DNA from: Syntrophotalea carbinolica DSM 2380
GTDB taxonomy: Bacteria; Desulfobacterota; Desulfuromonadia; Desulfuromonadales; Syntrophotaleaceae
NCBI RefSeq assembly: GCF_000012885.1
Contig: NC_007498.2
Coordinates: forward strand, 930,001-994,000
Direction of reading: 5' to 3'
DNA length: 64,000 nucleotides
Shown here: piece by piece, positions 1 to 64,000 of the stretch
How the letters are laid out: each line of letters starts with the position of its first letter
How positions within the stretch are numbered: position 1 is the first letter of the stretch
The notes under the pieces: generated by a model
Seen by the model: the letters and a program-made list of their open reading frames with translations, nothing else
The model's database searches: none
Told to the model about the DNA's origin: nothing
Made by a program: the position numbers and the translations under genes

Positions 1-1191
1 CTCGTCCCGACCGACTCTTTTTGCGTAGAGGGGATTCTTCACCGTCCAATCGCAAAGGGCATCGAATGCAGATGTTTGATAAAATGAAGTCTCTTTTTCG
101 GGAAAACGGCCCCTGGGTATTCCGAATTCAGCGGTGAGTGTATTGATGTCACTTTCATTGAACCCCTTCAGGTAAATTGACGTTTGCCAACTATCGCCGT
201 ATTTTGCAATGTAATAACCCTTCGGTGTCTCGTTATCCTCATTCTCAAGGTAAATGATGGAACATACCCCTATTTCAATCGAGCCATCCTCCCCGAGAAT
301 ATAAGGTCCAGCACTGCCAAGAACACCATGAAAAACAAGGCCTGCAATAGTTGTAGAATAGAAATAGTTTGAAACGGCCATGTATGTAGGGTCGTCGCAG
401 TTCAATTTCCAGATGGAATTTTCCAAATTTGTAACGAGCTTCTTATTGCCCCATCGCCCACGCAGAGCCATATATGCATTTATCACCCTGCAATAGCGCA
501 CGAAGAATCGGTCGAAACCCTTTTGCAAGACCTTTAACATCGTTTGATCAGTCTGAATGTTTAGGCCGTGGTCTACTGTGTCGCTGACGCCGCTTGTGTT
601 GAGCGTAAGCATGTATTGTTTCTCTTGCAGGGTTTCGAAGCGGGTTATTTGTGGTTCAGCGTCGTTACAAATTTTATTTCCAGATATGAGTTTTGCCACA
701 ACAGAGAATGCTTCTTTTGGAAAGATGAAGTTGAGTTTAACATTGGTCCAATCACACCCAAATCTCAGTGATGTCATAGAGGCATCAAGAAAAGGCTCAC
801 AATAGGTTCCTCCGTGTGGCTGAATAGGCTCAATGCGCATTGATATTCTTTTTCGATTCGGCTGTAGATCCGTAGCTTCACAGTTCTCTATTTTGGCCGG
901 ATCCAAAATAACGTTCATCTTGTGCTTGGCAGCAATACTGGCGATCAACGGGAGGATTGTTTTTTTTATGTAATTCTCGGCCTTATCCCCGTGCTCTCTA
1001 GTTGATGCTGCTTGTTGCAGTTTGGCGAGGTAAGAATTCCAATCTCTCTCATTCTCCAGCCTTGAAATAATGTTCAGACACTCGCCAAGACTTATTTCTG
1101 GCAATCGGGGTTTGAGAAATGATTTGAGGCGCTTGGCTTTTTTCTTAGCTTGAACTATGGGGAGAGAGTTTGACATTGAAGCGATGGACAT
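1..1191 (-). CDS. Partial hypothetical protein with N-terminal glyoxalase-related-type helical motif
   Basis: An open frame runs 397 codons from 1191 off the left edge with no stop, so only the N-terminal part is seen. The ATG at 1191 follows TGGAGGT at good spacing; a second ATG at 1176 lacks a site. Residues about 15-60 form a helical segment ending in LENERDWNSYLAKL, which resembles the short domain at the start of proteins labelled glyoxalase-related (pattern L..I....DW..L...L). The rest is soluble with no catalytic motif I recognise. The same motif recurs in the small gene at 6243-6461. Codon use and AT content fit the surrounding accessory region. That the frame is coding is fairly sure; its function is unknown. 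Confidence 0.7.
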   Translation of the reverse strand, partial: MSIASMSNSLPIVQAKKKAKRLKSFLKPRLPEISLGECLNIISRLENERDWNSYLAKLQQAASTREHGDKAENYIKKTILPLIASIAAKHKMNVILDPAKIENCEATDLQPNRKRISMRIEPIQPHGGTYCEPFLDASMTSLRFGCDWTNVKLNFIFPKEAFSVVAKLISGNKICNDAEPQITRFETLQEKQYMLTLNTSGVSDTVDHGLNIQTDQTMLKVLQKGFDRFFVRYCRVINAYMALRGRWGNKKLVTNLENSIWKLNCDDPTYMAVSNYFYSTTIAGLVFHGVLGSAGPYILGEDGSIEIGVCSIIYLENEDNETPKGYYIAKYGDSWQTSIYLKGFNESDINTLTAEFGIPRGRFPEKETSFYQTSAFDALCDWTVKNPLYAKRVGRDE

Positions 1192-1584
1192 AACTATACC
1201 TCCAAAAAGTATGGATAGTTGCCGCCCGGCGTTTCGTGTGCTCGCGTTGACGAACCGAACAGCCCTTTTGGAAGTTTGCTGTCGACCGATTCGGATGAGG
1301 AAAAACTTGATGTGCTTGCGGTTGCGAAGAGCTTCACCATGGCATTAAAGCCTGCGAGCGGTCAGGACTCCGCAAAGCCCTTGTCTTTAGTAAAGGAGAT
1401 AATTTAACGAAAGTCAATACATATATTCTGGTCATCGACGTATCTCACAACTGTCGCAGAGTTAAGCAAGCAAGACGTTTTATCGAATGCCTCTGATCAC
1501 CAGACCGGGGTTTTCTTTTCGTTGTGCATCACAAATTGATACTGCGTTTTTAATAGGCAGAACGTTAGGGGGAAGGATTGTGTC
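1192..1584. other. Intergenic stretch with possible gene remnant
   Basis: No intact gene is seen. An open frame on + from about 1219 to 1407 has plausible codon use toward its end (segment DEEKLDVLAVAKSF) but no convincing start, so it may be the 3' remnant of a lost gene. The RBS of the leftward gene lies at about 1199-1204. Confidence 0.3.
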
Positions 1585-2027
1585 ATGGCCTGCCCAGATT
1601 GTCGGGCGAATGTTCGCGGAAACTTTTGCTCCCATTGCGGGCGACACTGCCTTATGTGGTGGGGCGATTTCCCTTATGGTTTACGGTTTCCTAAGGTGAT
1701 CAGTATCTAAGATCGGAACACTTTCCGGGTAAACCTTCAGGGTTACCCGCCCGTCGTTGGTGAACGGATTGGAATCCAGATTAACGGCATCGATACACCT
1801 GAAATGAGAGATAATCGGCCCACAGTGAAGGCTTTGGCCAGGCGGGCGAAACAGTACACGGTTCAGCGATCACGTGTAGGCCAGCGGATTGTTTTACGGA
1901 ACATGCAGCGAGGGAAATATTTCCGGATCGTAGCCGATGTGTTTGTGGATGAAAGCAGCCTAGGCAGAAGTTGATCGATCGGGGATTGGCGAAATCGTAT
2001 GACGGTGGGAAAAAGCCGAAGTGGTAA
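1585..2027 (+). pseudogene. Decayed staphylococcal-nuclease-like (thermonuclease) gene
   Basis: One reading frame starts at ATG 1585 after AGGGGGAAGG and runs CPDC...CSHC...RFPKVISI, then a TAA at 1708-1710. The same frame continues with TFRVNLQGYPPVVGERIG and INGIDTPEMRD, typical SNase-fold segments (the IDTPE motif with catalytic-loop Asp). In relatives the interrupted stretch reads YDGDTFRV, so a Tyr codon seems to have become TAA. Near 1970 a one-base shift moves the end, KLIDRGLAKSYDGGKKPKW, into another frame, ending at TAA 2025-2027. Two lesions make this a pseudogene of a secreted or periplasmic nuclease often carried on mobile elements. The Cys-rich N-terminus could itself be a frameshifted leader. 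Confidence 0.75.
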
Positions 2028-2039
2028 TGGGAATCACTG

Positions 2040-2069
2040 GCCCGAGGCGTGACGCTTCGGGCTTTTTTC
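2040..2069 (+). terminator. Rho-independent terminator after the nuclease pseudogene
   Basis: GCCCGAGGCG pairs with CGCTTCGGGC around a 3-base loop (one G-T pair), followed by seven T. Confidence 0.85.
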
Positions 2070-2104
2070 TGATAAGGACAAATAGTTGGTTTTTGATTTT
2101 TTTA

Positions 2105-2132
2105 TTGATTGTGATATCGTATGTGATATCAT
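2105..2132 (+). promoter_or_regulatory. Promoter and operator of the hicA-hicB-secB operon
   Basis: TTGATT at 2105-2110 and TATCAT at 2127-2132 are 16 bases apart and make a sigma-70-like promoter. Two copies of GTGATATC (2111-2118 and 2123-2130) lie inside it; GATATC is self-complementary, so they also form an inverted repeat. Position suggests autorepression by HicB through its C-terminal DNA-binding domain (inference). Confidence 0.6.
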
Positions 2133-2156
2133 GCAAGTCCCACATAGGAGCTCTGC

Positions 2157-2417
2157 ATGACAGAAAAACGACTTTTAAAATTAGTCGAAACGGTTCTGAG
2201 CAATCCCAAAAATGTTAGGTTCGAAGAACTGAAACGCCTTTTAGAGGGATTCGGGTTTACATGCTGCCAGCCGCGCGGCGGCAGCAGCCATTACACCTTT
2301 AGAAAGCAGGGCTCCTATCCAATTACGGTTCCAAAGAAAAGACCCGTCAACCAGGCATATGTGAAAAGCGTCATCAAACAACTGAACCTGGAGGAGTGGT
2401 ACGATGAAAACTGTTGA
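2157..2417 (+). CDS. hicA: HicA-family mRNA interferase toxin
   Basis: This 86-residue protein has the HicA double-stranded-RNA-binding-like fold signature: GSSHYTFRKQG at about 41-51 with the family's catalytic His, and an alpha helix before it (FEELKRLLEGFGF). HicA toxins cleave mRNA and tmRNA and stop growth when free of HicB. ATG 2157 follows TAGGAG at 7 bases. The gene overlaps hicB by 14 bases, so the two are translationally coupled, toxin first as usual for this family. It is slightly longer than the typical 60-80 residues because of an N-terminal extension. The call is secure from sequence and context. Confidence 0.9.
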   Translation: MTEKRLLKLVETVLSNPKNVRFEELKRLLEGFGFTCCQPRGGSSHYTFRKQGSYPITVPKKRPVNQAYVKSVIKQLNLEEWYDENC

Positions 2418-2886
2418 AGAATACATGAGCCTTCCATATGCAACTACAATTATCCCCGATGATGGTAGCTATTTTGTTAAAGTCAACGAGTTCGAAGGCT
2501 GCATTTCTGTTGGTGAGACTAAAGCCGAAGCCTTGGAGATGATTGAAGATGCTATGCGTGAATGGTTAGCCACAGCCATTGAAGATGGCTTGGATATCCC
2601 TTTACCTGAAGCTTTGAGAGAGACGAGTTATAGCGGAAAATTTCCGTTACGTATGCCCAAGTCTATGCATGGCAAGCTTGCCATGGCGGCTGAGAGGGAA
2701 GGTGTAAGCTTAAATCAACACATTGTAGCTCTGTTAGCTGAGAGACAGGCGATTTGGCAGGTTGGGATATTGGTGCAAGATCTGTGTTTGACACCTGAGC
2801 CTGTGCCTGAAGTAAAATTTTCTGTTACGAAACCAAGCCCAACAGTTGTGCCTTTTTCGTGTTATCGCCGTGCTGTGGGAATGTGA
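2404..2886 (+). CDS. hicB: HicB-family antitoxin with long C-terminal tail
   Basis: Residues 1-70 form the partly degraded RNase H-like HicB fold (PYATTIIPDDGSYFVKVNEF, GCISVGETKAEALEMIEDA), which binds and blocks HicA. Residues about 80-115 (FPLRMPKSMHGKLAMAAERE, then GVSLNQHIVALLAER) are a ribbon-helix-helix DNA-binding domain. A tail of about 45 residues follows, beyond the normal end of the family; it is Pro- and Val-rich and rather hydrophobic (VPEVKFSVTKPSPTVVPFS). Because the next gene encodes a SecB-like chaperone, this tail is a candidate chaperone-addiction (ChAD) segment. ATG 2404 follows AGGAG at 7 bases. Confidence 0.88.
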   Translation: MKTVEEYMSLPYATTIIPDDGSYFVKVNEFEGCISVGETKAEALEMIEDAMREWLATAIEDGLDIPLPEALRETSYSGKFPLRMPKSMHGKLAMAAEREGVSLNQHIVALLAERQAIWQVGILVQDLCLTPEPVPEVKFSVTKPSPTVVPFSCYRRAVGM

Positions 2887-2887
2887 T

Positions 2888-3316
2888 ATGGACAAGAAAT
2901 ACTCTGAATTTATTGGAAGCATTGAGCTTGTTGATATTTATCTGTCTTCAACTCAATACAAAAGGCTAGCCTTCCCGGATCCAAAAATTTATCCAAAGTT
3001 TACAGCCAATTTTGGCCTGGGAAAAGTTGCCTCAAAACTTAAAAATGAGTTTCTCGAAATTAATCAAGAGATTAATTTCTCTGTGGAGGAAGTTTCTGAA
3101 GACGAAAAAAAGACTAGGAAGGTTTTTGATTTAAAAGCAAAATATCTTCTTCTCTATCATACAGAAATGAAAGCCGATGAAGATTTACTTGAAATGTTTC
3201 AAAAAAGAAACGTTCCTATGAATCTGCATCCCTTTGCTAGAGAGTTGATTCAAAGCTCAATGGCAAAAACAGGACTTCCTCCTTTCACCTTGCCTGTCTT
3301 AAAAATCAAGAAATAG
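2888..3316 (+). CDS. SecB-like chaperone of a toxin-antitoxin-chaperone operon
   Basis: This 142-residue protein has the SecB architecture: an N-terminal strand (SEFIGSIELVDIYLSSTQY), central strands (KYLLLYHTEMKADEDLLEMF) and the characteristic ending NLHPFARELIQSSMAKTGLP followed by PFTLPVL, matching the YPYARE...G.P...LPP block of SecB. It starts at ATG 2888, one base after the hicB stop, with little RBS, so it is probably translated by coupling. General export SecB is normally linked to grpE, secA or gpsA-type genes; here it is the third gene of a TA operon. Solitary SecB chaperones of HigBA and HicAB systems (TAC systems) protect the antitoxin. I infer that role here. Confidence 0.85.
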   Translation: MDKKYSEFIGSIELVDIYLSSTQYKRLAFPDPKIYPKFTANFGLGKVASKLKNEFLEINQEINFSVEEVSEDEKKTRKVFDLKAKYLLLYHTEMKADEDLLEMFQKRNVPMNLHPFARELIQSSMAKTGLPPFTLPVLKIKK

Positions 3317-3327
3317 CTACGAAGCTT

Positions 3328-3366
3328 GATCGGGTATGAACAATTTTCATACCCGATTTTTATTTT
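3328..3366 (+). terminator. Terminator of the hicAB-secB operon
   Basis: ATCGGGTATG pairs perfectly with CATACCCGAT around a 9-base loop, followed by a T-rich run. Confidence 0.9.
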
Positions 3367-3388
3367 TCCATTCTCAAACATCCCTATC

Positions 3389-3538
3389 TATGCTGGTGAG
3401 TTCCGTAAGCTAAAGAAGATTGAGCAGGAACGGGCAAGGATGAGGCGGGATGCGAATCTGAAACAGAACAATTCAACTGACCTGCGCAATTTACCAGAAC
3501 GGATGACCGGCAACACACGCGACACAGTGGCCGCCAAG
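3389..3538 (+). pseudogene. Fragment of a ParB-like element protein
   Basis: About 50 codons with no start read EFRKLKKIEQERARMRRDAN, LKQNNSTDLRNLPERM and GNTRDTVAAK. This matches the linker common in ParB-domain proteins of integrative elements (ERQ...LPE..GDTRDKVA..VG). The frame then continues without recognisable homology. It appears to be a remnant truncated by rearrangement close to the IS21 insertion. No function is expected. Confidence 0.4.
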
Positions 3539-3828
3539 CCGTGGACCAGTATCCCGGCCACCCCACCACAGCCCTACATCTCCCTTACAAGCAACGCACC
3601 ACGAAGTGCTACCCCCCCTCTCACATGCATGGCAGCAGAGCGCATGGCACAGGGCGAAAACATCGTCCTGTGGGCACTTACGGGTCCTTGGTAGGGCAGG
3701 TCACGGGGGTGACGCGAAGTGCCCGATCTTTCGCTAGATAGAGGTCTGAAAATTTGCTTGTCCCCGCAAGGGGTTGAAAATGGAATTTCGAAAATGTGAC
3801 TGGAAATGACAACCGAAAATTGACCACC

Positions 3829-3855
3829 TGTGATTACCGAATTTTGACCACCCCC
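3829..3855. repeat. Left terminal inverted repeat of the IS21 element
   Basis: 27 bases starting TGTGATTACC and ending GACCACCCCC; inverted copy at 6195-6221. Confidence 0.8.
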
Positions 3856-3884
3856 AGCGGGTGATAAACGGGCGGTTTTCAAAG

Positions 3885-4652
3885 CTACGTTGTTTTCTTT
3901 CTACCTCCTTTCAGGGATTGCTTGAGGCGGTAACTGTCCCAGGTGCATTCGATAATACGGGCACGGTGGGTGAGCCGATCCAAGAGCGCGGCGGTCATGT
4001 TGGGGCCGCCGAAGACCTGGGTCCAGTCGGCAAAACCGAGGTTGGTGGTGATGACCACCGACCCGCGCTCATGACGCTCGGCCAGAATCTGAAAGAGCAG
4101 TTCCGCCCCTTCCTTGGAAAAGGGCACGTACCCGAGTTCATCGAGGATGAGCAGGTCAAGCCGGGCGTATTTTCCGAGCAGGCGGCTCAAGTCCTTTTCG
4201 GTACGCGCTTCGATCAATTCGTTGGCCAGGGCGTAGCCGGTGACGAAGCGTACCCGTTTGCTCTGGCGGCAGGCTTCGATGCCCAGGGCGGTGGCCAGAT
4301 GGGTCTTGCCGGTGCCGCTTTTTCCCATCAGGATCACGTTGCGACGGTCCTTGAGGTAATCGCCTGCCGCCAGGTCCCGTACCAGGCGCTTGTCAAGCTG
4401 AGGGACGGCTTCGAAATCGAAGGTTTCCAAGGATTTGAGCAACGGAAACTTCGCCTCCTTGAGGCGGCGTTTCTCGCGGTTCTCGCAGCGGATGCGCAGC
4501 TCCAGCTCGGTCAGCTCCAGCAGAAACTGGCTGTAGTCGAGGCCGCCGTCTCGGGCCTGACGCAACTGCTGTTCAAAGTGACGGGCCATGTTGGTCAGGT
4601 TCAGGGCCTTGAGGTTGTGTTGCACCAGCAGCGCGTCGGCGGCTCGGCTCAT
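3885..4652 (-). CDS. istB: IstB, IS21 transposition helper ATPase
   Basis: This 255-residue AAA+ protein assists the IstA transposase by assembling on target DNA. Residues 1-95 are the helical IstB N-domain; Walker A is GKSGTGKTHLA (about 108-118) and Walker B is LDLLILDELGY (about 165-175), followed by the sensor region SVVITTNLGFADW. Length is typical. The start overlaps the istA end by 4 bases, the normal coupled order istA-istB on the minus strand. All ATPase motifs are intact, so only istA is damaged in this copy. Confidence 0.95.
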   Translation of the reverse strand: MSRAADALLVQHNLKALNLTNMARHFEQQLRQARDGGLDYSQFLLELTELELRIRCENREKRRLKEAKFPLLKSLETFDFEAVPQLDKRLVRDLAAGDYLKDRRNVILMGKSGTGKTHLATALGIEACRQSKRVRFVTGYALANELIEARTEKDLSRLLGKYARLDLLILDELGYVPFSKEGAELLFQILAERHERGSVVITTNLGFADWTQVFGGPNMTAALLDRLTHRARIIECTWDSYRLKQSLKGGRKKTT

Positions 4653-6143
4653 GATCCACCTCCCAGTCGGGCATAGACCGAGATGTCGGCCTCGGGCAGC
4701 CGGGCGTAGCGCTCCAGGGAAACAATCTGCGGCGTGGGCTGGTTGCGGTGCAGCAGATGCTGGACACCAGCGCTGGCGCTGATCTCAGCCTTAACGGCCG
4801 TGGCAATGGCCTGCTGGACCTGTTCGGCCGGGTGATGACGAAACAGCAGCACCTCGATGAACGCCTTGATGCCGCGGTTTTCGCCGTGACTCTGGCAAAA
4901 ACGCTCCAGAAGCTGGTGCATGGCCTGCGGCCAGCGCTTCTTCCAATCGCGGATCGGGCGGGCGCTGTGGAAAGCCTGCGGACGCTGCTGGAGCAGTTCC
5001 AGGTAGTGGTCGGGATCAAGCTGCCACTGGTTGTTGGCGAACAGACGCCGATGGCCGGCCACGCGCCGTCCCTGGGCGAAGATCTCCACCTGATCGACGT
5101 GGCAGATCACCCGCAGGGTGCGGCCGACCAGGGCGGTCGGCACGGAGTAACGGTTCTTGTCGACGATGACGGTGGCGTACTTGTCCGCCTTGGCCGACAG
5201 CAGCCGCGTGTTGACAAAGGGCACCTCGGGCAGGGCCAGCAGGCAGGAACGCTCTTCTTTAAAGAGCACCTTTACCGGCTTATCCCTGCCGCTGATGGTG
5301 TGCCGGCCGTAGGCAATGCATTGCTGCAGCAGACGCTCGTTGATCTCGTCAAGAGACTGTGCCTCGGGTATCGGCACCATGAAATTGCGCCGTGCAAAAC
5401 CGACCAGGCCCTCGACGCCGCCCTTTTCATGTCCGGCGTCCGAATTGCAGAAACGTGCCTCGAAATTGTAATAGGCCCGAAAGCGGGTGAAGGACTCCTG
5501 TTCCACCCTTGCCTTGCCCTGCAGCACCTTGCGTACCGCGCTGGTGAGGTTGTCAAAGATCAGCCGTGGGAAGACCCCGCCGAAAAAGGCGAAAGCGTGC
5601 ATCAGGCCATCGAAGAAGGCCTGTTGGCGTTCGCAGGGATACAGGCGGACAAACGGTTTACCCGAACCTTTCGAGCGCATGCAGAAAAACTTGGCCTTCA
5701 TCGCCTGACCCTGCAGGATGACCGTGGCCGTGCCCCAATCCACCTCGGCTTCCTGACCGAGTTCGGGTTTCAGCGGAATAAAGGCCCGCTGAGCATTGAT
5801 TCCCAGCCGCTCTTTGGCCTCGCGCACTGTATTTGCGCACGTTGGAGGCACTGCCGGTAAAGCCGCGCTCGGCCACCAACCGGTCGAAGACGCGCTGGGC
5901 GGTATGGCGTTGTTTGCGAGGTCGGTCCTTGTCTTCGCTCAACCAGTCGTCGATGGTCTTCATGAATGGGCCGAGTACTGGATAGGGCTGCTGCTGGCGC
6001 GGCGAATAGCCGCTGTGGGATTCGCTGAGCGCCTTGCGTATGGTGTTGCGCGAGTGGCCGGTAATGCGGGCGATCTCGCTGATGGTTTGGCCGTAGACCC
6101 GATGGGCCGTGCGAACGTGTTCGTATTGATCCATCCTGAGCAT
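4649..6143 (-). pseudogene. istA: IstA transposase of IS21, frameshifted
   Basis: The N-terminus starts at ATG 6143 (MLRMDQYEHVRTAHRVYG) and carries the HTH segment ISEIARITGHSRNTIRKAL. It stays open to GSASNVRKY near 5830. The continuing transposase (VREAKERLGINAQRAF, then the DDE core EVDWGTATV, IFDNLTSAV and HEKGGVEG) is in another frame down to 4649. An extra T at about 5828 on the plus strand would explain the shift: removing it restores one ORF of about 497 residues, normal for IstA. The site lacks the A-rich slippery pattern of programmed frameshifting, so I read it as inactivation. A sequencing indel is the main alternative. Confidence 0.85.
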
Positions 6144-6194
6144 CCTCTCTCCTTCGATTGTCGTGGTGAAAAACCATAGTACCGAAGGAATGCC

Positions 6195-6221
6195 GGGGGT
6201 GGTCATTTTTGGGTAATCACA
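6195..6221. repeat. Right terminal inverted repeat of the IS21 element
   Basis: 27 bases starting GGGGGTGGTC and ending GGTAATCACA; pairs with 3829-3855. Confidence 0.8.
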
Positions 6222-6242
6222 AGGCCCTTAAACTGGTCAAAT

Positions 6243-6461
6243 TTAGATTATCAAAACCATGCCGAGATTTTGAAGTCCAAAACGGTAGGCGGGCGACTCC
6301 AAGTGCGACTTGAGCGCTCGCCAAGTCTTAAAGCCTGACTCTTTGGCGATTAACTCAAGAGCGTTAGCAAGTTTTGCATTGGGGATGACTGATTGTAGGA
6401 GGGGAAGCGTGAGTTTTTTCGCGTGAGCTTTCGCATGCTCAACGGAATCAAAAGACTTCAT
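6243..6461 (-). CDS. Small protein with glyoxalase-related-type helical motif
   Basis: 72 residues from ATG 6461 (an in-frame TTG at 6464 is directly before it), with AGGGAG upstream. The core NALELIAKESGFKTWRALKS matches the short helical domain in proteins annotated glyoxalase-related, the same pattern as in the partial gene at the left edge. The tail LGMVLII and the stop lie right beside the IS21 end, so insertion may have truncated a longer gene and replaced its C-terminus. Function is unknown; relatives often sit on plasmids and integrative elements. Confidence 0.6.
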   Translation of the reverse strand: MKSFDSVEHAKAHAKKLTLPLLQSVIPNAKLANALELIAKESGFKTWRALKSHLESPAYRFGLQNLGMVLII

Positions 6462-6661
6462 CAAGAGAATCTCCCTAATAAATCGAATCTGTCCTTTACC
6501 AAAGAATGTCAGTTGCCCGCGTTACTGACCCGGTGACAGATGCTATGAGGGGTCTCTTTGGTGGTTGTGAGTAATGGTCGCTTTACCTTTCCGACAAGCT
6601 GTCGGTGCGGACGGGTGGCGCGACAGGCCATAGTGCCCCATAGGGTCGCTTGCGCAGTTGT

Positions 6662-8773
6662 ATGAAGCTGTCTCAGGATACCGGCCCAAAAGGGGCATGT
6701 AAAGCCTTTATGCTAAGCTTGATGAGCGGTTTTGTCTTGTGTGTGAATTGTATGACTGGTTTAATTGGTAACGAAACTTTAAGAAGCCGAATATATCAAC
6801 TGCAACTTGAAGGCTCGCAGGAGGAGTGCCGCATGCTGCAAGAAACCCTATATATACCCGTATCAGGAAAAACTCTTTATGGCCTGCTTGAGGCCGGCTC
6901 TTCTTTTCAAGCCGTGCTTGCAGAAACCCACTTGGATGAAATACTCGGGCTGTTTGCCCTGCAGCAGATTCCAAACCTCATAAAAAAAACGTTCAACGTT
7001 CTAGCTCTTGAAAGAATCCTCAGCGACACTTTCGATATCGCCTGCGCAGAAACGCAAAAAGGACGTGCAGATATCCTCAAAAGAGGGCTGATTGAGAATC
7101 TGGCGATCAAAATGATTAAGGCTGGCGCCTCCGACATGTATCGACTAGGGGTCAAGCTGGTCACTAGCGAAACCATCCAGAAAAGAGACTATCTGACAGC
7201 GAAACAAGAGTGGGACTTTGAATTCAAAAAAAGGTACACAGGCGGACTTTATCTAGGGGAAAGCATTGTCAGAACGAACCGCTCTTACTTTCTGACCGAA
7301 GAACAGGCGCGAATTATCAATCTTGTAGCCTCCGAGATTGATGAACCGCTTCATCTGCAGGGCTATGCTGGAACCGGGAAGACATTTCTGATCGCCAAGC
7401 TTCTGGAGGTGCTTGAATCTCGAGGGGTTAACCCAAACGAAATGCTGATCCTCACCTATACATACAACCAGATTCAGGCGTTACCAAAAGAACTACGAAA
7501 GAAATACACCCATAAGACATTCGGGCATTTGGTGTCAGAGATCCTCCCCGTCGAATTTTCTCACCTTAAGAACACCTCTCCCCAAAACATGCCGTTTCCT
7601 CATAAGGAAATCATTGCCTTATTCAACCTGACACCAATCGGGCAAGTCACCTCCAAAACCCTTGTTCTAGCAGCGATCGGTACGGTAAGCAATTATTGCT
7701 TTAGTGCTGATACCGTGATCGGGAACCATCATCTCCCAAATTGGTTTACAGAATTTAGCCAAAAGACCTCGTCGGCAGAATTTGCTTGGCTTTCCGAGGC
7801 GGTGCTCAAGGCAGCCAATGGTATTTGGGAAATAACGCGACAGCCAAGTCAGGGCATAGAACTACCCGTACGGGTATATCATCAGGTCAAACTGGTCTCT
7901 TTGTTGGGGCTGCCGATCCCGGCACGTTTTTCTTTTGTGATAATTGATGAAGCGCATGACATTGAGCCTTCCATCCTGCAAATTCTCGACGTAAGTCCCC
8001 AGAATACAATCACTCTTGGTGAGTGCTTCCAGAACCTCAAAGGTGTTTCACATCAGCGATCTTTAAGCATTCGCGAACGCAGGATTACCCATTCATATCG
8101 TTCCGGAACCAAACTGTCAGAAATTATAAATCCCGTAATCAATGCCCACCCCCTTGAGTCAAGAGGTCTATATTGCGGTAATTCAGAGATCATCTCTGAC
8201 GTGCAATATTACAAAAAAGCCTCTATCCCGGATCTCCCTACGACTATCTTGGTCTCAAACGAATGGTCGTTATGGGAGTGGATTCAGAGACTGGCAAACG
8301 AAAATATCAATTTCAAACTTATCTCTAATATTAAGGACATCCATGCCTTTGTCAGCGATGTTTTGAGCCTAAAAAATTTCGGGATATGTCCGACGCATCG
8401 AGATCTGAGGAAGTTCTGGAAATGGTCAGAGCTGGTCGACTATTTTCAAAATCAAGGCAATAGCAGTTTTAAGGGAATTTACAAGATGCTCGAACGGGGA
8501 TATGCAGCCAAGGACTGGGCCATGGCCAGATCCAAGATCACAGAAGTCGACAACTCTTATGCCGTTGGACGCGCCGAAGATTCTCGTAACATGGAATTTA
8601 ACCGGCTGATGTTGGCCCCGGATACAGTTGATGTCTTATGGGATGAGGAGCAAAAATCTTACGCTAAGGCAAGCTCAGCCCTTTATGTTGCGATTACCCG
8701 AACCAAGCATGTGCTTCTGGCACCAATCGCCCTTCAAGAATGGATTGAAGAAAAAAATGGATCGCAATCGTAA
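6662..8773 (+). CDS. UvrD/Rep-like superfamily 1 helicase
   Basis: A protein of about 700 residues. Walker A is GYAGTGKTFL (about 234-243), Walker B is FVIIDEAHDIEPS (about 424-436), a motif III-like segment is NTITLGECFQNLKGV, arginine-finger-like HSYRSG follows, and motif VI is ALYVAITRTKH near the C-terminus. These are the marks of ATP-driven 3'-5' DNA helicases of the UvrD family. Residues 1-200 precede the helicase core and match no domain I know. The start is unresolved: candidates at 6650 (TTG), 6662 and 6752 all lack a clear RBS. No nuclease partner is adjacent (IS21 to the left, tRNA to the right), so a defence or element-maintenance role is only a guess. Confidence 0.8.
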   Translation: MKLSQDTGPKGACKAFMLSLMSGFVLCVNCMTGLIGNETLRSRIYQLQLEGSQEECRMLQETLYIPVSGKTLYGLLEAGSSFQAVLAETHLDEILGLFALQQIPNLIKKTFNVLALERILSDTFDIACAETQKGRADILKRGLIENLAIKMIKAGASDMYRLGVKLVTSETIQKRDYLTAKQEWDFEFKKRYTGGLYLGESIVRTNRSYFLTEEQARIINLVASEIDEPLHLQGYAGTGKTFLIAKLLEVLESRGVNPNEMLILTYTYNQIQALPKELRKKYTHKTFGHLVSEILPVEFSHLKNTSPQNMPFPHKEIIALFNLTPIGQVTSKTLVLAAIGTVSNYCFSADTVIGNHHLPNWFTEFSQKTSSAEFAWLSEAVLKAANGIWEITRQPSQGIELPVRVYHQVKLVSLLGLPIPARFSFVIIDEAHDIEPSILQILDVSPQNTITLGECFQNLKGVSHQRSLSIRERRITHSYRSGTKLSEIINPVINAHPLESRGLYCGNSEIISDVQYYKKASIPDLPTTILVSNEWSLWEWIQRLANENINFKLISNIKDIHAFVSDVLSLKNFGICPTHRDLRKFWKWSELVDYFQNQGNSSFKGIYKMLERGYAAKDWAMARSKITEVDNSYAVGRAEDSRNMEFNRLMLAPDTVDVLWDEEQKSYAKASSALYVAITRTKHVLLAPIALQEWIEEKNGSQS

Positions 8774-9426
8774 TGCCGCGTACTTGAGCTGTAGGACATT
8801 TGTAATAATACGACCTATGTCGAGATGTTTCCTTAAACTCCCCCTTGAATAGATGTTGCACATTCTTAAGAGGCGATGCCGAAACTTTTCCTCCAATTCC
8901 TGGAATCACTAGCCTGCAACTGGCCCAGTCAGCGGGGTGAGGTCAAGGCACTATATAGTGCCTTGGAAATGCTAGGTGGGAGGATGGGGAAGGGTTTTGC
9001 GCCTGGTATCCCGAGCGCTATAATTTGGCCGCCCCTACCTTGTATTTTTCTAAAACCTGCAAATCTTGCAGTAAGCTGATTTTATAAAAAGAAAGTTTGG
9101 GATTTTCAGGGTAATGTTTTGCTGTGGTTAATGGAATTGTGAGTTCACTTTTCGCAGAAAAGGATAGGGGGAATATTGAAGCATTTCTGGTTTGTGACGT
9201 GAGTTGAATTTTCCGTGGGCAACTCGGACACTTAACGGCGAGCTTCAAGGTTAGGCTTGGCCATGCAAAACTGTTATGAAAAATTTAATCTTTAACTGAA
9301 CTGCCCTTTTTGAGAATAGTTTGGGTGCGAAACAAAACTATTATGTACGGTTCGAGGTAAGGATTGAAGGCTCTCTCAGGATGGAGGGACCGAAATTTTA
9401 TTGCTACCTATGCGCTACCTAAAAGA
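8774..9426. other. Gene-poor stretch left of tRNA-Thr
   Basis: No credible gene is seen. It holds a perfect palindrome (8944-8965), a hairpin AATAGTTT...AAACTATT (about 9313-9344), and near 9400-9421 the direct repeat GCTACC-TAT-GCGCTACC, spaced like an integrase arm site. The left end of a further tRNA-targeting element may lie here. Confidence 0.35.
8944..8965. repeat. 22-bp perfect palindrome
   Basis: Half-site CAAGGCACTAT followed directly by its reverse complement. There is no T-run on either side, so it looks more like a protein-binding or recombination site than a terminator. Confidence 0.6.
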
Positions 9427-9468
9427 CAAAAACCAGCAAGGGGTTAGCAAGAAAATCGCTAACCCCTT
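9427..9468 (-). terminator. Terminator downstream of tRNA-Thr
   Basis: AAGGGGTTAGC pairs with GCTAACCCCTT (11 bp); reading leftward it is followed by GCTGGTTTTT. It lies 8 bases beyond the tRNA 3' end. Confidence 0.75.
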
Positions 9469-9475
9469 GATTTTA

Positions 9476-9551
<76 letters not shown>

Positions 9552-9571
9552 AAAACTGTATGAGGTCCATG

Positions 9572-9600
9572 TATTTAGCGCAAAACGGGCGGGATGTCAA
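9572..9600 (-). promoter_or_regulatory. Sigma-70 promoter of tRNA-Thr
   Basis: On the minus strand TTGACA (9595-9600), a 17-base spacer and TAAATA (9572-9577). The arrangement is repeated at the two tRNA-half copies. Confidence 0.85.
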
Positions 9601-9747
9601 TCTCTTTCGGGGAGGAGGAGAGGGCGGAGAAAGCCATGTTTTTCAAGGGCCGGAGAGGAAAGTTGTGCATCGGTGGGAGAGGGAGGATGGTTTTGCAAAG
9701 TTTTTCGAAGGAATAGAAAGGCTGAGAGAATACTCTCAGCACTTTGC

Positions 9748-9765
9748 GGACCGCAGATGGACCGC
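9748..9765. repeat. Integrase arm-type repeat, element A right of core 1
   Basis: GGACCGCAGATGGACCGC: two direct copies of GGACCGC 4 bases apart, about 230 bases from the attachment core, same orientation as the other four copies. Confidence 0.65.
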
Positions 9766-10321
9766 CAAATTTCGATGTTACATTGATCTGATCTTCAGCA
9801 TTGTTGCGATATTCGGGGGGTAGTGGAAATTTCCCCGTACCCTTCTTTTCCGGTTTTCTTTAAAGCCGAAAACAACTTTTCAGACATCTTACGCTTGACC
9901 TTAGGGGTTTAGTTTAGCTACATTGATTTTTGTTTATTTTTTGTGGACTCCAGAAAAAGGCGTGTTAAGGCTACGCTTTACCGATCCAAAAATCTTCGGA
10001 GTTGGACACAATCCGGCGGGTGAAAAGCTTCCTGGCTGTAATAGTTCGGTGCTAAATTGAAAAGCAAATTGGGTTGTGGCGGCCGAAACATCATGTCTCT
10101 GCTGATTATCATGACCTTTGAGGCTGTAAGAGAAAAATTTATTTTCTTCAGAAACAAATTTTCAGGGCATAAGAAACCTTCTCCGATCTAAGAAATTGGA
10201 CCTGAGATAAGACCTCAAAGGCGACTTTCTAACGGAGAGGGTTATTGTGTTTTTCTACAGACTCGTTGGATAACAAAGACTCATCTTTCCCGCGAAACTA
10301 AACCATGGTGAGGGATATCAA
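9766..10321. other. AT-rich noncoding leader before the DUF262 gene
   Basis: No gene is seen. A possible promoter, TTGACC at about 9895 with TACATT about 18 bases on, and long A/T runs are present. The last 60 bases lack a strong RBS for the gene at 10322. Confidence 0.3.
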
Positions 10322-11386
10322 ATGGATGATACATCAAATTTTAACCGTGAGATACGCACTACCGCTGTTGATTTTTCATTTGGGGAAATATTAAACCTTC
10401 ACAATGATAAAGAGATAGTCATTCGCCCTGAATACCAAAGACTGTTCCGTTGGTCAACTGAACAGCGGTCTAGGCTAATTGAGTCGATTATTCTCGGCCT
10501 CCCGATACCTCCCATTTTCCTAATTGAAGGCAATAACGGCATTTTGGAGTTAATTGATGGCTTGCAGAGAACAAGTTCGGTTCTTCAGTTTCTTGATCAC
10601 TCCGCAATTGGCGAACCGGAACTAATTCTGGTCGGTTGTGATATCCTCCCTGAGTTAAATGGTCGACGATTCCAGGACCTTCCTTTGGCCGTGCGGTTGA
10701 AGGTTAAGCGATCACCAATTCGAGCAACCATAATCAACAAATCTGGAGACGCATTTGTTAAGTATGAGATGTTTAAACGCCTGAATACTGGAGGCTCTCT
10801 GTTGTCAGCCCAAGAAATCAGGAACTGTAGTTCGCGCATGGTTGATGGCGGCGATTTATTTTATGATGCCATTCAGGAAATGGCAAAGTATCCTGCATTT
10901 ATTGAAACAACATCCCGATTGCCGGACTCTTTCAAGGAAAAACGGGCGGACGAAGAACTGGTTTTGCGCTTTTTCGCGGCCACTACTTATCGAGAAAGAT
11001 ATAAGGGTAACATTGAGGAGTGGCTTGATTCATTTATGGAAGATGTCCTCTTCCAGAGAGCCGGGTTCAACTTGTCTGAACAGCGCAGTCATTTCGAAAA
11101 GGTATTCAAACTGATAAATGATAAGGCGGGGGATGAGGCATTTACCCGATTCAATGAAGATGGTGAGCCCACCGGGAGATTAGCCCCGGCCTACTACGAA
11201 GCGGCAGTTTGTGCATTTAGCAATAATTACCCGGCTATTGAACAGATGACACCGCAGCATGTTAAAGACCAATTGCGGTTAGCCTTTTCCGATCCTGACT
11301 TTTTGGAAGCTACAGGTCCTGGGGCGAACACCATTCAAAAACTAGAGAACCGGATTTCGGTGGTTTCAAAATATCTGAGTGAATGA
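10322..11386 (+). CDS. DUF262 (ParB-like/GmrSD-N type) protein
   Basis: A 354-residue protein with the DUF262 N-terminal fold. RPEYQRLFRWSTEQRSRLIE (about 37-56) is the R-x-YQR-x-x-W block; ELIDGLQRTSSVLQF (about 80-94) is the DGxQR nucleotide-binding or nuclease motif, with Leu replacing the usual Gln; MFKRLNTGGSLLSAQEIRN is the conserved F.RLNTGG...QE.R block. The family is ParB/Srx-like, as in GmrSD and SspE restriction proteins. This protein lacks the DUF1524 HNH half. It overlaps the next gene, a HEPN protein, by 4 bases, so the pair is one operon. Together they look like a two-component defence or toxin-antitoxin unit (inference from known DUF262-HEPN gene pairs). Confidence 0.88.
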   Translation: MDDTSNFNREIRTTAVDFSFGEILNLHNDKEIVIRPEYQRLFRWSTEQRSRLIESIILGLPIPPIFLIEGNNGILELIDGLQRTSSVLQFLDHSAIGEPELILVGCDILPELNGRRFQDLPLAVRLKVKRSPIRATIINKSGDAFVKYEMFKRLNTGGSLLSAQEIRNCSSRMVDGGDLFYDAIQEMAKYPAFIETTSRLPDSFKEKRADEELVLRFFAATTYRERYKGNIEEWLDSFMEDVLFQRAGFNLSEQRSHFEKVFKLINDKAGDEAFTRFNEDGEPTGRLAPAYYEAAVCAFSNNYPAIEQMTPQHVKDQLRLAFSDPDFLEATGPGANTIQKLENRISVVSKYLSE

Positions 11387-12006
11387 TGAGCATTTTGGAA
11401 ACCATCTCGAATGACTTAGACTGGAGGGAAAAAGAAATCGCAAATATGCGGCTTTTACTTTCATCTCCAGGAGTTACTGCAGGCCAAAAACTCGGGCTTT
11501 TACGGGCAGCATGGGCAATGCTTTATGCTCACTATGAAGGCTTTTGCAAAAATACTTTGGCTTCCTTTTATGATGTGATTGGTAGATCTGGTGTTATTTG
11601 TCGGGATTTGCCCCAGTCTACAAGATTATTTGCCTTAGGAAGTCGGCTGAAAATACTGAAAAATATGCCTAATGGAGATTTGTTGAGTGAGATCGTCAAT
11701 TTCCAATCATGTCATCTCTCTGCTCCTCCTCAATTCCCCGACGTGGATACTCAGTCTAATTTGTGGCCCAGCGTGCTTATTGAGCTCTTGGAGGCCGCAG
11801 ACCTGAGTGCCGATAAGGTGAGGGAACATCGGGTAAAGCTGAACACACTTGTCGGTCGCCGTAACCAGATTGCTCACGGAGAAAACAATATAATTTCAGA
11901 GGTGGGATACTACCGTACTTACGAGGATGCCGTATATGATATTATGTACGACCTCGCAATTCAGGTCGATAATAGGCTGTCGTTACCACCATATTCAACC
12001 CAATGA
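11383..12006 (+). CDS. HEPN protein of the MAE_28990/MAE_18760 type
   Basis: This 207-residue, mainly helical protein carries the HEPN ribonuclease motif as GRRNQIAHGE (about 165-174: R-x4-H, preceded by conserved helical LREHRVKLNTLV-like sequence). The N-terminal helix LRAAWAMLYAHYEGFCKN is typical of MAE_28990-like HEPN families. HEPN proteins with this motif are usually RNA-cleaving toxins. The start ATG 11383 overlaps the DUF262 stop (ATGA). No separate antitoxin follows, so the DUF262 partner could be the sensor or the inhibitor. Low GC and isolation between unrelated modules suggest acquisition as a cassette. Confidence 0.82.
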   Translation: MMSILETISNDLDWREKEIANMRLLLSSPGVTAGQKLGLLRAAWAMLYAHYEGFCKNTLASFYDVIGRSGVICRDLPQSTRLFALGSRLKILKNMPNGDLLSEIVNFQSCHLSAPPQFPDVDTQSNLWPSVLIELLEAADLSADKVREHRVKLNTLVGRRNQIAHGENNIISEVGYYRTYEDAVYDIMYDLAIQVDNRLSLPPYSTQ

Positions 12007-12136
12007 AGCCCTGGAGGCCCGGACCTTTTCGAGATCGGTGAGGACAAGGGGCGGATACTTCTGAATAATCAACTGGAGCGTAACGACTCACCCCTAGACC
12101 CATTAATGTTTAAGAGAAGCAAAAGCTCGAAGATCC

Positions 12137-12174
12137 TAAAACCTACCGGCCGGCGGACGGTCCGGCCGGTAGGT
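12137..12174 (-). terminator. Terminator of the element replication operon
   Basis: ACCTACCGGCCGG pairs with CCGGCCGGTAGGT (13 bp, 8-base loop); reading leftward TTTTAGG follows. Confidence 0.75.
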
Positions 12175-12181
12175 CCCATAC

Positions 12182-13789
12182 TTACAATTTGAAGTCTTCT
12201 AAGCTGAATTTTTTAGCTATTTTTGGAAGACAATCATCGGTGGTTTCGGCCGTCGGTTCGGAAGTGTCAGTATTTTCAAGGTTTTCACCGGACGCTCCAG
12301 GTTCGATACGTACTTCGGCGGCCGGTACCGGAGGTTGCTCCTGCTCCATTTCTTCCCCGATTTTTGGCGCTATGCCGATTACGCGCTTTTCCCCGCCGAT
12401 GTTCTGGTCGAATGATACATCGATACCTGCCGCAGCCAGTCCGGGAGCCAGACGGCGCAAGTGGTTGGAGAGGCGATTGGGCGCTTTGGGCCAATCCGAC
12501 GATCTTTTCGCTTCGGTGGAGACAAAACGGCTCAGGGCTTTGAGAAGTCGTGAAGCAGTGCCCTTCCATTCTTCCTCTTCGGTGACCAGATCCATGACAG
12601 CCTTGGCCACCGGGTCGTCGTCCAGACTAGCGCCAATGGCTTGATTGATGTTGGCGGCGTAGGCCTCCAAAAACGCCCCGTGTTTCAAACCCATCGCCTG
12701 CTCCAATGCGACCCCGATCTTCGCAAAATCGGCCATACGAGGAGCGCTGGAAAGATGAACCTGCGGGAGTTCGCGCAAGACTCCGCTGAGGGCTGTCAGA
12801 ATGCCTCCGAAAATGCGCGGACGCGCTTCCTCAAAACGGGCCATCAACTCGCTTTCGGTTTTTCGCTGATGGTGCGAAATAGCCTCCAATTCGATGACCA
12901 ATGCGCGGCTCAACAGATCCTGCTCTTTGCAGATGTTGTAGATGCCCGTAAAAATCAAAGGTCGGGTCGCGTTGAAAAAGATTTCGTCGCAGTCCGTGTA
13001 CAATTTCCGGGTCCGCAAGCCACCGCCCGTCGATAGACGACACATGCTATCCGAAGTTTCGGGAGAGAGCCGTCGAATGTTGTCAAAGGCCAAAACCCAC
13101 GAATTCTGGGCCGCGATCAGGATGTCCCTTTCCGACGAAGGGAGCGATTGCAAAGGGACTGCGCTGGGATCCACGAGGGACAGCAGCATTTTCGCCGTAG
13201 TGGATTTGGCCGCACCCTGTTGACCCTGGAGCACCAGGATGGGGTGGGGCATTTTCTGGAAAAATGCGCACATGATCCAGGCTGCGAGGAGCAGTCGGGC
13301 TTCTTCGGATCTCACATTGACGAAATCCCAAAGTTCTTCCATTTTTCCCGATTGGTCGGGAAAGGGCAGGGCAGTCATCGCTGCCGTCCTTGTGAAAGGG
13401 AATTGAGGCGAATCCATCCCCCAACCCTCGGGGGTTACGACTACGGAATCCCAAGAGCTGTTTCCCAGATCCACGGCAATACCGTTCGAGTTGCATGGAG
13501 CAACGCGAGAGAAGACAGGTATTTCGGGTCCATTGTGAATCGCTTGGGCCGCAAGTTGACGTACGACCGTATCCAGGGATCCTTGAGGAATCGCCCGACC
13601 CGTTTCGCGCAGGTATATATTGCACAGATAGTAAGCAAATGTTTTGGATTCGATCCTGTGCGTTTCCCGGTGTCCTTCCCTTTCGAAGATGGCGCAAGGA
13701 AGCTTTTCCGGGGTATGGAACCGAAAAATGTCTTCCGTAAGTTCAAGCAAAATATCGTCCGGTGTTTTTTTCCCTTTTTCAGCACCCAT
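12182..13789 (-). CDS. Phage/element-type AAA+ ATPase (putative replicative helicase)
   Basis: A 535-residue protein. The ATPase core lies in the middle: PILVLQGQQGAAKSTTAKML (Walker A, about 183-202), WVLAFDNIRRLSPETSDSMC (Walker B region, about 231-250), STGGGLRTRKLYTDCDE (about 253-269) and RPLIFTGIYN (sensor 1). This is the pattern of D5/P4-like superfamily 3-type ATPases that annotators call ATP-binding protein in integrative elements. No primase domain is visible in the N-terminal 150 residues. The C-terminus is Glu/Pro-rich and unstructured. The gene overlaps polA by 11 bases on the minus strand, so the two are coupled and probably replicate the excised element together. Confidence 0.8.
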   Translation of the reverse strand: MGAEKGKKTPDDILLELTEDIFRFHTPEKLPCAIFEREGHRETHRIESKTFAYYLCNIYLRETGRAIPQGSLDTVVRQLAAQAIHNGPEIPVFSRVAPCNSNGIAVDLGNSSWDSVVVTPEGWGMDSPQFPFTRTAAMTALPFPDQSGKMEELWDFVNVRSEEARLLLAAWIMCAFFQKMPHPILVLQGQQGAAKSTTAKMLLSLVDPSAVPLQSLPSSERDILIAAQNSWVLAFDNIRRLSPETSDSMCRLSTGGGLRTRKLYTDCDEIFFNATRPLIFTGIYNICKEQDLLSRALVIELEAISHHQRKTESELMARFEEARPRIFGGILTALSGVLRELPQVHLSSAPRMADFAKIGVALEQAMGLKHGAFLEAYAANINQAIGASLDDDPVAKAVMDLVTEEEEWKGTASRLLKALSRFVSTEAKRSSDWPKAPNRLSNHLRRLAPGLAAAGIDVSFDQNIGGEKRVIGIAPKIGEEMEQEQPPVPAAEVRIEPGASGENLENTDTSEPTAETTDDCLPKIAKKFSLEDFKL

Positions 13790-15560
13790 TATCTTTTCCT
13801 TCCTGATTATCTGCGGTTAATTCCGTTTTCTTTCTTTTTTTTGCCCTATCGATGATCTTCCACACGCGTTCCCAGAGTTGGCTGCTGTCTTTGGCCGGGA
13901 ACCGGTCAGGATAGATGATCGATTCAGCCTCGATTCTGAGCGAAAATCCCGCTAAAATGATCTCGCTGGCTTCTTTCATAGCCTGGATCGCAATGCTTTT
14001 TGCGGCTTCGAGCCCAGCAATCGGAGCTTCGATCACTAGGGCATCGTGTACCATGGCGACGATCTTGATATTTCGCTCTGCGCAGAGGCACACGGCAAGT
14101 CGCAACATTTCCGCACCGTTTGCCTGCATCGGAAAGTTTGCCAACGTCCGGTCTTTGGTCTTGGAAGTGATCCGCATCTTCCAGCCCAAAACCCCGCCTA
14201 TACTTCCTTCGATCAACGCCTTGTTCTCGATGTCCTGCTGCCACTGCCAAAATCTGGCGTAGGTTTTCCGGTGCAAATCCAACAGCGCTTTGGCTTCCCC
14301 TTTGCTAATGTTCAGGTTCATGGCCAGTCGGTCCTGCCCCATCCCGTATTGAACTCCCAAAGCTGTAGCTTTGAACCTGCTTCTGATGTCGCCGTGACTT
14401 TCCTTCGTTGCTCCCCGAGGGGCCGCTCCGGCCTGGATTGCAAATGCAAGATAGGGGTCGCCCGAAATGTAGGCCTGTCTCATGGCTTCATCCCCCGAGA
14501 GGGCTCCGGCAATACCGAATTCCTGCTGTTCGTAGTCGAGATACGCCAAACCGTTTCCCGGCCCCGGCCGCACGAGTTTTCGCATCCACGAGGGGAGACC
14601 GAAAATACATTTGCTATTCGAAGGCTGGTTCCGCCCTGTTTTCGAGCCGAAAACCCCCGACAGATAGCGGTTACGTCCGTCCGTTCCGACCTGTAGTTTG
14701 TTCAATTTCAACTTTCCCAATAGTTGCTGCAGTTCTTTCAACGGTTTCAACTCGGGGTAACACTTGGCCATCTCCTTGAATGTATCGGCATCGGTTTTCG
14801 GTTTTCTCGTCGGCGTAAGGGGCCAAGGGATACCCTTGTTTTTCAGGTACTGAACGAAGAGGTCGGTTTTGAATTTGCCATTTTTGTAGACTCCGTATGG
14901 TGCTCCCAATTCCTCGATCAATGAGGTTTTGATTACCTCCCAGTTTTCGCGAAGATCGGCGAGCGCAAGAGTATCGATTGGAATGCCCGTCATTTCGATT
15001 TTCGCAACGGCTTTCATATATTCCCCCCGTAACAGGGACCGGTCACCATCCAGGTGAGGAACCATGTGCTTCCAGAGGCGTTCAAGGGCCAGCACGTCGC
15101 GTTGGCAGTAGTCGAGTAAGTCCGTTTTCTCATCCTCGGTATAGGGTCCCCCCCTCTGGGCCAGTTCCCGCATGTCTTTCTTCTCGACGGCATCTAGTAT
15201 TTCTTCGCCGAAATACGCCAAGGCACCAAGCAATCCTTTGCCCCTCGGTAAGAAGAAGCCGTTCGTGAGGAGGCAAAATTCCGCATACAGGTCGATGACA
15301 TAGGCCGGCAACTTCCAACCCAAAGCCTGGAAACAGGTCATTTCCGCGCTGGCCAAATAGGCAACAAAAAGAGTATTCTTGTCCGTCGGGAAGGGAGCAG
15401 CCAGCGGCTGCTCCCCCTTTTCGATCCAGACTCGCACTGTTTTCCCCGAGAAAAGTTCCTTAGCAACCAAGCAATGCGGCGTCGGCCTTTCCCCCGGAGG
15501 TTGAGAAAATTCAGAATCCAAAAGGATTACCTTTTCAAAAGGTTTTCCACAGAGGATCAT
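13779..15560 (-). CDS. Family A DNA polymerase with 3'-5' exonuclease domain
   Basis: A 593-residue protein. The N-terminus is a DnaQ-like exonuclease (VILLDSEFSQP with the first metal-binding Asp-x-Glu, then YCQRDVLALERLW). Polymerase motif A is LAYLDYEQQEFGIAGALSGD (about 350-369), motif B is RSRFKATALGVQYGMGQDRL (about 403-422) and motif C is IVAMVHDALVIEAP (about 519-532). Pol I residues for catalysis (D in motif A, HD in motif C) are present. There is no 5'-3' exonuclease domain, and at 593 residues it is much shorter than host Pol I, as in phage and plasmid enzymes. It is the middle gene of a three-gene replication operon with 4- and 11-base overlaps. Confidence 0.93.
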   Translation of the reverse strand: MILCGKPFEKVILLDSEFSQPPGERPTPHCLVAKELFSGKTVRVWIEKGEQPLAAPFPTDKNTLFVAYLASAEMTCFQALGWKLPAYVIDLYAEFCLLTNGFFLPRGKGLLGALAYFGEEILDAVEKKDMRELAQRGGPYTEDEKTDLLDYCQRDVLALERLWKHMVPHLDGDRSLLRGEYMKAVAKIEMTGIPIDTLALADLRENWEVIKTSLIEELGAPYGVYKNGKFKTDLFVQYLKNKGIPWPLTPTRKPKTDADTFKEMAKCYPELKPLKELQQLLGKLKLNKLQVGTDGRNRYLSGVFGSKTGRNQPSNSKCIFGLPSWMRKLVRPGPGNGLAYLDYEQQEFGIAGALSGDEAMRQAYISGDPYLAFAIQAGAAPRGATKESHGDIRSRFKATALGVQYGMGQDRLAMNLNISKGEAKALLDLHRKTYARFWQWQQDIENKALIEGSIGGVLGWKMRITSKTKDRTLANFPMQANGAEMLRLAVCLCAERNIKIVAMVHDALVIEAPIAGLEAAKSIAIQAMKEASEIILAGFSLRIEAESIIYPDRFPAKDSSQLWERVWKIIDRAKKRKKTELTADNQEGKDNGC

Positions 15561-16105
15561 GCCTCTTCCCCCCGGAGCTTCTTGACGATGGGGTGGTCCA
15601 GAGAACCGATCACGTTGTTTTTAAACGCCTGACGGATAAGGTTTTCAAACGTTTCGTCGGACCATACGGGTTCGGGGAAAGGTTTTGCGGCCGAGATGAT
15701 ATCGTATCCCTTCCGCGTAATGCTGCGGCGCAAGCGGACCCATTCGGTACGCGCCCGATCCATGGCTTCGAGACGGGTAGTCGCAAAGGGCTCACCGTCG
15801 TACCACGGGAGTTTGGCAACCCACAGGAATTGCTCGCCGTGCTGGTTGGCGCAGAGGGCCACTACGGCGGGGACGGCATCGCCCTCTAGCTCGTCAGCCA
15901 AGCGGGGGGAGGTGATATAGGTTTGCTTCCCCCGGGGATCGTCCAGGATCAGCAACTGCGCCAAATATTCTTTGTCAGGATGGACCCGGCAGAAATCCAG
16001 TTTTCCAGGATATCCCAGTTCGATCTCTCCTGTTTGGGGGGTAGCGGTAGCCGGTGCGGCGTAGGAGTCGGACAAAACCAAATCTTTCAAGTTGAAGTTT
16101 TCCAT
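15557..16105 (-). CDS. Conserved element protein upstream of the polymerase, unknown
   Basis: 182 residues from ATG 16105 after AGAGAGGAATTC. No domain is recognised. The middle contains alternating strands (FLWVAKLPWYDGEPF, GYPGKLDFCRVHPDKEY) and a basic helix (DRARTEWVRLRRSITRKGYD). The size, compact strands and place in front of a polymerase and a helicase ATPase (4-base overlap with the polymerase) would fit a DNA-binding or accessory replication factor, but nothing in the sequence proves it. First gene of the minus-strand operon. Confidence 0.7.
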   Translation of the reverse strand: MENFNLKDLVLSDSYAAPATATPQTGEIELGYPGKLDFCRVHPDKEYLAQLLILDDPRGKQTYITSPRLADELEGDAVPAVVALCANQHGEQFLWVAKLPWYDGEPFATTRLEAMDRARTEWVRLRRSITRKGYDIISAAKPFPEPVWSDETFENLIRQAFKNNVIGSLDHPIVKKLRGEEA

Positions 16106-16363
16106 TTGTGAATTCCTCTCTAAAAAGTAAAAGTTGTCTTCACCGCCGGGCCCTGGCGTTTCGATGGTGTAGTTGTCTCACGGAAACCGTGTAAGGTGTT
16201 GTAGTTGTGTAGGAATTCAGGTTTTTAAGGTTTTTGTGGAGGGGTTTCGGGAGAATCGACTGGCCAAACGCTTTCGGATGCTTTTTTGGCAGTCGATACT
16301 CCGCATAACTGTTTTCTTGTTTGTAACTATTTGATATGTATAGGGAAAAATTTTTGTTCTTAT

Positions 16364-16390
16364 TTGACAAGTCCTAAGTGAACACTTGGG
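16364..16390. promoter_or_regulatory. Divergent control region with inverted repeat
   Basis: TTGACA at 16364-16369 is followed by CCTAAGTG-AA-CACTTGGG (16373-16390), an imperfect inverted repeat. It lies between the leftward replication operon and the rightward HTH gene, so it is a likely operator for that protein (inference). Confidence 0.5.
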
Positions 16391-16417
16391 GTTGCTAAAA
16401 AAAACCGGGATGGTGAA

Positions 16418-17539
16418 ATGGCTAAGCGGCTAAGTCCTGAAGATAGAAGGAAAATCCATGAGTCCCCGAAAACGTATAGAGAAATTGCCGAGGAATTTGG
16501 CATCTCCGTGGCTTCGGTAGCACGATGGAAGAATCGGGAGGACTTTCGGGGACGGGGGACAATCCCTAAGTATTCCGGAAGGGTTTCGGAGTTTGAAAAA
16601 GCCGTGTTCCGGGAATGCATTTGGGTGACACGCTACCCTTACAAAAAACTGGTCGAATTTCTCGCTCCTCTTTGGAAGGAATTGCCCTCTTCCGACAGAT
16701 TGGAGCGCCTATCGTATTTCAGGGATATTCAAAAAAAGAAGGGGACAGTATCGTCCGGGAAGGCAGGAGGCCATCGAGGAAGGTACGTGCTAGAGGTTGG
16801 GGGGAAGCTTTTCAAGCCGGATGTTCCCTATAGCCCCAGAACGCTTTACCGGATTTTGAAAGAAAGCCTGGGAGATGACCTCAAGGATGTTTTTGATAGA
16901 GAAACGCCGGAGGTCGGTACTTTGGCTCTTCACGCGGTAGGGATTCAGTGGTTCGAGGCCGCCCAGGATGAAGGCTCCGCCCCCATTCCCGTGAACGGCG
17001 AAGTTCTATGTCTTTTCGAGCGGCATACCGGGATGGCCTATCTCAAGGTGTACCGCGACAGAATCAGCGCCGGCAGTCTTGCGAGCAGCGTTGGCCGGTT
17101 TCTCCGCATGTGCTCTATAGAGATCAGGGTGGTGAAGTTGGTTAACTTCTACAGCGAAAAGGGGTGGGGAGGGGAAAAGTCGACGGTCCTTCAAGATACT
17201 GAGAGTGGGATCTCGGAGATTATTCTAGGCCGGTTCGACAAAGCACCGAAGATCAATTTTGATCCCCAGAAAACACCCCATCGACCGGACAGGATCGTTC
17301 TTCCGGGGATATACCCGGACCAGAAAACCCTGGAGGTTGAGATTTTCAAGAAAACCAATCTCTACAATAGTGTGAAGCGCAAGGTGGGCAAGGGGAAGAG
17401 ATGGCAGGATTTTACTCCCCGACAAAGGCTCTGGCGAGTATATCCTCCAGACCGGAGAAGCCGCCAGGATAGGCTAGAGTTCAACCAAAGGGTATCTATT
17501 CCAATCCGGGACGATTCGTCCGGTGACGATGAGCGGTAG
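16418..17539 (+). CDS. HTH protein resembling a domesticated DDE transposase
   Basis: 373 residues. Residues 18-43 are a helix-turn-helix (TYREIAEEFGISVASVARWK). Residues about 165-250 look like the RNase H core of IS481-type transposases: LALHAVGIQWF where HVDIK..  is expected, GEVLCLFERHTGMAYLKVYR where YLFVAIDDHSRLAYVEV is expected, then IRVVKLVNFYSEKG in place of ...VLTDNGSEF. The catalytic Asp positions read Gly or Val, so transposase chemistry is unlikely. It diverges from the replication operon across an inverted repeat and may act as regulator or replication initiator. The fold match is by eye and therefore tentative; that it is a real gene is secure. Confidence 0.65.
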   Translation: MAKRLSPEDRRKIHESPKTYREIAEEFGISVASVARWKNREDFRGRGTIPKYSGRVSEFEKAVFRECIWVTRYPYKKLVEFLAPLWKELPSSDRLERLSYFRDIQKKKGTVSSGKAGGHRGRYVLEVGGKLFKPDVPYSPRTLYRILKESLGDDLKDVFDRETPEVGTLALHAVGIQWFEAAQDEGSAPIPVNGEVLCLFERHTGMAYLKVYRDRISAGSLASSVGRFLRMCSIEIRVVKLVNFYSEKGWGGEKSTVLQDTESGISEIILGRFDKAPKINFDPQKTPHRPDRIVLPGIYPDQKTLEVEIFKKTNLYNSVKRKVGKGKRWQDFTPRQRLWRVYPPDRRSRQDRLEFNQRVSIPIRDDSSGDDER

Positions 17540-17864
17540 GGAAGATTTGCGTCAGGCGAAGAGTCGTAGAGACTTCCCCACACGGTCGGCACGGTCGATA
17601 GTTTAAACTCTTTTTTCTCCTTTTCTTTTTAAAAGGAAAAAGGGAGAGGCGATCGTACCTATCGGCCGTGCATGTCTACCTATCTAGAAAGAAAGACTTT
17701 TTCCCGGTCGGTTGGCCGGTCAGTCAGCGGTGTTAATTGTCCCTGCCTCTCCCCGGCGGGGATACGTCTTAGCAATCTGAGGATTGCCCAAAACCGTAAC
17801 AAACCCCATTTCAAGCAGATATTACCTCCTTGGTGATGATCAGAACCAACCAAGGAGGCTTTCC
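17540..17864. other. Intergenic region before the RadC-group genes
   Basis: No gene is seen. A weak hairpin CCTTTTCTTTTTAAAAGGAAAAAGG (centre about 17630) could end the HTH transcript. Base composition turns GC-rich after this point, marking a module boundary. Confidence 0.3.
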
Positions 17865-18230
17865 ATGCACAAATTCAGCGATTTTTTCGATCCCCACCTC
17901 AAGCAACTTCCACTGTCCCACCGTAGCGCCGTCGAGCACGCCCTGGACCACCTCCAGGCCATCTACGGCAGCAACCCCGATCCCGAAGACCACGGCTTCG
18001 TCGCCTACGTCGAGCGCGGGGATACTCCCGTTAGCGTGTCCTGCGCCATCGGGCGGGACCTGTCCTCTGCCCTGGAGGGTGTCTTCCTCGACGGTGACTG
18101 TCTGGTCGGCGTCGTGCTGTGGGGCAATAGCGGGGCCGGCGTGACCCTCGTCTGCCCCCGGGAGAAAGACTATGCACCGCAGGTCGCCGCCATCCTCCGG
18201 GAACATCTGTGCGGGGAGGGTAGACCATGA
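17865..18230 (+). CDS. Small element protein, unknown
   Basis: 121 residues from ATG 17865, chosen because CAAGGAGG lies 7 bases upstream; a longer reading from 17784 has no RBS. The protein is acidic with a helical N-terminus (HKFSDFFDPHLKQLPLSHRS) and a strand-rich centre (LEGVFLDGDCLVGVVLWGNS). No known domain. It overlaps the DUF1232 gene by 4 bases, the first of five closely packed GC-rich genes that differ in composition from the AT-rich genes to the left. Confidence 0.7.
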   Translation: MHKFSDFFDPHLKQLPLSHRSAVEHALDHLQAIYGSNPDPEDHGFVAYVERGDTPVSVSCAIGRDLSSALEGVFLDGDCLVGVVLWGNSGAGVTLVCPREKDYAPQVAAILREHLCGEGRP

Positions 18231-18598
18231 CCGAACGCCACGACGACTACGCATCCTGCTCCGTGCACTATAGCGATGCAGACTTCTGGACCAAGCTCCG
18301 TGTCATTCCCCGATCCGCCGGACGCATTCTTCTGCTTAAGGCCCTGCTGCTGCGGGAACTGTTAGTTTCTCCCGGAGTCCCCATCTGGGTGCGGGCCGCC
18401 ATCCTCGGCGTGCTCGGCTACCTGATCCTGCCGCTGGACGCGGTGCCCGACGTGCTGCCTGTGGTGGGCTATGCCGACGATGTAGCGGCCATGACGGCGC
18501 TGCTGGGCAACGTGAACTATCTGGTCTCCGACGACATGCGCGGTAGGGCGGAACAGCGTCTGACGCGGTTGCTCGGCGACGGAAAGGAGTCCCCGTGA
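18227..18598 (+). CDS. DUF1232 (YkvA-like) membrane protein
   Basis: 123 residues with the DUF1232 signature LGYLILPLDAVPDVLPVVGY followed by ADDVAAM (about 63-90): a short hydrophobic hairpin with conserved D, P and D residues. YkvA-like proteins are small, membrane-associated and of unknown role; some relatives accompany Mg transport or toxin modules. It overlaps both neighbours by 4 bases (ATGA and GTGA), so it is firmly in the same operon. Confidence 0.85.
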   Translation: MTERHDDYASCSVHYSDADFWTKLRVIPRSAGRILLLKALLLRELLVSPGVPIWVRAAILGVLGYLILPLDAVPDVLPVVGYADDVAAMTALLGNVNYLVSDDMRGRAEQRLTRLLGDGKESP

Positions 18599-18969
18599 TC
18601 CGATTGACCTCGACCGCCCAGGCCCAAATTCTTGAAGACCGTATCCCCCCTCTGGCAGTACTGCGCATGGCCCAGTTCGAAGGGACGGACGGTTTGTACG
18701 ATCCGGAACGCCATGGCCATATCGTGGTTCTGGAACCCGGCGACGATGTGGAAAAGGATTTCCCCGAAGCCGGTCCGGGAGGATTGCTGTCCGGACCGGA
18801 GGAGGTTCTCTTCGACTACGTGTTCGCCTACCGGGAAGGCGAGAGCGCCGTGTACGAGGCGGTCATCCAGATCGACGACGACAGAACCCTGACCCTGATC
18901 ATCCCCGACGCTCCTTGGCTGCACACCGGTCTGCGTCTTCAGCTCGAAGCGCTGGCCGAAATCGCCTGA
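18595..18969 (+). CDS. Small acidic element protein, unknown
   Basis: 124 residues from GTG 18595, which overlaps the DUF1232 stop and follows GGAAAGGAG. The C-terminal third alternates strands (ESAVYEAVIQIDDDRTLTLI, IPDAPWLHTGLRLQLEALAE), and the whole protein is strongly acidic. No domain recognised. It is followed by a terminator, so this ends the first transcript of the small-gene group. Confidence 0.65.
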   Translation: MIRLTSTAQAQILEDRIPPLAVLRMAQFEGTDGLYDPERHGHIVVLEPGDDVEKDFPEAGPGGLLSGPEEVLFDYVFAYREGESAVYEAVIQIDDDRTLTLIIPDAPWLHTGLRLQLEALAEIA

Positions 18970-18994
18970 CCTTTTGTTCCGCCCTAACAGATAG

Positions 18995-19028
18995 GCCCAT
19001 TCCTTCGCGGGAATGGGCTTTTGTCTTT
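18995..19028 (+). terminator. Terminator before radC
   Basis: GCCCATTCC pairs with GGAATGGGC around TTCGCG, followed by TTTTGTCTTTT. Confidence 0.88.
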
Positions 19029-19058
19029 TGTATCCGAAATTTCAGGAGGATTGTCACC

Positions 19059-19559
19059 ATGACCGAAGTCATCACATCCCTGTCCGAACCTTTGTCCCTG
19101 ATCCGGCGCAAGCTGCCTTTGCGCCTGAAAGTCATCCGTCCCGTGTTCGAGACGCTCAAAGTTAAGGAGCTTCCCGCTGGCTACCTGGACGAAGCCTTCA
19201 CCTCTCCCCGGAAGGTGGCCGAAATGCTCGCCTTCCTGAAAGCGGAGAGCAAGGAGTATTTCATGGCCCTGCACCTGGACAACAAGAACCGTCTGCTGTG
19301 TCTGGACCGGGTGTCCGTCGGCAGTCTCAGCGCCAGCATCGTCCATCCCCGCGAGGTCTTCAAGAGTGCTCTGCTGTCCTCGGCGGCCGGTCTGGTGCTG
19401 GTCCACAATCACCCCTCCGGTCAGACCGAACCCAGCCACGAGGACGAGGAGGTCACGACCCGGTTAGTCAAGGCCGGGGAGATGCTGGGCATCCATGTTC
19501 TCGACCACATCATCCTGGGCGACGGGTTCTTCTCGTTTGCCGAACAGGGCCTGCTTTGA
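19059..19559 (+). CDS. radC: RadC-like JAB domain protein
   Basis: 166 residues with the JAMM/RadC metal motif: ESKEYFMALHLDNKNRLL (the Glu), then LVLVHNHPSGQTEPSHEDEE (HxH...S..D), which would bind one zinc. The HhH N-terminal part of chromosomal RadC is missing, as is common in copies on integrative elements and pathogenicity islands. Biochemical role is unproven; a nuclease or repair role is often assumed. ATG 19059 follows AGGAGGA; a longer open reading from 18915 runs through the terminator and is rejected. It forms a pair with the DUF2787 gene 14 bases on. Confidence 0.9.
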   Translation: MTEVITSLSEPLSLIRRKLPLRLKVIRPVFETLKVKELPAGYLDEAFTSPRKVAEMLAFLKAESKEYFMALHLDNKNRLLCLDRVSVGSLSASIVHPREVFKSALLSSAAGLVLVHNHPSGQTEPSHEDEEVTTRLVKAGEMLGIHVLDHIILGDGFFSFAEQGLL

Positions 19560-19573
19560 AAGGAGTATCCGAC

Positions 19574-20014
19574 ATGTCCGACCGAACTTCAGCTTCCCGA
19601 GAAGACTCTCCCACGAGATTCAATACCCGATCCTTTCCGCTCCCGATACATCCCAAACTGGCCAAAATCCTTGAAGACGAAATCCGGAAGGCCGACGTTC
19701 CGGAGGGGAAGGGGCTGGTTCTGAACTTTCGGGACCCACACTATTCCGCCCTGGAGGGTGGCTACCATCCGGTGGAGATCGCCGTCGCGGCTGACGGGAG
19801 CATTCTGTACGTGACCGATTTTCTCTATCTCGGCCAACCTCCCTACGCCGAACTGGTCAAGGACCTCGACTTCGACGCGTCGCTGGGACTGTTCCAGCAG
19901 GGCGGGATCGACTTCCCCCTGGAAGAGGGGGCCGGGATGTTCGAGCTGTGGCAGCACAATTTCTGCGTGTACTACCGCATGGGGGTGTTCCGGGTCGAGG
20001 TCGAACCGCTGTGA
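19574..20014 (+). CDS. DUF2787 family protein
   Basis: 146 residues. The family pattern is clear: LVLNFRDPHYSALEGGYHPV (about 48-67), ILYVTDFLYLGQPPYAELVK and MFELWQHNFCVYYRMGVFRV at the end. DUF2787 proteins are frequent next to RadC on integrative elements; no activity is known. ATG 19574 follows AAAGGAG. The 14-base gap after radC and the terminator after it indicate a two-gene transcript. Confidence 0.85.
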   Translation: MSDRTSASREDSPTRFNTRSFPLPIHPKLAKILEDEIRKADVPEGKGLVLNFRDPHYSALEGGYHPVEIAVAADGSILYVTDFLYLGQPPYAELVKDLDFDASLGLFQQGGIDFPLEEGAGMFELWQHNFCVYYRMGVFRVEVEPL

Positions 20015-20028
20015 CCCAGAGGTAGAAA

Positions 20029-20067
20029 AAGGGTGGGGGCGTAGAGCCGTCTGCCTCCCCCTTTTTT
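20029..20067 (+). terminator. Terminator after the DUF2787 gene
   Basis: An imperfect stem AAAAAGGG(T)GGGGGC / GCC(T)CCCCCTTTTTT ending in six T. Confidence 0.7.
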
Positions 20068-20109
20068 GCCCGGAAAGGAGGAGACACCTCTGGTCGAAAC
20101 CCACCTTCC

Positions 20110-20127
20110 GGACCGCTAGTGGACCGC
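20110..20127. repeat. Variant integrase arm-type repeat near integrase 1
   Basis: GGACCGCTAGTGGACCGC, differing from the other four copies only in the 4-base spacer. No attachment core lies beside it. Confidence 0.55.
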
Positions 20128-20237
20128 CGGATGCCCGGAGGCAACCAACATTCTATTGGATTTCAACCCATTTGGAGGGAAGAGCGACTGACTCAATATC
20201 AGTTCCATCGAAAAAATGTCCCCGGAGGAGGAGAACT

Positions 20238-21428
20238 ATGGCGAACACGAACCGAACCATTTCCCTGACCAAAAAGGCCATCGACGGCCTTCCGTCCCAC
20301 GATCCAGCCGGAACACAGGCTACGGCCACGGAGTATTCGACCGGCGAACCGGGCCTGCATATCTGCGTCAACATGCGGGGCAATAAGCGCTGGCTGTTCC
20401 GCTATCGGCTCTACGGGCGGAAGAAGGCCGTCGCCATTGGACCCTATCCGGCCATCGAGCCGCCTCTGGCCAAACAGATGGCCAACGAGATGCAGCGCAA
20501 TCTGGCCCTCGGAGAACCTGTCGTATCCCCCAGGGCGCAGCAGAAACAGCAGAAGGCTTTTGGCGAGTTTGCCCGGGAGTATCTGGAGCATGCCAAGCAG
20601 ACCAAGAAATCGTGGAAGGACGACTACAATAAGCTCACCAATCAGATCATTCCCAAGTGGGGCGAGGTGCCGCTGACCTGTCTGACGCCGAAGGAGATCC
20701 AGGGGTATCTGAATCAGGTCAAGGCCCGCACCTCGGGGACCAACGCCAACCGGCACTATGCCGTGTTGAATGTCCTCTACAATCTGGCTGTGAAGTGGGG
20801 CGAGATCGATCCGGGGAAGAACCCGATGCCCGGGGTGTCCAAGTTCCGGGACAATCCGGGACGGACACGCTACCTGAGCATGGAGGAGTGCAAGCGTTTT
20901 CTGGCGGCCCTGGAGGAGGTGCCGGGGCAGCTGGCGGCCTGTGCCCTGAGATTACTTCTGTTCACGGGTTGCCGTGCGGGGGAGGTGCTCAAGAGCAAAT
21001 GGGAGGATGTGTCCATGGAAGGGCGGACCATGCTTCTTCCCGAGACCAAGAACGGCAAGTCGCGGGTGGTCCATCTCAATCCGCTGAGTCTTGCCGAGAT
21101 TGAGAAGCTTAAGGCCTTCCGGCAGCCGAACAACCCCTATCTGTTTCCGGGGAGTTCGGAGGATAAGCCGCTGGGAACGGTGCGCAAGACCTTCGAGCAT
21201 GCGCTTAAACTGGCGGGGCTTGAGGGAACGGATGTGGTCATTCACACCCTGCGGCATACCCATGCCAGCTTGCTGGCCAACCTGGGGGAATCGCTGGAGA
21301 CGATCAAGGTTAGTTTGGGGCACAGTTCGGTGAAGATGACGGAGAGGTATGCCCATATCTCCGGTAGCAAGACCAGGGACGCTTCGGACCATTTGGCTGA
21401 GCAGTTAAAAGTGGTGATGAATCAATAA
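20238..21428 (+). CDS. int: Tyrosine integrase of element A
   Basis: 396 residues. The N-terminal 85 residues are the arm-binding DUF4102-type domain (LTKKAIDGLPSHDPAGTQAT, then WLFRYRLYGRKKAVAIGPYP), followed by a SAM-like core-binding domain (about 105-190) and the catalytic domain: LLLFTGCRAGEVLKSKWEDV (Arg I), VIHTLRHTHASLLANLGESL (HxxR) and LGHSSVKMTERYAHI (nucleophile Tyr). P4-type integrases of this class recombine at tRNA genes. Start ATG 20238 follows GGAGGAGGAG. It is about 95 percent identical by eye to the second integrase at 25296-26486, so both should use the same tRNA-Thr core. Confidence 0.95.
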   Translation: MANTNRTISLTKKAIDGLPSHDPAGTQATATEYSTGEPGLHICVNMRGNKRWLFRYRLYGRKKAVAIGPYPAIEPPLAKQMANEMQRNLALGEPVVSPRAQQKQQKAFGEFAREYLEHAKQTKKSWKDDYNKLTNQIIPKWGEVPLTCLTPKEIQGYLNQVKARTSGTNANRHYAVLNVLYNLAVKWGEIDPGKNPMPGVSKFRDNPGRTRYLSMEECKRFLAALEEVPGQLAACALRLLLFTGCRAGEVLKSKWEDVSMEGRTMLLPETKNGKSRVVHLNPLSLAEIEKLKAFRQPNNPYLFPGSSEDKPLGTVRKTFEHALKLAGLEGTDVVIHTLRHTHASLLANLGESLETIKVSLGHSSVKMTERYAHISGSKTRDASDHLAEQLKVVMNQ

Positions 21429-21433
21429 TGATG

Positions 21434-21470
21434 ACAGCATTCCCTCTCTAGCGGGGAATGCTGTCTTTTA
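21434..21470 (+). terminator. Terminator of integrase 1
   Basis: ACAGCATTCCC pairs with GGGAATGCTGT around 8 bases, followed by CTTTTA. Similar in layout to the one after integrase 2. Confidence 0.8.
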
Positions 21471-21497
21471 GCGTGTTGTCTTCAATTCGGGAACGTT

Positions 21498-21920
21498 CTA
21501 GGCGATTCGCGTACCCATTCGCATATCTTCCGGGGAAATCCGGGACTTTGCATCAAATGCCCTGATGTAAGCGTCCCTCTCCCAGGACCAGGCTTCCTCG
21601 ATGGTGTAATCCACATCGTAGCGAATCCAGATCAGCACGTCCCAGTCATAATTGCGGACCTTGCCGGCATTGGTGATCCTGCTGCCCGGCTTGCCGCTGG
21701 GGCGGTGGGCCTTGATCTGGTAGCGTCCCCCCCGGAAAACGAAATCGTGACCTCTCGCTACGGCGGTTTTATCCTGCATATACGAAGAGTACTCTTCTTC
21801 GCTCATGCCCAGAATCATCGCCGCATCATACTCGGAAACCGCCGATGTGATCGCCGGTGCCACGCCGTACTTTTCTTGCCACTTCAATGCGAGTGCAACC
21901 AGTTGATCTCTTAGAGTCAT
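21498..21920 (-). CDS. Hypothetical protein with restriction-nuclease-like strand motif
   Basis: 140 residues from ATG 21920, preceded by GGGAGG; the extra 10 residues of the longer frame have no RBS. The segment HDFVFRGGRYQIKAHRPSGK (about 60-80), with D...Q-x-K spacing, followed by NYDWDVLIWIRYD, recalls the PD-(D/E)XK nuclease core (D-x-n-[DEQ]-x-K). The N-terminal helix LRDQLVALALKWQEKYGVAP is seen in proteins linked to restriction genes, but no methyltransferase is near. Function not established. Confidence 0.6.
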   Translation of the reverse strand: MTLRDQLVALALKWQEKYGVAPAITSAVSEYDAAMILGMSEEEYSSYMQDKTAVARGHDFVFRGGRYQIKAHRPSGKPGSRITNAGKVRNYDWDVLIWIRYDVDYTIEEAWSWERDAYIRAFDAKSRISPEDMRMGTRIA

Positions 21921-22031
21921 GGTGTCCTCCCGGAAGAGCAAACTCCGCAAAACCCAAAAAAGGTCCTGCGGGGTTTAACGTCACTGATTTTGTTTGACAG
22001 CTCGGAAAAACGCTGCGCACATTTATTAATC

Positions 22032-22128
22032 CTCTCCGCCGCCCGGGACGATGATGTCGTCAGAACTCTCCGCCGCCCGGGACGATGATGTCGTCAGAAC
22101 TCTCCGCCGCCCCGGACGATGATGTCGC
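22032..22128. repeat. 34-bp tandem repeat at the 3' end of a secreted-protein gene
   Basis: About three copies of a 34-base unit starting CTCTCCGCCGCCCGGGACGA, at 22032, 22066 and 22100 (the last diverged). Because 34 is not a multiple of 3, each added copy changes the reading frame and the C-terminus. Confidence 0.8.
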
Positions 22129-22842
22129 GTCGGAGATGCTCCCCAGACTCTGCAGCAAACCCGCAATGACGTTGTTAACCGGATCGTCTTCGCGGTGACG
22201 GCGGATCAGCGGTTTCTGCGTGCCGAAGTAGTAGCGGGCGCCGGCTAGTACGTGGTCGTAGTCGTCATCTCCGAGCGCCCCGTCGACGAACACTGCCAGA
22301 CCGGCCACCACCTGGTACTCCGCGCCGAGGTGTACGCGCTCATCATCATCGGCGATGCTGCCGCCGAGTTCCAGCTTCAGGTCGTCCAGCGGATACCAGC
22401 GCAGATCGAGGCTGCCGAATCCGGCATCGTCCACATCCCCCTCCTGCAGGCCGCCCAGCGCCGCCACGGTGATGCGGCCGACGTAATATTCGCCCTCCAG
22501 GGCGTAGCGGCGCATCTCGTAATCCTCCAGTTCCGCGTGGGAGACGTTGAACCCGAGCAGATACCTGGACGGATCGCGGGCGAACAGGTGCAGCCCCATA
22601 CCGCTGATTTCGTCGTCGCCGTCCAGCTCGCCCCAGGCTCCGTCGAGCTGCAGCCCGAGCAGGTCGCCCAGGGGCACCGAGACGCTGCCCGCGCCGATGA
22701 TCGCCCCGTCGTCGTCGACGCTGCCGCCGAACACTTCGGCCTTGCCGTTTAATGTCGAAACCGCAGGGCCCTGCGCCATCGCCGTGCCGGCGAACAGGGT
22801 CAGAAAAAGAGCTAAAATAACACTGCTCAAACGCTGCTTCAT
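22060..22842 (-). CDS. Secreted/outer-membrane beta-rich protein, copy 1
   Basis: 260 residues from ATG 22842 (GGAGG at 5 bases). Residues 1-24 are a signal peptide (SSVILALFLTLFAGTAMAQ). The mature part is acidic with regular amphipathic strands (LLGLQLDGAWGELDGDDEIS, RYALEGEYYVGRITVAALGG, LRWYPLDDLKLELGGSIADD) and an aromatic-rich strand VLAGARYYFG, typical of a small outer-membrane beta barrel. The C-terminal 40 residues are Ser/Asp-rich, and the stop falls inside a 34-bp tandem repeat. The paralogue at 23843-24625 is roughly 85-90 percent identical. Exact role unknown; porin-like or surface adhesion roles are possible. Confidence 0.72.
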   Translation of the reverse strand: MKQRLSSVILALFLTLFAGTAMAQGPAVSTLNGKAEVFGGSVDDDGAIIGAGSVSVPLGDLLGLQLDGAWGELDGDDEISGMGLHLFARDPSRYLLGFNVSHAELEDYEMRRYALEGEYYVGRITVAALGGLQEGDVDDAGFGSLDLRWYPLDDLKLELGGSIADDDERVHLGAEYQVVAGLAVFVDGALGDDDYDHVLAGARYYFGTQKPLIRRHREDDPVNNVIAGLLQSLGSISDATSSSGAAESSDDIIVPGGGEF

Positions 22843-22968
22843 GGCAACCTCCATACCGGAAAAAGCACCGATGAAAAAGGGTCTTTCCGGCTTTTCAATG
22901 ATTGTTTTTGTTTCACATGTCGGAACCGGAAACGGACATTTTTGTCCCATTACCGACTAATCTTTCGA

Positions 22969-23703
22969 CTATGCGGAAGGCAATAGGTCAACCAGGAACT
23001 TCCGGGCAACTTTGGCTTTTTGGGCGTAAGCCGATGGATGATGAATCCGGAAACAACGGATGCTGTCAAACAAATCGAACTCCCATAGCTGTCCATTGGG
23101 GATGCCCTGATCGGAATAATCACGCCCGTTATGGCAAACCTTGTTATCCCCTGCGATCGGGAAAAATTCCCTGCGGTAGGGGACCGAATCCATCCCGTTG
23201 GCGAAAATAATGATGTCCGGTGCGAAAAACCGGATCTGTAGTTTTACCAATTGCTCGGAGAATTTTTTGATTGTTTCAAAATAGGGGCAACCTATCGGAC
23301 TTCCCTTTTTCCAATCGAAACAGAAAAGATTGGAATAGATGATCCCTTCCTTTCCACATTTCTTCGCCACGGCTCTGGTGAAGTTATGAAAGGTCTGTCC
23401 CCGAGAGTTTCTTATGTTGAGTTGTTTTTCGAAAAACTCCCGGTGTTTGGTCAGTGCCTTCTCGATATAACTTGAGAGGGTTGTAAACTCCTCCTGAATA
23501 TTCCTGTTTAGTACGTTCCATCCGGCTGTTTCCCTGCCGATAATCATGATCTTATTCTTTGCAGCTTTGTACTGTTTCGGAATGCTGGTCAAAAATAGTC
23601 CGGAGAGTCCCTCCTCTCTTCTCCCTGAGGGATGATGAGGATCGAGAAATGAGACGTCTAAATCTTTCAGAATTTCGCGGTATTCGTTGGCAAGCTCTTG
23701 CAT
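22969..23703 (-). CDS. Uracil-DNA-glycosylase-fold hypothetical protein
   Basis: About 244 residues. The pattern resembles the UDG superfamily: a first strand with IMIIGRETAGWNV (about 51-63), a middle strand PDIIIFANGMDSVP and a late FRIHHPSAYAQK with the H-P-S block where the family carries its catalytic loop. SNLFCFDWKKGSPIG could be the aromatic pocket. Similar genes are annotated only as hypothetical. ATG 23703 is chosen over GTG 23715 because AAAAGGTG lies upstream at workable distance. It is inserted between two copies of a duplicated secreted-protein gene and is more AT-rich than they are, so it was probably acquired separately. Confidence 0.6.
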   Translation of the reverse strand: MQELANEYREILKDLDVSFLDPHHPSGRREEGLSGLFLTSIPKQYKAAKNKIMIIGRETAGWNVLNRNIQEEFTTLSSYIEKALTKHREFFEKQLNIRNSRGQTFHNFTRAVAKKCGKEGIIYSNLFCFDWKKGSPIGCPYFETIKKFSEQLVKLQIRFFAPDIIIFANGMDSVPYRREFFPIAGDNKVCHNGRDYSDQGIPNGQLWEFDLFDSIRCFRIHHPSAYAQKAKVARKFLVDLLPSA

Positions 23704-23842
23704 GTCCACTTTCACCTTTTCAAATCATAGGTATGAGCCCCGGAAAAAGCAGGGCCCTCCCCCGGGGACTTCGATTTCCAATTTTGATTGACAGCCCGGA
23801 AACAGCCCCGGCAAACTCTCCTAAAAGAACTCCCCGGTGCCG

Positions 23843-24625
23843 CTAGAAGAGTCCGCCGCCCGGGACGATGATGCCGTCAGAACTCTCCGCCGCCCGGGAC
23901 GATGATGCCGCGTCGGAGATACTCCCCAGGCTCTGCAGCAGCCCCGCGACGATGTTGTTGGCCGGATCGTCCTCGCGGTGGCGCCGGATCAGTGGTTTCT
24001 GGGCCCCGAAGTAGTAGCGGGCACCGGCCAGCACGTGGTCGTAATCGTCATCCCCCAGCGCCCCGTCGACGAATACCGCCAGACCGGCCACCACCTGATA
24101 TTCCGCACCGAGGTGTACGCGCTCGTCGTCATCGGCGATGCTGCCACCGAGTTCCAGCTTCAGGTCGTCCAGCGGATACCAGCGCAGGTCAAGACTGCCG
24201 AACCCGGCATCGTCCACATCTCCCTCCTGCAGGCCGCCCAGTGCCGCCAGGGTGAAGCGTCCTGCGTAGTATTCGCCCTCCAGGGCGTAGCGGCGCATCT
24301 CGAAATCCTCCAGCTCCGCGTGGGAGATGTTGAACCCGAGCAGGTAGCGTGACGGATCGCGGGCGAACAGGTGCAGCCCCATGCCGCTGATTTCGTCGTC
24401 GCCGTCCAGCTCGCCCCAGGCCCCGTCGAGCTGCAGCCCGAGCAAATCGCCCAGGGGCACCGAGACGCTGCCCGCGCCGATGATCGCCCCGTCGCCGTCG
24501 ACGCTGCCGCCGAACACTTCGGTCTTGCCGTTCAGGGCGGAAACCGCCGGGCCTTGCGCCATCGCCGTGCCGGCGAACAGGGTCAGAAATAGACCGAGAA
24601 CCACTCCGTAAAAATGACTCTTCAT
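23843..24625 (-). CDS. Secreted/outer-membrane beta-rich protein, copy 2
   Basis: 260 residues from ATG 24625 with GGAGG upstream. It has a signal peptide (LFLTLFAGTAMAQ) and is the paralogue of 22060-22842; nearly every strand is shared, with scattered substitutions (for example FEMRRYALEGEYYAGRFTLA for YEMRRYALEGEYYVGRITVA). The 3' end contains two copies of the same 34-base unit as copy 1 and ends GGGLF. The two copies flank a UDG-like gene, consistent with duplication followed by insertion. First gene to the left of the element A end; no partner gene points to a pathway. Confidence 0.72.
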   Translation of the reverse strand: MKSHFYGVVLGLFLTLFAGTAMAQGPAVSALNGKTEVFGGSVDGDGAIIGAGSVSVPLGDLLGLQLDGAWGELDGDDEISGMGLHLFARDPSRYLLGFNISHAELEDFEMRRYALEGEYYAGRFTLAALGGLQEGDVDDAGFGSLDLRWYPLDDLKLELGGSIADDDERVHLGAEYQVVAGLAVFVDGALGDDDYDHVLAGARYYFGAQKPLIRRHREDDPANNIVAGLLQSLGSISDAASSSRAAESSDGIIVPGGGLF

Positions 24626-24866
24626 GGCAACCTCCACACTAGGTGAAATAATTTCGAAATGTTACAAATAAACGCCGACTAAGATATCACCAGCATTGGA
24701 GTGTGCCAAGAAAAAAGCACCGGATTTTTTGTCGTGGCAAGTCTTGGGGGAGTGTGGATGGCGGAATGAAATGGCGGAGTAGGCCGATGCCCGGACGGTG
24801 TGATGGAGCCCCTTTTTCAGGGAGAGTTTTTAGAGTTTTGTAGGAATGGAAAGGGAACAGGAGCGT
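24626..24866. other. Noncoding left end of element A
   Basis: No gene seen. The sequence carries the promoter region of the secreted-protein gene and leads into the element's arm repeat at 24867. Confidence 0.4.
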
Positions 24867-24884
24867 GGACCGCAGATGGACCGC
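24867..24884. repeat. Integrase arm-type repeat, left end of element A
   Basis: GGACCGCAGATGGACCGC about 110 bases left of core 2. The following ~120 bases are closely matched at 28216-28341, the corresponding end of element B. Confidence 0.7.
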
Positions 24885-24956
24885 AGGTTCCGGTGGTGGG
24901 GCTGTGGATGTTTGCGGAAAGTTACGAAAGGTGATGGAAAATAAGGAAAACTAGAA

Positions 24957-24984
24957 ACGAAAAAACGCCCTAATATCAGGCGTT
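24957..24984 (-). terminator. Element-end terminator reading out of tRNA half copy 2
   Basis: AACGCC pairs with GGCGTT around 8-9 bases; reading leftward it ends in six T. It lies 8 bases past the end of the tRNA half. Confidence 0.75.
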
Positions 24985-24991
24985 TGAAGAT

Positions 24992-25029
24992 TTACGAATC
25001 AGTTGCTCTACCAGCTGAGCTAGGGTGGC
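24992..25029 (-). repeat. tRNA-Thr 5' half (attachment core 2)
   Basis: Identical to the 5' half of tRNA-Thr from base 1 to the anticodon loop (GCCACCCTAGCTCAGCTGGT...CTGATTCGTAA), then diverges. Its promoter is kept: TTGACA (25073-25078), 17 bases, TAAATA (25050-25055) on the minus strand. With the hairpin at 24957-24984 this predicts an RNA of about 80 nt. Confidence 0.85.
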
Positions 25030-25225
25030 AAAACTGTATGAGGTCCATGTATTTAGCGCAAAACGGGCGGGATGTCAATCTCTTTCGGGGAGGAGGGGAG
25101 GATGGAGAAAGCCATGTTTTTCAAGGGCCGGAGAGGGAAGTTGCGCATCGGCGGAAGAGGGCAGAGGGTTTTGCGTATTTTTTCGAGGGAATAGAAAGGT
25201 CGAGAGAATTCTCAGAGCATTTTGC

Positions 25226-25243
25226 GGACCGCAGATGGACCGC
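25226..25243. repeat. Integrase arm-type repeat, element B right of core 2
   Basis: GGACCGCAGATGGACCGC about 230 bases from the core, 53 bases before the integrase start. Confidence 0.7.
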
Positions 25244-25295
25244 CGAAAGCATGGTATCAGTTCCATCGAAAAAATGTCCCCGGAGGAGGAGAACT

Positions 25296-26486
25296 ATGGC
25301 GAACACGAACCGATCCATTCCACTGACCAAAAAGGCCATCGACGGCCTTCCGTCCCACGATCCAGCCGGAACACAGGCTACGGCCACGGAGTATTCGACC
25401 GGCGAACCGGGCCTGCATATCTGCGTCAACATGCGGGGCAATAAGCGCTGGCTGTTCCGCTACCGGCTCTACGGGCGGAAGAAGGTCGTCGCCATCGGAC
25501 CCTATCCGTCCATCGAGCCCCCTCTGGCCAAGCAGATGGCCAACGAGATGCAGCGCAATTTGGCCCTCGGAGAACGGGTGGTATCCCCGAGAGCGCAGCA
25601 GAAACAGCAGAAGACCTTTGGCGAGTTTGCCCGGAAGTATCTGGAGCACGCCAAGCAGACCAAGAAATCGTGGAAGGATGACTACAATAAGCTCACCAAT
25701 CAGATTATTCCCAAGTGGGGCGAGGTGCCGCTGACCTGCCTGACGCCGAAGGAGATCCAGGGATATTTGAATCAGGTCAAGGCCCGCACCTCGGGGACCA
25801 ACGCCAACCGGCACTATGCCGTGTTGAATGTCCTCTACAATCTGGCGGTGAAGTGGGGCGAAATCGACCCGTGGAAGAACCCGATGCCTGGGGTGTCCAA
25901 GTTTAGGGACAATCCGGGACGGACGCGCTACCTGAGCATGGAGGAGTGTAAGCGGTTCCTGGCGGCCCTGGAGGAGGCGCCTGGTCAGCTAGCGGCCTGT
26001 GCCCTGAGATTGCTTCTGTTCACGGGTTGCCGTGCGGGGGAGGTACTCAAGAGCAAATGGGAGGATGTGTCCATGGAGGGGCGGACCATGCTTCTTCCCG
26101 AGACAAAAAACGGCAAGTCGCGGGTGGTCCATCTCAATTCGCTGAGTCTTGCCGAGATCGAGAAGCTCAAGGACTTCCGGAACCCTAGCAATCCCTATCT
26201 GTTCCCCGGGAGTTCGGAGGATAAGCCGCTGGGGACGGTGCGCAAGACCTTCGAGCACGCGCTGAAGCTGGCGGGGTTGCAGGGGACGGATGTGGTCATC
26301 CACACCCTGCGCCACACCCATGCCAGTCTGTTGGCCAACCTGGGGGAATCGCTGGAGACGATCAAGGTAAGTCTGGGGCACAGCTCGGTTAAAATGACCG
26401 AGAGGTATGCCCATATTTCCGGTAGCAAAACCAAGGACGCTTCGGACCATCTGGCCGAGCAGTTAAAAGAGGTGATGAATCAGTAA
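25296..26486 (+). CDS. int: Tyrosine integrase of element B
   Basis: 396 residues, same layout as integrase 1: DUF4102-type arm-binding N-domain, SAM-like core-binding domain, and catalytic blocks LLLFTGCRAGEVLKSKWEDV, VIHTLRHTHASLLANLGESL and LGHSSVKMTERYAHI with the nucleophile Tyr. ATG 25296 follows CGGAGGAGGAG. A longer frame back to 24984 is only read-through of the attachment core and is rejected. It sits directly beside core 2 and the arm repeat, the usual place of an integrase next to its attP. Differences from integrase 1 are scattered conservative changes, so both look functional and likely cross-act. Confidence 0.95.
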   Translation: MANTNRSIPLTKKAIDGLPSHDPAGTQATATEYSTGEPGLHICVNMRGNKRWLFRYRLYGRKKVVAIGPYPSIEPPLAKQMANEMQRNLALGERVVSPRAQQKQQKTFGEFARKYLEHAKQTKKSWKDDYNKLTNQIIPKWGEVPLTCLTPKEIQGYLNQVKARTSGTNANRHYAVLNVLYNLAVKWGEIDPWKNPMPGVSKFRDNPGRTRYLSMEECKRFLAALEEAPGQLAACALRLLLFTGCRAGEVLKSKWEDVSMEGRTMLLPETKNGKSRVVHLNSLSLAEIEKLKDFRNPSNPYLFPGSSEDKPLGTVRKTFEHALKLAGLQGTDVVIHTLRHTHASLLANLGESLETIKVSLGHSSVKMTERYAHISGSKTKDASDHLAEQLKEVMNQ

Positions 26487-26489
26487 AAA

Positions 26490-26527
26490 TGTAGCGTTCC
26501 CCTACCAGTTGGGGAACGCTACATTTT
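26490..26527. terminator. Bidirectional terminator between integrase 2 and the flagellin gene
   Basis: TGTAGCGTTCCCC pairs with GGGGAACGCTACA. A runs on the left and T runs on the right serve both converging genes. The flagellin stop codon lies inside the right arm. Confidence 0.85.
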
Positions 26528-27994
26528 CAAAAGCTCTAGAGAAATCTGCGGGAGACTGTTGGCTTGGGCCATGATTGACGCCCCTGCTTGCTGTAGGACA
26601 TCTGCCTTGGTTAGCTCAGAGACTTCAGTAGAAAAATCTGCATCCAGAATGCGACTTAGGGATGCCGAATTTGCTTCGCGACCAGCTGCCGTGGCGCTGA
26701 TACGTCCCTCTAAAGAGGTCATGGTAGCGCCGTAATAGCTACGGTGGTTGTCCATAATCTGGAGAGCTTCAGCCAATTTTGTTAGAGCAATTTCGGCTGC
26801 TTCCGGAGGGTCGATGACAACTGACTCAAGGCCTAATGCTGCTAGGTCTGCAGGGGTTTTTTGTATGTCGATATAGTCACTATCGGAGTTGGCGGTTGTG
26901 TTGGCCAATATTTTCATTGTCTGTGGGATAGTTTGAGTGGCTTGCCCCGACGACGGCTCTGGCATATTGCTCCACTCAGCAATTAATCTTACCTGCCCCG
27001 CACCATGGGCAAATACCAAGAGGTCTTCGGTTGCCTCATCTACGGTGAATTGTTCTCTTGCTTGGGTTGAAAATACTATTCCATTGTTTATCTCTGGATC
27101 ACCACCCGGTGCGATGGATTCAAAACTATCCCCATCTCCACTATAGGTAAAATTCATTCCTCCGTAGCTTCCGGTGTTGGCAAAAGCACCCATTCCAAGA
27201 TGGTCGACAAATAGGAGATTTGTAGGATCATAGGCAGCGCCTGAAGCGAAACCATTGGATTCGGAAATGAAGAGAGTGTTCATGTCTTGAGCGTTGTTGA
27301 CGCCATTAGATTCCCAGGTAAAATCGCCCAATCCCGTTCCGACGAGATGTTTCCCATCTACCGTGAAAACCTGAATATCAATATCTGGCTGGTATGGATT
27401 GCCTAGCCACTCTGGTGCAACATCGACCATAACATTAGTCGCTCCCTGGGGAATTTTTGCAATAGGCGAAAGATCTGGATCAATCAATGTTATTCCACTT
27501 GTTATGCCGCCGGCTGTGCTTGTTTCACTGAAAACTTCACCGAGACTTGGAACCACGGCCGTGTTACTGGAATCCCCTCCTAAAGGATACTGCCCAAACA
27601 TAGATGATGTTTGTGCCAATTGGTCGATCTGCTCCTTGATTTGACCGAATTCTTCGTTCAGAGATTGTCGATCACTGTCTGACAGCGTACTGTTTGCTGC
27701 TTGCACAGCCAATTCCCTGCCCCTCTGAATGAGATTGCCTATCTCCTCAAGGGTTGCGTCGGCAAACTGGGCATAGCCGACCCCTTGATTGAGGTTTTCA
27801 ATGACCTTGTTTTGGGATCGGATCTCGGTTTGGACTCGGTTGCTTTTTGCTAATCCTGCGGGATCATCTTTGGCGCTGTTGATCCGGAGACCGGAAGATA
27901 GTCGCCGCATGGCATCGGCCTGTGATTTGTTGGTTTTTCCGAGATTGTTTTGGACGATTTGCGCAAGGGGATTGGTGTTGATGACAAAAGGCAT
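26519..27994 (-). CDS. fliC: Flagellin carried on element B
   Basis: 491 residues. The conserved N-terminal D0/D1 region is complete (INTNPLAQIVQNNLGKTNKS, RRLSSGLRINSAKDDPAGLA, NRVQTEIRSQNKVIENLNQG), as is the C-terminal one (NHRSYYGATMTSLEGRISAT, ILDADFSTEVSELTKADVLQ, then QAGASIMAQANSLPQISLEL). These coil together to form the filament core and the export signal. The centre (about 140-390) is variable, Gly/Asp-rich and lacks Cys. ATG 27994 follows GAGGAG. A sigma-28 promoter is upstream. The last residues LLKM and the TAG stop lie in the terminator. No other flagellar gene is in the window, so it must rely on a chromosomal flagellar system. Confidence 0.93.
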   Translation of the reverse strand: MPFVINTNPLAQIVQNNLGKTNKSQADAMRRLSSGLRINSAKDDPAGLAKSNRVQTEIRSQNKVIENLNQGVGYAQFADATLEEIGNLIQRGRELAVQAANSTLSDSDRQSLNEEFGQIKEQIDQLAQTSSMFGQYPLGGDSSNTAVVPSLGEVFSETSTAGGITSGITLIDPDLSPIAKIPQGATNVMVDVAPEWLGNPYQPDIDIQVFTVDGKHLVGTGLGDFTWESNGVNNAQDMNTLFISESNGFASGAAYDPTNLLFVDHLGMGAFANTGSYGGMNFTYSGDGDSFESIAPGGDPEINNGIVFSTQAREQFTVDEATEDLLVFAHGAGQVRLIAEWSNMPEPSSGQATQTIPQTMKILANTTANSDSDYIDIQKTPADLAALGLESVVIDPPEAAEIALTKLAEALQIMDNHRSYYGATMTSLEGRISATAAGREANSASLSRILDADFSTEVSELTKADVLQQAGASIMAQANSLPQISLELLKM

Positions 27995-28030
27995 AGTGGC
28001 TCCTCGTGGTTTGTTTGCCTTACTACATTA

Positions 28031-28057
28031 TTATCGACCAACCTCCTAAAGACTTTA
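28031..28057 (-). promoter_or_regulatory. Sigma-28 (FliA) promoter of the element flagellin
   Basis: On the minus strand TAAAGTCT (28050-28057), 11 bases and GTCGATAA (28031-28038), against the consensus TAAAGTTT-N11-GCCGATAA. Confidence 0.85.
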
Positions 28058-28215
28058 GAAAAATTAATAAAACGGCTTTTTATTGGTTTTTTCTTTTTGA
28101 TGAGGGGGGAGGCTGGGCGCATTTTGGCACCAAGGAGCGTGTTGTGATTCTATTCGCTATGTGCTTGAGAGGGACAGGCGGTCAAAAACGATTTGGTCCA
28201 AGGGAACAAGGTTGT

Positions 28216-28233
28216 GGACCGCAGATGGACCGC
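28216..28233. repeat. Integrase arm-type repeat, left end of element B
   Basis: GGACCGCAGATGGACCGC about 110 bases left of core 3; the flanks match 24867-24990. Confidence 0.7.
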
Positions 28234-28308
28234 AGGTTCCGGTGGTGGGGCCGTGGATGTTTGCAGGGATTTGCGAAAGTTGATGAAAAATAAGGGGAAT
28301 CAGAAACA

Positions 28309-28334
28309 AAAAAACGCCCTAATATCGGACGTTT
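28309..28334 (-). terminator. Element-end terminator reading out of tRNA half copy 3
   Basis: Same hairpin as at 24957-24984 but with a bulged A in one arm (AACGCC / GGACGTT), followed leftward by a T run. Weaker than copy 2. Confidence 0.6.
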
Positions 28335-28341
28335 GAAGGCT

Positions 28342-28378
28342 TGCGAATCAGTTGCTCTACCAGCTGAGCTAGGGTGGC
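28342..28378 (-). repeat. tRNA-Thr 5' half (attachment core 3, outer chromosomal end)
   Basis: Matches the tRNA 5' half to the anticodon loop but reads TTCGCAAG where the intact gene has TTCGTAAT. The promoter is kept (TTGACA 28438-28443, TAAATA 28415-28420) with a 17-base duplication of the GAGGTTCATG region between promoter and tRNA. Homology to the element ends stops at about 28455, so beyond this is original chromosome. Confidence 0.8.
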
Positions 28379-28779
28379 AAAACTGTATGAGGTTCATGCT
28401 GCGTGAGGTTCATGTATTTAGCGCAAAACGGATGGGATGTCAATCTCTTTCGGGGATGGGATCAAACCTGAGCTACTCCATGCTCGGGCGGGGTCAGGGA
28501 CTGTCCGGGAGTTGCGACCGACGCGGTATGTTGCTGAATTTTGTAGACGGGTAATTTCCGGTACGCTGTTGCGAAAAGATTAAATAGATGGTTGGTCAGG
28601 TGAAATTCATTGGGAAAACCTTTTATTTGTTGTAGAGTGTCTTTATTCATTGCAAACCATCTTGGTCAGGATACATTTTAAATGGTTTGCGGAGATACCG
28701 CGGTTTGACAAGTGCGGTTTTCATATGGGGATTTTCCGTTTAACATCGCAACGCGTTTGGAACGATGAAGGAGGTTGTT
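28379..28779. other. Chromosomal junction and mscS leader
   Basis: After the tRNA-half promoter no gene is seen. TTGACA occurs at about 28707, but no well-placed -10 box is clear. Confidence 0.4.
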
Positions 28780-29604
28780 ATGCAGGAGCAATTGCAAAAC
28801 GGGGGACAGTATCTGGACACTTTGATTAACCTGTTTGTGGCTTGGGGGCCTAAACTGGTCGGCGCGGTACTCGCCCTGGTTATCGGGTTATACCTGGCAA
28901 ATATGATCGCCAGGGGTTTCAACCGGTTGATGGAAAAGAAAGGCATGGATCCATCTCTGCGACCGTTTCTTAAAAGCCTGATCGGTAATCTCCTCAAGGT
29001 GCTGGTTGTTGTCAGTGTCCTCGGGATGGTCGGTATCCAGATGACGTCCTTCATTGCCATCCTCGGTGCCGCCGGTCTCGCCGTCGGTATGGCCCTTTCC
29101 GGTACGCTGCAGAATTTCGCCGGGGGAGTGATGATCCTGACTTTCCGGCCATTCAAGGTGGGCGATGTTATCGAGGCCCAGGGGTATACGGGGGCGGTCA
29201 AGGAAATCCAGATTTTCAATACGATTCTGAAAACTCCGGATAACAAGACCATTATCATTCCCAACGGCGGACTGGCTACTTCCTCGATGGTGAATTATTC
29301 CACCGAGGCGACCCGCAGGGTAGACTGGGTGTTCGGGATTGCTTACGGTGACGATATCGACAAGGCCAAAGAAGTGTTGATGGGGTTACTGAAAAGCAAT
29401 GATAAGGTTCTCGATGATCCGGCACCTTTTGTGGAACTGGGAGAACTGGCCGATAGCTCCGTAAACTTCACCGTGCGGGCCTGGGTAAATTCTGCGGATT
29501 ACTGGCCGGTATTTTTCTATATGCAGGAAAACGTTTATCGCAGGTTCGCTGAAGTCGGATTGAATATTCCGTTTCCGCAAATGGATGTTCACCTGGATAA
29601 ATAA
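28780..29604 (+). CDS. mscS: MscS-family mechanosensitive channel
   Basis: 274 residues. TM1 is LVGAVLALVIGLYLANMIA (about 26-44), TM2 lies around 80-100, and the pore-lining TM3 is GAAGLAVGMALSGTLQNFAG (about 105-124), with the Gly/Ala packing pattern of MscS. The beta domain FKVGDVIEAQGYTGAVKEIQ and the vestibule with PNGGLATSSMVNYS follow. The channel opens under hypo-osmotic stress to release solutes. ATG 28780 is chosen because AAGGAGG lies 5 bases before it; ATG 28765 precedes that site. Single gene with its own terminator, close in length to E. coli MscS. Confidence 0.95.
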   Translation: MQEQLQNGGQYLDTLINLFVAWGPKLVGAVLALVIGLYLANMIARGFNRLMEKKGMDPSLRPFLKSLIGNLLKVLVVVSVLGMVGIQMTSFIAILGAAGLAVGMALSGTLQNFAGGVMILTFRPFKVGDVIEAQGYTGAVKEIQIFNTILKTPDNKTIIIPNGGLATSSMVNYSTEATRRVDWVFGIAYGDDIDKAKEVLMGLLKSNDKVLDDPAPFVELGELADSSVNFTVRAWVNSADYWPVFFYMQENVYRRFAEVGLNIPFPQMDVHLDK

Positions 29605-29626
29605 CAGTCGTAGAGAGCGTTTTTCG

Positions 29627-29655
29627 AAAAGGCCGGTTTTGCCGGCCTTTTTTTG
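29627..29655 (+). terminator. Terminator of mscS
   Basis: AAGGCCGG pairs with CCGGCCTT around 5 bases, followed by seven T. Confidence 0.92.
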
Positions 29656-29821
29656 TGCCCGGGGAAAGGCATAAAAGGCCTGCCGAGCCTGTTGTTCGGA
29701 GGTGCGGGAAACAAGGGTACGGGGCGATGGACGAGGCTTGAGGAGGATCCGCATGTTCCAGACATGATGCCTGGTTGGGATACTGGGCCAACGGCGTCGG
29801 TCGAAAGATCAAATTTATAGC

Positions 29822-29876
29822 TTGACAAATTCAAACGTGTATTTTAAATGTAGATTTAAAATACACGTTTGAATTT
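29822..29876 (+). promoter_or_regulatory. Promoter overlapped by a perfect 22-bp inverted repeat (TetR operator)
   Basis: TTGACA (29822-29827) and TAAATG (29845-29850) are 17 bases apart. A perfect inverted repeat with 22-base arms (29827-29848 and 29855-29876; half-site core TTCAAACGTGTATTTTAAA) and a 6-base centre covers the -10 box and start site. It lies 14 bases before the tetR start, implying autorepression of the efflux operon. Confidence 0.9.
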
Positions 29877-29889
29877 ATTTGGAGCATTT

Positions 29890-30573
29890 ATGGCACAACA
29901 GAGATCGGGTGAAACCAGGGAAAAGCTGCTGGCCGCGGCCAGTGTCGTGTTTATGGAAAAGGGCTTTCGCGATGCGACGGTGTCGGAGATATGCAAGCGC
30001 GCTGGCGCCAATGTTTCCGCCGTGAGTTATTATTTCGGCAGCAAGGAGGCTCTTTATCAGGAGACGTGGCGGCATTGCTTTACCGAATCCGTCAAGGCTC
30101 ATCCGGTGGACGGCGGGGTGAGTGCGGGTGCGCCTGCCACCGAACGGTTGCGCGGGCATGTAAAGGCCTTGGTGGGGCGGATTGCCGACGAAGACAGTAG
30201 GGAATTCTTCATTTCCTGGATGGAGATAGTTAATCCTACCGGCCTTCTTCAGGAGATCATGAAGGCCGAATTTATTCCCCTGCGTGAAAAGACTTTGTCC
30301 TTGATGCGGGAGCTGCTCGGGCCGAACGCCAGCGAACAACAGGTTGTTTATTGTGAAACCTGCCTTATCAGTATGTGTTTTCATCCAATGCTGATAAAGA
30401 GGGTCAATCAGAGAACCAAAAACTTCGAAGGTCCCCATCCCGTTGAGGATCTTGATGCCTTTATTGAACATGTGTTGACCTTTACCCTGGCGGGGATTGC
30501 CGCCATCCGCAAGGATTTACCCGTAGGTTCATCATCCCCTGAATCCGACAACACGCCTGCGTCGAAGATATGA
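29890..30573 (+). CDS. TetR-family repressor (CecR/YbiH-like)
   Basis: 227 residues. Residues 8-55 form the TetR HTH (TREKLLAAASVVFMEKGFRD, ATVSEICKRAGANVSAVSYY, FGSKEALY). The C-terminal ligand domain resembles the DUF1956 type of CecR/YbiH, which also control drug-efflux operons with HlyD-like adaptors. ATG 29890 (GGAG at 5 bases) is preferred to TTG 29869, which lies in the operator. It is the first gene of a five-gene operon (ATGA overlap with the TolC-like gene), so it should repress the whole efflux system until an inducer binds. Confidence 0.9.
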   Translation: MAQQRSGETREKLLAAASVVFMEKGFRDATVSEICKRAGANVSAVSYYFGSKEALYQETWRHCFTESVKAHPVDGGVSAGAPATERLRGHVKALVGRIADEDSREFFISWMEIVNPTGLLQEIMKAEFIPLREKTLSLMRELLGPNASEQQVVYCETCLISMCFHPMLIKRVNQRTKNFEGPHPVEDLDAFIEHVLTFTLAGIAAIRKDLPVGSSSPESDNTPASKI

Positions 30574-32024
30574 GGTTGGTTTCCGTGAATACGATACGTT
30601 GCGTTCGCACCATGTTTGTTCTGGCCTGTCTCGGGCTTACCGCCTGCGTGGCTGTCGGGCCGGATTACGTTCCGCCGGTGGCGGATGTACCGGCAACCTG
30701 GAGTATGGCGACCGATAACCAGGGACAAGCTGCCGAACCGGGTGACCTGAGTCGCTGGTGGGAGGAGTTCAACGATCCGGTGCTTAACGACCTGGTAACC
30801 GATGCGCTGACGGCCAACTTGGATCTGGCCACGGCCAGGGCGCAGCTGCGCGAGGCACGGGCGCAACGTGCCTTGGCTGGATCTCAGCTCGGGCCTTCGG
30901 TGGACGTGGCGACCTCGGCTTCCCGCAGCCAGTCGAGCGAAGAAAGCGGATCAGGCTCCACCAGTGAGTTATACAGCGCCGGGTTCGATGCGAGCTGGGA
31001 GGCGGATGTCTTCGGCGGCCTGCGTCGCGGTGTGGAAGCGGCGGCGGCCGACGTCGATGCCAGTGTCGAGAGTCTGCGCGATACGCAGGTTTCGCTGGTT
31101 GCCGAAGTGGTCCTTAACTATGTGGATCTGCGTACCGCCGAGCGTCGCCTGAGTGTTGCGGAGAATAATATTGCTTCTCTGAGCGAAACCTATCGACTTG
31201 CCGGCTGGCGTCTCCAGGCAGGATTGGTTTCCGAGCTGGATGTTGCTCAGGCCCGCACCGAGCTGGAAAGTACGCGGGCAAGTCTGCCCGCGTTGCGGAC
31301 AACCAGGGCGGAGGCTCGTAACCGGCTTGCCGTACTGCTGGGCAGTTCCCCCGCTGAACTGGGCTCCCGGCTGGAGTCTGCCGGCGCGATTCCGTTGGCC
31401 GAGCGTGCTGCGGCGGTCGGTATCCCGGCCGATATCCTGCGTCAGCGTCCCGATGTGCGTGCCGCCGAGCGCCAATTGGCGGCGCAGACTGCGCGGCTGG
31501 GCGAGGCTGAAGCGGAACGTTATCCGAGTTTCAAGCTGTCCGGTTCTATCGGGCTGGAAGCTCTTACCTTGTCGGCGCTTAGCAATGGCGGTGCCGCCGT
31601 CTACTCGTTGCTGGGCTCGATCACCGCGCCGATTTTCGACTCCGGGCGCATCAGGGCCAATATCGAGACCCAGGATGCCCTGCTCGAACAGACTCGGCTG
31701 GCCTACAAGGCGGCGGTGCTGACCGCCCTTGAAGATGTGGAGAATGCGCTGGTTGCGGTCAACAATGCCGGCAAAAGGCGAGAGACGCTGACGTTGGCAG
31801 CCGACTCGGCCCGCGAAACGCTGCAACTGGCCGAGCAGCGTTACGCGGGTGGTCTTGTCGACTTTCTCACCGTACTCGATAGCCAGCGAACTCTGCTCGG
31901 TCTCGAGGACGACCTCGCCAGCAGTGCTGGGGATCTGGCCGGTGCGCAGATTCAACTCTACAAGGCCCTTGGCGGCGGCTGGTCGCCGGAGCCTCAAACG
32001 GAAGATAACAGGGACGCGTCATGA
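30570..32024 (+). CDS. NodT/OprM-type outer-membrane efflux lipoprotein (TolC family)
   Basis: 484 residues with a lipoprotein signal (FVLACLGLTAC, lipobox LTAC with Cys at about 26) and the start of NodT-family channels, VGPDYVPPVADVPATW. Two OEP repeats follow (about 75-265 and 280-465), each with a long coiled helix pair (TANLDLATARAQLREARAQR; RQRPDVRAAERQLAAQTARL), and EQRYAGGLVDFLTVLDSQRT near the end. It should form the trimeric outer-membrane duct for the MacA/MacB-like pump encoded next. The start overlaps the tetR stop and the end overlaps the adaptor start. Confidence 0.93.
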   Translation: MRLVSVNTIRCVRTMFVLACLGLTACVAVGPDYVPPVADVPATWSMATDNQGQAAEPGDLSRWWEEFNDPVLNDLVTDALTANLDLATARAQLREARAQRALAGSQLGPSVDVATSASRSQSSEESGSGSTSELYSAGFDASWEADVFGGLRRGVEAAAADVDASVESLRDTQVSLVAEVVLNYVDLRTAERRLSVAENNIASLSETYRLAGWRLQAGLVSELDVAQARTELESTRASLPALRTTRAEARNRLAVLLGSSPAELGSRLESAGAIPLAERAAAVGIPADILRQRPDVRAAERQLAAQTARLGEAEAERYPSFKLSGSIGLEALTLSALSNGGAAVYSLLGSITAPIFDSGRIRANIETQDALLEQTRLAYKAAVLTALEDVENALVAVNNAGKRRETLTLAADSARETLQLAEQRYAGGLVDFLTVLDSQRTLLGLEDDLASSAGDLAGAQIQLYKALGGGWSPEPQTEDNRDAS

Positions 32025-33325
32025 ACGATATTTCCAAAAACAATAGTGATAGTGCCGAAACCGGTTTTGAAGCCCTGCTAACCGCCCATGCTGGCGGCGG
32101 TGTCCTGCGCCGTTGGCGTTGGGCCCTGATTACGGCAGCCATCGTGTTGTTGCTGACGGGATTTTTCCTGTTCAGGGGCAACGGAGATTCTCAGGGGCCG
32201 CAGTACCTGACCGAAAAGGTGACCGAGGGTAAGCTGGTCGTTAAGGTGACCGCTACGGGGAATCTGGAACCGACCAATCAGGTGGAGGTCGGCAGTGAGC
32301 TTTCCGGTACGGTGGATGCCGTTTATGTCGACGACGACGATCGCGTGACCAAGGGGCAGCTGTTGGCCAAACTCGACCTGTCCAAGTTCGAAGACGCGGT
32401 GGCCCATTCCCGGGCCGCTGTCGAAGTTGCCGAGGCGGAACTGCAACAGGCTCTGGCGACGTTCGAAGAGACCCATGCCAAACTTGATCGATACCGTGAG
32501 GTTTCGCGCTTGTCCGGTGGCAAGGTGCCATCCAAAACCGAAATGGAAGCCGCTGAGGCGGACGTTGCCCGCGCCAAAGCCGACCAGGAGAATGCCCGGG
32601 CCGGCATCGCCGAGGCCAAAGCCAATTTGCGCAGCGACGAAACGGACCTCGCTAAGGCGCATATCCGGTCGCCCATTGACGGGGTGGTGCTGGAGCGGGC
32701 GGTAGATCCGGGACAGGCGGTGGCCGCTTCCCTGCAAGCCGTGACCCTGTTTACCCTGGCCGAGGATCTTTCCAAGATGGAACTCGAAGTCGATGTGGAC
32801 GAAGCCGACGTCGGTCAGGTCAAAGCCGGATTAGGTGCCAGTTTCAGCGTCGATGCGTGGCCGGACAGAAACTTCGAGGCCGTGATCACCCGGGTCGGGT
32901 TCAATGCTTCCGATGATGACGGAGTCATATCCTATCCTGCCGTACTGAAGGTTGCGAACGACGATCTCAGTTTGCGTCCGGGCATGACCGCCACCGCTGT
33001 GGTTACAACCCTTACCCACGAAAATGCGCTGCTGGTATCCAATGCCGCGTTGCGCTTTACGCCATCGGAGGATACGTCGGCAGAAAAATCGGGCGGTAGC
33101 CTGGTCAGTTCTCTGATACCGCATCCCCCCGCCCGTACCCATAAGGCCCAAGCTTCGGCAGTCGCTGAAGACGGTAGCCAGTGCGTATGGGTATTGCGTG
33201 ACGGACAGGCGGCCCCGGTGCAGGTCAAAACGGGAGCCAGCAATGGGCGTGTTACCGAGATCCTCGACGGAGAATTGCAGGTCGGCATGGATGTCATAAC
33301 CGAAACCGTGAGTATGCAGCCATGA
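32021..33325 (+). CDS. Periplasmic adaptor (MacA/HlyD-like membrane fusion protein)
   Basis: 434 residues. One N-terminal membrane anchor (WALITAAIVLLLTGFFLF, about 35-52) is followed by a lipoyl/barrel-sandwich half (VEVGSELSGTVDAVYVDDDD), a long alpha hairpin (about 130-220, rich in Ala/Glu/Lys), the second lipoyl half (IRSPIDGVVLERAVDPGQAV) and beta-barrel and membrane-proximal domains. It bridges the MacB-like transporter and the TolC-like duct. The membrane-proximal part contains a linker, PHPPARTHKAQAS, slightly longer than usual. ATGA overlaps on both sides. Confidence 0.92.
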   Translation: MNDISKNNSDSAETGFEALLTAHAGGGVLRRWRWALITAAIVLLLTGFFLFRGNGDSQGPQYLTEKVTEGKLVVKVTATGNLEPTNQVEVGSELSGTVDAVYVDDDDRVTKGQLLAKLDLSKFEDAVAHSRAAVEVAEAELQQALATFEETHAKLDRYREVSRLSGGKVPSKTEMEAAEADVARAKADQENARAGIAEAKANLRSDETDLAKAHIRSPIDGVVLERAVDPGQAVAASLQAVTLFTLAEDLSKMELEVDVDEADVGQVKAGLGASFSVDAWPDRNFEAVITRVGFNASDDDGVISYPAVLKVANDDLSLRPGMTATAVVTTLTHENALLVSNAALRFTPSEDTSAEKSGGSLVSSLIPHPPARTHKAQASAVAEDGSQCVWVLRDGQAAPVQVKTGASNGRVTEILDGELQVGMDVITETVSMQP

Positions 33326-34029
33326 GTATCTCCGACCCCTTGATTCGGCTGACCGGCATCACCAAGACCTACGGTAGCGGACAGGCCGCTTTTCAGGCCC
33401 TGAAAGGTATCGATCTCTCTATCGAAAGCGGTGATTTTGTCGCCATTATGGGACACAGCGGGTCCGGGAAGTCCACGACCATGAACATTCTCGGATGCCT
33501 CGATACGCCCACTGGCGGCAGTTACGAGTTTCAGGGGGTACACGTCGAGCGCTTGTCGCGCAATCAGCGCGCACTGTTGCGGCGGTACTTTCTTGGCTTC
33601 GTATTTCAGGGCTTCAACCTGTTGTCACGCACCACGGCACTGGAGAATGTCGAATTGCCCCTCATCTACCGTGGGGAACCGGCGGCAGCCCGCCATGCCG
33701 CTGCCCGCGCAGCCCTGGCGCAGGTGGGCCTGCAGGGTTGGGAACAGCACACGCCGGCGGAACTGTCCGGGGGCCAGCAGCAGCGCGTCGCCATCGCCCG
33801 AGCCATCGTGTCCCGCCCCAAGGTTTTGCTGGCCGACGAACCTACCGGTAATCTCGATACGCGAACCAGTGAGGAAATCATGGACCTGATCGGTAACTTC
33901 AACCGGGAACACGGCATTACCGTGCTCATGGTTACTCACGAACCTGAGATGGCCGAGTATGCCAAACGCGTCGTCAATTTCGTTGATGGCAAGGTGGAAA
34001 GCGATAGCTGTAACGGGGAGGTGTCCTGA
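33322..34029 (+). CDS. ABC transporter ATPase (MacB/LolD-like)
   Basis: 235 residues with all ABC motifs: Walker A GHSGSGKSTTMNILGCLDTP (about 42-61), the Q loop in FVFQGFNLLSRTTALENVEL, signature LSGGQQQRVAIARAI (about 144-158), Walker B KVLLADEPTGNLD and the H loop in VLMVTHEPEMAEYA. It powers the MacB-type permease encoded next, with which it overlaps by one base. In E. coli MacB both parts are fused; here they are separate, as in many MacB-like systems. Confidence 0.95.
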   Translation: MSISDPLIRLTGITKTYGSGQAAFQALKGIDLSIESGDFVAIMGHSGSGKSTTMNILGCLDTPTGGSYEFQGVHVERLSRNQRALLRRYFLGFVFQGFNLLSRTTALENVELPLIYRGEPAAARHAAARAALAQVGLQGWEQHTPAELSGGQQQRVAIARAIVSRPKVLLADEPTGNLDTRTSEEIMDLIGNFNREHGITVLMVTHEPEMAEYAKRVVNFVDGKVESDSCNGEVS

Positions 34030-35231
34030 TGCTGTGGAACACGTTGCTTCTTGCATTGCGGGCGATCCGGCGCAACCTGATGCGCTCTTTTCTCACCATC
34101 CTCGGCATCGTTATCGGCGTGGCCGCCGTCATTACCATGGTGACTCTCGGCAATGGTGCCACCCAGTCGGTTTCCGACCAGATTTCCAGCATGGGCAGCA
34201 ACCTGTTGATGGTGATGCCCGGGCAGCGTTTCGGACCCGGGTCCGGAGATGCCGCCAAGTTCAAGAGTGCCGACGTCGAGGCTATCCGTAACCAGATACC
34301 CGCCGCCAAGCTGGTCGCTCCGGTCGTTACGACGTCGGCGACCGCCGTGTATCAGGCCGAGAACTGGTCTTCGGCCATCTCCGGCAGCAATGACGACTAT
34401 TTCGAAGCGGGAGGTTGGGATCTGGCCTCAGGGCGTACTTTTACCGAAGCCGAACAACGCTCCGGCAGGGCGGTCTGCGTTCTCGGTGAAACGGTACGGG
34501 AGAAGCTGTTCGGCAAGCAGAACCCGGTGGGAGCCGATATCCGCATCAAGCAATTTTCCTGCGAAGTCATCGGTTTGCTTAAACCCAAGGGCCAGTCGGC
34601 TATGGGCTCGGACCAGGATGATACCGTGGTGATGCCTTTGCGTACGGTGCAGCGTCGTCTCGCAGGAAGCCAGGATATCGGCCGGTTGATGATATCGGTA
34701 AACGATGGTGCTTCCATCGATGCGGTCAAGGAACAGCTGACGTTGCTGATGCGTGAACGGCGCAACATCGGGGAAAGCGAAGACGATGATTTCCAGGTGA
34801 TGGACACCCGGCAGATTGCCGAAACCCTTACCGGTACGACCAAGATCCTTACCATGCTGCTGGGCGCGGTGGCAGCGGTAAGCCTGCTGGTAGGGGGGAT
34901 CGGGATTATGAATATCATGCTGGTGTCGGTGACCGAACGCACCCGCGAGATCGGGATCCGCCTTTCCATCGGCGCGCTGGAGCGGGAAGTGCTGCTGCAA
35001 TTCCTTATCGAGGCCGTGGTGCTTTCCAGCCTCGGCGGTTTCATCGGCATTGTGATAGCGACCGTGGCGTCCCTGTCGCTTGCCGGGCTGATGGGCATTC
35101 CCTACCTGTTCGACCCGAGCATCAACCTGTTGGCCTTTTTGTTCTCGGCCGCCATCGGTGTGATTTTCGGCTATTTCCCGGCGCGTCGCGCAGCCGGTCT
35201 TAACCCCATCGACGCGTTGCGCCACGAGTGA
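34029..35231 (+). CDS. MacB/FtsX-type ABC permease
   Basis: 400 residues. TM1 is FLTILGIVIGVAAVITMVTL (about 19-38), followed by a large periplasmic MacB_PCD domain (about 40-270) and three C-terminal TM segments (ILTMLLGAVAAVSLLVGGIG, LIEAVVLSSLGGFIGIVIAT, LLAFLFSAAIGVIFGYFPAR). The loop VTERTREIGIRLSIGAL is the FtsX coupling-helix motif. Such permeases work as mechanotransmitters that push substrate through the adaptor and duct rather than carrying it across the inner membrane. Last gene of the TetR-controlled operon; substrate unknown (drugs, peptides or lipids). Confidence 0.95.
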   Translation: MLWNTLLLALRAIRRNLMRSFLTILGIVIGVAAVITMVTLGNGATQSVSDQISSMGSNLLMVMPGQRFGPGSGDAAKFKSADVEAIRNQIPAAKLVAPVVTTSATAVYQAENWSSAISGSNDDYFEAGGWDLASGRTFTEAEQRSGRAVCVLGETVREKLFGKQNPVGADIRIKQFSCEVIGLLKPKGQSAMGSDQDDTVVMPLRTVQRRLAGSQDIGRLMISVNDGASIDAVKEQLTLLMRERRNIGESEDDDFQVMDTRQIAETLTGTTKILTMLLGAVAAVSLLVGGIGIMNIMLVSVTERTREIGIRLSIGALEREVLLQFLIEAVVLSSLGGFIGIVIATVASLSLAGLMGIPYLFDPSINLLAFLFSAAIGVIFGYFPARRAAGLNPIDALRHE

Positions 35232-35362
35232 ACGCAAACCTGGAGGCAGGTTTGCAGGATGGCAGGCGCGGCCGTCTCTCCGCTTGGCGGGATGGACGGT
35301 CTCGCTACCGGCAAAGGGCGGGGATCGGGACGGTGGTTGCCGCTTTGCTGTGACAGCCTTGT

Positions 35363-38293
35363 CTATGCCGAGGGTTGCGGCATGGGTTGCTCGGGATCTT
35401 CCAGTGCCCGGGAGCACAGCTTGTTCTGGACAAAGATATCCCGGAGAGATTCTATCGGTTGGGGTTTGTAGTAAAAATATCCCTGGGCCAGGTCACATCC
35501 CTGCTCCATCAGGAACAGTTCCTGACCGGCGGTTTCTACGCCCTCGGCAACGACCTGCATGCCCAGGCTCTGGGCCATGCGAATGATAGTGGCCGTCAGA
35601 ATGGCATCCTGCTCTTTTTGACAGATATGCGCCATGAACGACCGGTCGATTTTCAGTTTGTCGATATGAAAACGATTGAGGTAACTGAGGCTCGAATACC
35701 CGGTGCCAAAATCGTCCAGCACAAGCCCCACCCCGATATTCTTGAGATGGTTCATTACTTTTTCCACTGTGGTGTCTTTTTGCAGGAAGATGGTCTCCGT
35801 TACCTCCAGTTCCAACTGCTCGGGGGGCAGGGCATACTCTTTCAGCAGCCGGGCAAGAGAGGAGGTGAAATCGTCGTGGAAGAGTTGGCGGGCGGAAATG
35901 TTGACGGAGACCGGCAAACTCTCAAATCCCTGATTGCGCCAGCTACGCATGTCCCGACAGGCCGCATTGAGAACCCATTGGCCCAGGGCCTGGATGAGGT
36001 TGGACTCCTCGGCTATGGGAATGAACCGGTCGGGCGGGAGCAGTCCTTTTTGCGGATGTCGCCAGCGCACCAGGGCTTCCAGACCAACGATACATTTTTC
36101 AGTGAGTTGCCAGATGGGTTGGTAGTGTAGTTCCAGTTGATCTTCTTGCAGGGCCTGACGCAATTCCGTTTCCATGGTCAGGCGATTCTGTACCCGCTGA
36201 CCGATCTCCTGCCGGAAAAACTGGACGCCGTTGCGGCCGGACTCTTTGGCAAAATACATGGCCGCATCGGCATGTTTGAACAAGGTTGGAAAATCGTGAC
36301 CATCCTCAGGGAAAATCGCCACGCCCATGCTGGCGGTTATGGTGTGGGTATGCTCCTGTAAGTCATAAGCCGAAGTGAAACAGCTCATGGCTTTTTGAAC
36401 CAAGGTTGTGGCAACGCTGGTTTTCTGCATATCCGTAAACAGTATGACGAATTCGTCTCCGCCGATGCGGGCCGCCATATCTGTGGAGCGGATCGAGGTT
36501 TGCAGCCGTTTGGCCACCTCGCACAGCAACTGATCGCCGACATGGTGGCCCTGCAGATCGTTGATGGCTTTGAAGCCGTCCAGATCGAGAAGGCAAAGGG
36601 CTACCTGGGAACCGGAGCGCATGGCGTGCCGGACGGCGTAGTCAAATCGCTCTTTTAGCAGACTGCGATTGGCTAATCCCGTGAGTTGATCGTAATGAGC
36701 CAGATAGGCGATCTTTTTCTGCGCTTTATTCTGCTCGCTGATAAAGCGTGCCTGCAGCATATTCTGGTAAGCGGAAACCGACAAATGCCTGGACATGGAA
36801 TACAGAGCCTGGGCCACTTTCGCGAATTGCTGGCGAGTCATGGCGGGTACTTCGCGAAAGGCTTCGATGGTAACGGTTTCATCGGCCCCGATTTTCCGGG
36901 CGTAAGCGCGCATCTGTTCTTCGCTTTGAGTTTTGTCGCGAACCTGTCCCACCAGCCAGTTGGCGATGTGATGCTCGCCGGCCAATATGGCTGCGCCCGC
37001 CTCCCATAGCCCGGCGCTAAAGCATGTGCGAATGGTCGGTGCCTGGTTGGATGGCTGGCCCAACAGGGCACGGGAATGCCGGCAATTGGCTTGTCCCTTG
37101 GCTGTTTTGCAAATGATATCCTTGCAAAGACGACCGAAATTACTCGGTGCGGTGATGGCCGTGCCGTCCGGTTGCGTGATGATGGCTGCAACGCCGGTCG
37201 CCTGAGCGAAATCGGCCTGCAATTGCTGGATATCCTTCAGATTGAACAACTCTTCAAAGGTGGTTTCCGCAGCATCGTGCAGCGGCCGGGTCAGAGCCTG
37301 GATGCGTTTTTCGAGGGTCTCTTCCGCCTGTTTGCGTTCGGTGATATCGCGTGCAACGCAGGTCAGGCCCTTGATCTGACGATTTTGCGCGCGATAGGGG
37401 CTTATGCACATGTCGAAGCAGGTCCGTCCGTCCGGGAGGTCGAGCCAGTATTCCGTGTGCGTGACGGTGCCGGTGGTGAGAGTATGCTCCAGTGCTGTTT
37501 TTGTAGCCTGGACAACCTCTTCAGGAAGATTTACCTCATCGAGGTGTTTGCCGATGAACTGCTCGGGGAGGACGAAAAGTTTTCCGCAGGCGGGTTGGTG
37601 ATAGGTTTGAAAAACAAGATCCGTGTCGAGGACGAAAACCAGATCCTGCATGCTTCGCAGCAGCGACTGTATAAGAGATTGGTTTTCCTGCAACGCTTCT
37701 TTGGCATTATGGGATTCGGTGATATCGCTAAACATCGTGGCGAAACACTTCTCGCCCAGGGGGTAGGCATGGATGCGGAAGTGCCTGCCCAGCAGGTCGG
37801 AATACTCTTCGAAGATAAGCACCTCGCCGGTCAGAGCCACCTTGCCGAAGCTTTCAATATAATGGGTTTTTTCAATCCCGGGAAGGACCTCTGTGACGCG
37901 GCGTCCGAGAATGTCCGCGACCTTGAGGCCGGTGTGCGTTTCGAAGGCCGGGTTGGCACTCAAAAAGATGAAGTCCACTGCCTGGCCGTCGGTGTCCAGT
38001 ACGATCTCCTGAACGGCTATGGCTGAAATGGCATTTTCGATGTGCAGTTGGTTTCTCTGTGTATCTGCCCGCAACCGTTCTCCGCGACGATATTCCTCCA
38101 TGCCGTGCCAACCTGCCAACATCTGAATGAGCAAGCCGAGGCACAGTGCAACGGTGACCCACAAAGGCAGGGTTGTCTGTAAAACGACCAAAAACAGCAG
38201 GCATAGGCTCAAGGGGGCGACGATGTGGAGTAGGGTGCGCCGAAAACAGCGATTCCCGGGAAAGGCCGTAACTTGCACGGTACGTTTTCTCAT
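35363..38293 (-). CDS. Membrane PAS-PAS-PocR-GGDEF-EAL cyclic-di-GMP protein
   Basis: 976 residues. Two N-terminal TM helices (about 20-60) are followed by two PAS domains (about 85-200 and 205-320), a PocR ligand domain (about 340-500: QLQADFAQATGVAAIITQPD with Cys-rich CKDIICKTAKGQANCRHS), a GGDEF domain (about 535-700; active site RIGGDEFVI) and an EAL domain (about 715-960; EALVRW, DDFGTGYSSLSYL). Both catalytic motifs are complete, so it may make and break c-di-GMP. PocR binds hydrocarbon derivatives or redox cues in some proteins. ATG 38293 follows AAAGGGG. Single gene; sensing input unknown. Confidence 0.94.
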   Translation of the reverse strand: MRKRTVQVTAFPGNRCFRRTLLHIVAPLSLCLLFLVVLQTTLPLWVTVALCLGLLIQMLAGWHGMEEYRRGERLRADTQRNQLHIENAISAIAVQEIVLDTDGQAVDFIFLSANPAFETHTGLKVADILGRRVTEVLPGIEKTHYIESFGKVALTGEVLIFEEYSDLLGRHFRIHAYPLGEKCFATMFSDITESHNAKEALQENQSLIQSLLRSMQDLVFVLDTDLVFQTYHQPACGKLFVLPEQFIGKHLDEVNLPEEVVQATKTALEHTLTTGTVTHTEYWLDLPDGRTCFDMCISPYRAQNRQIKGLTCVARDITERKQAEETLEKRIQALTRPLHDAAETTFEELFNLKDIQQLQADFAQATGVAAIITQPDGTAITAPSNFGRLCKDIICKTAKGQANCRHSRALLGQPSNQAPTIRTCFSAGLWEAGAAILAGEHHIANWLVGQVRDKTQSEEQMRAYARKIGADETVTIEAFREVPAMTRQQFAKVAQALYSMSRHLSVSAYQNMLQARFISEQNKAQKKIAYLAHYDQLTGLANRSLLKERFDYAVRHAMRSGSQVALCLLDLDGFKAINDLQGHHVGDQLLCEVAKRLQTSIRSTDMAARIGGDEFVILFTDMQKTSVATTLVQKAMSCFTSAYDLQEHTHTITASMGVAIFPEDGHDFPTLFKHADAAMYFAKESGRNGVQFFRQEIGQRVQNRLTMETELRQALQEDQLELHYQPIWQLTEKCIVGLEALVRWRHPQKGLLPPDRFIPIAEESNLIQALGQWVLNAACRDMRSWRNQGFESLPVSVNISARQLFHDDFTSSLARLLKEYALPPEQLELEVTETIFLQKDTTVEKVMNHLKNIGVGLVLDDFGTGYSSLSYLNRFHIDKLKIDRSFMAHICQKEQDAILTATIIRMAQSLGMQVVAEGVETAGQELFLMEQGCDLAQGYFYYKPQPIESLRDIFVQNKLCSRALEDPEQPMPQPSA

Positions 38294-38707
38294 TGTTGCC
38301 CCTTTGTTACATTTAACGCTTGCCGGCTATGTCGCAGGGTCCGTTGTTCAAGTCCATTTAAAGAACATAAAGTGCATGTGCCCGGAATGTCCTCGAAATT
38401 TATCAGGGCAGATGGCTTACTGTACGTTATTCAAAACTGATGCCATGCATTGCGGGGCGGTAGTCAGCCTGGTTTTGTGGCAGTTGGCAGGGGCTGCCCC
38501 GGGCATTTGTGGGGAATGAAGGTCCCTGTTGCCCCACATGTGTACCGGTTTTGTCACGGGATCGATACTTTGTTTCCGGCGGGCAGGGACAAAGATGGGC
38601 GAAGTGAAAGATGAAGTCTGCTGGGGGTGCCACAAAGAGGGGGCAGCACCAAATGTTTTCGAAGCCGCATTTTTGCGGCTAATTGTATGCCGGCATCGAA
38701 CGCGATC
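38294..38707. other. Intergenic region between selA and the GGDEF-EAL gene
   Basis: No convincing gene. A short hairpin AGCCGC-ATTTTT-GCGGCT (about 38663-38682) lies just past the selA stop but lacks a T-run on the selA side. Confidence 0.4.
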
Positions 38708-40093
38708 TTAGCTGGCTGCGATGCTCTGCAAGGCGGCGATGATATCCGCAATATCCTTGTCCGCCAGAGTGCGCGGATCGAGGAGGAAGGTGCCTTGGGA
38801 TATCCGGCCGATGATGGGCAGCGCCCTGGTGCGCAGCTTTTGTTCCAGCTGTTGTGCCGAGAGGTTGTCCACGGTAACGGAAATCAGGGTTGTGGGGATT
38901 TGCAATAGCGGAAAGGTGCCGCCGCCTACCTGTGAAAAACCTTGCGCGGTTTTCAGGGATACGCTTGCAGGCAGGGTTCGTCGCATGCGCCGCACGGCTT
39001 TTCTGGCACGGGAGGCCAGTTCCTCTGCCGGCAGCGTCATCATGCGCAGTGTGGGGATTTGCTGCAAAGCCTGTTGCTCGTCCCGGTACAGGCGCAATGT
39101 CCCTTCAAGGGTAGCGAGGGTGACTTTGTCGACGCGCAGCGCCCGCAACAGTGGGTGTTTTTTCATGGCTTCCAGACTGCGGCGCTTGCCGACGATGATG
39201 CCTGCTTGCGGCCCGCCCAGAAGTTTGTCGCCGCTGAAGGTGACCAGATCCGCCCCGGCATCGAGGTATTGGCGTACCGTTTTTTCGCCGGACAGTCCGT
39301 AGGCCGAAAGATCGACCAGGGTGCCGCTTCCCGCGTCGACCATGACCGGCAGGGATGCTTCGCGGCCGATGCCGACGAGTTCCTCGGTGGAAACCTCGGT
39401 GGTAAAACCGACCACGGCGAAATTGCTGGTATGCACCTTGAGCAGCAGGGCCGTTTCTTCCGTGATGGCTGCGCGGTAATCCCGGGGGTGGGTCCGGTTG
39501 GTGGCACCGACTCCCCTCAAGATCGCTCCGCTTTGTTCCATCACTTCCGGAATACGGAACGATCCGCCGATTTCTACCAGTTCGCCGCGCGACACGACGA
39601 CTTCCTTGTCACGGGCCAGACAGCAAAGAGCGAGCATCACCGCCGCGGCGTTATTATTGACGACGACCGCGCTCTCGGCCCCGGTCAGGTCGCAAAGCAG
39701 TTTCTCCACATGGACCGCGCGGCTGCCCCGTTTTCCTGCTTCCACATCGAACTCGAGAGTGCTGTATCCGAAAGCCGTATCGCGCATGGTGTCGTGCAGG
39801 GCTTCGGCCAGCGGAGCCCGTCCCAGGTTCGTATGCAGGACCACGCCTGTTCCGTTAATGACCCGCCGCAGACCGGGCATGTTCATTTTTTCCAGGGTGT
39901 TGGCTACCCGTCCGGTCAGTGCTTCTTCAGCGAGAACCTCAACGGTTGCGGTACCGGCCAGCAGTTCGGCGCGCAGCTGGTCGAGGGCATTACGCACCGC
40001 CGTGATAATGACCGGCCGGGGATATGATTCCATGAGGGTCTTGATGCCGGGCCATTCCAGGACCTTATCTACTTTGGGGATATTTCTGAGCAA
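38708..40093 (-). CDS. selA: L-seryl-tRNA(Sec) selenium transferase
   Basis: 461 residues. SelA converts Ser-tRNA(Sec) to Sec-tRNA(Sec) using selenophosphate and PLP. The Schiff-base Lys lies in TFSGDKLLGGPQAGIIVGKR (about 280-300); GTGVVLHTNLGRAPL (about 81-95) and VVNNNAAAVMLALCCLARDK (phosphate-binding region) are family blocks. Length matches E. coli SelA. The start is TTG 40093 (LLRNIPKVDKVLEW aligns with family N-termini), with AGGAAAGG about 9 bases before; the frame remains open upstream without ATG. It is transcribed opposite to the other selenium genes, which begin 470 bases away. Confidence 0.95.
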   Translation of the reverse strand: MLRNIPKVDKVLEWPGIKTLMESYPRPVIITAVRNALDQLRAELLAGTATVEVLAEEALTGRVANTLEKMNMPGLRRVINGTGVVLHTNLGRAPLAEALHDTMRDTAFGYSTLEFDVEAGKRGSRAVHVEKLLCDLTGAESAVVVNNNAAAVMLALCCLARDKEVVVSRGELVEIGGSFRIPEVMEQSGAILRGVGATNRTHPRDYRAAITEETALLLKVHTSNFAVVGFTTEVSTEELVGIGREASLPVMVDAGSGTLVDLSAYGLSGEKTVRQYLDAGADLVTFSGDKLLGGPQAGIIVGKRRSLEAMKKHPLLRALRVDKVTLATLEGTLRLYRDEQQALQQIPTLRMMTLPAEELASRARKAVRRMRRTLPASVSLKTAQGFSQVGGGTFPLLQIPTTLISVTVDNLSAQQLEQKLRTRALPIIGRISQGTFLLDPRTLADKDIADIIAALQSIAAS

Positions 40094-40564
40094 GAGCGTG
40101 GCCTTTCCTGTGGAAAACGGCGATTTGAGCAGCCCTGTTTGCAGTTGGGTTCCGGAAATTCTGAGTGCGCGATAAATGGGTCGGGTTGCGATTTCAGCGG
40201 CCTCATTTTATAGGCTCGAAATGAATTGTCAAGGGCGCAGAGCTCGTCGCATGGGCGTCGGGAGCGTCTGCGATTTTTTACGATGCATGGAGTAAATCGA
40301 TAGAACGGCGATCTTCTATCCATATTACCCATTGGACATGGGTTATGAAAAATTGTATGTGTTTATTTTCCCTTCAAATTAATTCGCCCGAAAATCAGTT
40401 ATGAATCTTTTGATCCCACGCCGGCCAGGGTGGGTGCCCGTTGGGTTATGCGGGCATTCTCCGTATGGTCTGTAAGGGGTTTTGTAGAGATGTGCCTGTC
40501 GCCATACGGACCGGCACAGATTGTCCATTCTATCGGGAGTTATGCGTGAGGTAAGGAGGAAGGA
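40094..40564. other. Divergent control region between selA and yedE
   Basis: No gene is seen. It should hold the promoters for selA (leftward) and the yedE operon (rightward). I could not place clear boxes or a known riboswitch. Confidence 0.4.
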
Positions 40565-41650
40565 ATGAAGAACTTTTTGGCGGGACGTTGGGGCATCATC
40601 GGTGTCGGATCTGTAATCGGTGTTCTTGCGGCTCTTTTGCAGAAACTGGGAAACCCGGGCAACATGGGCGTTTGCGTCGCCTGTTTCGAGCGGGATATTG
40701 CCGGAGCGCTGGGGCTTCATCGTGCCGGGGTGGTGCAGTATGTTCGTCCCGAAGTGATCGGCTTTGTCCTCGGGGCGTTGATCGCAGCTTACCTGTTCAG
40801 GGAATTCCGGCCGCGTCTTGGTTCGGCTCCCATCGTCCGATTCGTTCTTGGTGCTTTTGCCATGATCGGGGCGCTGGTGTTTCTCGGTTGCCCGTGGCGG
40901 GCGGCATTGCGTCTTGCCGGCGGTGATGGTTCCGCAATCTTCGGATTGCTCGGGCTGGGCGTAGGTATCTGGATCGGTACCTTGTTCTTAAAAGGCGGAT
41001 ACAATCTTGGCCGTACCCAGCGCACGCATGTTGCGGCTGGATGGATGTTGCCCCTTATGATGTTGGGCTTGCTGGTGTTGATGTTTATTTTTCCCGCCGT
41101 TTCCGGTGAGGCAAAAAGCGGGGTGCTCTTTTACAGTTTGAAAGGGCCGGGTGCGATGCATGCACCGCTGCTGATATCCCTGGGGATCGGTCTGTTTATC
41201 GGGTTTATAGCTCAGCGCAGTCGGTTCTGCACCATGGGGGCTGTTCGGGACCTGGTGCTCTTCCGGCACATGCACCTGATGTCGGGATTCATCGCGCTTA
41301 TCGTTGCCGCTTTTGTTGCCAACCTGTTGTTCGGCCAATTCCATCCGGGTTTTGAAGGACAGCCCGTTGCCCACACCATGCAGATTTGGAATTTTGCCGG
41401 GATGATGTTGGCGGGGCTGGCCTTCTGTCTTGCCGGGGGCTGCCCCGGTCGCCAGTTGTTTCTGGCCGGCGAGGGTGATGGTGATGCCGCCATTTTTGTG
41501 CTGGGCATGATTGCAGGGGCTGCGTTCAGTCACAATTTCGGATTGGCCAGTTCCCCGGCCGGTGTTGGCCCCTATGGCATCCAGGCTGTTGTGATCGGCC
41601 TTGTGGTGTGCCTGTTTATCGGGTTTACCATGAGAAAAAGTGTTGTTTAA
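40565..41650 (+). CDS. yedE: YedE-family putative selenium transporter
   Basis: 361 residues with about 9-10 TM helices of the YeeE/YedE fold. Cys-containing blocks occur in GNMGVCVACFERDIAGALGL (about 35-54), SRFCTMGAVRDL and AFCLAGGCPGRQLFLAGEGD, where paired Cys/Gly segments line the path in YeeE-type thiosulfate channels. The version linked to YedF and SelD is regarded as a selenium-metabolism membrane protein. ATG 40565 follows AAGGAGGAAGGA. The TusA-like yedF gene starts 10 bases after its stop. Confidence 0.93.
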   Translation: MKNFLAGRWGIIGVGSVIGVLAALLQKLGNPGNMGVCVACFERDIAGALGLHRAGVVQYVRPEVIGFVLGALIAAYLFREFRPRLGSAPIVRFVLGAFAMIGALVFLGCPWRAALRLAGGDGSAIFGLLGLGVGIWIGTLFLKGGYNLGRTQRTHVAAGWMLPLMMLGLLVLMFIFPAVSGEAKSGVLFYSLKGPGAMHAPLLISLGIGLFIGFIAQRSRFCTMGAVRDLVLFRHMHLMSGFIALIVAAFVANLLFGQFHPGFEGQPVAHTMQIWNFAGMMLAGLAFCLAGGCPGRQLFLAGEGDGDAAIFVLGMIAGAAFSHNFGLASSPAGVGPYGIQAVVIGLVVCLFIGFTMRKSVV

Positions 41651-41660
41651 GGAGGAAACC

Positions 41661-41879
41661 ATGACAAAGACAGTAGACGCTCGCGGACTATCTTGCCCTC
41701 AACCGGTCCTGATGACGCTGAATGCGATAAAGGCCGGCAACGACAGTGAAATTAAGGTTCTGGTCGATAGTGAAGTTTCCAAGGAGAACGTCTGTCGCGC
41801 CGCGAACAATCGCGGGTGGACGGTGGCTGACATTACGGATGAGTCCGGCGAGTTCTCCATAACGATGAAAAAGGGCTAG
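41661..41879 (+). CDS. yedF: YedF, TusA-like sulfur/selenium carrier
   Basis: 72 residues with the TusA signature DARGLSCPQPVLMTLNAIKA, in which the Cys of C-P-x-P carries persulfide or perselenide. The C-terminus SGEFSITMKKG completes the two-layer fold. RBS TTAAGGAGG is 5 bases before ATG 41661. Placed between yedE and selD, it probably hands reduced selenium from the transporter to SelD (inference from conserved gene order). Confidence 0.93.
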   Translation: MTKTVDARGLSCPQPVLMTLNAIKAGNDSEIKVLVDSEVSKENVCRAANNRGWTVADITDESGEFSITMKKG

Positions 41880-42124
41880 TAGCGACCCTCCCCTGGGGTG
41901 CGTGGAGAAGCCCTCTGCCTTTTTCGTTGGGCTGGGGGCTTCTTTTAAACAGGTCTTCCGCTGCCATTGACGGTTACTGGCTGCAACCGGAGTTTTGACG
42001 GGGGAACTTGAATCGCTTTGCCGGTTTGTGGTAGAGATGCCTGACCCAGGAATGACGCAGGAGTTCATTTGTTGCTTTCCCGCACGACCGGTGTCGAAAG
42101 CATCCGAAAGGGAATGTGTTTTAT

Positions 42125-43192
42125 ATGAGCAGACAGGAAATAAAACTTACCCATATGGTCAAAGCGGCCGGTTGAGCTGCCAAACTGGGCCCGGGGGGCC
42201 TGGAAGAAGCTTTGTCCGGATTGTTCGAAGGCAGTGACCCGAATCTCCTCGTAGGGCCGGAGACTGCCGATGACGCGGGGGTTTATCGCATTGGGGACGA
42301 CTGTGCCCTGGTCGAGACCACGGACATCATCACCCCGTTGGTAGACGACCCTTTTCAGTTCGGTGCCATCGCCGCGACCAATGCCCTGTCCGATGTCTTC
42401 GCCATGGGCGGCAAGCCCGTGACCGCCATGAACATGGTTTTCTACCCGGAATGCAGCATTTCCCCCGAAGTGCTGCGGGAGATCCTGGCCGGCGGCAGCG
42501 CAAAGATTCGCGAAGCCGGGGCATGTTTGGTCGGAGGGCATACCGTCGAGGATGATGAGATCAAGTACGGTCTTGCGGTGACCGGTCTTGTGCATCCGGA
42601 TCGGGTGATACGCAATTCCACCGCCCGCCCGGGCGATATTCTGATTCTTACCAAACCTGTCGGCACCGGCATCGTGTCTACCGGGATCAAGGCGGAGATG
42701 GTGGCCGACGCCACGCTGGATGAGGCCTGCCGCTGGATGAGCACCTTGAACAATGTGGCCGCACGGATCATGACGGAATGCGGCGCCCACGCCTGTACCG
42801 ACGTCACCGGTTTCGGCCTTATCGGCCATGCCTCGGAGATGGCCCGGGGAGCGGGGGTTACCTTGCTTCTGGATGTGAGTGCGATACCGGTTATCAGCGG
42901 TGTTGCCGATCTGATCAACGACGGTCTGGTGCCGGGTGGCTGCTACCGCAACCGGGATTTCTACTCCCGTTTGCTGGTGGACGCCCGCCCTGGACGCCAA
43001 GAGGATTTGAAGCCCTTTGCCGCGGACGATCTCATCCCCTTGTACGATCCCCAGACTTCCGGCGGGCTTCTGATTGCCCTTGCCGTCGAATCCGCCGAGA
43101 GGTATATCCGTCTTGCCGGAGACCAGGGCTGTTTTGCCGTTCCGATCGGCGAGGTTGTTGCGGACCGCGGACATGCTGTCGAGATCCGGTGA
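42125..43192 (+). CDS. selD: Selenophosphate synthase, itself a selenoprotein
   Basis: SelD makes selenophosphate from selenide and ATP. The full gene starts at ATG 42125 and passes an in-frame TGA at 42173-42175, codon 17, in the context KAAG[14 protein letters not shown], exactly where other SelD have Sec or Cys next to the catalytic Lys. Just after it the sequence can fold into a GC-rich hairpin (about 42184-42204, GGGCCC/GGCC), as needed for a bacterial SECIS. A reading from 42212 misses the active site. ATP-binding blocks [20 protein letters not shown], and later [18 protein letters not shown], are intact. Total 355 residues. Confidence 0.94.
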
Positions 43193-43347
43193 TTTGTCTT
43201 CCCATGGTTTTTAAAGCAACGAATTTTTTTTGCAAACCAGCGAGGCCGGGGTGGGTGTTAGTGTCTATCGGTAAAACCGATTGAAGTGCAGCCTTTTGTT
43301 GGTATTATCGATTTGATTTATCACCAACGAAGGTATATGTTCGGCCC

Positions 43348-44166
43348 ATGCAACCGACCATCGCCATGTGCAACATATTCGATCAGGATGCGGAAAGACT
43401 CGCAGCATTTGCCGACCAAAACGGTTTTTCCGCTATCGACTGGTCCCTGGATCCCTCGCTTCCGGAGAGGGAGCTTCTCTCCCAGATAAAGGTTCTTGAC
43501 GGGTTTCAGGTACGCTACCACTGTCGTTTTCATGGCGTGGATGTGGCTTACAGCGATCAGCGGGGCGATGACTCCCTGGCGCTGTTGCTGCGTACCGTCG
43601 ACCAGGTAGCCGCTGCCGGCGGGCGCTATATGACGGTGCATTCCGGGCTTGGCAACCCCTCCGGCGAGGGGATCGACCTGAACCGTGCCATTACCAACCT
43701 GACCACTCTCGTGGAGCATGGCCGACGCAATGGCGTTGCCGTGGCCTTGGAAAACCTGACCACGCCGCTGACCAACGATCCCCTTGTGTTTCGCCGCATC
43801 GTGACGGAAAGCGACGCTTACGTCACCATCGATATCGGCCACGCCCACGCGGTGCGCCACCTGCATCCGCACAAATCCATTTTCGACGAATACATTCTGC
43901 CCCATCGGGACAGGCTCCTTAATGCGCATGTCTACCATACGGAGCTTGACGGTTATGGCCATGTCCCGCCCGCCGATCTGGCGGATATCAGCGATCGGCT
44001 GGATCTTCTCGGCCTGGCCGAATCCTGCGACTGGTGGGTCATCGAACTCATGAATCCGTCCGAATTGCTGCACACCCGCGACCTGCTGCAAAACTACCTC
44101 GAAGCCTCCTCTCCGCAAACCGTTGAGGTTCGGCAACCAAGTTCCTTTCCCCTCGGTGCAATCTAG
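43348..44166 (+). CDS. Sugar-phosphate isomerase/epimerase-like TIM-barrel protein
   Basis: 272 residues with the xylose-isomerase-like barrel pattern: strand 1 MCNIFDQDAE, GRYMTVHSGLGNPSGEG (about 92-108), GVAVALENLTTPLTNDP (Glu metal ligand, about 130-146), YVTIDIGHAHAVRH (Asp/His ligands), LLNAHVYHTELDGYGHVPP (His/Asp) and CDWWVIELMNP (final Glu). These metal ligands suggest an active isomerase, epimerase or endonuclease-IV-fold enzyme with unknown substrate. It lies 155 bases after selD and 115 before an ApgM-like gene, so it may belong to a separate pathway embedded in the selenium locus. Confidence 0.85.
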   Translation: MQPTIAMCNIFDQDAERLAAFADQNGFSAIDWSLDPSLPERELLSQIKVLDGFQVRYHCRFHGVDVAYSDQRGDDSLALLLRTVDQVAAAGGRYMTVHSGLGNPSGEGIDLNRAITNLTTLVEHGRRNGVAVALENLTTPLTNDPLVFRRIVTESDAYVTIDIGHAHAVRHLHPHKSIFDEYILPHRDRLLNAHVYHTELDGYGHVPPADLADISDRLDLLGLAESCDWWVIELMNPSELLHTRDLLQNYLEASSPQTVEVRQPSSFPLGAI

Positions 44167-44280
44167 GCAAACGTGCGTCCGGCAGCGTCGGGTGGACACT
44201 CGCACCGTTTTCACTTAGGAAACCGCACAGTCTTCGGTATACTCTGAGAAATCCGTCTTTCTTTTTCCAGAGGACCGGGC

Positions 44281-45582
44281 ATGCGCTGTATTCTTCTTCT
44301 TCTCGATGGTCTCGGCGACCGAAGTCACTCCTGCCTTGACGGCCGGACTCCTCTCCAGGCTGCCCACACCCCCAATCTTGACAGACTTGCCTCCCTCGGC
44401 ATGAACGGGCTTTTTCATGCCCATCTCCAGGGAACCGCGCTACCCAGCGAGCTTGCCCATTTTCTCATGTTCGGATACCGCATGGAGGATTTTCCCGGGC
44501 GGGGTGTTGTGGAAGCGCTGGGTGAAGGTCTCGATATCCGGGAAAACGATGTGGCTTTGCTGGCCCGCATCTTCTCCGTGGAGAAGCGGCGGCAGGCCCT
44601 TGTGCTGCGTCACGAAAACCCCGCGCTGGACCGGCAGGACTGCCAGATACTTCAGGGGGCGGTACGAAACTTCAGCCGATCCGGCATCGATGCGGTGTTT
44701 TTGCCTACCGGCGGGATCGGCGGCATCCTCCGTCTCCGGGGGAAGGTGTCGAAAGGCGTTACCGATTCGAATCCGATCATCGAGGGGCGTCCCCTGATGG
44801 AGGTTTTCCCTCTGCGCGCTATGGCGGATGATGCTTGTGCGCAAAACACGGCGCGGTTTCTCAATGATTACCTGCGATGGAGTTATCGGACGCTTTCGGA
44901 ACACCCTCTCAATCGACAGCGTATCCGGGAGGGGCTTGCTGCCGTCAATGCCGTCGGTACGCAGCGGGCCGGTATGCTGCACAGCCTGCCATCGTTTGCC
45001 GACAAGTGGGGGCTTAAGGGGCTGCTGATCGCTTCCGGCGCCGTGTACCATGGGATCGGTCAGGTGCTCGGCATGGACACCCGCGGGGTCAGGGACACGG
45101 GCGACCCCGGCAGGGATCTGCAGGCGCGGCTCGCCATGGCGTGTCAGGCCAGAGAGTTTGATTTCGTCCATGTGCATACCAAGATTGCCGATCAGGCCGG
45201 TCATACCAAAAATCCCCTTCTCAAAAAGCGGGTGATAGAATCCATCGACACCGCGATAGCCTATGTGCTCGAGGAGATCGTCCCCGATGATGACATCCTC
45301 TTTGTCGTTACCGCCGACCATTCCACAGCTTCTTCCGGTCGCATGATCCATAGCGGCGAGACGGTGCCGCTGGTTATGGTCGGACAGTATGTGCGGCGCG
45401 ATGACGTCGAGACCTTCGACGAGGTAAGCTGCGCCTCAGGAGGTTTGAGCCTCGTCAGGGGCACGGAACTCATGTATTTGATCCTGAACTTTCTTGACCG
45501 GGGCAAACTCTGGGGACTCAGGGACGCACCGGATGAGCGGCCCTTCGCTTCGGGGATATCAACGCCCCTCCGAATCGATTGA
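44281..45582 (+). CDS. ApgM-like phosphoglycerate mutase (alkaline phosphatase superfamily)
   Basis: 433 residues. The N-terminal metal-binding block LLLLDGLGDRSHSCLDGRTP, then LQAAHTPNLDRLASLGMNG, and the late blocks HTKIADQAGHTKNPLLKKRV and VVTADHSTASSGRMIHSGET are the conserved core of archaeal-type, cofactor-independent phosphoglycerate mutases (ApgM). The Ser/Thr nucleophile region is GTALPSELAHFLMFGYRMED. Besides glycolysis, family members act in phosphonate and related pathways. Neighbouring an isomerase and a nucleotidyltransferase, a specialised role is plausible. ATG 44281 follows AGAGGA. Confidence 0.88.
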   Translation: MRCILLLLDGLGDRSHSCLDGRTPLQAAHTPNLDRLASLGMNGLFHAHLQGTALPSELAHFLMFGYRMEDFPGRGVVEALGEGLDIRENDVALLARIFSVEKRRQALVLRHENPALDRQDCQILQGAVRNFSRSGIDAVFLPTGGIGGILRLRGKVSKGVTDSNPIIEGRPLMEVFPLRAMADDACAQNTARFLNDYLRWSYRTLSEHPLNRQRIREGLAAVNAVGTQRAGMLHSLPSFADKWGLKGLLIASGAVYHGIGQVLGMDTRGVRDTGDPGRDLQARLAMACQAREFDFVHVHTKIADQAGHTKNPLLKKRVIESIDTAIAYVLEEIVPDDDILFVVTADHSTASSGRMIHSGETVPLVMVGQYVRRDDVETFDEVSCASGGLSLVRGTELMYLILNFLDRGKLWGLRDAPDERPFASGISTPLRID

Positions 45583-45637
45583 GCCTTGGGCCTGTGTTTT
45601 GTTACGGCTCGAAGCATAGAAGGAAGAGGTCTGGACC

Positions 45638-46219
45638 ATGACACATGAACCGATGGCGGATGCCGAAACGGGGGTCATTCATGGCCGTTTCCAGGTTCTC
45701 CACAACGATCATCTGGCCTATCTTCTGGCGGGGAAGGCCCTTTGCCGCCATCTGGTCGTGGGGATCACCAATCCGGATCCGTTTTTGACCAAAACCGAAG
45801 CCGCGGATCCGCATCGTAGCAGTTCGGTCGCCAACCCTCTGACCTATTTCGAGCGTTACACCATGGTGCGCGCCGCCCTGGAAGAGGCGGGGATCGCATC
45901 GTCTCACTATTCCGTGGTTCCTTTTCCCGTCAACATGCCCGAGCTGTATCGATACTATGTGCCCCTCGATGCGCTGTTTTTTCTCTCCATCTACGACGAC
46001 TGGGGCAGGCGGAAGCTGGCGTATTTCACCTCCCTCGGTCTGGCGACGCATGTTCTCAGGGAGGTGCCGCTCACCCGGAAAGGCCTCAGTGCTACGGATG
46101 TCCGCCGCCGGATGGCAAACAACGAGCCCTGGGAAGATCTGGTCCCTCCTGCCGTAGCCGATCTTATGAAGAGGTGGGGTATTCCCGGACGCTTGCGGGC
46201 CATGGTTCAGTCTTCCTGA
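45638..46219 (+). CDS. NMN-adenylyltransferase-like nucleotidyltransferase
   Basis: 193 residues of the HIGH-type nucleotidyltransferase fold. GRFQVLHNDHLAYLLAGKAL (about 13-32) carries the H-x-x-H variant, LVVGITNPDPF is strand 2, NPLTYFERYTMVRAALEEAG is the substrate helix, and LTRKGLSATDVRRRMANNEP contains the ISSTxVR-like motif. Closest by eye are archaeal-type NadM and related adenylyl/cytidylyltransferases. It would activate a phosphorylated substrate with ATP or CTP. ATG 45638 follows AGGAAGAGG, 56 bases after the ApgM-like gene, so the two are probably co-transcribed. True substrate not known. Confidence 0.85.
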   Translation: MTHEPMADAETGVIHGRFQVLHNDHLAYLLAGKALCRHLVVGITNPDPFLTKTEAADPHRSSSVANPLTYFERYTMVRAALEEAGIASSHYSVVPFPVNMPELYRYYVPLDALFFLSIYDDWGRRKLAYFTSLGLATHVLREVPLTRKGLSATDVRRRMANNEPWEDLVPPAVADLMKRWGIPGRLRAMVQSS

Positions 46220-46364
46220 ATACCCGGACCGGCATCGAGCCTTTCCTGTGCTATTGATAAAACCAATAGCTAGTATCACTTTTATTTAAAATTACAATTA
46301 GACAACAAACGGGGCATTTGTTAGCTTCCTTGGAGTATTTTTTCTATTTTTATTGGAGGAGCGT

Positions 46365-47198
46365 ATGAGGAAGTTTTCTTTGATTCAACTGGTATTGGTT
46401 GTTGCTGTTTCGCTTGCAGCGTATGCACCGGCTTTTGCCGGTAGTCTGGATGTGTTCAAAGGCGAGAGCGGGGTGTTGAAGATCTCTGGCGGTACGGCGC
46501 ATATTCCCGTGATGAAAGACGTCGCCAAGAAAATCATGGTCATCAATCCCGACATCCAGATCAGTATTGCAGGGGGCGGCTCCGGTGTCGGTATCAAGCA
46601 GGTGGGAGAGGGCCTGGTCGATATCGGCAACAGCGGACGCATAGCGACCGAGGAAGAAATCAGCCGCTATCAGCTCAACCTCTACAAGTGGGCCATCGAC
46701 GGTGTGGCGCCGGTGGTTCATCCGAACAATCCGGTGAAGGCGTTGACCAAAACCCAGATGATCGATATCTTTTCCGGCAAGCTTGATAACTGGAAGATGC
46801 TGGGTGGTGCAGATCGGAAAATCAACGTCTATACCCGCGATGAAGCAAGCGGCACCCGGGCGGTTTTCTGGAAAAAAGGGCTGGATAAGGCGCAGATGAC
46901 CACCGGTGCCCATGTCGTCGTATCCAACGGTGCGATGAAATCGGCTATTGCGCAGGATCCCTACGGCGTCGGCTATGTGTCCGTGGGGCATATCGATGCA
47001 AGTGTGGCTCCGGTTGCACTGGATGGCGTGGTGCCGACTATCGAGAGCGTACAGGACGGAAGCTTCAAGATCGCTCGTGGCCTTTACAGCAATACCAAGG
47101 GCGAACCGCACGGCCTGACAAAGAAATTCATCGATTTTCTCTATACAACCGACGGCAAAAAGATTATTGAGCAGCGCGGATTTATTCCCGTCCGATGA
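46365..47198 (+). CDS. PstS-like periplasmic binding protein
   Basis: 277 residues with a signal peptide (LVLVVAVSLAAYAPAFAG, cleavage about residue 25). The oxyanion-binding pattern of PstS-type proteins is present: ISGGTAHIPVM, AGGGSGVGIKQVGEGLVDIG (about 67-86) and YTRDEASGTRAVFWKKGLDK, with the SGT loop. The position that is Asp in E. coli PstS (ASDAP) reads NSGR, as in the shorter PstS subfamily. It is the first gene of a four-gene ABC operon inside the selenium locus, so the substrate could be phosphate or another oxyanion such as selenite or selenate (inference). RBS TTGGAGGAG. Confidence 0.88.
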   Translation: MRKFSLIQLVLVVAVSLAAYAPAFAGSLDVFKGESGVLKISGGTAHIPVMKDVAKKIMVINPDIQISIAGGGSGVGIKQVGEGLVDIGNSGRIATEEEISRYQLNLYKWAIDGVAPVVHPNNPVKALTKTQMIDIFSGKLDNWKMLGGADRKINVYTRDEASGTRAVFWKKGLDKAQMTTGAHVVVSNGAMKSAIAQDPYGVGYVSVGHIDASVAPVALDGVVPTIESVQDGSFKIARGLYSNTKGEPHGLTKKFIDFLYTTDGKKIIEQRGFIPVR

Positions 47199-48055
47199 AA
47201 AAAATCGGGGAACTGGTTGCGGAGAGGGCTTTTTTCCTCTCCGCAGTGGCAAGCTCTTCGATCACCATAGGGATTCTGGTCTTTATGGTGTTCATGGGCC
47301 TGCCCCTGATAAGAGAGGGCGGGGGATATCACCTCCTGCTGAAATCATGGTCGCCGTACCAGGGATCGTTCGGGATTTATCCGATGATCGTGGGTACGGC
47401 GGCCATCTCTTTTTTGAGTTTGGCGGTTGCCTTTCCCGTGAGCCTCGGTTGTTCATTCCTGATTGCGACCATCGCCCCGAAACCGGTGAGCAGAGGGTTG
47501 CGCCGGATCATCGAGCTGATGACCGGGATCCCGACGGTTATCTATGGTTTCGTGGGGATATTCCTTGTCGTTCCGCTGGTTCGGGAATGGTTTCAGAGCG
47601 GATCGGGGATGTGCGTTTTCACCGCCGCCCTGGTGCTCGGCATCATGATTTCACCGACCATGACACTGTTTTTTAGTGACAGTTTCGACCGGATTCCCCG
47701 CTCGTACCTGGATGCAGCCGATGCGCTGGGGGCCAGTCACGTGCAAAAGCTGTTGTATGTCATGCTGCCTGCCGCGAAAAAAGGGATGCTAAACGGGGTT
47801 ATCCTTGCACTGGGACGGGCTGTGGGCGACACTCTTATTGCCCTTATGCTGGCCGGCAATGCGGTGCGGGTGCCGGCATCGGTTCTGGAGCCGGCCCGGA
47901 CGCTCACAGCGCATATCGCCCTGGTGATTGCAGCGGATTACGAGAGCCCCGAGTTCCGGTCCATTTTTGCCTGCGGGGTTGTGCTTTATCTGTTCACCAT
48001 GGCAGTGACCTTTCTGGTTCGGTATATAAGCTATGCGGAGGACAGAAAACCTTGA
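47195..48055 (+). CDS. PstC-like ABC permease
   Basis: 286 residues with six TM helices (for example VASSSITIGILVFMVFMGLP, LRRIIELMTGIPTVIYGFVG, VLGIMISPTMTLFF) and the EAA cytoplasmic loop in YLDAADALGASHVQKLLYVM, where Gly is typical. LGRAVGDTLIALMLAGNAV is a strongly conserved PstC block. The start overlaps the binding-protein stop (ATGA), and the end overlaps the second permease. It should pair with the 48052 product to form the channel. Confidence 0.9.
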   Translation: MKKIGELVAERAFFLSAVASSSITIGILVFMVFMGLPLIREGGGYHLLLKSWSPYQGSFGIYPMIVGTAAISFLSLAVAFPVSLGCSFLIATIAPKPVSRGLRRIIELMTGIPTVIYGFVGIFLVVPLVREWFQSGSGMCVFTAALVLGIMISPTMTLFFSDSFDRIPRSYLDAADALGASHVQKLLYVMLPAAKKGMLNGVILALGRAVGDTLIALMLAGNAVRVPASVLEPARTLTAHIALVIAADYESPEFRSIFACGVVLYLFTMAVTFLVRYISYAEDRKP

Positions 48056-48936
48056 GATTACGCATCCTCGAGAGGCTTACGGTCCTGTTCGCATGGGCCG
48101 CCGGCTTGATGCTGCTTTGCGCGGTATTTCTGCTGATGGGCTATTTGTTCGTCAAAGGGGGGCGGGCCGTCGATCTGTCCTTGATTTTTGGCGATGCTTC
48201 ACCGTTGCAGGCACTGCTCTTTAAGCAACGGGTCTTTGACGGCCTTTTCCCGGCTATTGTCGGTACCCTGGTGCTTATCCTTCTGTCCATTTTCTGGGCC
48301 ATACCGATCGGCATCGCCACGGGAATTTATCTGGCCGAGTATGCCGGGGGGCGGGTGAAAAGAGTGCTCGATGCCCTGTTCGACGTTTTGTCCGGCATTC
48401 CCTCCATTGTGATCGGATTGTTCGGTTTTTCCTTTGCCGTTTTTCTGCATAAACAGTATTCGAACGATATCGGCCCGTGCCTGCTCATATCGAGCCTCGC
48501 CCTGTCGTTTCTGGTGTTGCCCTACATCATCCGGACCACACAGGCGGCTCTTGAGGGGATATCCCCGCGATTTCGTCTGACGGCACTGGCGCTGGGGGCG
48601 ACCAGATTACAGAACATCTTTTTGGTGTTGATACCCAAATCCTTATCCGGGATTATGAGCGGGATTATTCTCGCCATTGGGCGCTGCGCCGAAGACACGG
48701 CGGTTATCATGCTCACGGGAGCCGTTGCCTCCGCCGGTTTGCCGCGCTCCCTGTTTTCCCAGTACGAAGCGCTGCCCTTTTACATCTATTATATTTCATC
48801 CCAATATTCCAACCCCGATGAACTGATGCAGGGATATGGGGCATCCATTATCCTTCTGTCGCTCTGCGCTCTGCTGTTCGCAGTGGCGTACGGCATCAGA
48901 AAGGGGTTGAGCCATTTTATTTTTTACCGACCATGA
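48052..48936 (+). CDS. PstA-like ABC permease
   Basis: 294 residues with six TM helices. Family blocks are AIPIGIATGIYLAEYAGGRV, LFDVLSGIPSIVIGLFGFSF, the EAA-type loop FRLTALALGATRLQNIFLVL and ILAIGRCAEDTAVIMLTGAV, where PstA usually has GR...GETAP. The start codon is TTG 48052 after GGAGG, inside the previous gene's stop; no ATG fits better. Translation is coupled to the genes on both sides. Confidence 0.88.
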   Translation: MRLRILERLTVLFAWAAGLMLLCAVFLLMGYLFVKGGRAVDLSLIFGDASPLQALLFKQRVFDGLFPAIVGTLVLILLSIFWAIPIGIATGIYLAEYAGGRVKRVLDALFDVLSGIPSIVIGLFGFSFAVFLHKQYSNDIGPCLLISSLALSFLVLPYIIRTTQAALEGISPRFRLTALALGATRLQNIFLVLIPKSLSGIMSGIILAIGRCAEDTAVIMLTGAVASAGLPRSLFSQYEALPFYIYYISSQYSNPDELMQGYGASIILLSLCALLFAVAYGIRKGLSHFIFYRP

Positions 48937-49655
48937 GCCATGTCATGACCGACGATGTTAAGATACGTGTCGCCAATCTTGATTTTTTCTACCGGGATCG
49001 GGCGATATTGAACGATGTCAACGTGAGTTTTGCCAAGCATGCGATCAGCACTTTGACCGGGCCTTCCGGGGTCGGCAAATCCACCTTTCTCATGACCCTT
49101 AACCGCCTCTGGGAAAACCTGCCGGATGCGGCTATGACGGGCAGGGTGGAGATCGAGCTGCAGGGTAAATGGCAGGATGTTTACGCCCGCGGCATGTCGG
49201 TGACGGACTTGCGAAAAATGGTGGCCATGGTTTTTCAGGCCCCCAACCCGCTGCCGATGAGCATCCGTAAAAATATCGCTTTTCCCCTGAAGCTGTCCGG
49301 TGAGACAAATCGGCAAACGGTAGCCGCCAGGGTGGAGCAGGCCCTGCAAATGGCCAATTTGTGGAGTGAAGTCAAAGACCGGCTGAACGACGATGCCCGC
49401 ACGCTGTCGGGGGGGCAGCAACAGCGACTCTGCATCGCCCGTGCTTTGGTGATGGAGCCGGAAGTGTTGCTTCTGGATGAGCCTACCTCTTCTCTGGATC
49501 AGGCTTCTACCGCCGTGATTGAAGAACTTCTGGTCGGGTTGAAGGATCGTCTGACCATCCTGGTTGTTTCCCACTATCAGGAACAGGTGATGCGGATCTC
49601 GGACAACATCGTCAGGTTTGACGGGAACACCGTTGTTGCGCAAACAGAGAAATAA
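48933..49655 (+). CDS. PstB-like ABC ATPase
   Basis: 240 residues. Walker A is GPSGVGKSTFLMTLNRLWEN (about 39-58), the Q loop lies in MVAMVFQAPNPLPMSIRKNI (the FQxPNPFPMSI block of PstB), the signature is LSGGQQQRLCIARALVMEPE, Walker B is VLLLDEPTSSLD and the H loop is VVSHY. The PstB-specific segment supports an oxyanion transporter. The start ATG 48933 overlaps the PstA-like stop. There is no PhoU gene, which normally follows pstB in phosphate operons; a HAD gene follows instead. Confidence 0.92.
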   Translation: MSHVMTDDVKIRVANLDFFYRDRAILNDVNVSFAKHAISTLTGPSGVGKSTFLMTLNRLWENLPDAAMTGRVEIELQGKWQDVYARGMSVTDLRKMVAMVFQAPNPLPMSIRKNIAFPLKLSGETNRQTVAARVEQALQMANLWSEVKDRLNDDARTLSGGQQQRLCIARALVMEPEVLLLDEPTSSLDQASTAVIEELLVGLKDRLTILVVSHYQEQVMRISDNIVRFDGNTVVAQTEK

Positions 49656-49771
49656 ACTGCGGACGTTTGGCCGTTCGTCCCGTACATAGGATCATCGTCT
49701 GACATTTTTAACCGGGGGGCGGTTTTTAAAGGACTGGCCATCGCCTGGTGTTTCAACGAAAGGTATTGCCC

Positions 49772-50242
49772 ATGTTGCCCCTTGCCATCCCCAATGAAGA
49801 GGTCGTGGCCATTGAGCATGTCATCCTCGATTTTAACGGTACGCTAGCCGTCGACGGCAAGCTGATTTCCGGCGTGGTGCCGAGGCTCGAAGCTTTGAGT
49901 TCCCTGGTCACCGTGCATGTGATTACGGCGGATACCAATGCCAGCGCACGTTCGGAACTGGCGTCGCTGCCCTGTACTCTGAAAATCATCGGCCGCGATA
50001 AGCAGGATCAGGCCAAGCTCGAATATGCCCGAAGCCTGGGGCTGGGCAGGGTGCTGGCGGTTGGCAATGGCAGGAATGATGGTCTGTTGTTGAAAAACGC
50101 AGCTTTGGGTATCTGTCTTATCCAGCAGGAAGGGGCCGCTGTGGCATCCATGCTGGCTGCGGACATTGTATGTGTCGATATCAAGGATGCTTTGGATCTG
50201 CTGCTGCAACCGCATCGGATTGTCGCGACGATGAGAAATTGA
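49772..50242 (+). CDS. Small HAD-superfamily protein (soluble P-type ATPase-like)
   Basis: 156 residues. HAD motif I is VILDFNGTLAVDGKLISGVV (about 20-39; nucleophile D, with N in place of the usual second D), motif II is VHVITADTNASARS and motif IV is VLAVGNGRNDGLLLKNAALG. This matches the stand-alone phosphatase/P-domain proteins related to Cu-ATPases. ATG 49772 follows AAAGGTA. It lies between the ABC operon and the LysR gene; the substrate is unknown. Confidence 0.85.
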   Translation: MLPLAIPNEEVVAIEHVILDFNGTLAVDGKLISGVVPRLEALSSLVTVHVITADTNASARSELASLPCTLKIIGRDKQDQAKLEYARSLGLGRVLAVGNGRNDGLLLKNAALGICLIQQEGAAVASMLAADIVCVDIKDALDLLLQPHRIVATMRN

Positions 50243-50383
50243 TACGGTAGCTTATTGTCTGGTAGCCCGCGGGGACGGATTCCAGATATGGAGCAGCCAT
50301 GCGGTCTGTTTCGTATGCCGAACCTCTGTCATGGCTAGCCGCAAAACCGGCCACCGCGCCTGCATTTTTTCTAAGGTATGTTC

Positions 50384-51280
50384 ATGAATCTGAAACAGCT
50401 TGAGGTCTTTATCGCTGTTGCCGAGAGCGGCAGTTTTTCGCGAGCCGCGGAAATCACCTTCCTTACCCAGTCGACGGTCAGTCAGCATGTCTCGTCGCTG
50501 GAAAAAGAGTTTGAGCTGAAATTGCTCGACCGGACCGGGAAAGGGGCGTTTCTCACCGAAGCGGGGACGCTGCTGCTGGACCATGCTCAGCGCGTGGTTG
50601 CCGAGGCCAGGGAGGTGCCGCGGGCTTTGAGCCGGTTTCGCGGGCTTGAAGACGTTACTTTGAAAATCGGCGGCAGCAATATTCCTGCCTGTTACATGAT
50701 CCCGCAGTGCATCTTTGCTTTCCGCAGGCAGCATCCCGGCGTCATTATTACCCTCTGCCAGGGCGACAGCCGGGAAACCCTCGAGCGGGTCAAGCGCGAA
50801 GAGGTGGCGTTTGCCCTGGTCGGAACGCGTTTTGCGGACAAAGGCCTTGTCCATACGCCTTTGGTTTTGGACAAGATATCGCTGGTGGTACCCGCAGGTC
50901 ACCCCTGGAGCAAAAAACAGCATATCCGTCTGGCGGATCTTGCCGGTGAGCCGATCATTGTCCGGGAGCCCGGTTCCGGTACGGACAGGACTTTGCGCGA
51001 GGCCCTTGCCAAGGCGGGGTTCGCCCCGGACGAGCTGACCCCCTCCATGTGCCTGGGCAGCAATGAGGCCGTCAAGCAGGCGATACTCAACGGAGCCGGC
51101 ATCTCTTTTGTTTCCGAGATGTCGGTGCAAAAAGAGTGTGAGCGGGGCGAGCTGTCCATGGTCGAGGTCCAGGGGCTGGAGATCCTTCGCCATTTTTACC
51201 TGATCGCCCGCCAGGGGCGCGATCTTGCGCCAGCGGCCAAAGCTTTCATCGACTGTATTCACCAACGTTTTCGCTTGTAA
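50384..51280 (+). CDS. LysR-type regulator of the selenium-metabolism-associated group
   Basis: 298 residues. The N-terminal HTH is MNLKQLEVFIAVAESGSFSR, AAEITFLTQSTVSQHVSSLE and KEFELKLLDRTGKGAFLTEA; residues 90-298 form the periplasmic-binding-protein-like effector domain. The C-terminal segment SNEAVKQAILNGAGISFVSE is typical. A subgroup of LysR proteins occurs with selA/selB/yedE and is named selenium metabolism-associated; both sequence style and position (just before selC and selB) fit. ATG 50384 is favoured over ATG 50378 by AAGG spacing. Targets are probably genes of this locus (inference). Confidence 0.9.
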   Translation: MNLKQLEVFIAVAESGSFSRAAEITFLTQSTVSQHVSSLEKEFELKLLDRTGKGAFLTEAGTLLLDHAQRVVAEAREVPRALSRFRGLEDVTLKIGGSNIPACYMIPQCIFAFRRQHPGVIITLCQGDSRETLERVKREEVAFALVGTRFADKGLVHTPLVLDKISLVVPAGHPWSKKQHIRLADLAGEPIIVREPGSGTDRTLREALAKAGFAPDELTPSMCLGSNEAVKQAILNGAGISFVSEMSVQKECERGELSMVEVQGLEILRHFYLIARQGRDLAPAAKAFIDCIHQRFRL

Positions 51281-51494
51281 AAAAGCCTCCGATCGTTTGG
51301 CTGGGTACGAGCGGAATGATGCATTCTGCGCCAGGGGGCCTCCCTCGAAACGGTAGAACGGGGTTGCATAAATCCCATCGATCGGCTACTATTCACCTCC
51401 TTCGGGAATCCGTAACAGGGTTTTTTATGTAGCCGTTGCGGCTGCCGGGGCCTTCAGCATGTTTTTGTTGGCCTTGTTTGTATCTGTGATGCAT

Positions 51495-51592
51495 GGAAGC
51501 GCGTCGGTCGCTGGTGGGCCGCCCGGTCTTCAAAACCGGTGTGGGGGGTGAGAAACTTCCCAGGTGGGTTCGATTCCCATGCGCTTCCGCCA
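51495..51592 (+). tRNA. selC: tRNA-Sec (anticodon TCA)
   Basis: 98 bases including CCA. The 8-bp acceptor stem GGAAGCGC/GCGCTTCC is longer than normal, the anticodon stem CCGGT/ACCGG encloses TTCA with anticodon TCA, a long variable arm follows (GTGGGGGG...CTTCCCAGG region), and the T-arm is GGGTTCGATTCCC. These are the hallmarks of bacterial selenocysteine tRNA. It sits between the LysR gene and selB and supplies the UGA-reading tRNA for selD upstream. Confidence 0.95.
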
Positions 51593-51818
51593 ATTCTAAA
51601 CCCGGGTACGGTTTTCAATGTATGCGGATGCGGCGGGTTTTTGCTGTGATCCCGGGACCGACTGACATCGGTTCTGCAAAAATTGTTATGATGGTGCAGG
51701 CTTTTGCATCTAAACCTTCCGGTTTACATTTTCTTCCCCCAATACCTTTCTGAAATACTGCGTATATGAATTCTCTGAGATTCCACCATCGTATCGATCG
51801 TGGTGAAAAGGGTATTCC

Positions 51819-53732
51819 ATGAAACACCTTATTCTTGGTACTGCCGGTCATATCGATCATGGCAAAACTTCCCTGGTCAGGGCTCTGACCGGTACCAACA
51901 CGGACCGTTTAAAAGAAGAAAAGGAACGCGGCATCACCATCGAGTTGGGCTTCGCGCATCTGGAACTGGGGGACGATATCCAGTTCGGTATCGTGGACGT
52001 TCCGGGGCATGAACGGTTTGTCCGCACCATGGTGGCGGGAGTCGGCGGCATGGACCTGGTCATGCTGGTCATCGCGGCCGACGAAGGGGTGATGCCCCAG
52101 ACGCGGGAACATCTGGAAATCTGCCAGTTACTCGGGGTCAGAAAAGGGCTGGTAGCCCTGACCAAATGCGATATGGTGGATGAGGAGTGGCGGCAGCTCG
52201 TCATTGAAGATGTTCAAAATTACCTGGTCGGAAGTTTTCTGGAAGAGGCGCCGATTGTCCAGGTCTCGGCCAAAACCGGCGCCGGATTGGAGGATCTTCA
52301 GTCGCAGCTAGCGCAACTGGCCTCCGAGGTGCACGAAAAATCCGATGACGGTTGCTTCCGCCTGCCCGTGGACCGCGTCTTTACCGTTGCCGGCTTCGGC
52401 ACGGTGGTCACCGGTACGCTTCTTTCCGGTAAGATTGCCACCGGGGACGAGGTGGAGATTTTACCGGGCGGCCTGACTTCGCGGGTGCGCAGCGTTCAGA
52501 GCCACGGCACAAAGGCCGAGTACGGTTCGGCGGGGCAACGCCTGGCGGTCAACCTGCAGGGCATCGATCATGCCGATATATCCCGCGGAGATGTAGTGGT
52601 GCCGCGCGATGTTTATAATGTTACCCGTACCGTCGATGTGCGGATCGATTATCTGGCTTCGGCGACGCGGGAGCTGAAGCACCGCGCCACGGTACGGCTG
52701 CATTCCGCCACTTATGAGGTTCCGGCGCAGGTCATTCTGCTCGATCGCGATACCCTTGCTCCCGGAGACTCCGCTTTTGTGCAGTTGCGTCTGAAAAGCC
52801 CGGTCCTGCTGTTGCCCGGTGATTATTTTATCGTACGCAGCTATTCCCCCCAGATTACCATCGGTGGCGGGGTGGTCATCGACCCCGCTCCGCCGCGGCG
52901 ACGTCGTCGTTCCGCCCAGGCCCTGGAACTGCTGGATGCTCTTAACGAAGGGCAGGATGCCGATAAGCTGTCGTTGCTGATTCAAGAGAGCCTGCTTTCG
53001 GGTTTGTCTCTGGATGAACTCGTCGTTCGCAGCGGTCTGTCTGCCAAAAGTGTCGACTCCGCCCTGGCGGGATTGCTCTCCCAGGGGGGGGTGGTCCAGG
53101 TTGTGCGCAAACCACGGATTTTTTTGGCCAAACAAGCCTTTGAAACGCTCAAGGGGCTGCTGTTGGAGGGGCTGGAAGAGTACATCCGGGAAAATCCCCT
53201 GAAAGAGGGCATCGGCAAGGAAGAGCTTAAAGCCCATATCCCGAAACGAAGCGATAGCCGTTTCTATGCGGTGGTGTTGGCTGCTCTGGAGAAGGAAGGC
53301 AAGGTGCTTGTCGAGAAGGATCTGGTGAAGATCCCGGGGCACAGGGCTTCGGTGGTGGTGGGCCAGGCGGGGCTGTTGGCTCAGCTTGAACATGCTTTGC
53401 AGGAGGGTGGCACGGAACCGCCCAGCATCAAGGAAATGTGTGCGGCGGTCAGCTGCGCCGAGAGGGAGGTCCTCGGTCATCTGGATCTGCTGGTTCGGGA
53501 AGAGCGGGCGGTCAAAATAAAGGCCGATCTGTTTTATGCCCCCGAGCCTTTGATGACGCTGCGGGAACAGTTGCTGGCCTTTCTTCGGGAAAAGCAGGAG
53601 ATCACGCCGCCGGAATTTCGCCAGTTGACCGGCCTCTCACGCAAATACATGATTCCGTTGCTGGAATATTTTGACCAGGAAAAGATCACCATCCGGGTTG
53701 GCGACAAGCGGATGTTGAGAAAGAGGAATTAA
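51819..53732 (+). CDS. selB: Selenocysteine-specific elongation factor
   Basis: 637 residues. The GTPase domain carries G1 [21 protein letters not shown]2 [16 protein letters not shown]3 [13 protein letters not shown] and G4 TKCDMVDEE. Domains II and III (about 175-375; [20 protein letters not shown]) bind Sec-tRNA. The C-terminal 230 residues form winged-helix repeats (for example [20 protein letters not shown]) that bind the SECIS hairpin in the mRNA. Length fits bacterial SelB. ATG 51819 follows AAAGGG. Together with selA, selC and selD the Sec-insertion set is complete. Confidence 0.96.
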
Positions 53733-53741
53733 ACTTCGTAG

Positions 53742-53777
53742 AAATTCGGCGGCCTGTAAGCAGGCCGCCGAATTTTT
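53742..53777 (+). terminator. Terminator of selB
   Basis: AAATTCGGCGGCCTG pairs with CAGGCCGCCGAATTT around TAAG, followed by further T. Confidence 0.93.
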
Positions 53778-54700
53778 ATGATCGCGGCGTGTTGTTTTTT
53801 TGTTTTGCCACGCTGGGTCGATAATCGCATGCTATTTTCAACACTTGAGGGCATATCGGTTGAGAAGGTGTGGCGATAAATACCCCGTTTGAAGAAACGC
53901 CTTTCTTATCCGAGCCATGGTTTTGTTCTAAATTTCTTGACGCTTCTTCGGATGGTGTGCTACAAGCGTGGTGGCTGTTTTTTGGCAGCGTTTTTGATAA
54001 AAATTGATATTGAATTTTTTTCTATAATTTCCATACATATCTACAATCATCAACCTGTGTTCTGAAGGGACCGGTGCGTTCGGATGCGTTCTCTTGAATG
54101 GATCCGGTTCGGCATGGGTGTGCCTTCTCTTGCCGAATTGCGCTTGGGCTCGCTGCTTAAGCGTTCGGGGCACAGAACCGTTTTTTCGGGGTGTCTTGTG
54201 ATTGCGGACGGAGCGGTACAGGTTTCGTCGTTTGTGTGGGATATGCATGATTTTGCAGGGTTTGTTATTTAGTTATCGAGGTTGAGAAACGTTTCCCCCC
54301 TTTTCTTCCAGACTGACTTGAGCATTTGCCCCATGCGGCAAACATCGTTTGCCGGTATCCGGACGCGCAGAGTGGGAAGTCCTTGGCTTCACCGTTCAAG
54401 ACCGCGCATCCGATGCCTGTGAATTTTACCATGGATGGTTGCGGCGGCAAGTTCGCCGACAGCGGAAGTTAAGGCACCTTTCCGACAGAAGTTGACAAGT
54501 GGTATGCCGGCCGCGCGTATCGGACACCGCCAAGGTTCGAGGATCTTTGCGGCAGGCCGTTGATGCTCGGCGTGCGCCCTGATCCCTGTCACTATCTGTC
54601 ATTTCAGCAGGATAAACGGTTGGCCCAGGATGCTTGGGAGAGGGCGGCATCTGTATGCCGTAAGCCTGGGAATATACAATAAATCGGAGAGGAGAGGAAC
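53778..54700. other. Long intergenic region before the NuoE-like gene
   Basis: No gene with a start and RBS is seen. TATAAT occurs at 54023 in an AT-rich block. From 54472 to 54660 a frame is open on + with gene-like codons (FPTEVDKWYAGRAY, PLMLGVRPDPCHYL) but no start and an upstream TAA, possibly a decayed gene end. The promoter of the 54701 operon should lie here. Confidence 0.35.
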
Positions 54701-55192
54701 ATGGCAATTTGCAAGTGCACCGGCGAACAGGTTGAGTCGCCACAGGATGTACAGCTCATGGAATTGCTTGAGCACTACCGTGAATATGACGGTGCGTTGA
54801 TCCCGGTGTTGCAAGGCGCACAAGATATCTACGGCTATCTGCCTGGGGAGGTACTGGAAACTATCTCCAAGGAACTGAAAATACCGTTCAGCGAGGTATT
54901 CGGAGTCGTCACCTTTTATTCTCAGTTTCATCTCAAGCCGCGTGGCCGCAATATCATTCGCGTGTGCCTCGGTACCGCATGTCATGTGCGTGGCGGGTCG
55001 AAGATATTCGAAGGGTTGAAGGAAATCCTGGGTGTTGACAATGGCGGAACCACGGAAGACCTGCGTTTTACGCTCGAGTCTGTGGCCTGTATCGGAGCTT
55101 GCGGACTGGCGCCGGTTATCATGATCAATGATGATACCCATGGTCGACTGACGAATGATGGTCTCGATAAAATCCTGGAACAGTACGAGTAG
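54701..55192 (+). CDS. NuoE/HydC-type [2Fe-2S] subunit
   Basis: 163 residues with the thioredoxin-like [2Fe-2S] fold. Ligand Cys are in RVCLGTACHVRGGSKIFEGL (C-x4-C, about 87-92) and VACIGACGLAPVIMINDDTH (C-x3-C, about 128-132). The N-terminal helix bundle EHYREYDGALIPVLQGAQDI, then YGYLPGEVLE, is typical. It passes electrons in NAD-linked complexes (complex I peripheral arm, bifurcating hydrogenases, NAD-formate dehydrogenases). RBS GGAGAGGAGAGGAAC. The NuoF-like gene follows after 10 bases. Confidence 0.93.
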   Translation: MAICKCTGEQVESPQDVQLMELLEHYREYDGALIPVLQGAQDIYGYLPGEVLETISKELKIPFSEVFGVVTFYSQFHLKPRGRNIIRVCLGTACHVRGGSKIFEGLKEILGVDNGGTTEDLRFTLESVACIGACGLAPVIMINDDTHGRLTNDGLDKILEQYE

Positions 55193-55202
55193 GGGGGGAA
55201 CG

Positions 55203-57056
55203 ATGGGCTCTTTAAAAGAAGTACGCTCGAGCATCGAGGAAGCATACAAGAAGAAGCTGGACCGCCCCCGGATCATCGTTGGACTGGGAACCTGCGGGAT
55301 GGCTGCTGGCGGCACCAAGGTCATGGCTGCGATTGAGACCGAGGTTGAGAAGCTTGGGCTGGATGTCGACCTGGATTTCACCAGCTGTATCGGTATGTGC
55401 TACGCCGAGCCGGTAGTTGAAATGGGGCTGCCTGGCGCAGCCAGCGTCGTTTACGGGGGCGTTTATCCGGAGGATGTCGCGCAACTTATCGAAAGTCACA
55501 TGGTCAATAAGACCCCGGTGACGGATAAGGCAGAGATTCAGATCTCGGCCGGAGGCGCGACCTATGAGGGTATTCCGGTCATGGAAAAATCCCCGTACTA
55601 TGAGAAGCAGGTACGGTCGGTAACCTCCCGTCTTGGTCGCACCAATCCCGAACGCATCGAAGACTATATCGCAACCGGCGGCTACGCAGGGCTTGAAAAG
55701 GCTTTGACCATGGAGCCTCAGGAGATCATCAATCAGGTGAAAATCTCCGGTCTCCGCGGACGCGGCGGCGGCGGTTTCCCCACCGGCACCAAATGGCAGT
55801 TCGTTGCCGATGCCGTGGGCGACAAGAAATACATCGTCTGCAACGCCGACGAAGGCGATCCCGGGGCATTCATGGACCGCAGTGTTCTGGAAGGCGACCC
55901 GCATGCGATCATGGAAGGCATGATGATCGCGGGCTACGCTATCGGAGCCAATGAAGGGGTCATCTACTGCCGTGCCGAGTATCCGCTGGCTATCAAGCGT
56001 TTGAACATGGCTATCGCGGTGGCGGAAGAGATGGGGATTCTCGGTGACAATATCATGGGCACCGACTTCAACTTCAAACTTCGCATCAAGGCCGGCGCCG
56101 GCGCCTTTGTCTGTGGCGAGGAAACCGCCCTGTTGAATTCCATCGAAGGCAAGCGCGGCATGCCGCGGGTGCGGCCGCCGTTCCCTGCTCACAAGGGACT
56201 GTGGCAGAAGCCGACCTGCCTGAACAACGTGGAAACCTTCGCCAATATTCCCTTCATCGTCCGCAACGGCGGTGACTGGTACGCCAGCATGGGTACGGAA
56301 AAGAGCAAGGGGAGCAAGGTTTTCTGTCTCACCGGTAAGATCAACAATACCGGTCTGGCCGAAGTCCCCATGGGGATCACCCTGCGCGAAGTCGTCTTCA
56401 ATATTGCCGGCGGTATTGCCGACGGCAAGAAATTCAAGGCCGTACAGAGCGGCGGACCTTCCGGCGGCTGTCTGCCGGCGGAGCAGCTCGATCTGCCTAT
56501 CGATTACGATTCGCTGATCAGCGGCGGCGCCATGATGGGTTCCGGCGGTCTGGTGGTCATGGACGAAGGTACCTGCATGGTGGACGTGGCGAAATTCTTC
56601 CTGAATTTCACCCAGCTCGAGTCCTGCGGCAAGTGTACGCCATGTCGCGAGGGTACCAAACGCCTGTTGGAAATTCTCGAGCGTATCTGTGACGGTTTGG
56701 GTGTGCCGGAAGACATCGACACTCTGGAGCGCCTGGCCAAAACCATCAAGACCTCGGCCCTGTGTGCTCTCGGACAGACGGCTCCGAACCCGGTTCTGAC
56801 CACGTTGCGTTATTTCCGCAACGAGTACGAAGCGCACATCAACGAAAAGCGTTGCCCGGCCGGTGTCTGTCCCGAACTGCTGACCTACGCCATCGTTGAG
56901 GACAAGTGCGTCGGCTGCGGCGTCTGCATCAAGGCCTGTCCGGTAGGCGCCATTACCGGCGAAAAGAAAGCCGCCCATACCATTGACGCCTCCAAGTGCG
57001 TCAAGTGCGGTGCTTGTGTGCCGAAGTGCAAATTCGACGCTATTGTTCAGGCGTAA
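55203..57056 (+). CDS. NuoF/HydB-type flavoprotein with extra ferredoxin domains
   Basis: 617 residues from ATG 55203 (AGGGGGGAACG upstream); a longer frame starting inside the previous gene is rejected. Residues 1-110 form an extra [2Fe-2S] thioredoxin-like domain (GLGTCGMAAGG, FTSCIGMCYAEP). The NuoF core binds NADH (GLRGRGGGGFPTGTKWQF) and FMN (CNADEGDPGAFMDR), with a [4Fe-4S] site SCGKCTPCREGTKRLLEILE. The C-terminus holds two [4Fe-4S] clusters (CVGCGVCIKACPVGAITGEK; CVKCGACVPKCKFDAI). This is the HydB/HndC layout of electron-bifurcating or NAD(P)-linked hydrogenases and formate dehydrogenases. Confidence 0.95.
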   Translation: MGSLKEVRSSIEEAYKKKLDRPRIIVGLGTCGMAAGGTKVMAAIETEVEKLGLDVDLDFTSCIGMCYAEPVVEMGLPGAASVVYGGVYPEDVAQLIESHMVNKTPVTDKAEIQISAGGATYEGIPVMEKSPYYEKQVRSVTSRLGRTNPERIEDYIATGGYAGLEKALTMEPQEIINQVKISGLRGRGGGGFPTGTKWQFVADAVGDKKYIVCNADEGDPGAFMDRSVLEGDPHAIMEGMMIAGYAIGANEGVIYCRAEYPLAIKRLNMAIAVAEEMGILGDNIMGTDFNFKLRIKAGAGAFVCGEETALLNSIEGKRGMPRVRPPFPAHKGLWQKPTCLNNVETFANIPFIVRNGGDWYASMGTEKSKGSKVFCLTGKINNTGLAEVPMGITLREVVFNIAGGIADGKKFKAVQSGGPSGGCLPAEQLDLPIDYDSLISGGAMMGSGGLVVMDEGTCMVDVAKFFLNFTQLESCGKCTPCREGTKRLLEILERICDGLGVPEDIDTLERLAKTIKTSALCALGQTAPNPVLTTLRYFRNEYEAHINEKRCPAGVCPELLTYAIVEDKCVGCGVCIKACPVGAITGEKKAAHTIDASKCVKCGACVPKCKFDAIVQA

Positions 57057-57149
57057 CAATCGGTAGCCGGCACGCATCATGGGTGTCGTGCCGATTTCCT
57101 CAAACGTAAAGAGAATGTAAAATCTTGCGTGGATAGAAGGAGGTAACAA

Positions 57150-58067
57150 TTGTCTACTGTTGCTCTTACCATAAATGGCCAGGAGGTCACGGTTCCGAAG
57201 GGTACCCGGTTGCTGGATGCAGCCACGGGAGCCGGTTTCTTTATACCGACATTTTGTCATGACGAAAACAGCCCCAATTACGGCGGCTGCCGCATTTGCG
57301 TGGTGGAAGTCAAAGGTGCTCGCAACCTGGTCGCTTCCTGCTGTGCCGAAGCCCTGGACGGGATGGTTGTCGAAACCGAGTCCGAGGCGGTTGTCGAGGC
57401 TCGGAAGACCATTCTGGAGCTGATGCTGGCCAATCACCCTGTGGATTGTCTGACCTGCGATAAAGCCGGCGACTGCCGGTTGCAGGACTATGCCTTCCGT
57501 TACGATGTGAAGGCCCCCACTCTCGGCGGCGAACGAAAAGATTACGAATTCGATGATTCGAATCCGTACATCAATCGGGATATGAACAAGTGTATCCTGT
57601 GCGCCAAATGTGTCAGAACCTGTCAGGACGTTGAAGAACGGGCGGTTATCAGTCTGGCCTATCGCGGCTTCAACACCAAGGTCGCCCCCGCTCTGGACGG
57701 CAATCTTGCCACGTCCGAATGCGTCTCCTGCGGTCGCTGTGTGTCGGTATGTCCGGTGGGGGCTCTGACCTATAAGTCCCTGTCCGGAAAAACCCGCTCC
57801 TGGGAAGTGGCAAAAGAGCAGGTCACCTGCACCTGGTGTGACGCGGGCTGTCAATTCGACCTGCTGCGCAAGAACGGCAAGGCCGTCGGTGTTGTGGCCA
57901 AGGCGCCCAGTGAAGGCCGTCCGCTGTGCCTGAAAGGCCGTCTTGGTCTGGAACTGCGGTACAACGATGAGCCGATGGCGCCGATGATCAAAAAAGGCGA
58001 TCAGTATGTCGAAGTCTCCTGGGCCGAGGCTCTGGGCCTGGATGAAATCATCGAAAAACTGAAATAG
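57150..58067 (+). CDS. NuoG/HydA N-terminal-type iron-sulfur protein without catalytic domain
   Basis: 305 residues from TTG 57150, chosen because AAGGAGG lies just upstream and the frame has no earlier start. Domains in order: plant-type [2Fe-2S] (CRICVVEVKGARNLVASCCA region), NuoG His/Cys [4Fe-4S] (HPVDCLTCDKAGDCRLQDYA), two [4Fe-4S] (CILCAKCVRTCQDVEERAVI; CVSCGRCVSVCPVGALTYKS) and the Fe4S4 domain of molybdopterin enzymes (CTWCDAGCQFDLLRKNGKAV...CLKGR). It then stops at SWAEALGLDEIIEKLK, just where the molybdopterin domain would begin. It likely wires the NuoEF pair to a separately encoded formate dehydrogenase or hydrogenase (inference). Confidence 0.9.
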   Translation: MSTVALTINGQEVTVPKGTRLLDAATGAGFFIPTFCHDENSPNYGGCRICVVEVKGARNLVASCCAEALDGMVVETESEAVVEARKTILELMLANHPVDCLTCDKAGDCRLQDYAFRYDVKAPTLGGERKDYEFDDSNPYINRDMNKCILCAKCVRTCQDVEERAVISLAYRGFNTKVAPALDGNLATSECVSCGRCVSVCPVGALTYKSLSGKTRSWEVAKEQVTCTWCDAGCQFDLLRKNGKAVGVVAKAPSEGRPLCLKGRLGLELRYNDEPMAPMIKKGDQYVEVSWAEALGLDEIIEKLK

Positions 58068-58090
58068 TCCGGATCGTATCCGAACGTTAC

Positions 58091-58142
58091 GGGGGCGTTT
58101 TCTTCACTGGAAAAATCGGTGGAGAAAACGCTCCTTTTTTTA
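58091..58142 (+). terminator. Terminator of the NuoEFG-like operon
   Basis: GG(G)GCGTTTTC pairs with GAAAACGC(T)CC around a central hairpin, followed by seven T. Confidence 0.85.
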
Positions 58143-58369
58143 TGCGTATCCTCCGGAGATAACTTACCGGGATATTCCCAATCCCTTCAGGCTTTAAATT
58201 TTTTACTCGCCTTATCGGTTCAGCAACCAGGCATTGTGACGTTGGACTATCGTTAAATGGGGGTAAACTGTAAGGAAAGACAGGGCCTCGAGGATTACGG
58301 CCCTCGCTTGCCACTGATTGTTGTTGTCTGGATGGATGCTGCCGGTGGTCATTTTAACGGAGTTTTTAC

Positions 58370-59095
58370 ATGTGCTTTCGCACGGATATCAAGGTCGGTT
58401 GTTGTGGATTTGCCTGTGCGGTCGAGGCTTATTTTGAGAAGTTCCGCGCGGTGGAAATCCAGCAGACCTTTTACCGATTACCCCGACCAGGGACCGTTGC
58501 AAAATGGCGCGAGCAAGGGCCGGACGGTTTCGTTTTCAGTCTCAAGGCATGGCAGCTGATCACTCACGATCTGTCCTGTCCCAGTTTCCGTTTTCTCGAC
58601 GAGGGGTATTTACCCCAGGCGCTGGCCCGATGCGGCGGTTTTCGCGCCACGGAGGAGGTCCTCGATGCATGGCAGGCGCTACGCGGATTAGCCGGTGTGC
58701 TGCATGCCGGATATATCCTTTTTCAGAGTCCGCCGAGTTTCGAACCGACGGCAGAGCATGTGCATAGGATGGAGGGCTTTTTTCGCACGATTGACAGAGG
58801 GCGCTTGCGGCTGGCCTGGGCACCGCCGGAGGGCTGGCCCCACAAACTCATCAGCGATGTGTGCCGAACCAGTCGTTTGATCCATTGTACGGATCCTTTT
58901 GCCGGCCCGGTGCTTAGCCGCGGTCCCGTCTATTTCCGTCTTCAGGGCATTACCGGTTACCGGCATCGTTACAGCGACGCTGAATTGATGCAGTTGCGAC
59001 GCTTTTGTCGGCGTAAAAGCGGCGTGGTTTTTTTCAATACCATTCACATGCAGGAGGATGCCCGGCGCTTTGCATTGTTGTTGCCTAAGCGGTGA
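58370..59095 (+). CDS. DUF72 (YecE-like) protein
   Basis: 241 residues with the DUF72 TIM-barrel pattern: IKVGCCGFACAVEAYFEKFR, AVEIQQTFYRLPRPGTVAKW (E-x-N-x-T-F-Y-like block), GFVFSLKAWQLITHDL, then LFQSPPSFEPT, and PVYFRLQGITGYRHRYSDAE near the end. Homologues occur widely; no activity is proven. ATG 58370 is supported by family alignment, though its RBS is weak (ACGGAG at about 8 bases). Single gene converging on hcp. Confidence 0.9.
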   Translation: MCFRTDIKVGCCGFACAVEAYFEKFRAVEIQQTFYRLPRPGTVAKWREQGPDGFVFSLKAWQLITHDLSCPSFRFLDEGYLPQALARCGGFRATEEVLDAWQALRGLAGVLHAGYILFQSPPSFEPTAEHVHRMEGFFRTIDRGRLRLAWAPPEGWPHKLISDVCRTSRLIHCTDPFAGPVLSRGPVYFRLQGITGYRHRYSDAELMQLRRFCRRKSGVVFFNTIHMQEDARRFALLLPKR

Positions 59096-59116
59096 GCAAA
59101 AATCACCAGGCTAAAA

Positions 59117-59142
59117 AAGGCGGCAGGTTTCCCTGCCGCCTT
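59117..59142. terminator. Bidirectional terminator between the DUF72 gene and hcp
   Basis: AAGGCGGCAGG pairs with CCTGCCGCCTT around 4 bases, with A runs left and T right serving both converging genes. Confidence 0.88.
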
Positions 59143-59167
59143 TACCGTGCCAAGTGATATGTCCGGA

Positions 59168-60820
59168 TCAGCCCAGAATGTCCTTGAGGTCGGCTTCGGG
59201 TGTGCTGATCGGGGCGATGTTGAAGTTTTCGACCAGGTAGTTCAGTACGTTCGGCGAAACGAACGCCGGCAGACTGGGACCGAGTTTGATGTTCTTGATC
59301 CCCAGATGCAACAGGGTCAGCAGAATGACCACCGCTTTTTGCTCGTACCAGGACAGGATCAGCGACAGAGGCAGATCGTTGACTCCGCATTCAAAGGCAC
59401 CGGCCAGGGCTATGGCGATCTGGATGGCGCTGTAGGCGTCGTTGCATTGGCCGACGTCGAGCAGTCGCGGAATGCCGCCGATATCGCCGAAGTCGAGCTT
59501 GTTGAAACGGTACTTGCCGCAGGCCAGGGTCAATATGATGCAATCTTCAGGCACCTTTTCCGCAAATTCGGTGTAGTAGTTGCGCCCGGGCTTGGCGCCG
59601 TCGCAGCCGCCGATCAGGAAAAAGTGTTTCACCGCGCCGGTCTTGACCGCTTCGATGACCTTGTCGGCGACGCCCAGCACCGCATCATGGCCGAAGCCGA
59701 CCAGGATTTCCTTGCCCGGTGCTTCCGGCAGATCGGGGCAGGCCAGGGCCTTGTCGATGACAGCGGAGAAATCCCAACCGTCGATATGCTTGACGCCGGG
59801 CCAGCTTACGCAATCCCAGGTAAATACGCGGTCGATATAAGAGCCGGCCGGTTTCTGGATGCAGTTGGTGTTGAAGATGATGGCGCCGGGGAACTCGGGG
59901 AATTCCTTGGCCTGATCCTGCCAGGCACCACCGAAATTGCCGGCCAGATGCGCATACTTTTTCAGGCCGGGGTAGGCGTGGGCCGGCAGCATTTCGCCAT
60001 GGGTATAAATGTTGATGCCTTTGCCTTCGGTTTGTTTCAGAAGCTCCTCGAGCATTTTCAGGTCATGCCCGGTAACCAGGATGCCTTTACCGGCACGGGT
60101 ACCGAGGTTGACCTTGGTCGGTTCGGGTTTGCCGTAATGTTCGATATGGCCCTGGTTGAGCAGGCCCATGACGGTCAGGTTATGTTTGCCGCATTCCATG
60201 GCCAGTCCGACAAAGTCCATCAGGCCCAGATCGGGATCGCAGGTGGCGGCCAGAGCGCGGTGAAAAAAGGCGGAAACCTCTTCGTCGGTTTTGCCCTGGA
60301 TCAGCGCATGATGAGCGTAGGCAGCCATGCCCTTGAGACCGTAAATCAGGATCTCGATGGCTGAACGCACATCGGGGTCGGAATGCAGGTCCTCGATGCT
60401 GTAGGCTTCGCCCTGTTTGACCAGGTCGCCGGTCGGTTTCCAGTCTTTGGCCGCGGTGGGCGGCCCGTGTTTGAAAGCATCCTTGATGCCGCTGACCAGT
60501 TTGCCGATGCCGCAACAGGAGGTGCCGGCCAGTGCCATCGCTTTTTTTTCCATCTCGTAACAGCGGGCGATGACCTTCTCCAGATGCTTCGCGTCGAAGT
60601 CCACGTTGGTGACGGTGGCGAACAGTCCCTCAAGCATGAATTTGTCCACTTCGGGGTCGCGTTTGCCCTGCTTGCGGGCTTCGTTGGCGTACCACGCCAG
60701 ACCGCGCAATCCCTGCAAAAGATTGTCCTGCAGTGCCGCCGTTTCCGGTTGTTTGCCGCATACGCCGCTGATGTTGCATGCCACGCCTTTAGCCGTCTGT
60801 TCACATTGATGGCAATACAT
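59168..60820 (-). CDS. hcp: Hybrid cluster protein (NO/hydroxylamine reductase)
   Basis: 550 residues. The N-terminal cubane ligands are YCHQCEQTAKGVACNISGVC (C-x2-C...C-x5-C), the short-spacing form found in strict anaerobes. Hybrid-cluster ligands lie in GVKHFFLIGGCDGAKPGRNY, EDCIILTLACGKYRFNKLDF and GIPRLLDVGQCNDAYSAIQI, with Glu in the C-terminal third. Hcp reduces NO or hydroxylamine during nitrosative stress. ATG 60820 follows AAAAGGGG. An FNR/HcpR-like palindrome 170 bases upstream suggests NO- or redox-responsive control. No Hcr or HcpR gene is adjacent. Confidence 0.96.
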   Translation of the reverse strand: MYCHQCEQTAKGVACNISGVCGKQPETAALQDNLLQGLRGLAWYANEARKQGKRDPEVDKFMLEGLFATVTNVDFDAKHLEKVIARCYEMEKKAMALAGTSCCGIGKLVSGIKDAFKHGPPTAAKDWKPTGDLVKQGEAYSIEDLHSDPDVRSAIEILIYGLKGMAAYAHHALIQGKTDEEVSAFFHRALAATCDPDLGLMDFVGLAMECGKHNLTVMGLLNQGHIEHYGKPEPTKVNLGTRAGKGILVTGHDLKMLEELLKQTEGKGINIYTHGEMLPAHAYPGLKKYAHLAGNFGGAWQDQAKEFPEFPGAIIFNTNCIQKPAGSYIDRVFTWDCVSWPGVKHIDGWDFSAVIDKALACPDLPEAPGKEILVGFGHDAVLGVADKVIEAVKTGAVKHFFLIGGCDGAKPGRNYYTEFAEKVPEDCIILTLACGKYRFNKLDFGDIGGIPRLLDVGQCNDAYSAIQIAIALAGAFECGVNDLPLSLILSWYEQKAVVILLTLLHLGIKNIKLGPSLPAFVSPNVLNYLVENFNIAPISTPEADLKDILG

Positions 60821-60990
60821 GATGTTTTTCCCCTTTTCTGTTTTAAAATGCCAAACGACCTGACTGCCTTGAATTTCCCCTCGGATAAATCCGTGTGAAA
60901 CACGAACCGCACCACTGCGCGGTTTTCATTGTTTCCCAGCTTCCGTAACAAAGGGGGCCATGCAAAAAGACTACGCTGAATCGTTGTTTT

Positions 60991-61014
60991 AAAAGTTGAT
61001 GCAGGTCAACTTTT
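60991..61014 (-). promoter_or_regulatory. FNR/HcpR-like operator and promoter of hcp
   Basis: A 24-base inverted repeat centred at 61002.5 with core GTTGATGCAGGTCAAC, the CRP/FNR-type TTGAT-N4-GTCAA half-sites plus A/T flanks. On the minus strand TAGTCT at 60968-60973 would place the start near 60961, putting the site at about -41.5, the usual class II activator position. Confidence 0.65.
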
Positions 61015-61315
61015 AACCGATTTGCCGTACATAACTTCGAGTGTATCAACTTTTGCCCAAAAATCACGAGGATGGGCCGTTGCGCCGGATATGCAATGCC
61101 GGTCGATGTGCTGCAAGGCGTTGTCGTCTATTGCCGATGCCCGTTTTTCCCGATTCAGGTTGCAGGAACCTGGCGTAAGGGCTCGCTGATGGCCATGGCT
61201 TTCTTTTCCTGCCGTCCGCTTCATTCCGGGTGTAAATATAGGTGTAAAAAATATCTATGGTGTGTTATTTATTGGTATGCTCTAGAAAGACAAGTCCGTT
61301 TCGCAGGAGGAATTT

Positions 61316-61519
61316 ATGGTTTTTGGATTTGGACGCGGCGGCAGAGGCGCCAAAAAATCGTGGGGATGTCGTAAGGGGCGCGGGGGGCCGCCAAGCCATT
61401 GTGTCTGTTCGGCCTGCGGCGTCAAACTTCCCCATGTACCGGGCGAGCCCTGCTTCAAACGCCTTTGCCCTGAATGTGGGTCGCCCATGACCCGACAGCT
61501 TGTCGAGGAGGATCGCTAG
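61316..61519 (+). CDS. Small Gly/Arg-rich zinc-ribbon protein
   Basis: 67 residues. The N-terminus is Gly/Arg-rich (GFGRGGRGAKKSWGCRKGRG), followed by paired Cys knuckles CVCSACGVKLPHVPGEPC and LCPECGSPMTRQL, a likely zinc or iron-sulfur ribbon. Such small proteins accompany NifX/NifB-type and Mrp-type genes. RBS GCAGGAGGAATTT precedes ATG 61316. The next gene, a CDF-NifX fusion, starts 5 bases after its stop, so they share an operon. Role unknown; metal or Fe-S handling is suggested by context. Confidence 0.8.
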   Translation: MVFGFGRGGRGAKKSWGCRKGRGGPPSHCVCSACGVKLPHVPGEPCFKRLCPECGSPMTRQLVEEDR

Positions 61520-61523
61520 GTCC

Positions 61524-62810
61524 ATGCCCAATCAGTGCGTCGATACGAATCATCAGGCCCGTCTCAAAAGAGGCCAGCGCATCGCCCTTACGGCAACGGT
61601 GGCTACCCTGGTGCTGGCCCTCGGCAAGGCTTTCGTCGGCTGGCGTTTTGCATCGCCGGTGTTAATCGCCGATGCCTTTCACAGCGGGGCGGATCTGCTG
61701 GCCATTTTTGCCAGTTTTTTCGGTCTGTGGCTGGCCGGTCGGGAGAAAACCGAGCAATTTCCTTACGGTCTCTATCGGGTGGAAACCTTCGTGACCTTGT
61801 TGGCCGGGGCGGTGATTTGCTGGGCCGGTTTCGAGCTCATTCCCGAGGGATGGAGTAAACTCGGCCATGTCGGCGAAAACGAAATATTACCGACATGGCC
61901 GATGCTGGCCAGCGGGATCTCCATGGCCGTGTCTCTGGCCATTGCCGTAGCGGAAAGGCGTGTCGGTCGCGCCATCAATTCCCAGTCCCTGCAGGTCAAC
62001 GCCAGTGAATCTTTTCTCGATATCGCCACCTCGGCTGTGGTTCTGCTGGGGCTGCTGCTTAATTATCTGGGGATTCGCTATGTCGAAGGAACCGTTATCC
62101 TGCTGATTGCCGGATTGATCGTGAAGCTCGGCTGGAGCAGTGTAAGGCAATCTTTCCTGGCGTTACTTGACGCCAATCTCGATCCGGAACTGACCTCGGC
62201 CATCGAAAAACGTGTCAACGAGATCTATGGTGTGAAGGGGGTGAGTGAAGTCCGCATCCGCCAGGCCGGTCCGTTTCGTATGGTCGACTGTGTCATTTAT
62301 ACCAGCCCGACCTTACCTCTGTATCGCGCCCACCATTTGGCCGATCTGGCCGAAACCGCCATACGCGATCAGAGCGAACATGTCGAGTCGGTTTTCGTGC
62401 ATGTCGAACCGGCCGTCGATCACGAGATGACCGTTATCATTCCGGTCAAGGATATCAACGGCTTCGCTTCCCATGTACACGGCCATTTTGGCCGAGCCCC
62501 CTATTTCGTGGCCATCCGCCTGAATGGGCGAACCGAAGCGATTGAGGACTTCTATTCCAACCAATACCTGGAAGAGAAAAAATTCATCGGCTTGAAGGTC
62601 ATCAAAACCATGCTTGTGCAGCAGATCGATCTGCTGTTCACCGCCAGCATCGGGGAAATCTCCTTTTACATGCTCAAGGATAATCTGGTCGATATTTACC
62701 GGATTGCCGAAGGACAGACCGTCCGGGATGTTCTGGCTCAATTCCATAACAAGGAGTTGCCTGCCATAACCTCGCCGACCCATTCCGTTGATGAGTCGTT
62801 GGTCGAATAA
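61524..62810 (+). CDS. Cation diffusion facilitator fused to a NifX-like domain
   Basis: 428 residues. Residues 15-215 are a six-TM CDF transporter (GKAFVGWRFASPVLIADAFH with the H-S-G-A-D metal site; LQVNASESFLDIATSAVVLL with a second N/D site), and residues 215-300 its ferredoxin-like cytoplasmic domain. Residues about 300-425 match the dinitrogenase-cofactor-binding (NifX/NifB) fold: MTVIIPVKDINGFASHVHGH, FGRAPYFVAIRLNGRTEAIE. This domain normally binds Fe-S or FeMo-type clusters. ATG 61524 is used; a TTG at 61500 would overlap the zinc-ribbon gene. It probably exports a divalent metal, with the fused domain as sensor or cofactor site (inference). Confidence 0.9.
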   Translation: MPNQCVDTNHQARLKRGQRIALTATVATLVLALGKAFVGWRFASPVLIADAFHSGADLLAIFASFFGLWLAGREKTEQFPYGLYRVETFVTLLAGAVICWAGFELIPEGWSKLGHVGENEILPTWPMLASGISMAVSLAIAVAERRVGRAINSQSLQVNASESFLDIATSAVVLLGLLLNYLGIRYVEGTVILLIAGLIVKLGWSSVRQSFLALLDANLDPELTSAIEKRVNEIYGVKGVSEVRIRQAGPFRMVDCVIYTSPTLPLYRAHHLADLAETAIRDQSEHVESVFVHVEPAVDHEMTVIIPVKDINGFASHVHGHFGRAPYFVAIRLNGRTEAIEDFYSNQYLEEKKFIGLKVIKTMLVQQIDLLFTASIGEISFYMLKDNLVDIYRIAEGQTVRDVLAQFHNKELPAITSPTHSVDESLVE

Positions 62811-62827
62811 TCGGCGGCCTTTCACCC

Positions 62828-62876
62828 TTGACAGATAGAGGGATAGTTATTATCTTTTAGATGCAAGTTGCATCTA
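62828..62876 (+). promoter_or_regulatory. Promoter with 19-bp palindromic operator before the DUF5320 gene
   Basis: TTGACA (62828-62833), 17 bases, TATCTT (62851-62856), then TAGATGCAAGTTGCATCTA (62858-62876), a perfect palindrome at the expected transcript start. A repressor binding there would block the promoter. Its identity is unknown. Confidence 0.75.
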
Positions 62877-62960
62877 TTGAATATCCCCGGTTGTTCTTCA
62901 GGGAAGGGCCGAGGTCAAACAGCGAACGGAAGCCGCCAAGGCGGTGGAAAGGAGTGCGAT

Positions 62961-63272
62961 ATGCCAGGAGGAGATAGAACCGGTCCACAGGGATACGGTC
63001 CGCTGACAGGGCGACGGATGGGTGTTTGCGCCGGATACGATATGCCGAATGCTGCAGGTTTAGGCCGCGGCCGTGGCGGGGGCCGCGGTTTGGCTATGCG
63101 GCGGGGCTGCGGCGGTTGGGGATTTCCTGCCGTTGCGCCAGCGGCACCTGTCGTACCGGTTGCGCAAGCTTCCGATACCAACGTCTTGAAGGGCCAGATC
63201 GATACCCTCGAAAGATCACTGGCGGCATTGAAACAGCAGCTTGAAGCCATGGAAACGCGTCGTGGCGAATAA
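62961..63272 (+). CDS. DUF5320 family protein
   Basis: 103 residues beginning with the family signature [20 protein letters not shown] followed by GVCAGYDMP, then a Gly/Arg run ([20 protein letters not shown]) and a C-terminal coiled coil ([20 protein letters not shown]). DUF5320 proteins are common in anaerobes beside NifX-like, Mrp-like and CDF genes; no function is proven. RBS AAAGGAG is 7 bases before ATG 62961. It has its own palindrome-controlled promoter and terminator. Confidence 0.9.
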
Positions 63273-63288
63273 TATCCCTGCGACGGCA

Positions 63289-63332
63289 GAATAAAAAAGA
63301 GGCGGCGGCCATGGGCACCGCCTCTTTTTTCG
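63289..63332 (+). terminator. Terminator of the DUF5320 gene, target of the group II intron
   Basis: AAAAAAGAGGCGG pairs with CCGCCTCTTTTTT around an inner GGCCATGGGCA; the intron starts 4 bases after the T run. Confidence 0.9.
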
Positions 63333-63336
63333 TGGT

Positions 63337-64000
63337 GCGCCAGGCATGGCGCGTAGCGCCTTGACTGGCGCTGTTCTGGCTGCTGTGGTGGCAGTCGGAT
63401 GACTTGGGGGTGCAAGTCCCCTACGGACCCTGATGACGGGAACCGTTAGCTGAACAGCAAGGGTGTCCACCGCGAGGTGGAATCTGAAGGAAGCTGTAGG
63501 CAAACTTCCGGCCCGACGAACAGGAATCGCATACGAGGCAGTGCCATCCGGGCGAGAAGGCCATAGTCTTCAAAGCCCGATAGTCATCCGGGAGGGTGGT
63601 GCTGTATATGCGGCGGGTATGTGGAAGGAAGGTCACGCGTCTTACCCTGGGAGATCTGTCAACCTGCCTCGTGCTACCGGCATCGCAAGGTGTCGGGATG
63701 GGTTGGCAGAAGTCAGCAGAGGCCATAATAGCCGGGCTAACCACTTTGGCGAAGGGCCGAACACGAGGCGCTTTTCAGGAGGCACGAATTTCGATGACGA
63801 TCGAAGAAGCAGAAGCCCTGGTTGAGATGCCGGGGGCCATGTCCGAGGGTAGCGACCGGAAGTCGCGAGAGTACGGCATCGGTGCGTCAAACGTCACGGC
63901 ATGCAGTGAATCATCCTGGACGGAAGTGGCAACGCGGCTGATGGAAGAAGTCGTCAGTCGCGGCAACATGATGGCGGCTTACCAGCGAGTGGTCAGGAAC
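63337..64000 (+). mobile_element. Group II intron, 5' part
   Basis: The 5' end GTGCGCCAGGCATGGCGCG fits the GUGYG start of group II introns. Domain I-type segments follow, including GACTTGGGGGTGCAAGTCCC, and then a maturase/reverse transcriptase ORF. Insertion immediately after a terminator stem is the habit of bacterial class C introns. The 3' end is outside the window. Confidence 0.8.
63794..64000 (+). CDS. Group II intron reverse transcriptase/maturase, N-terminal part
   Basis: The 69 codons seen run open to the window edge. ATG 63794 follows CAGGAGG. The end of the visible part, TRLMEEVVSRGNMMAAYQRV, matches the first RT block of intron-encoded proteins (LLE.vLsreNm..Ay.rV..NkGa). The first 45 residues are a variable leader, Glu- and Ser-rich. 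The full protein should contain RT motifs and domain X and would drive splicing and retrohoming. Intactness cannot be judged from this window. Confidence 0.85.
   Translation, partial: MTIEEAEALVEMPGAMSEGSDRKSREYGIGASNVTACSESSWTEVATRLMEEVVSRGNMMAAYQRVVRN

Follow-up and report, generated by a model that had tools for sequence, protein, structure and literature searches.

Flagellin genes carried on mobile DNA are already known, from phages and from Escherichia coli; the minimal two-gene form is not. In E. coli, the work of Feng in 2008 and of Liu in 2012 is said to place flkA in a genomic islet and to trace variation of flnA to recombinase-mediated excision. In the strains with flk or fln, fliC is inactivated, according to one account (PMC7018530). 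The closest known case is FRphi of Enterobacter, a 53.5-kb lambda-like prophage that carries the flagellin FliCP together with TldR, an RNA-guided repressor of the host flagellin (PMC13418256). Two further groups are relevant, namely the flagellins of Pantoea plasmids and the flagellinolysins, in which the flagellin centre is a functional metallopeptidase domain and whole genes have spread by lateral transfer (PMC5595980).

The element analysed here, designated B, lies in a 64,000-nucleotide stretch of the Syntrophotalea carbinolica DSM 2380 genome (the whole stretch analysed, hereafter the window). It shares with FRphi the supply, by integrase-bearing mobile DNA, of a divergent alternative flagellin that draws on the host flagellar machinery, in the case of B by prediction. 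However, B measures 3.3 kb and has neither phage structural genes nor a TldR-like protein: only two genes were recognised in it, the element gave no Rfam match, and the search for a guide against the host flagellins returned a longest match to the host flagellin region of 10 nt, the same as in shuffled sequences. The E. coli flkA and flnA resemble the flagellin of B as second flagellins at an extra locus, but B is bounded by tRNA-derived cores, resides in a genome with intact host flagellins and has only two genes. The Pantoea plasmid flagellins are full-length homologues of the B flagellin, likewise unlinked to flagellar clusters and preceded by sigma-28 promoters, although they reside on large plasmids among metabolic neighbours, with no adjoining integrase or tRNA site. 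The flagellinolysins also hold a conserved domain in the flagellin centre, whereas the centre of the B flagellin has no Pfam domain above cut-off.

Boundaries of element B and its target site

The features that delimit the element are as follows.

9476..9551, minus strand: intact tRNA-Thr(CGT) gene (ARAGORN), the integration target
9517-9558: attachment core within the intact tRNA, 42 bp
9517..24994, no strand: sister element A, 15,478 bp, in tandem with B
20238..21428, plus strand: integrase A, 96% identical to integrase B in amino acids and 93% in nucleotides
24995..28343, no strand: element B, 3,349 bp, running from its left attachment core as far as the following one, its ends homologous to those of element A
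24995..25036, plus strand: attachment core at the A/B junction, a tRNA 5' half without an intact tRNA
25227..25243, plus strand: arm-type repeat GACCGCAGATGGACCGC, left arm of B
25296..26486, plus strand: tyrosine integrase B, 396 aa, Arm-DNA-bind_3 and Phage_integrase domains (5.8e-29)
28217..28233, plus strand: arm-type repeat GACCGCAGATGGACCGC, right arm of B
28344..28385, plus strand: attachment core on the distal side of B, beyond which lies the original upstream flank of the tRNA

The three 42-bp cores (at 9517, 24995 and 28344) match with zero mismatches, where 0 such repeats are expected in shuffled sequence, and they confirm to the base the coordinates 24995-28343 that the initial annotation had assigned to a minimal tRNA-gene element of integrase plus flagellin, a reading that the gene content likewise bears out. 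The core corresponds to the 5' half of tRNA-Thr(CGT), reckoned outward from the anticodon loop, and a complete tRNA is present at one of the three copies only (9476-9551). Direct repeats at tRNA sites are usually 3' halves, and the repeat of B is a 5' half. To the right of the core at 28344 the sequence that originally preceded the tRNA persists in diverged form, so the elements bring with them a replacement both for this region and for the tRNA 5' half; the tRNA beside A is complete. The repeat GACCGCAGATGGACCGC occurs in four exact copies at both element ends, against an expected mean of 0.3 even when up to three mismatches are allowed, and is probably the arm site of the integrase.

Integrase B retains all of its catalytic motifs, that is, R (TGCRAGE), K (KNGKSR), HxxR (HTLRHT) and H...Y (GHSSVKMTERY), and has a GC3 of 78.1%. 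With the catalytic residues intact and tRNA-derived repeats at both ends, one of them in an intact tRNA, as in elements that tyrosine recombinases insert at tRNA genes, B is probably a small integrative element of the tyrosine-integrase type whose insertion point is the anticodon loop of tRNA-Thr(CGT).

A tandem sister element

The larger neighbour A abuts B directly. The left ends of A and B, some 200 bp that follow the cores at 9517 and 24995 on the right, are 92% identical, and the right ends, about 145 bp that precede the cores at 24995 and 28344, are 88% identical, so that both carry the left and right ends of one element type. Codons of the two integrases differ at 61 synonymous and 16 non-synonymous places, a ratio from which we conclude that both have been under selection since they split. 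Tandem insertion of this kind is ordinary, and B was probably inserted first, with A then entering between the tRNA and B. The cargo of A includes a GmrSD_N and HEPN pair, a family A DNA polymerase and RadC.

The flagellin gene and its promoter

The remaining features of B belong to its cargo.

26486..26527, no strand: bidirectional terminator between the convergent genes, a perfect 17-bp inverted repeat (-29.5 kcal/mol, z -9.2)
26519..27994, minus strand: flagellin, 491 aa, Flagellin_N 5.1e-31 and Flagellin_C 1.7e-13
26789..27598, minus strand: conserved outer domain of the flagellin, residues 133-402, common to about 60 secondary flagellins and to Halomonas FlgK
28031..28057, minus strand: sigma-28-type promoter TAAAGTCT-N11-GTCGATAA, lying about 60 nt ahead of the flagellin start codon

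Consistent with the initial annotation, B holds just one integrase and one full-length flagellin reading toward it, both intact. The flagellin is a single open frame with both terminal helical regions (PF00669 and PF00700) above curated cut-offs, so the D0/D1 ends are complete as had been claimed, and its stop codon falls inside the 17-bp inverted repeat. At 48.4% GC and 45.9% GC3, in a window of 54.5% GC, the gene is by composition foreign, and foreign to the genus; no full-length homologue was found in the other genomes of the same genus searched.

The whole genome, a single contig of 3,665,893 bp, encodes three flagellins, two with frames of 284-286 aa and one of 491 aa, and there is a fourth match that is FlgL-like. 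The flagellin of B is thus additional to two ordinary chromosomal flagellins of about 285 aa located elsewhere and, flanked by attachment cores, does not represent a single conserved fliC. The genome paper likewise counts three flagellin genes and describes one as longer (PMC3543383), and being the only longer flagellin, that of B is probably the fliC3 of Aklujkar et al. (2012).

Scored against the sigma-28 consensus TAAAGTTT-N11-GCCGATAA, the promoter of B has 14 of 16 consensus bases, and the rest of the 128,000 window positions reach at most 12. It is nearly as strong as that of host fliC2 (TAAAGTTT-N11-GCCGATAT, 15 of 16); host fliC1 gave no clear sigma-28 promoter match. In microarrays, fliC1 and fliC2 rose about 10-20-fold and fliC3 was not differentially expressed (PMC3543383), which argues against simple co-regulation of fliC3 with the host flagellins; fliC3 may be silent, steadily expressed or active at some other time. 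The proposal that B falls under the host's own flagellar sigma factor is supported by the type of promoter, but these microarrays lend no support to co-expression with the host flagellins.

Conservation and predicted structure of the outer domain

The centre of the flagellin had been described as variable. Compared across phyla, it is instead a conserved domain, with 31-39% identity over about 250 aa to most family members (conservation about equal to that of the D0/D1 ends) and 21 invariant positions among 49 sequences. Conservation of this order is the opposite of what an antigenically varying region displays, and the outer domain would thus appear unlike a hypervariable region driven by antigenic change. 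FlgK contains an insertion of this domain at three Halomonas loci.

An AlphaFold model of the domain built with the 49 sequences is beta-rich (pLDDT 74.8). The top ranks in VIA-align were CspA (Z 7.7), ADAMTS13 (7.5) and collagenase domains (5.5-6.5), all below the safe threshold of the tool, and as a weak match the model resembles jelly-roll binding domains, including the collagen-binding domains of collagenases and PPC domains. Foldseek searches of the outer domain against the PDB and viral models returned nothing significant (best E 0.13), and the PPC profile stayed below its cut-off, with a best score of 13.4 against 25.9, in a Pantoea homologue. The leading guess for the role of the modelled domain is that it may bind a polymer or surface. 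A likeness to HisF, seen in the PDB with a 6-row profile (E 0.0035), was gone with 49 rows and was rejected, and a single-sequence fold of the whole flagellin (pLDDT 38) was discarded.

Distribution of the flagellin family and of the integrase

The B flagellin belongs to a family of secondary flagellins with members in Pantoea, Kosakonia, Halomonas, Alteromonas, Desulfovibrio and others. Their genes as a rule stand apart from flagellar clusters and have a sigma-28 promoter upstream. A scan with the central domain gave 61 loci in Enterobacterales, Halomonadaceae, Alteromonadales, Castellaniella, Desulfovibrio and others, and across 395 genomes from the phylum it recovered only B itself and one further genome. 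Most full-length homologues come from other phyla; the order itself has a single one, in genome G044, where the gene is split by an insertion sequence. Searched with tblastn, plasmids of Pantoea and Duffyella held full-length matches (34-36% identity, 99% coverage) at unrelated loci beside metabolic genes. Further flagellins were always present beside the family member (12 of the 12 genomes checked). By Pfam family, 76 neighbouring genes formed a mixed, metabolic set, and there was no flagellar family among the 25 commonest shown. Most members elsewhere have a sigma-28 promoter scoring 13-15 that precedes the start codon by about 55-66 nt, a score of at least 13 being reached by about 1% of random 300-bp stretches. 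In a tree of the outer domain, B stands on a long branch of uncertain placement, and therefore no donor is named.

For the integrase, identity of at least 96% is confined to its own genome and the next relatives reach at most 42%. Across 136 genomes from the order and 277 from the class, no flagellin lay within 1.5 kb of an integrase relative; in viral contigs, one of the integrase and flagellin searches gave one weak match and the other nothing, and a search of further genome contigs confirmed no integrase. Flagellin matches in phage records were mostly small or unannotated fragments and were left out of the evidence. Conversely, a survey of integrases and tRNAs within 10 kb of the 61 family loci yielded one strong integrase match, which lies about 7 kb from an FlgK and not from a flagellin. 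These searches found no second integrase-flagellin pair. The pairing is known in this genome only, and recent mobility accordingly rests on one genome.

Discussion

Taken together, the data lead us to a model that we consider reasonably likely, in which B is an integrative element that adds a secondary flagellin with a surface-binding outer domain. This model proposes that B integrates at tRNA-Thr(CGT), restoring the tRNA with its own 5' half and upstream region, and that its sole cargo would be transcribed from its own sigma-28 promoter. The host flagellar machinery would then export the product and polymerise it alongside the two ordinary flagellins, so that the beta-sandwich outer domain might be displayed on the filament, where it would most likely bind a surface or polymer. 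Such an element may still be mobile today.

It is possible, though rather unlikely, that B is instead a stranded or dead remnant of an element like A, from which deletions removed most genes and left an integrase and a silent, unassembled flagellin. The tandem position beside a larger sister with a related integrase would fit such a history, as would the lack of a recognised excisionase gene in B, the flat fliC3 signal in the microarrays (PMC3543383) and the broken homologue in G044. However, both genes of B are intact and the promoter is near-consensus, the convergent genes are packed tightly around a perfect terminator, and neither end lacks its core or arm.

Less probable still is that B acts as an antigen or phage-receptor switching cassette, by which the filament surface would be replaced for a change of serotype or escape from flagellotropic phage. 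Insertion of B could add a filament antigen, as had been suggested, since the flagellin is full-length, with a different outer domain and a sigma-28 promoter, and prophage-borne flagellins do replace the host filament in the known case (PMC13418256). Replacement, however, finds no counterpart in B, in which neither a repressor of the host flagellin nor a guide-like match was found, and the outer domain is conserved rather than diversified. The authors of that closest known case looked for a role in phage resistance and judged it unlikely (PMC13418256). The related proposal that elements of this family shuttle flagellin variants was not borne out, as no flagellin stood beside the integrase relatives or in islands at the same tRNA in the stretches read. 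We thus favour an additive, surface-binding minor flagellin over switching of antigen or phage receptor.

That the flagellin is ordinary host chromosome trapped between tRNA-derived repeats, and not cargo, is highly improbable. Chromosomes commonly encode flagellins, and members of this secondary family stand beside ordinary metabolic genes in other species, but here the conserved right end of the element encloses the gene (28200-28343 match the right end of A at 88%). The gene also contrasts in composition with the window, and no full-length homologue of it was found in the other genomes of the genus searched.

As an addition to the filament, B would allow a bacterium to acquire a new filament protein in one step. 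It has been argued that a new flagellin gene confers no advantage until it comes within a functional regulatory system (PMC7018530), and a two-gene element with a complete flagellin and a sigma-28 promoter offers a concrete way round this objection. The outer domain, common to secondary flagellins of Desulfuromonadales, Desulfovibrio and Gammaproteobacteria and to Halomonas FlgK, suggests a binding module displayed on filaments and not an immune-driven variable region. A broader view, which we regard as distinctly unlikely at present, is that B exemplifies a wider, unrecognised spread of stand-alone integrative cassettes, each with a self-promoting secondary flagellin whose conserved outer domain makes part of the filament adhesive and is traded with FlgK.

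The same tRNA site in related genomes

The tRNA-Thr(CGT) site is a hot spot with exchangeable cargo. No flagellin, and no variant cassette with another flagellin centre, was found at this site in the stretches of the relatives read. Two other species of the genus, represented by genomes G116 and G114, share the left end, and its arm repeat is exact in the former and degenerate in the latter. In G113, a second tRNA 5' half lies 36 kb away and a separate 13.7-kb contig bears a 28-bp core; in G001 and G119, second tRNA 5' halves occur at 34.7 kb and 2.6 kb, respectively. Island-type duplications of this tRNA 5' end, apart from those of A and B, thus occur in the order.

The 15.5-kb element A, which lies in tandem with the integrase-plus-flagellin element B, carries, among others:

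10322-12006, GmrSD_N protein adjoining a HEPN protein
22060-22950 and 23843-24637, two near-duplicate proteins

The GmrSD_N and HEPN proteins probably constitute a defence pair. Both near-duplicate proteins have apparent signal peptides and are without a Pfam match, and the position that they occupy in A corresponds to that of the flagellin in B; it is possible that both elements carry surface-type cargo. The left arm-type repeat of A is separated from its integrase by approximately 10.4 kb (9770-20197), and a further repeat lies between them:

20111, second, weaker arm-like repeat, GACCGCTAGTGGACCGC, directly ahead of integrase A

This spacing and the second repeat suggest that A could have been put together from two elements.

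Sequences of the tRNA-Thr attachment type also occur in relatives. In a same-genus genome, a 28-bp tRNA-Thr core (L143, 3116-3143) is located on a small separate contig (G113 C2, 13.7 kb), which is possibly an unintegrated element together with its own attachment site. In another relative, a 2.6-kb island (G119 C305, 613-3280; L181) is flanked on one side by a complete tRNA-Thr(CGT) and on the other by a second copy of the tRNA 5' half; it contains three open frames, none of which was recognised as an integrase.

A relative of the B flagellin in a genome of the same order (G044; L026 and L062, the end of C54 and start of C45) is broken up by an apparent insertion sequence, accompanied by a 9-bp target duplication, GCACGAAAC. 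In Halomonas-type genomes it is FlgK (hook-associated protein 1, ~900 aa), rather than a flagellin, that contains the conserved B-flagellin outer domain as an insert:

L094, 1781-4579, FlgK with outer domain
L101, 8627-11335, FlgK with outer domain
L123, 8588-11314, FlgK with outer domain
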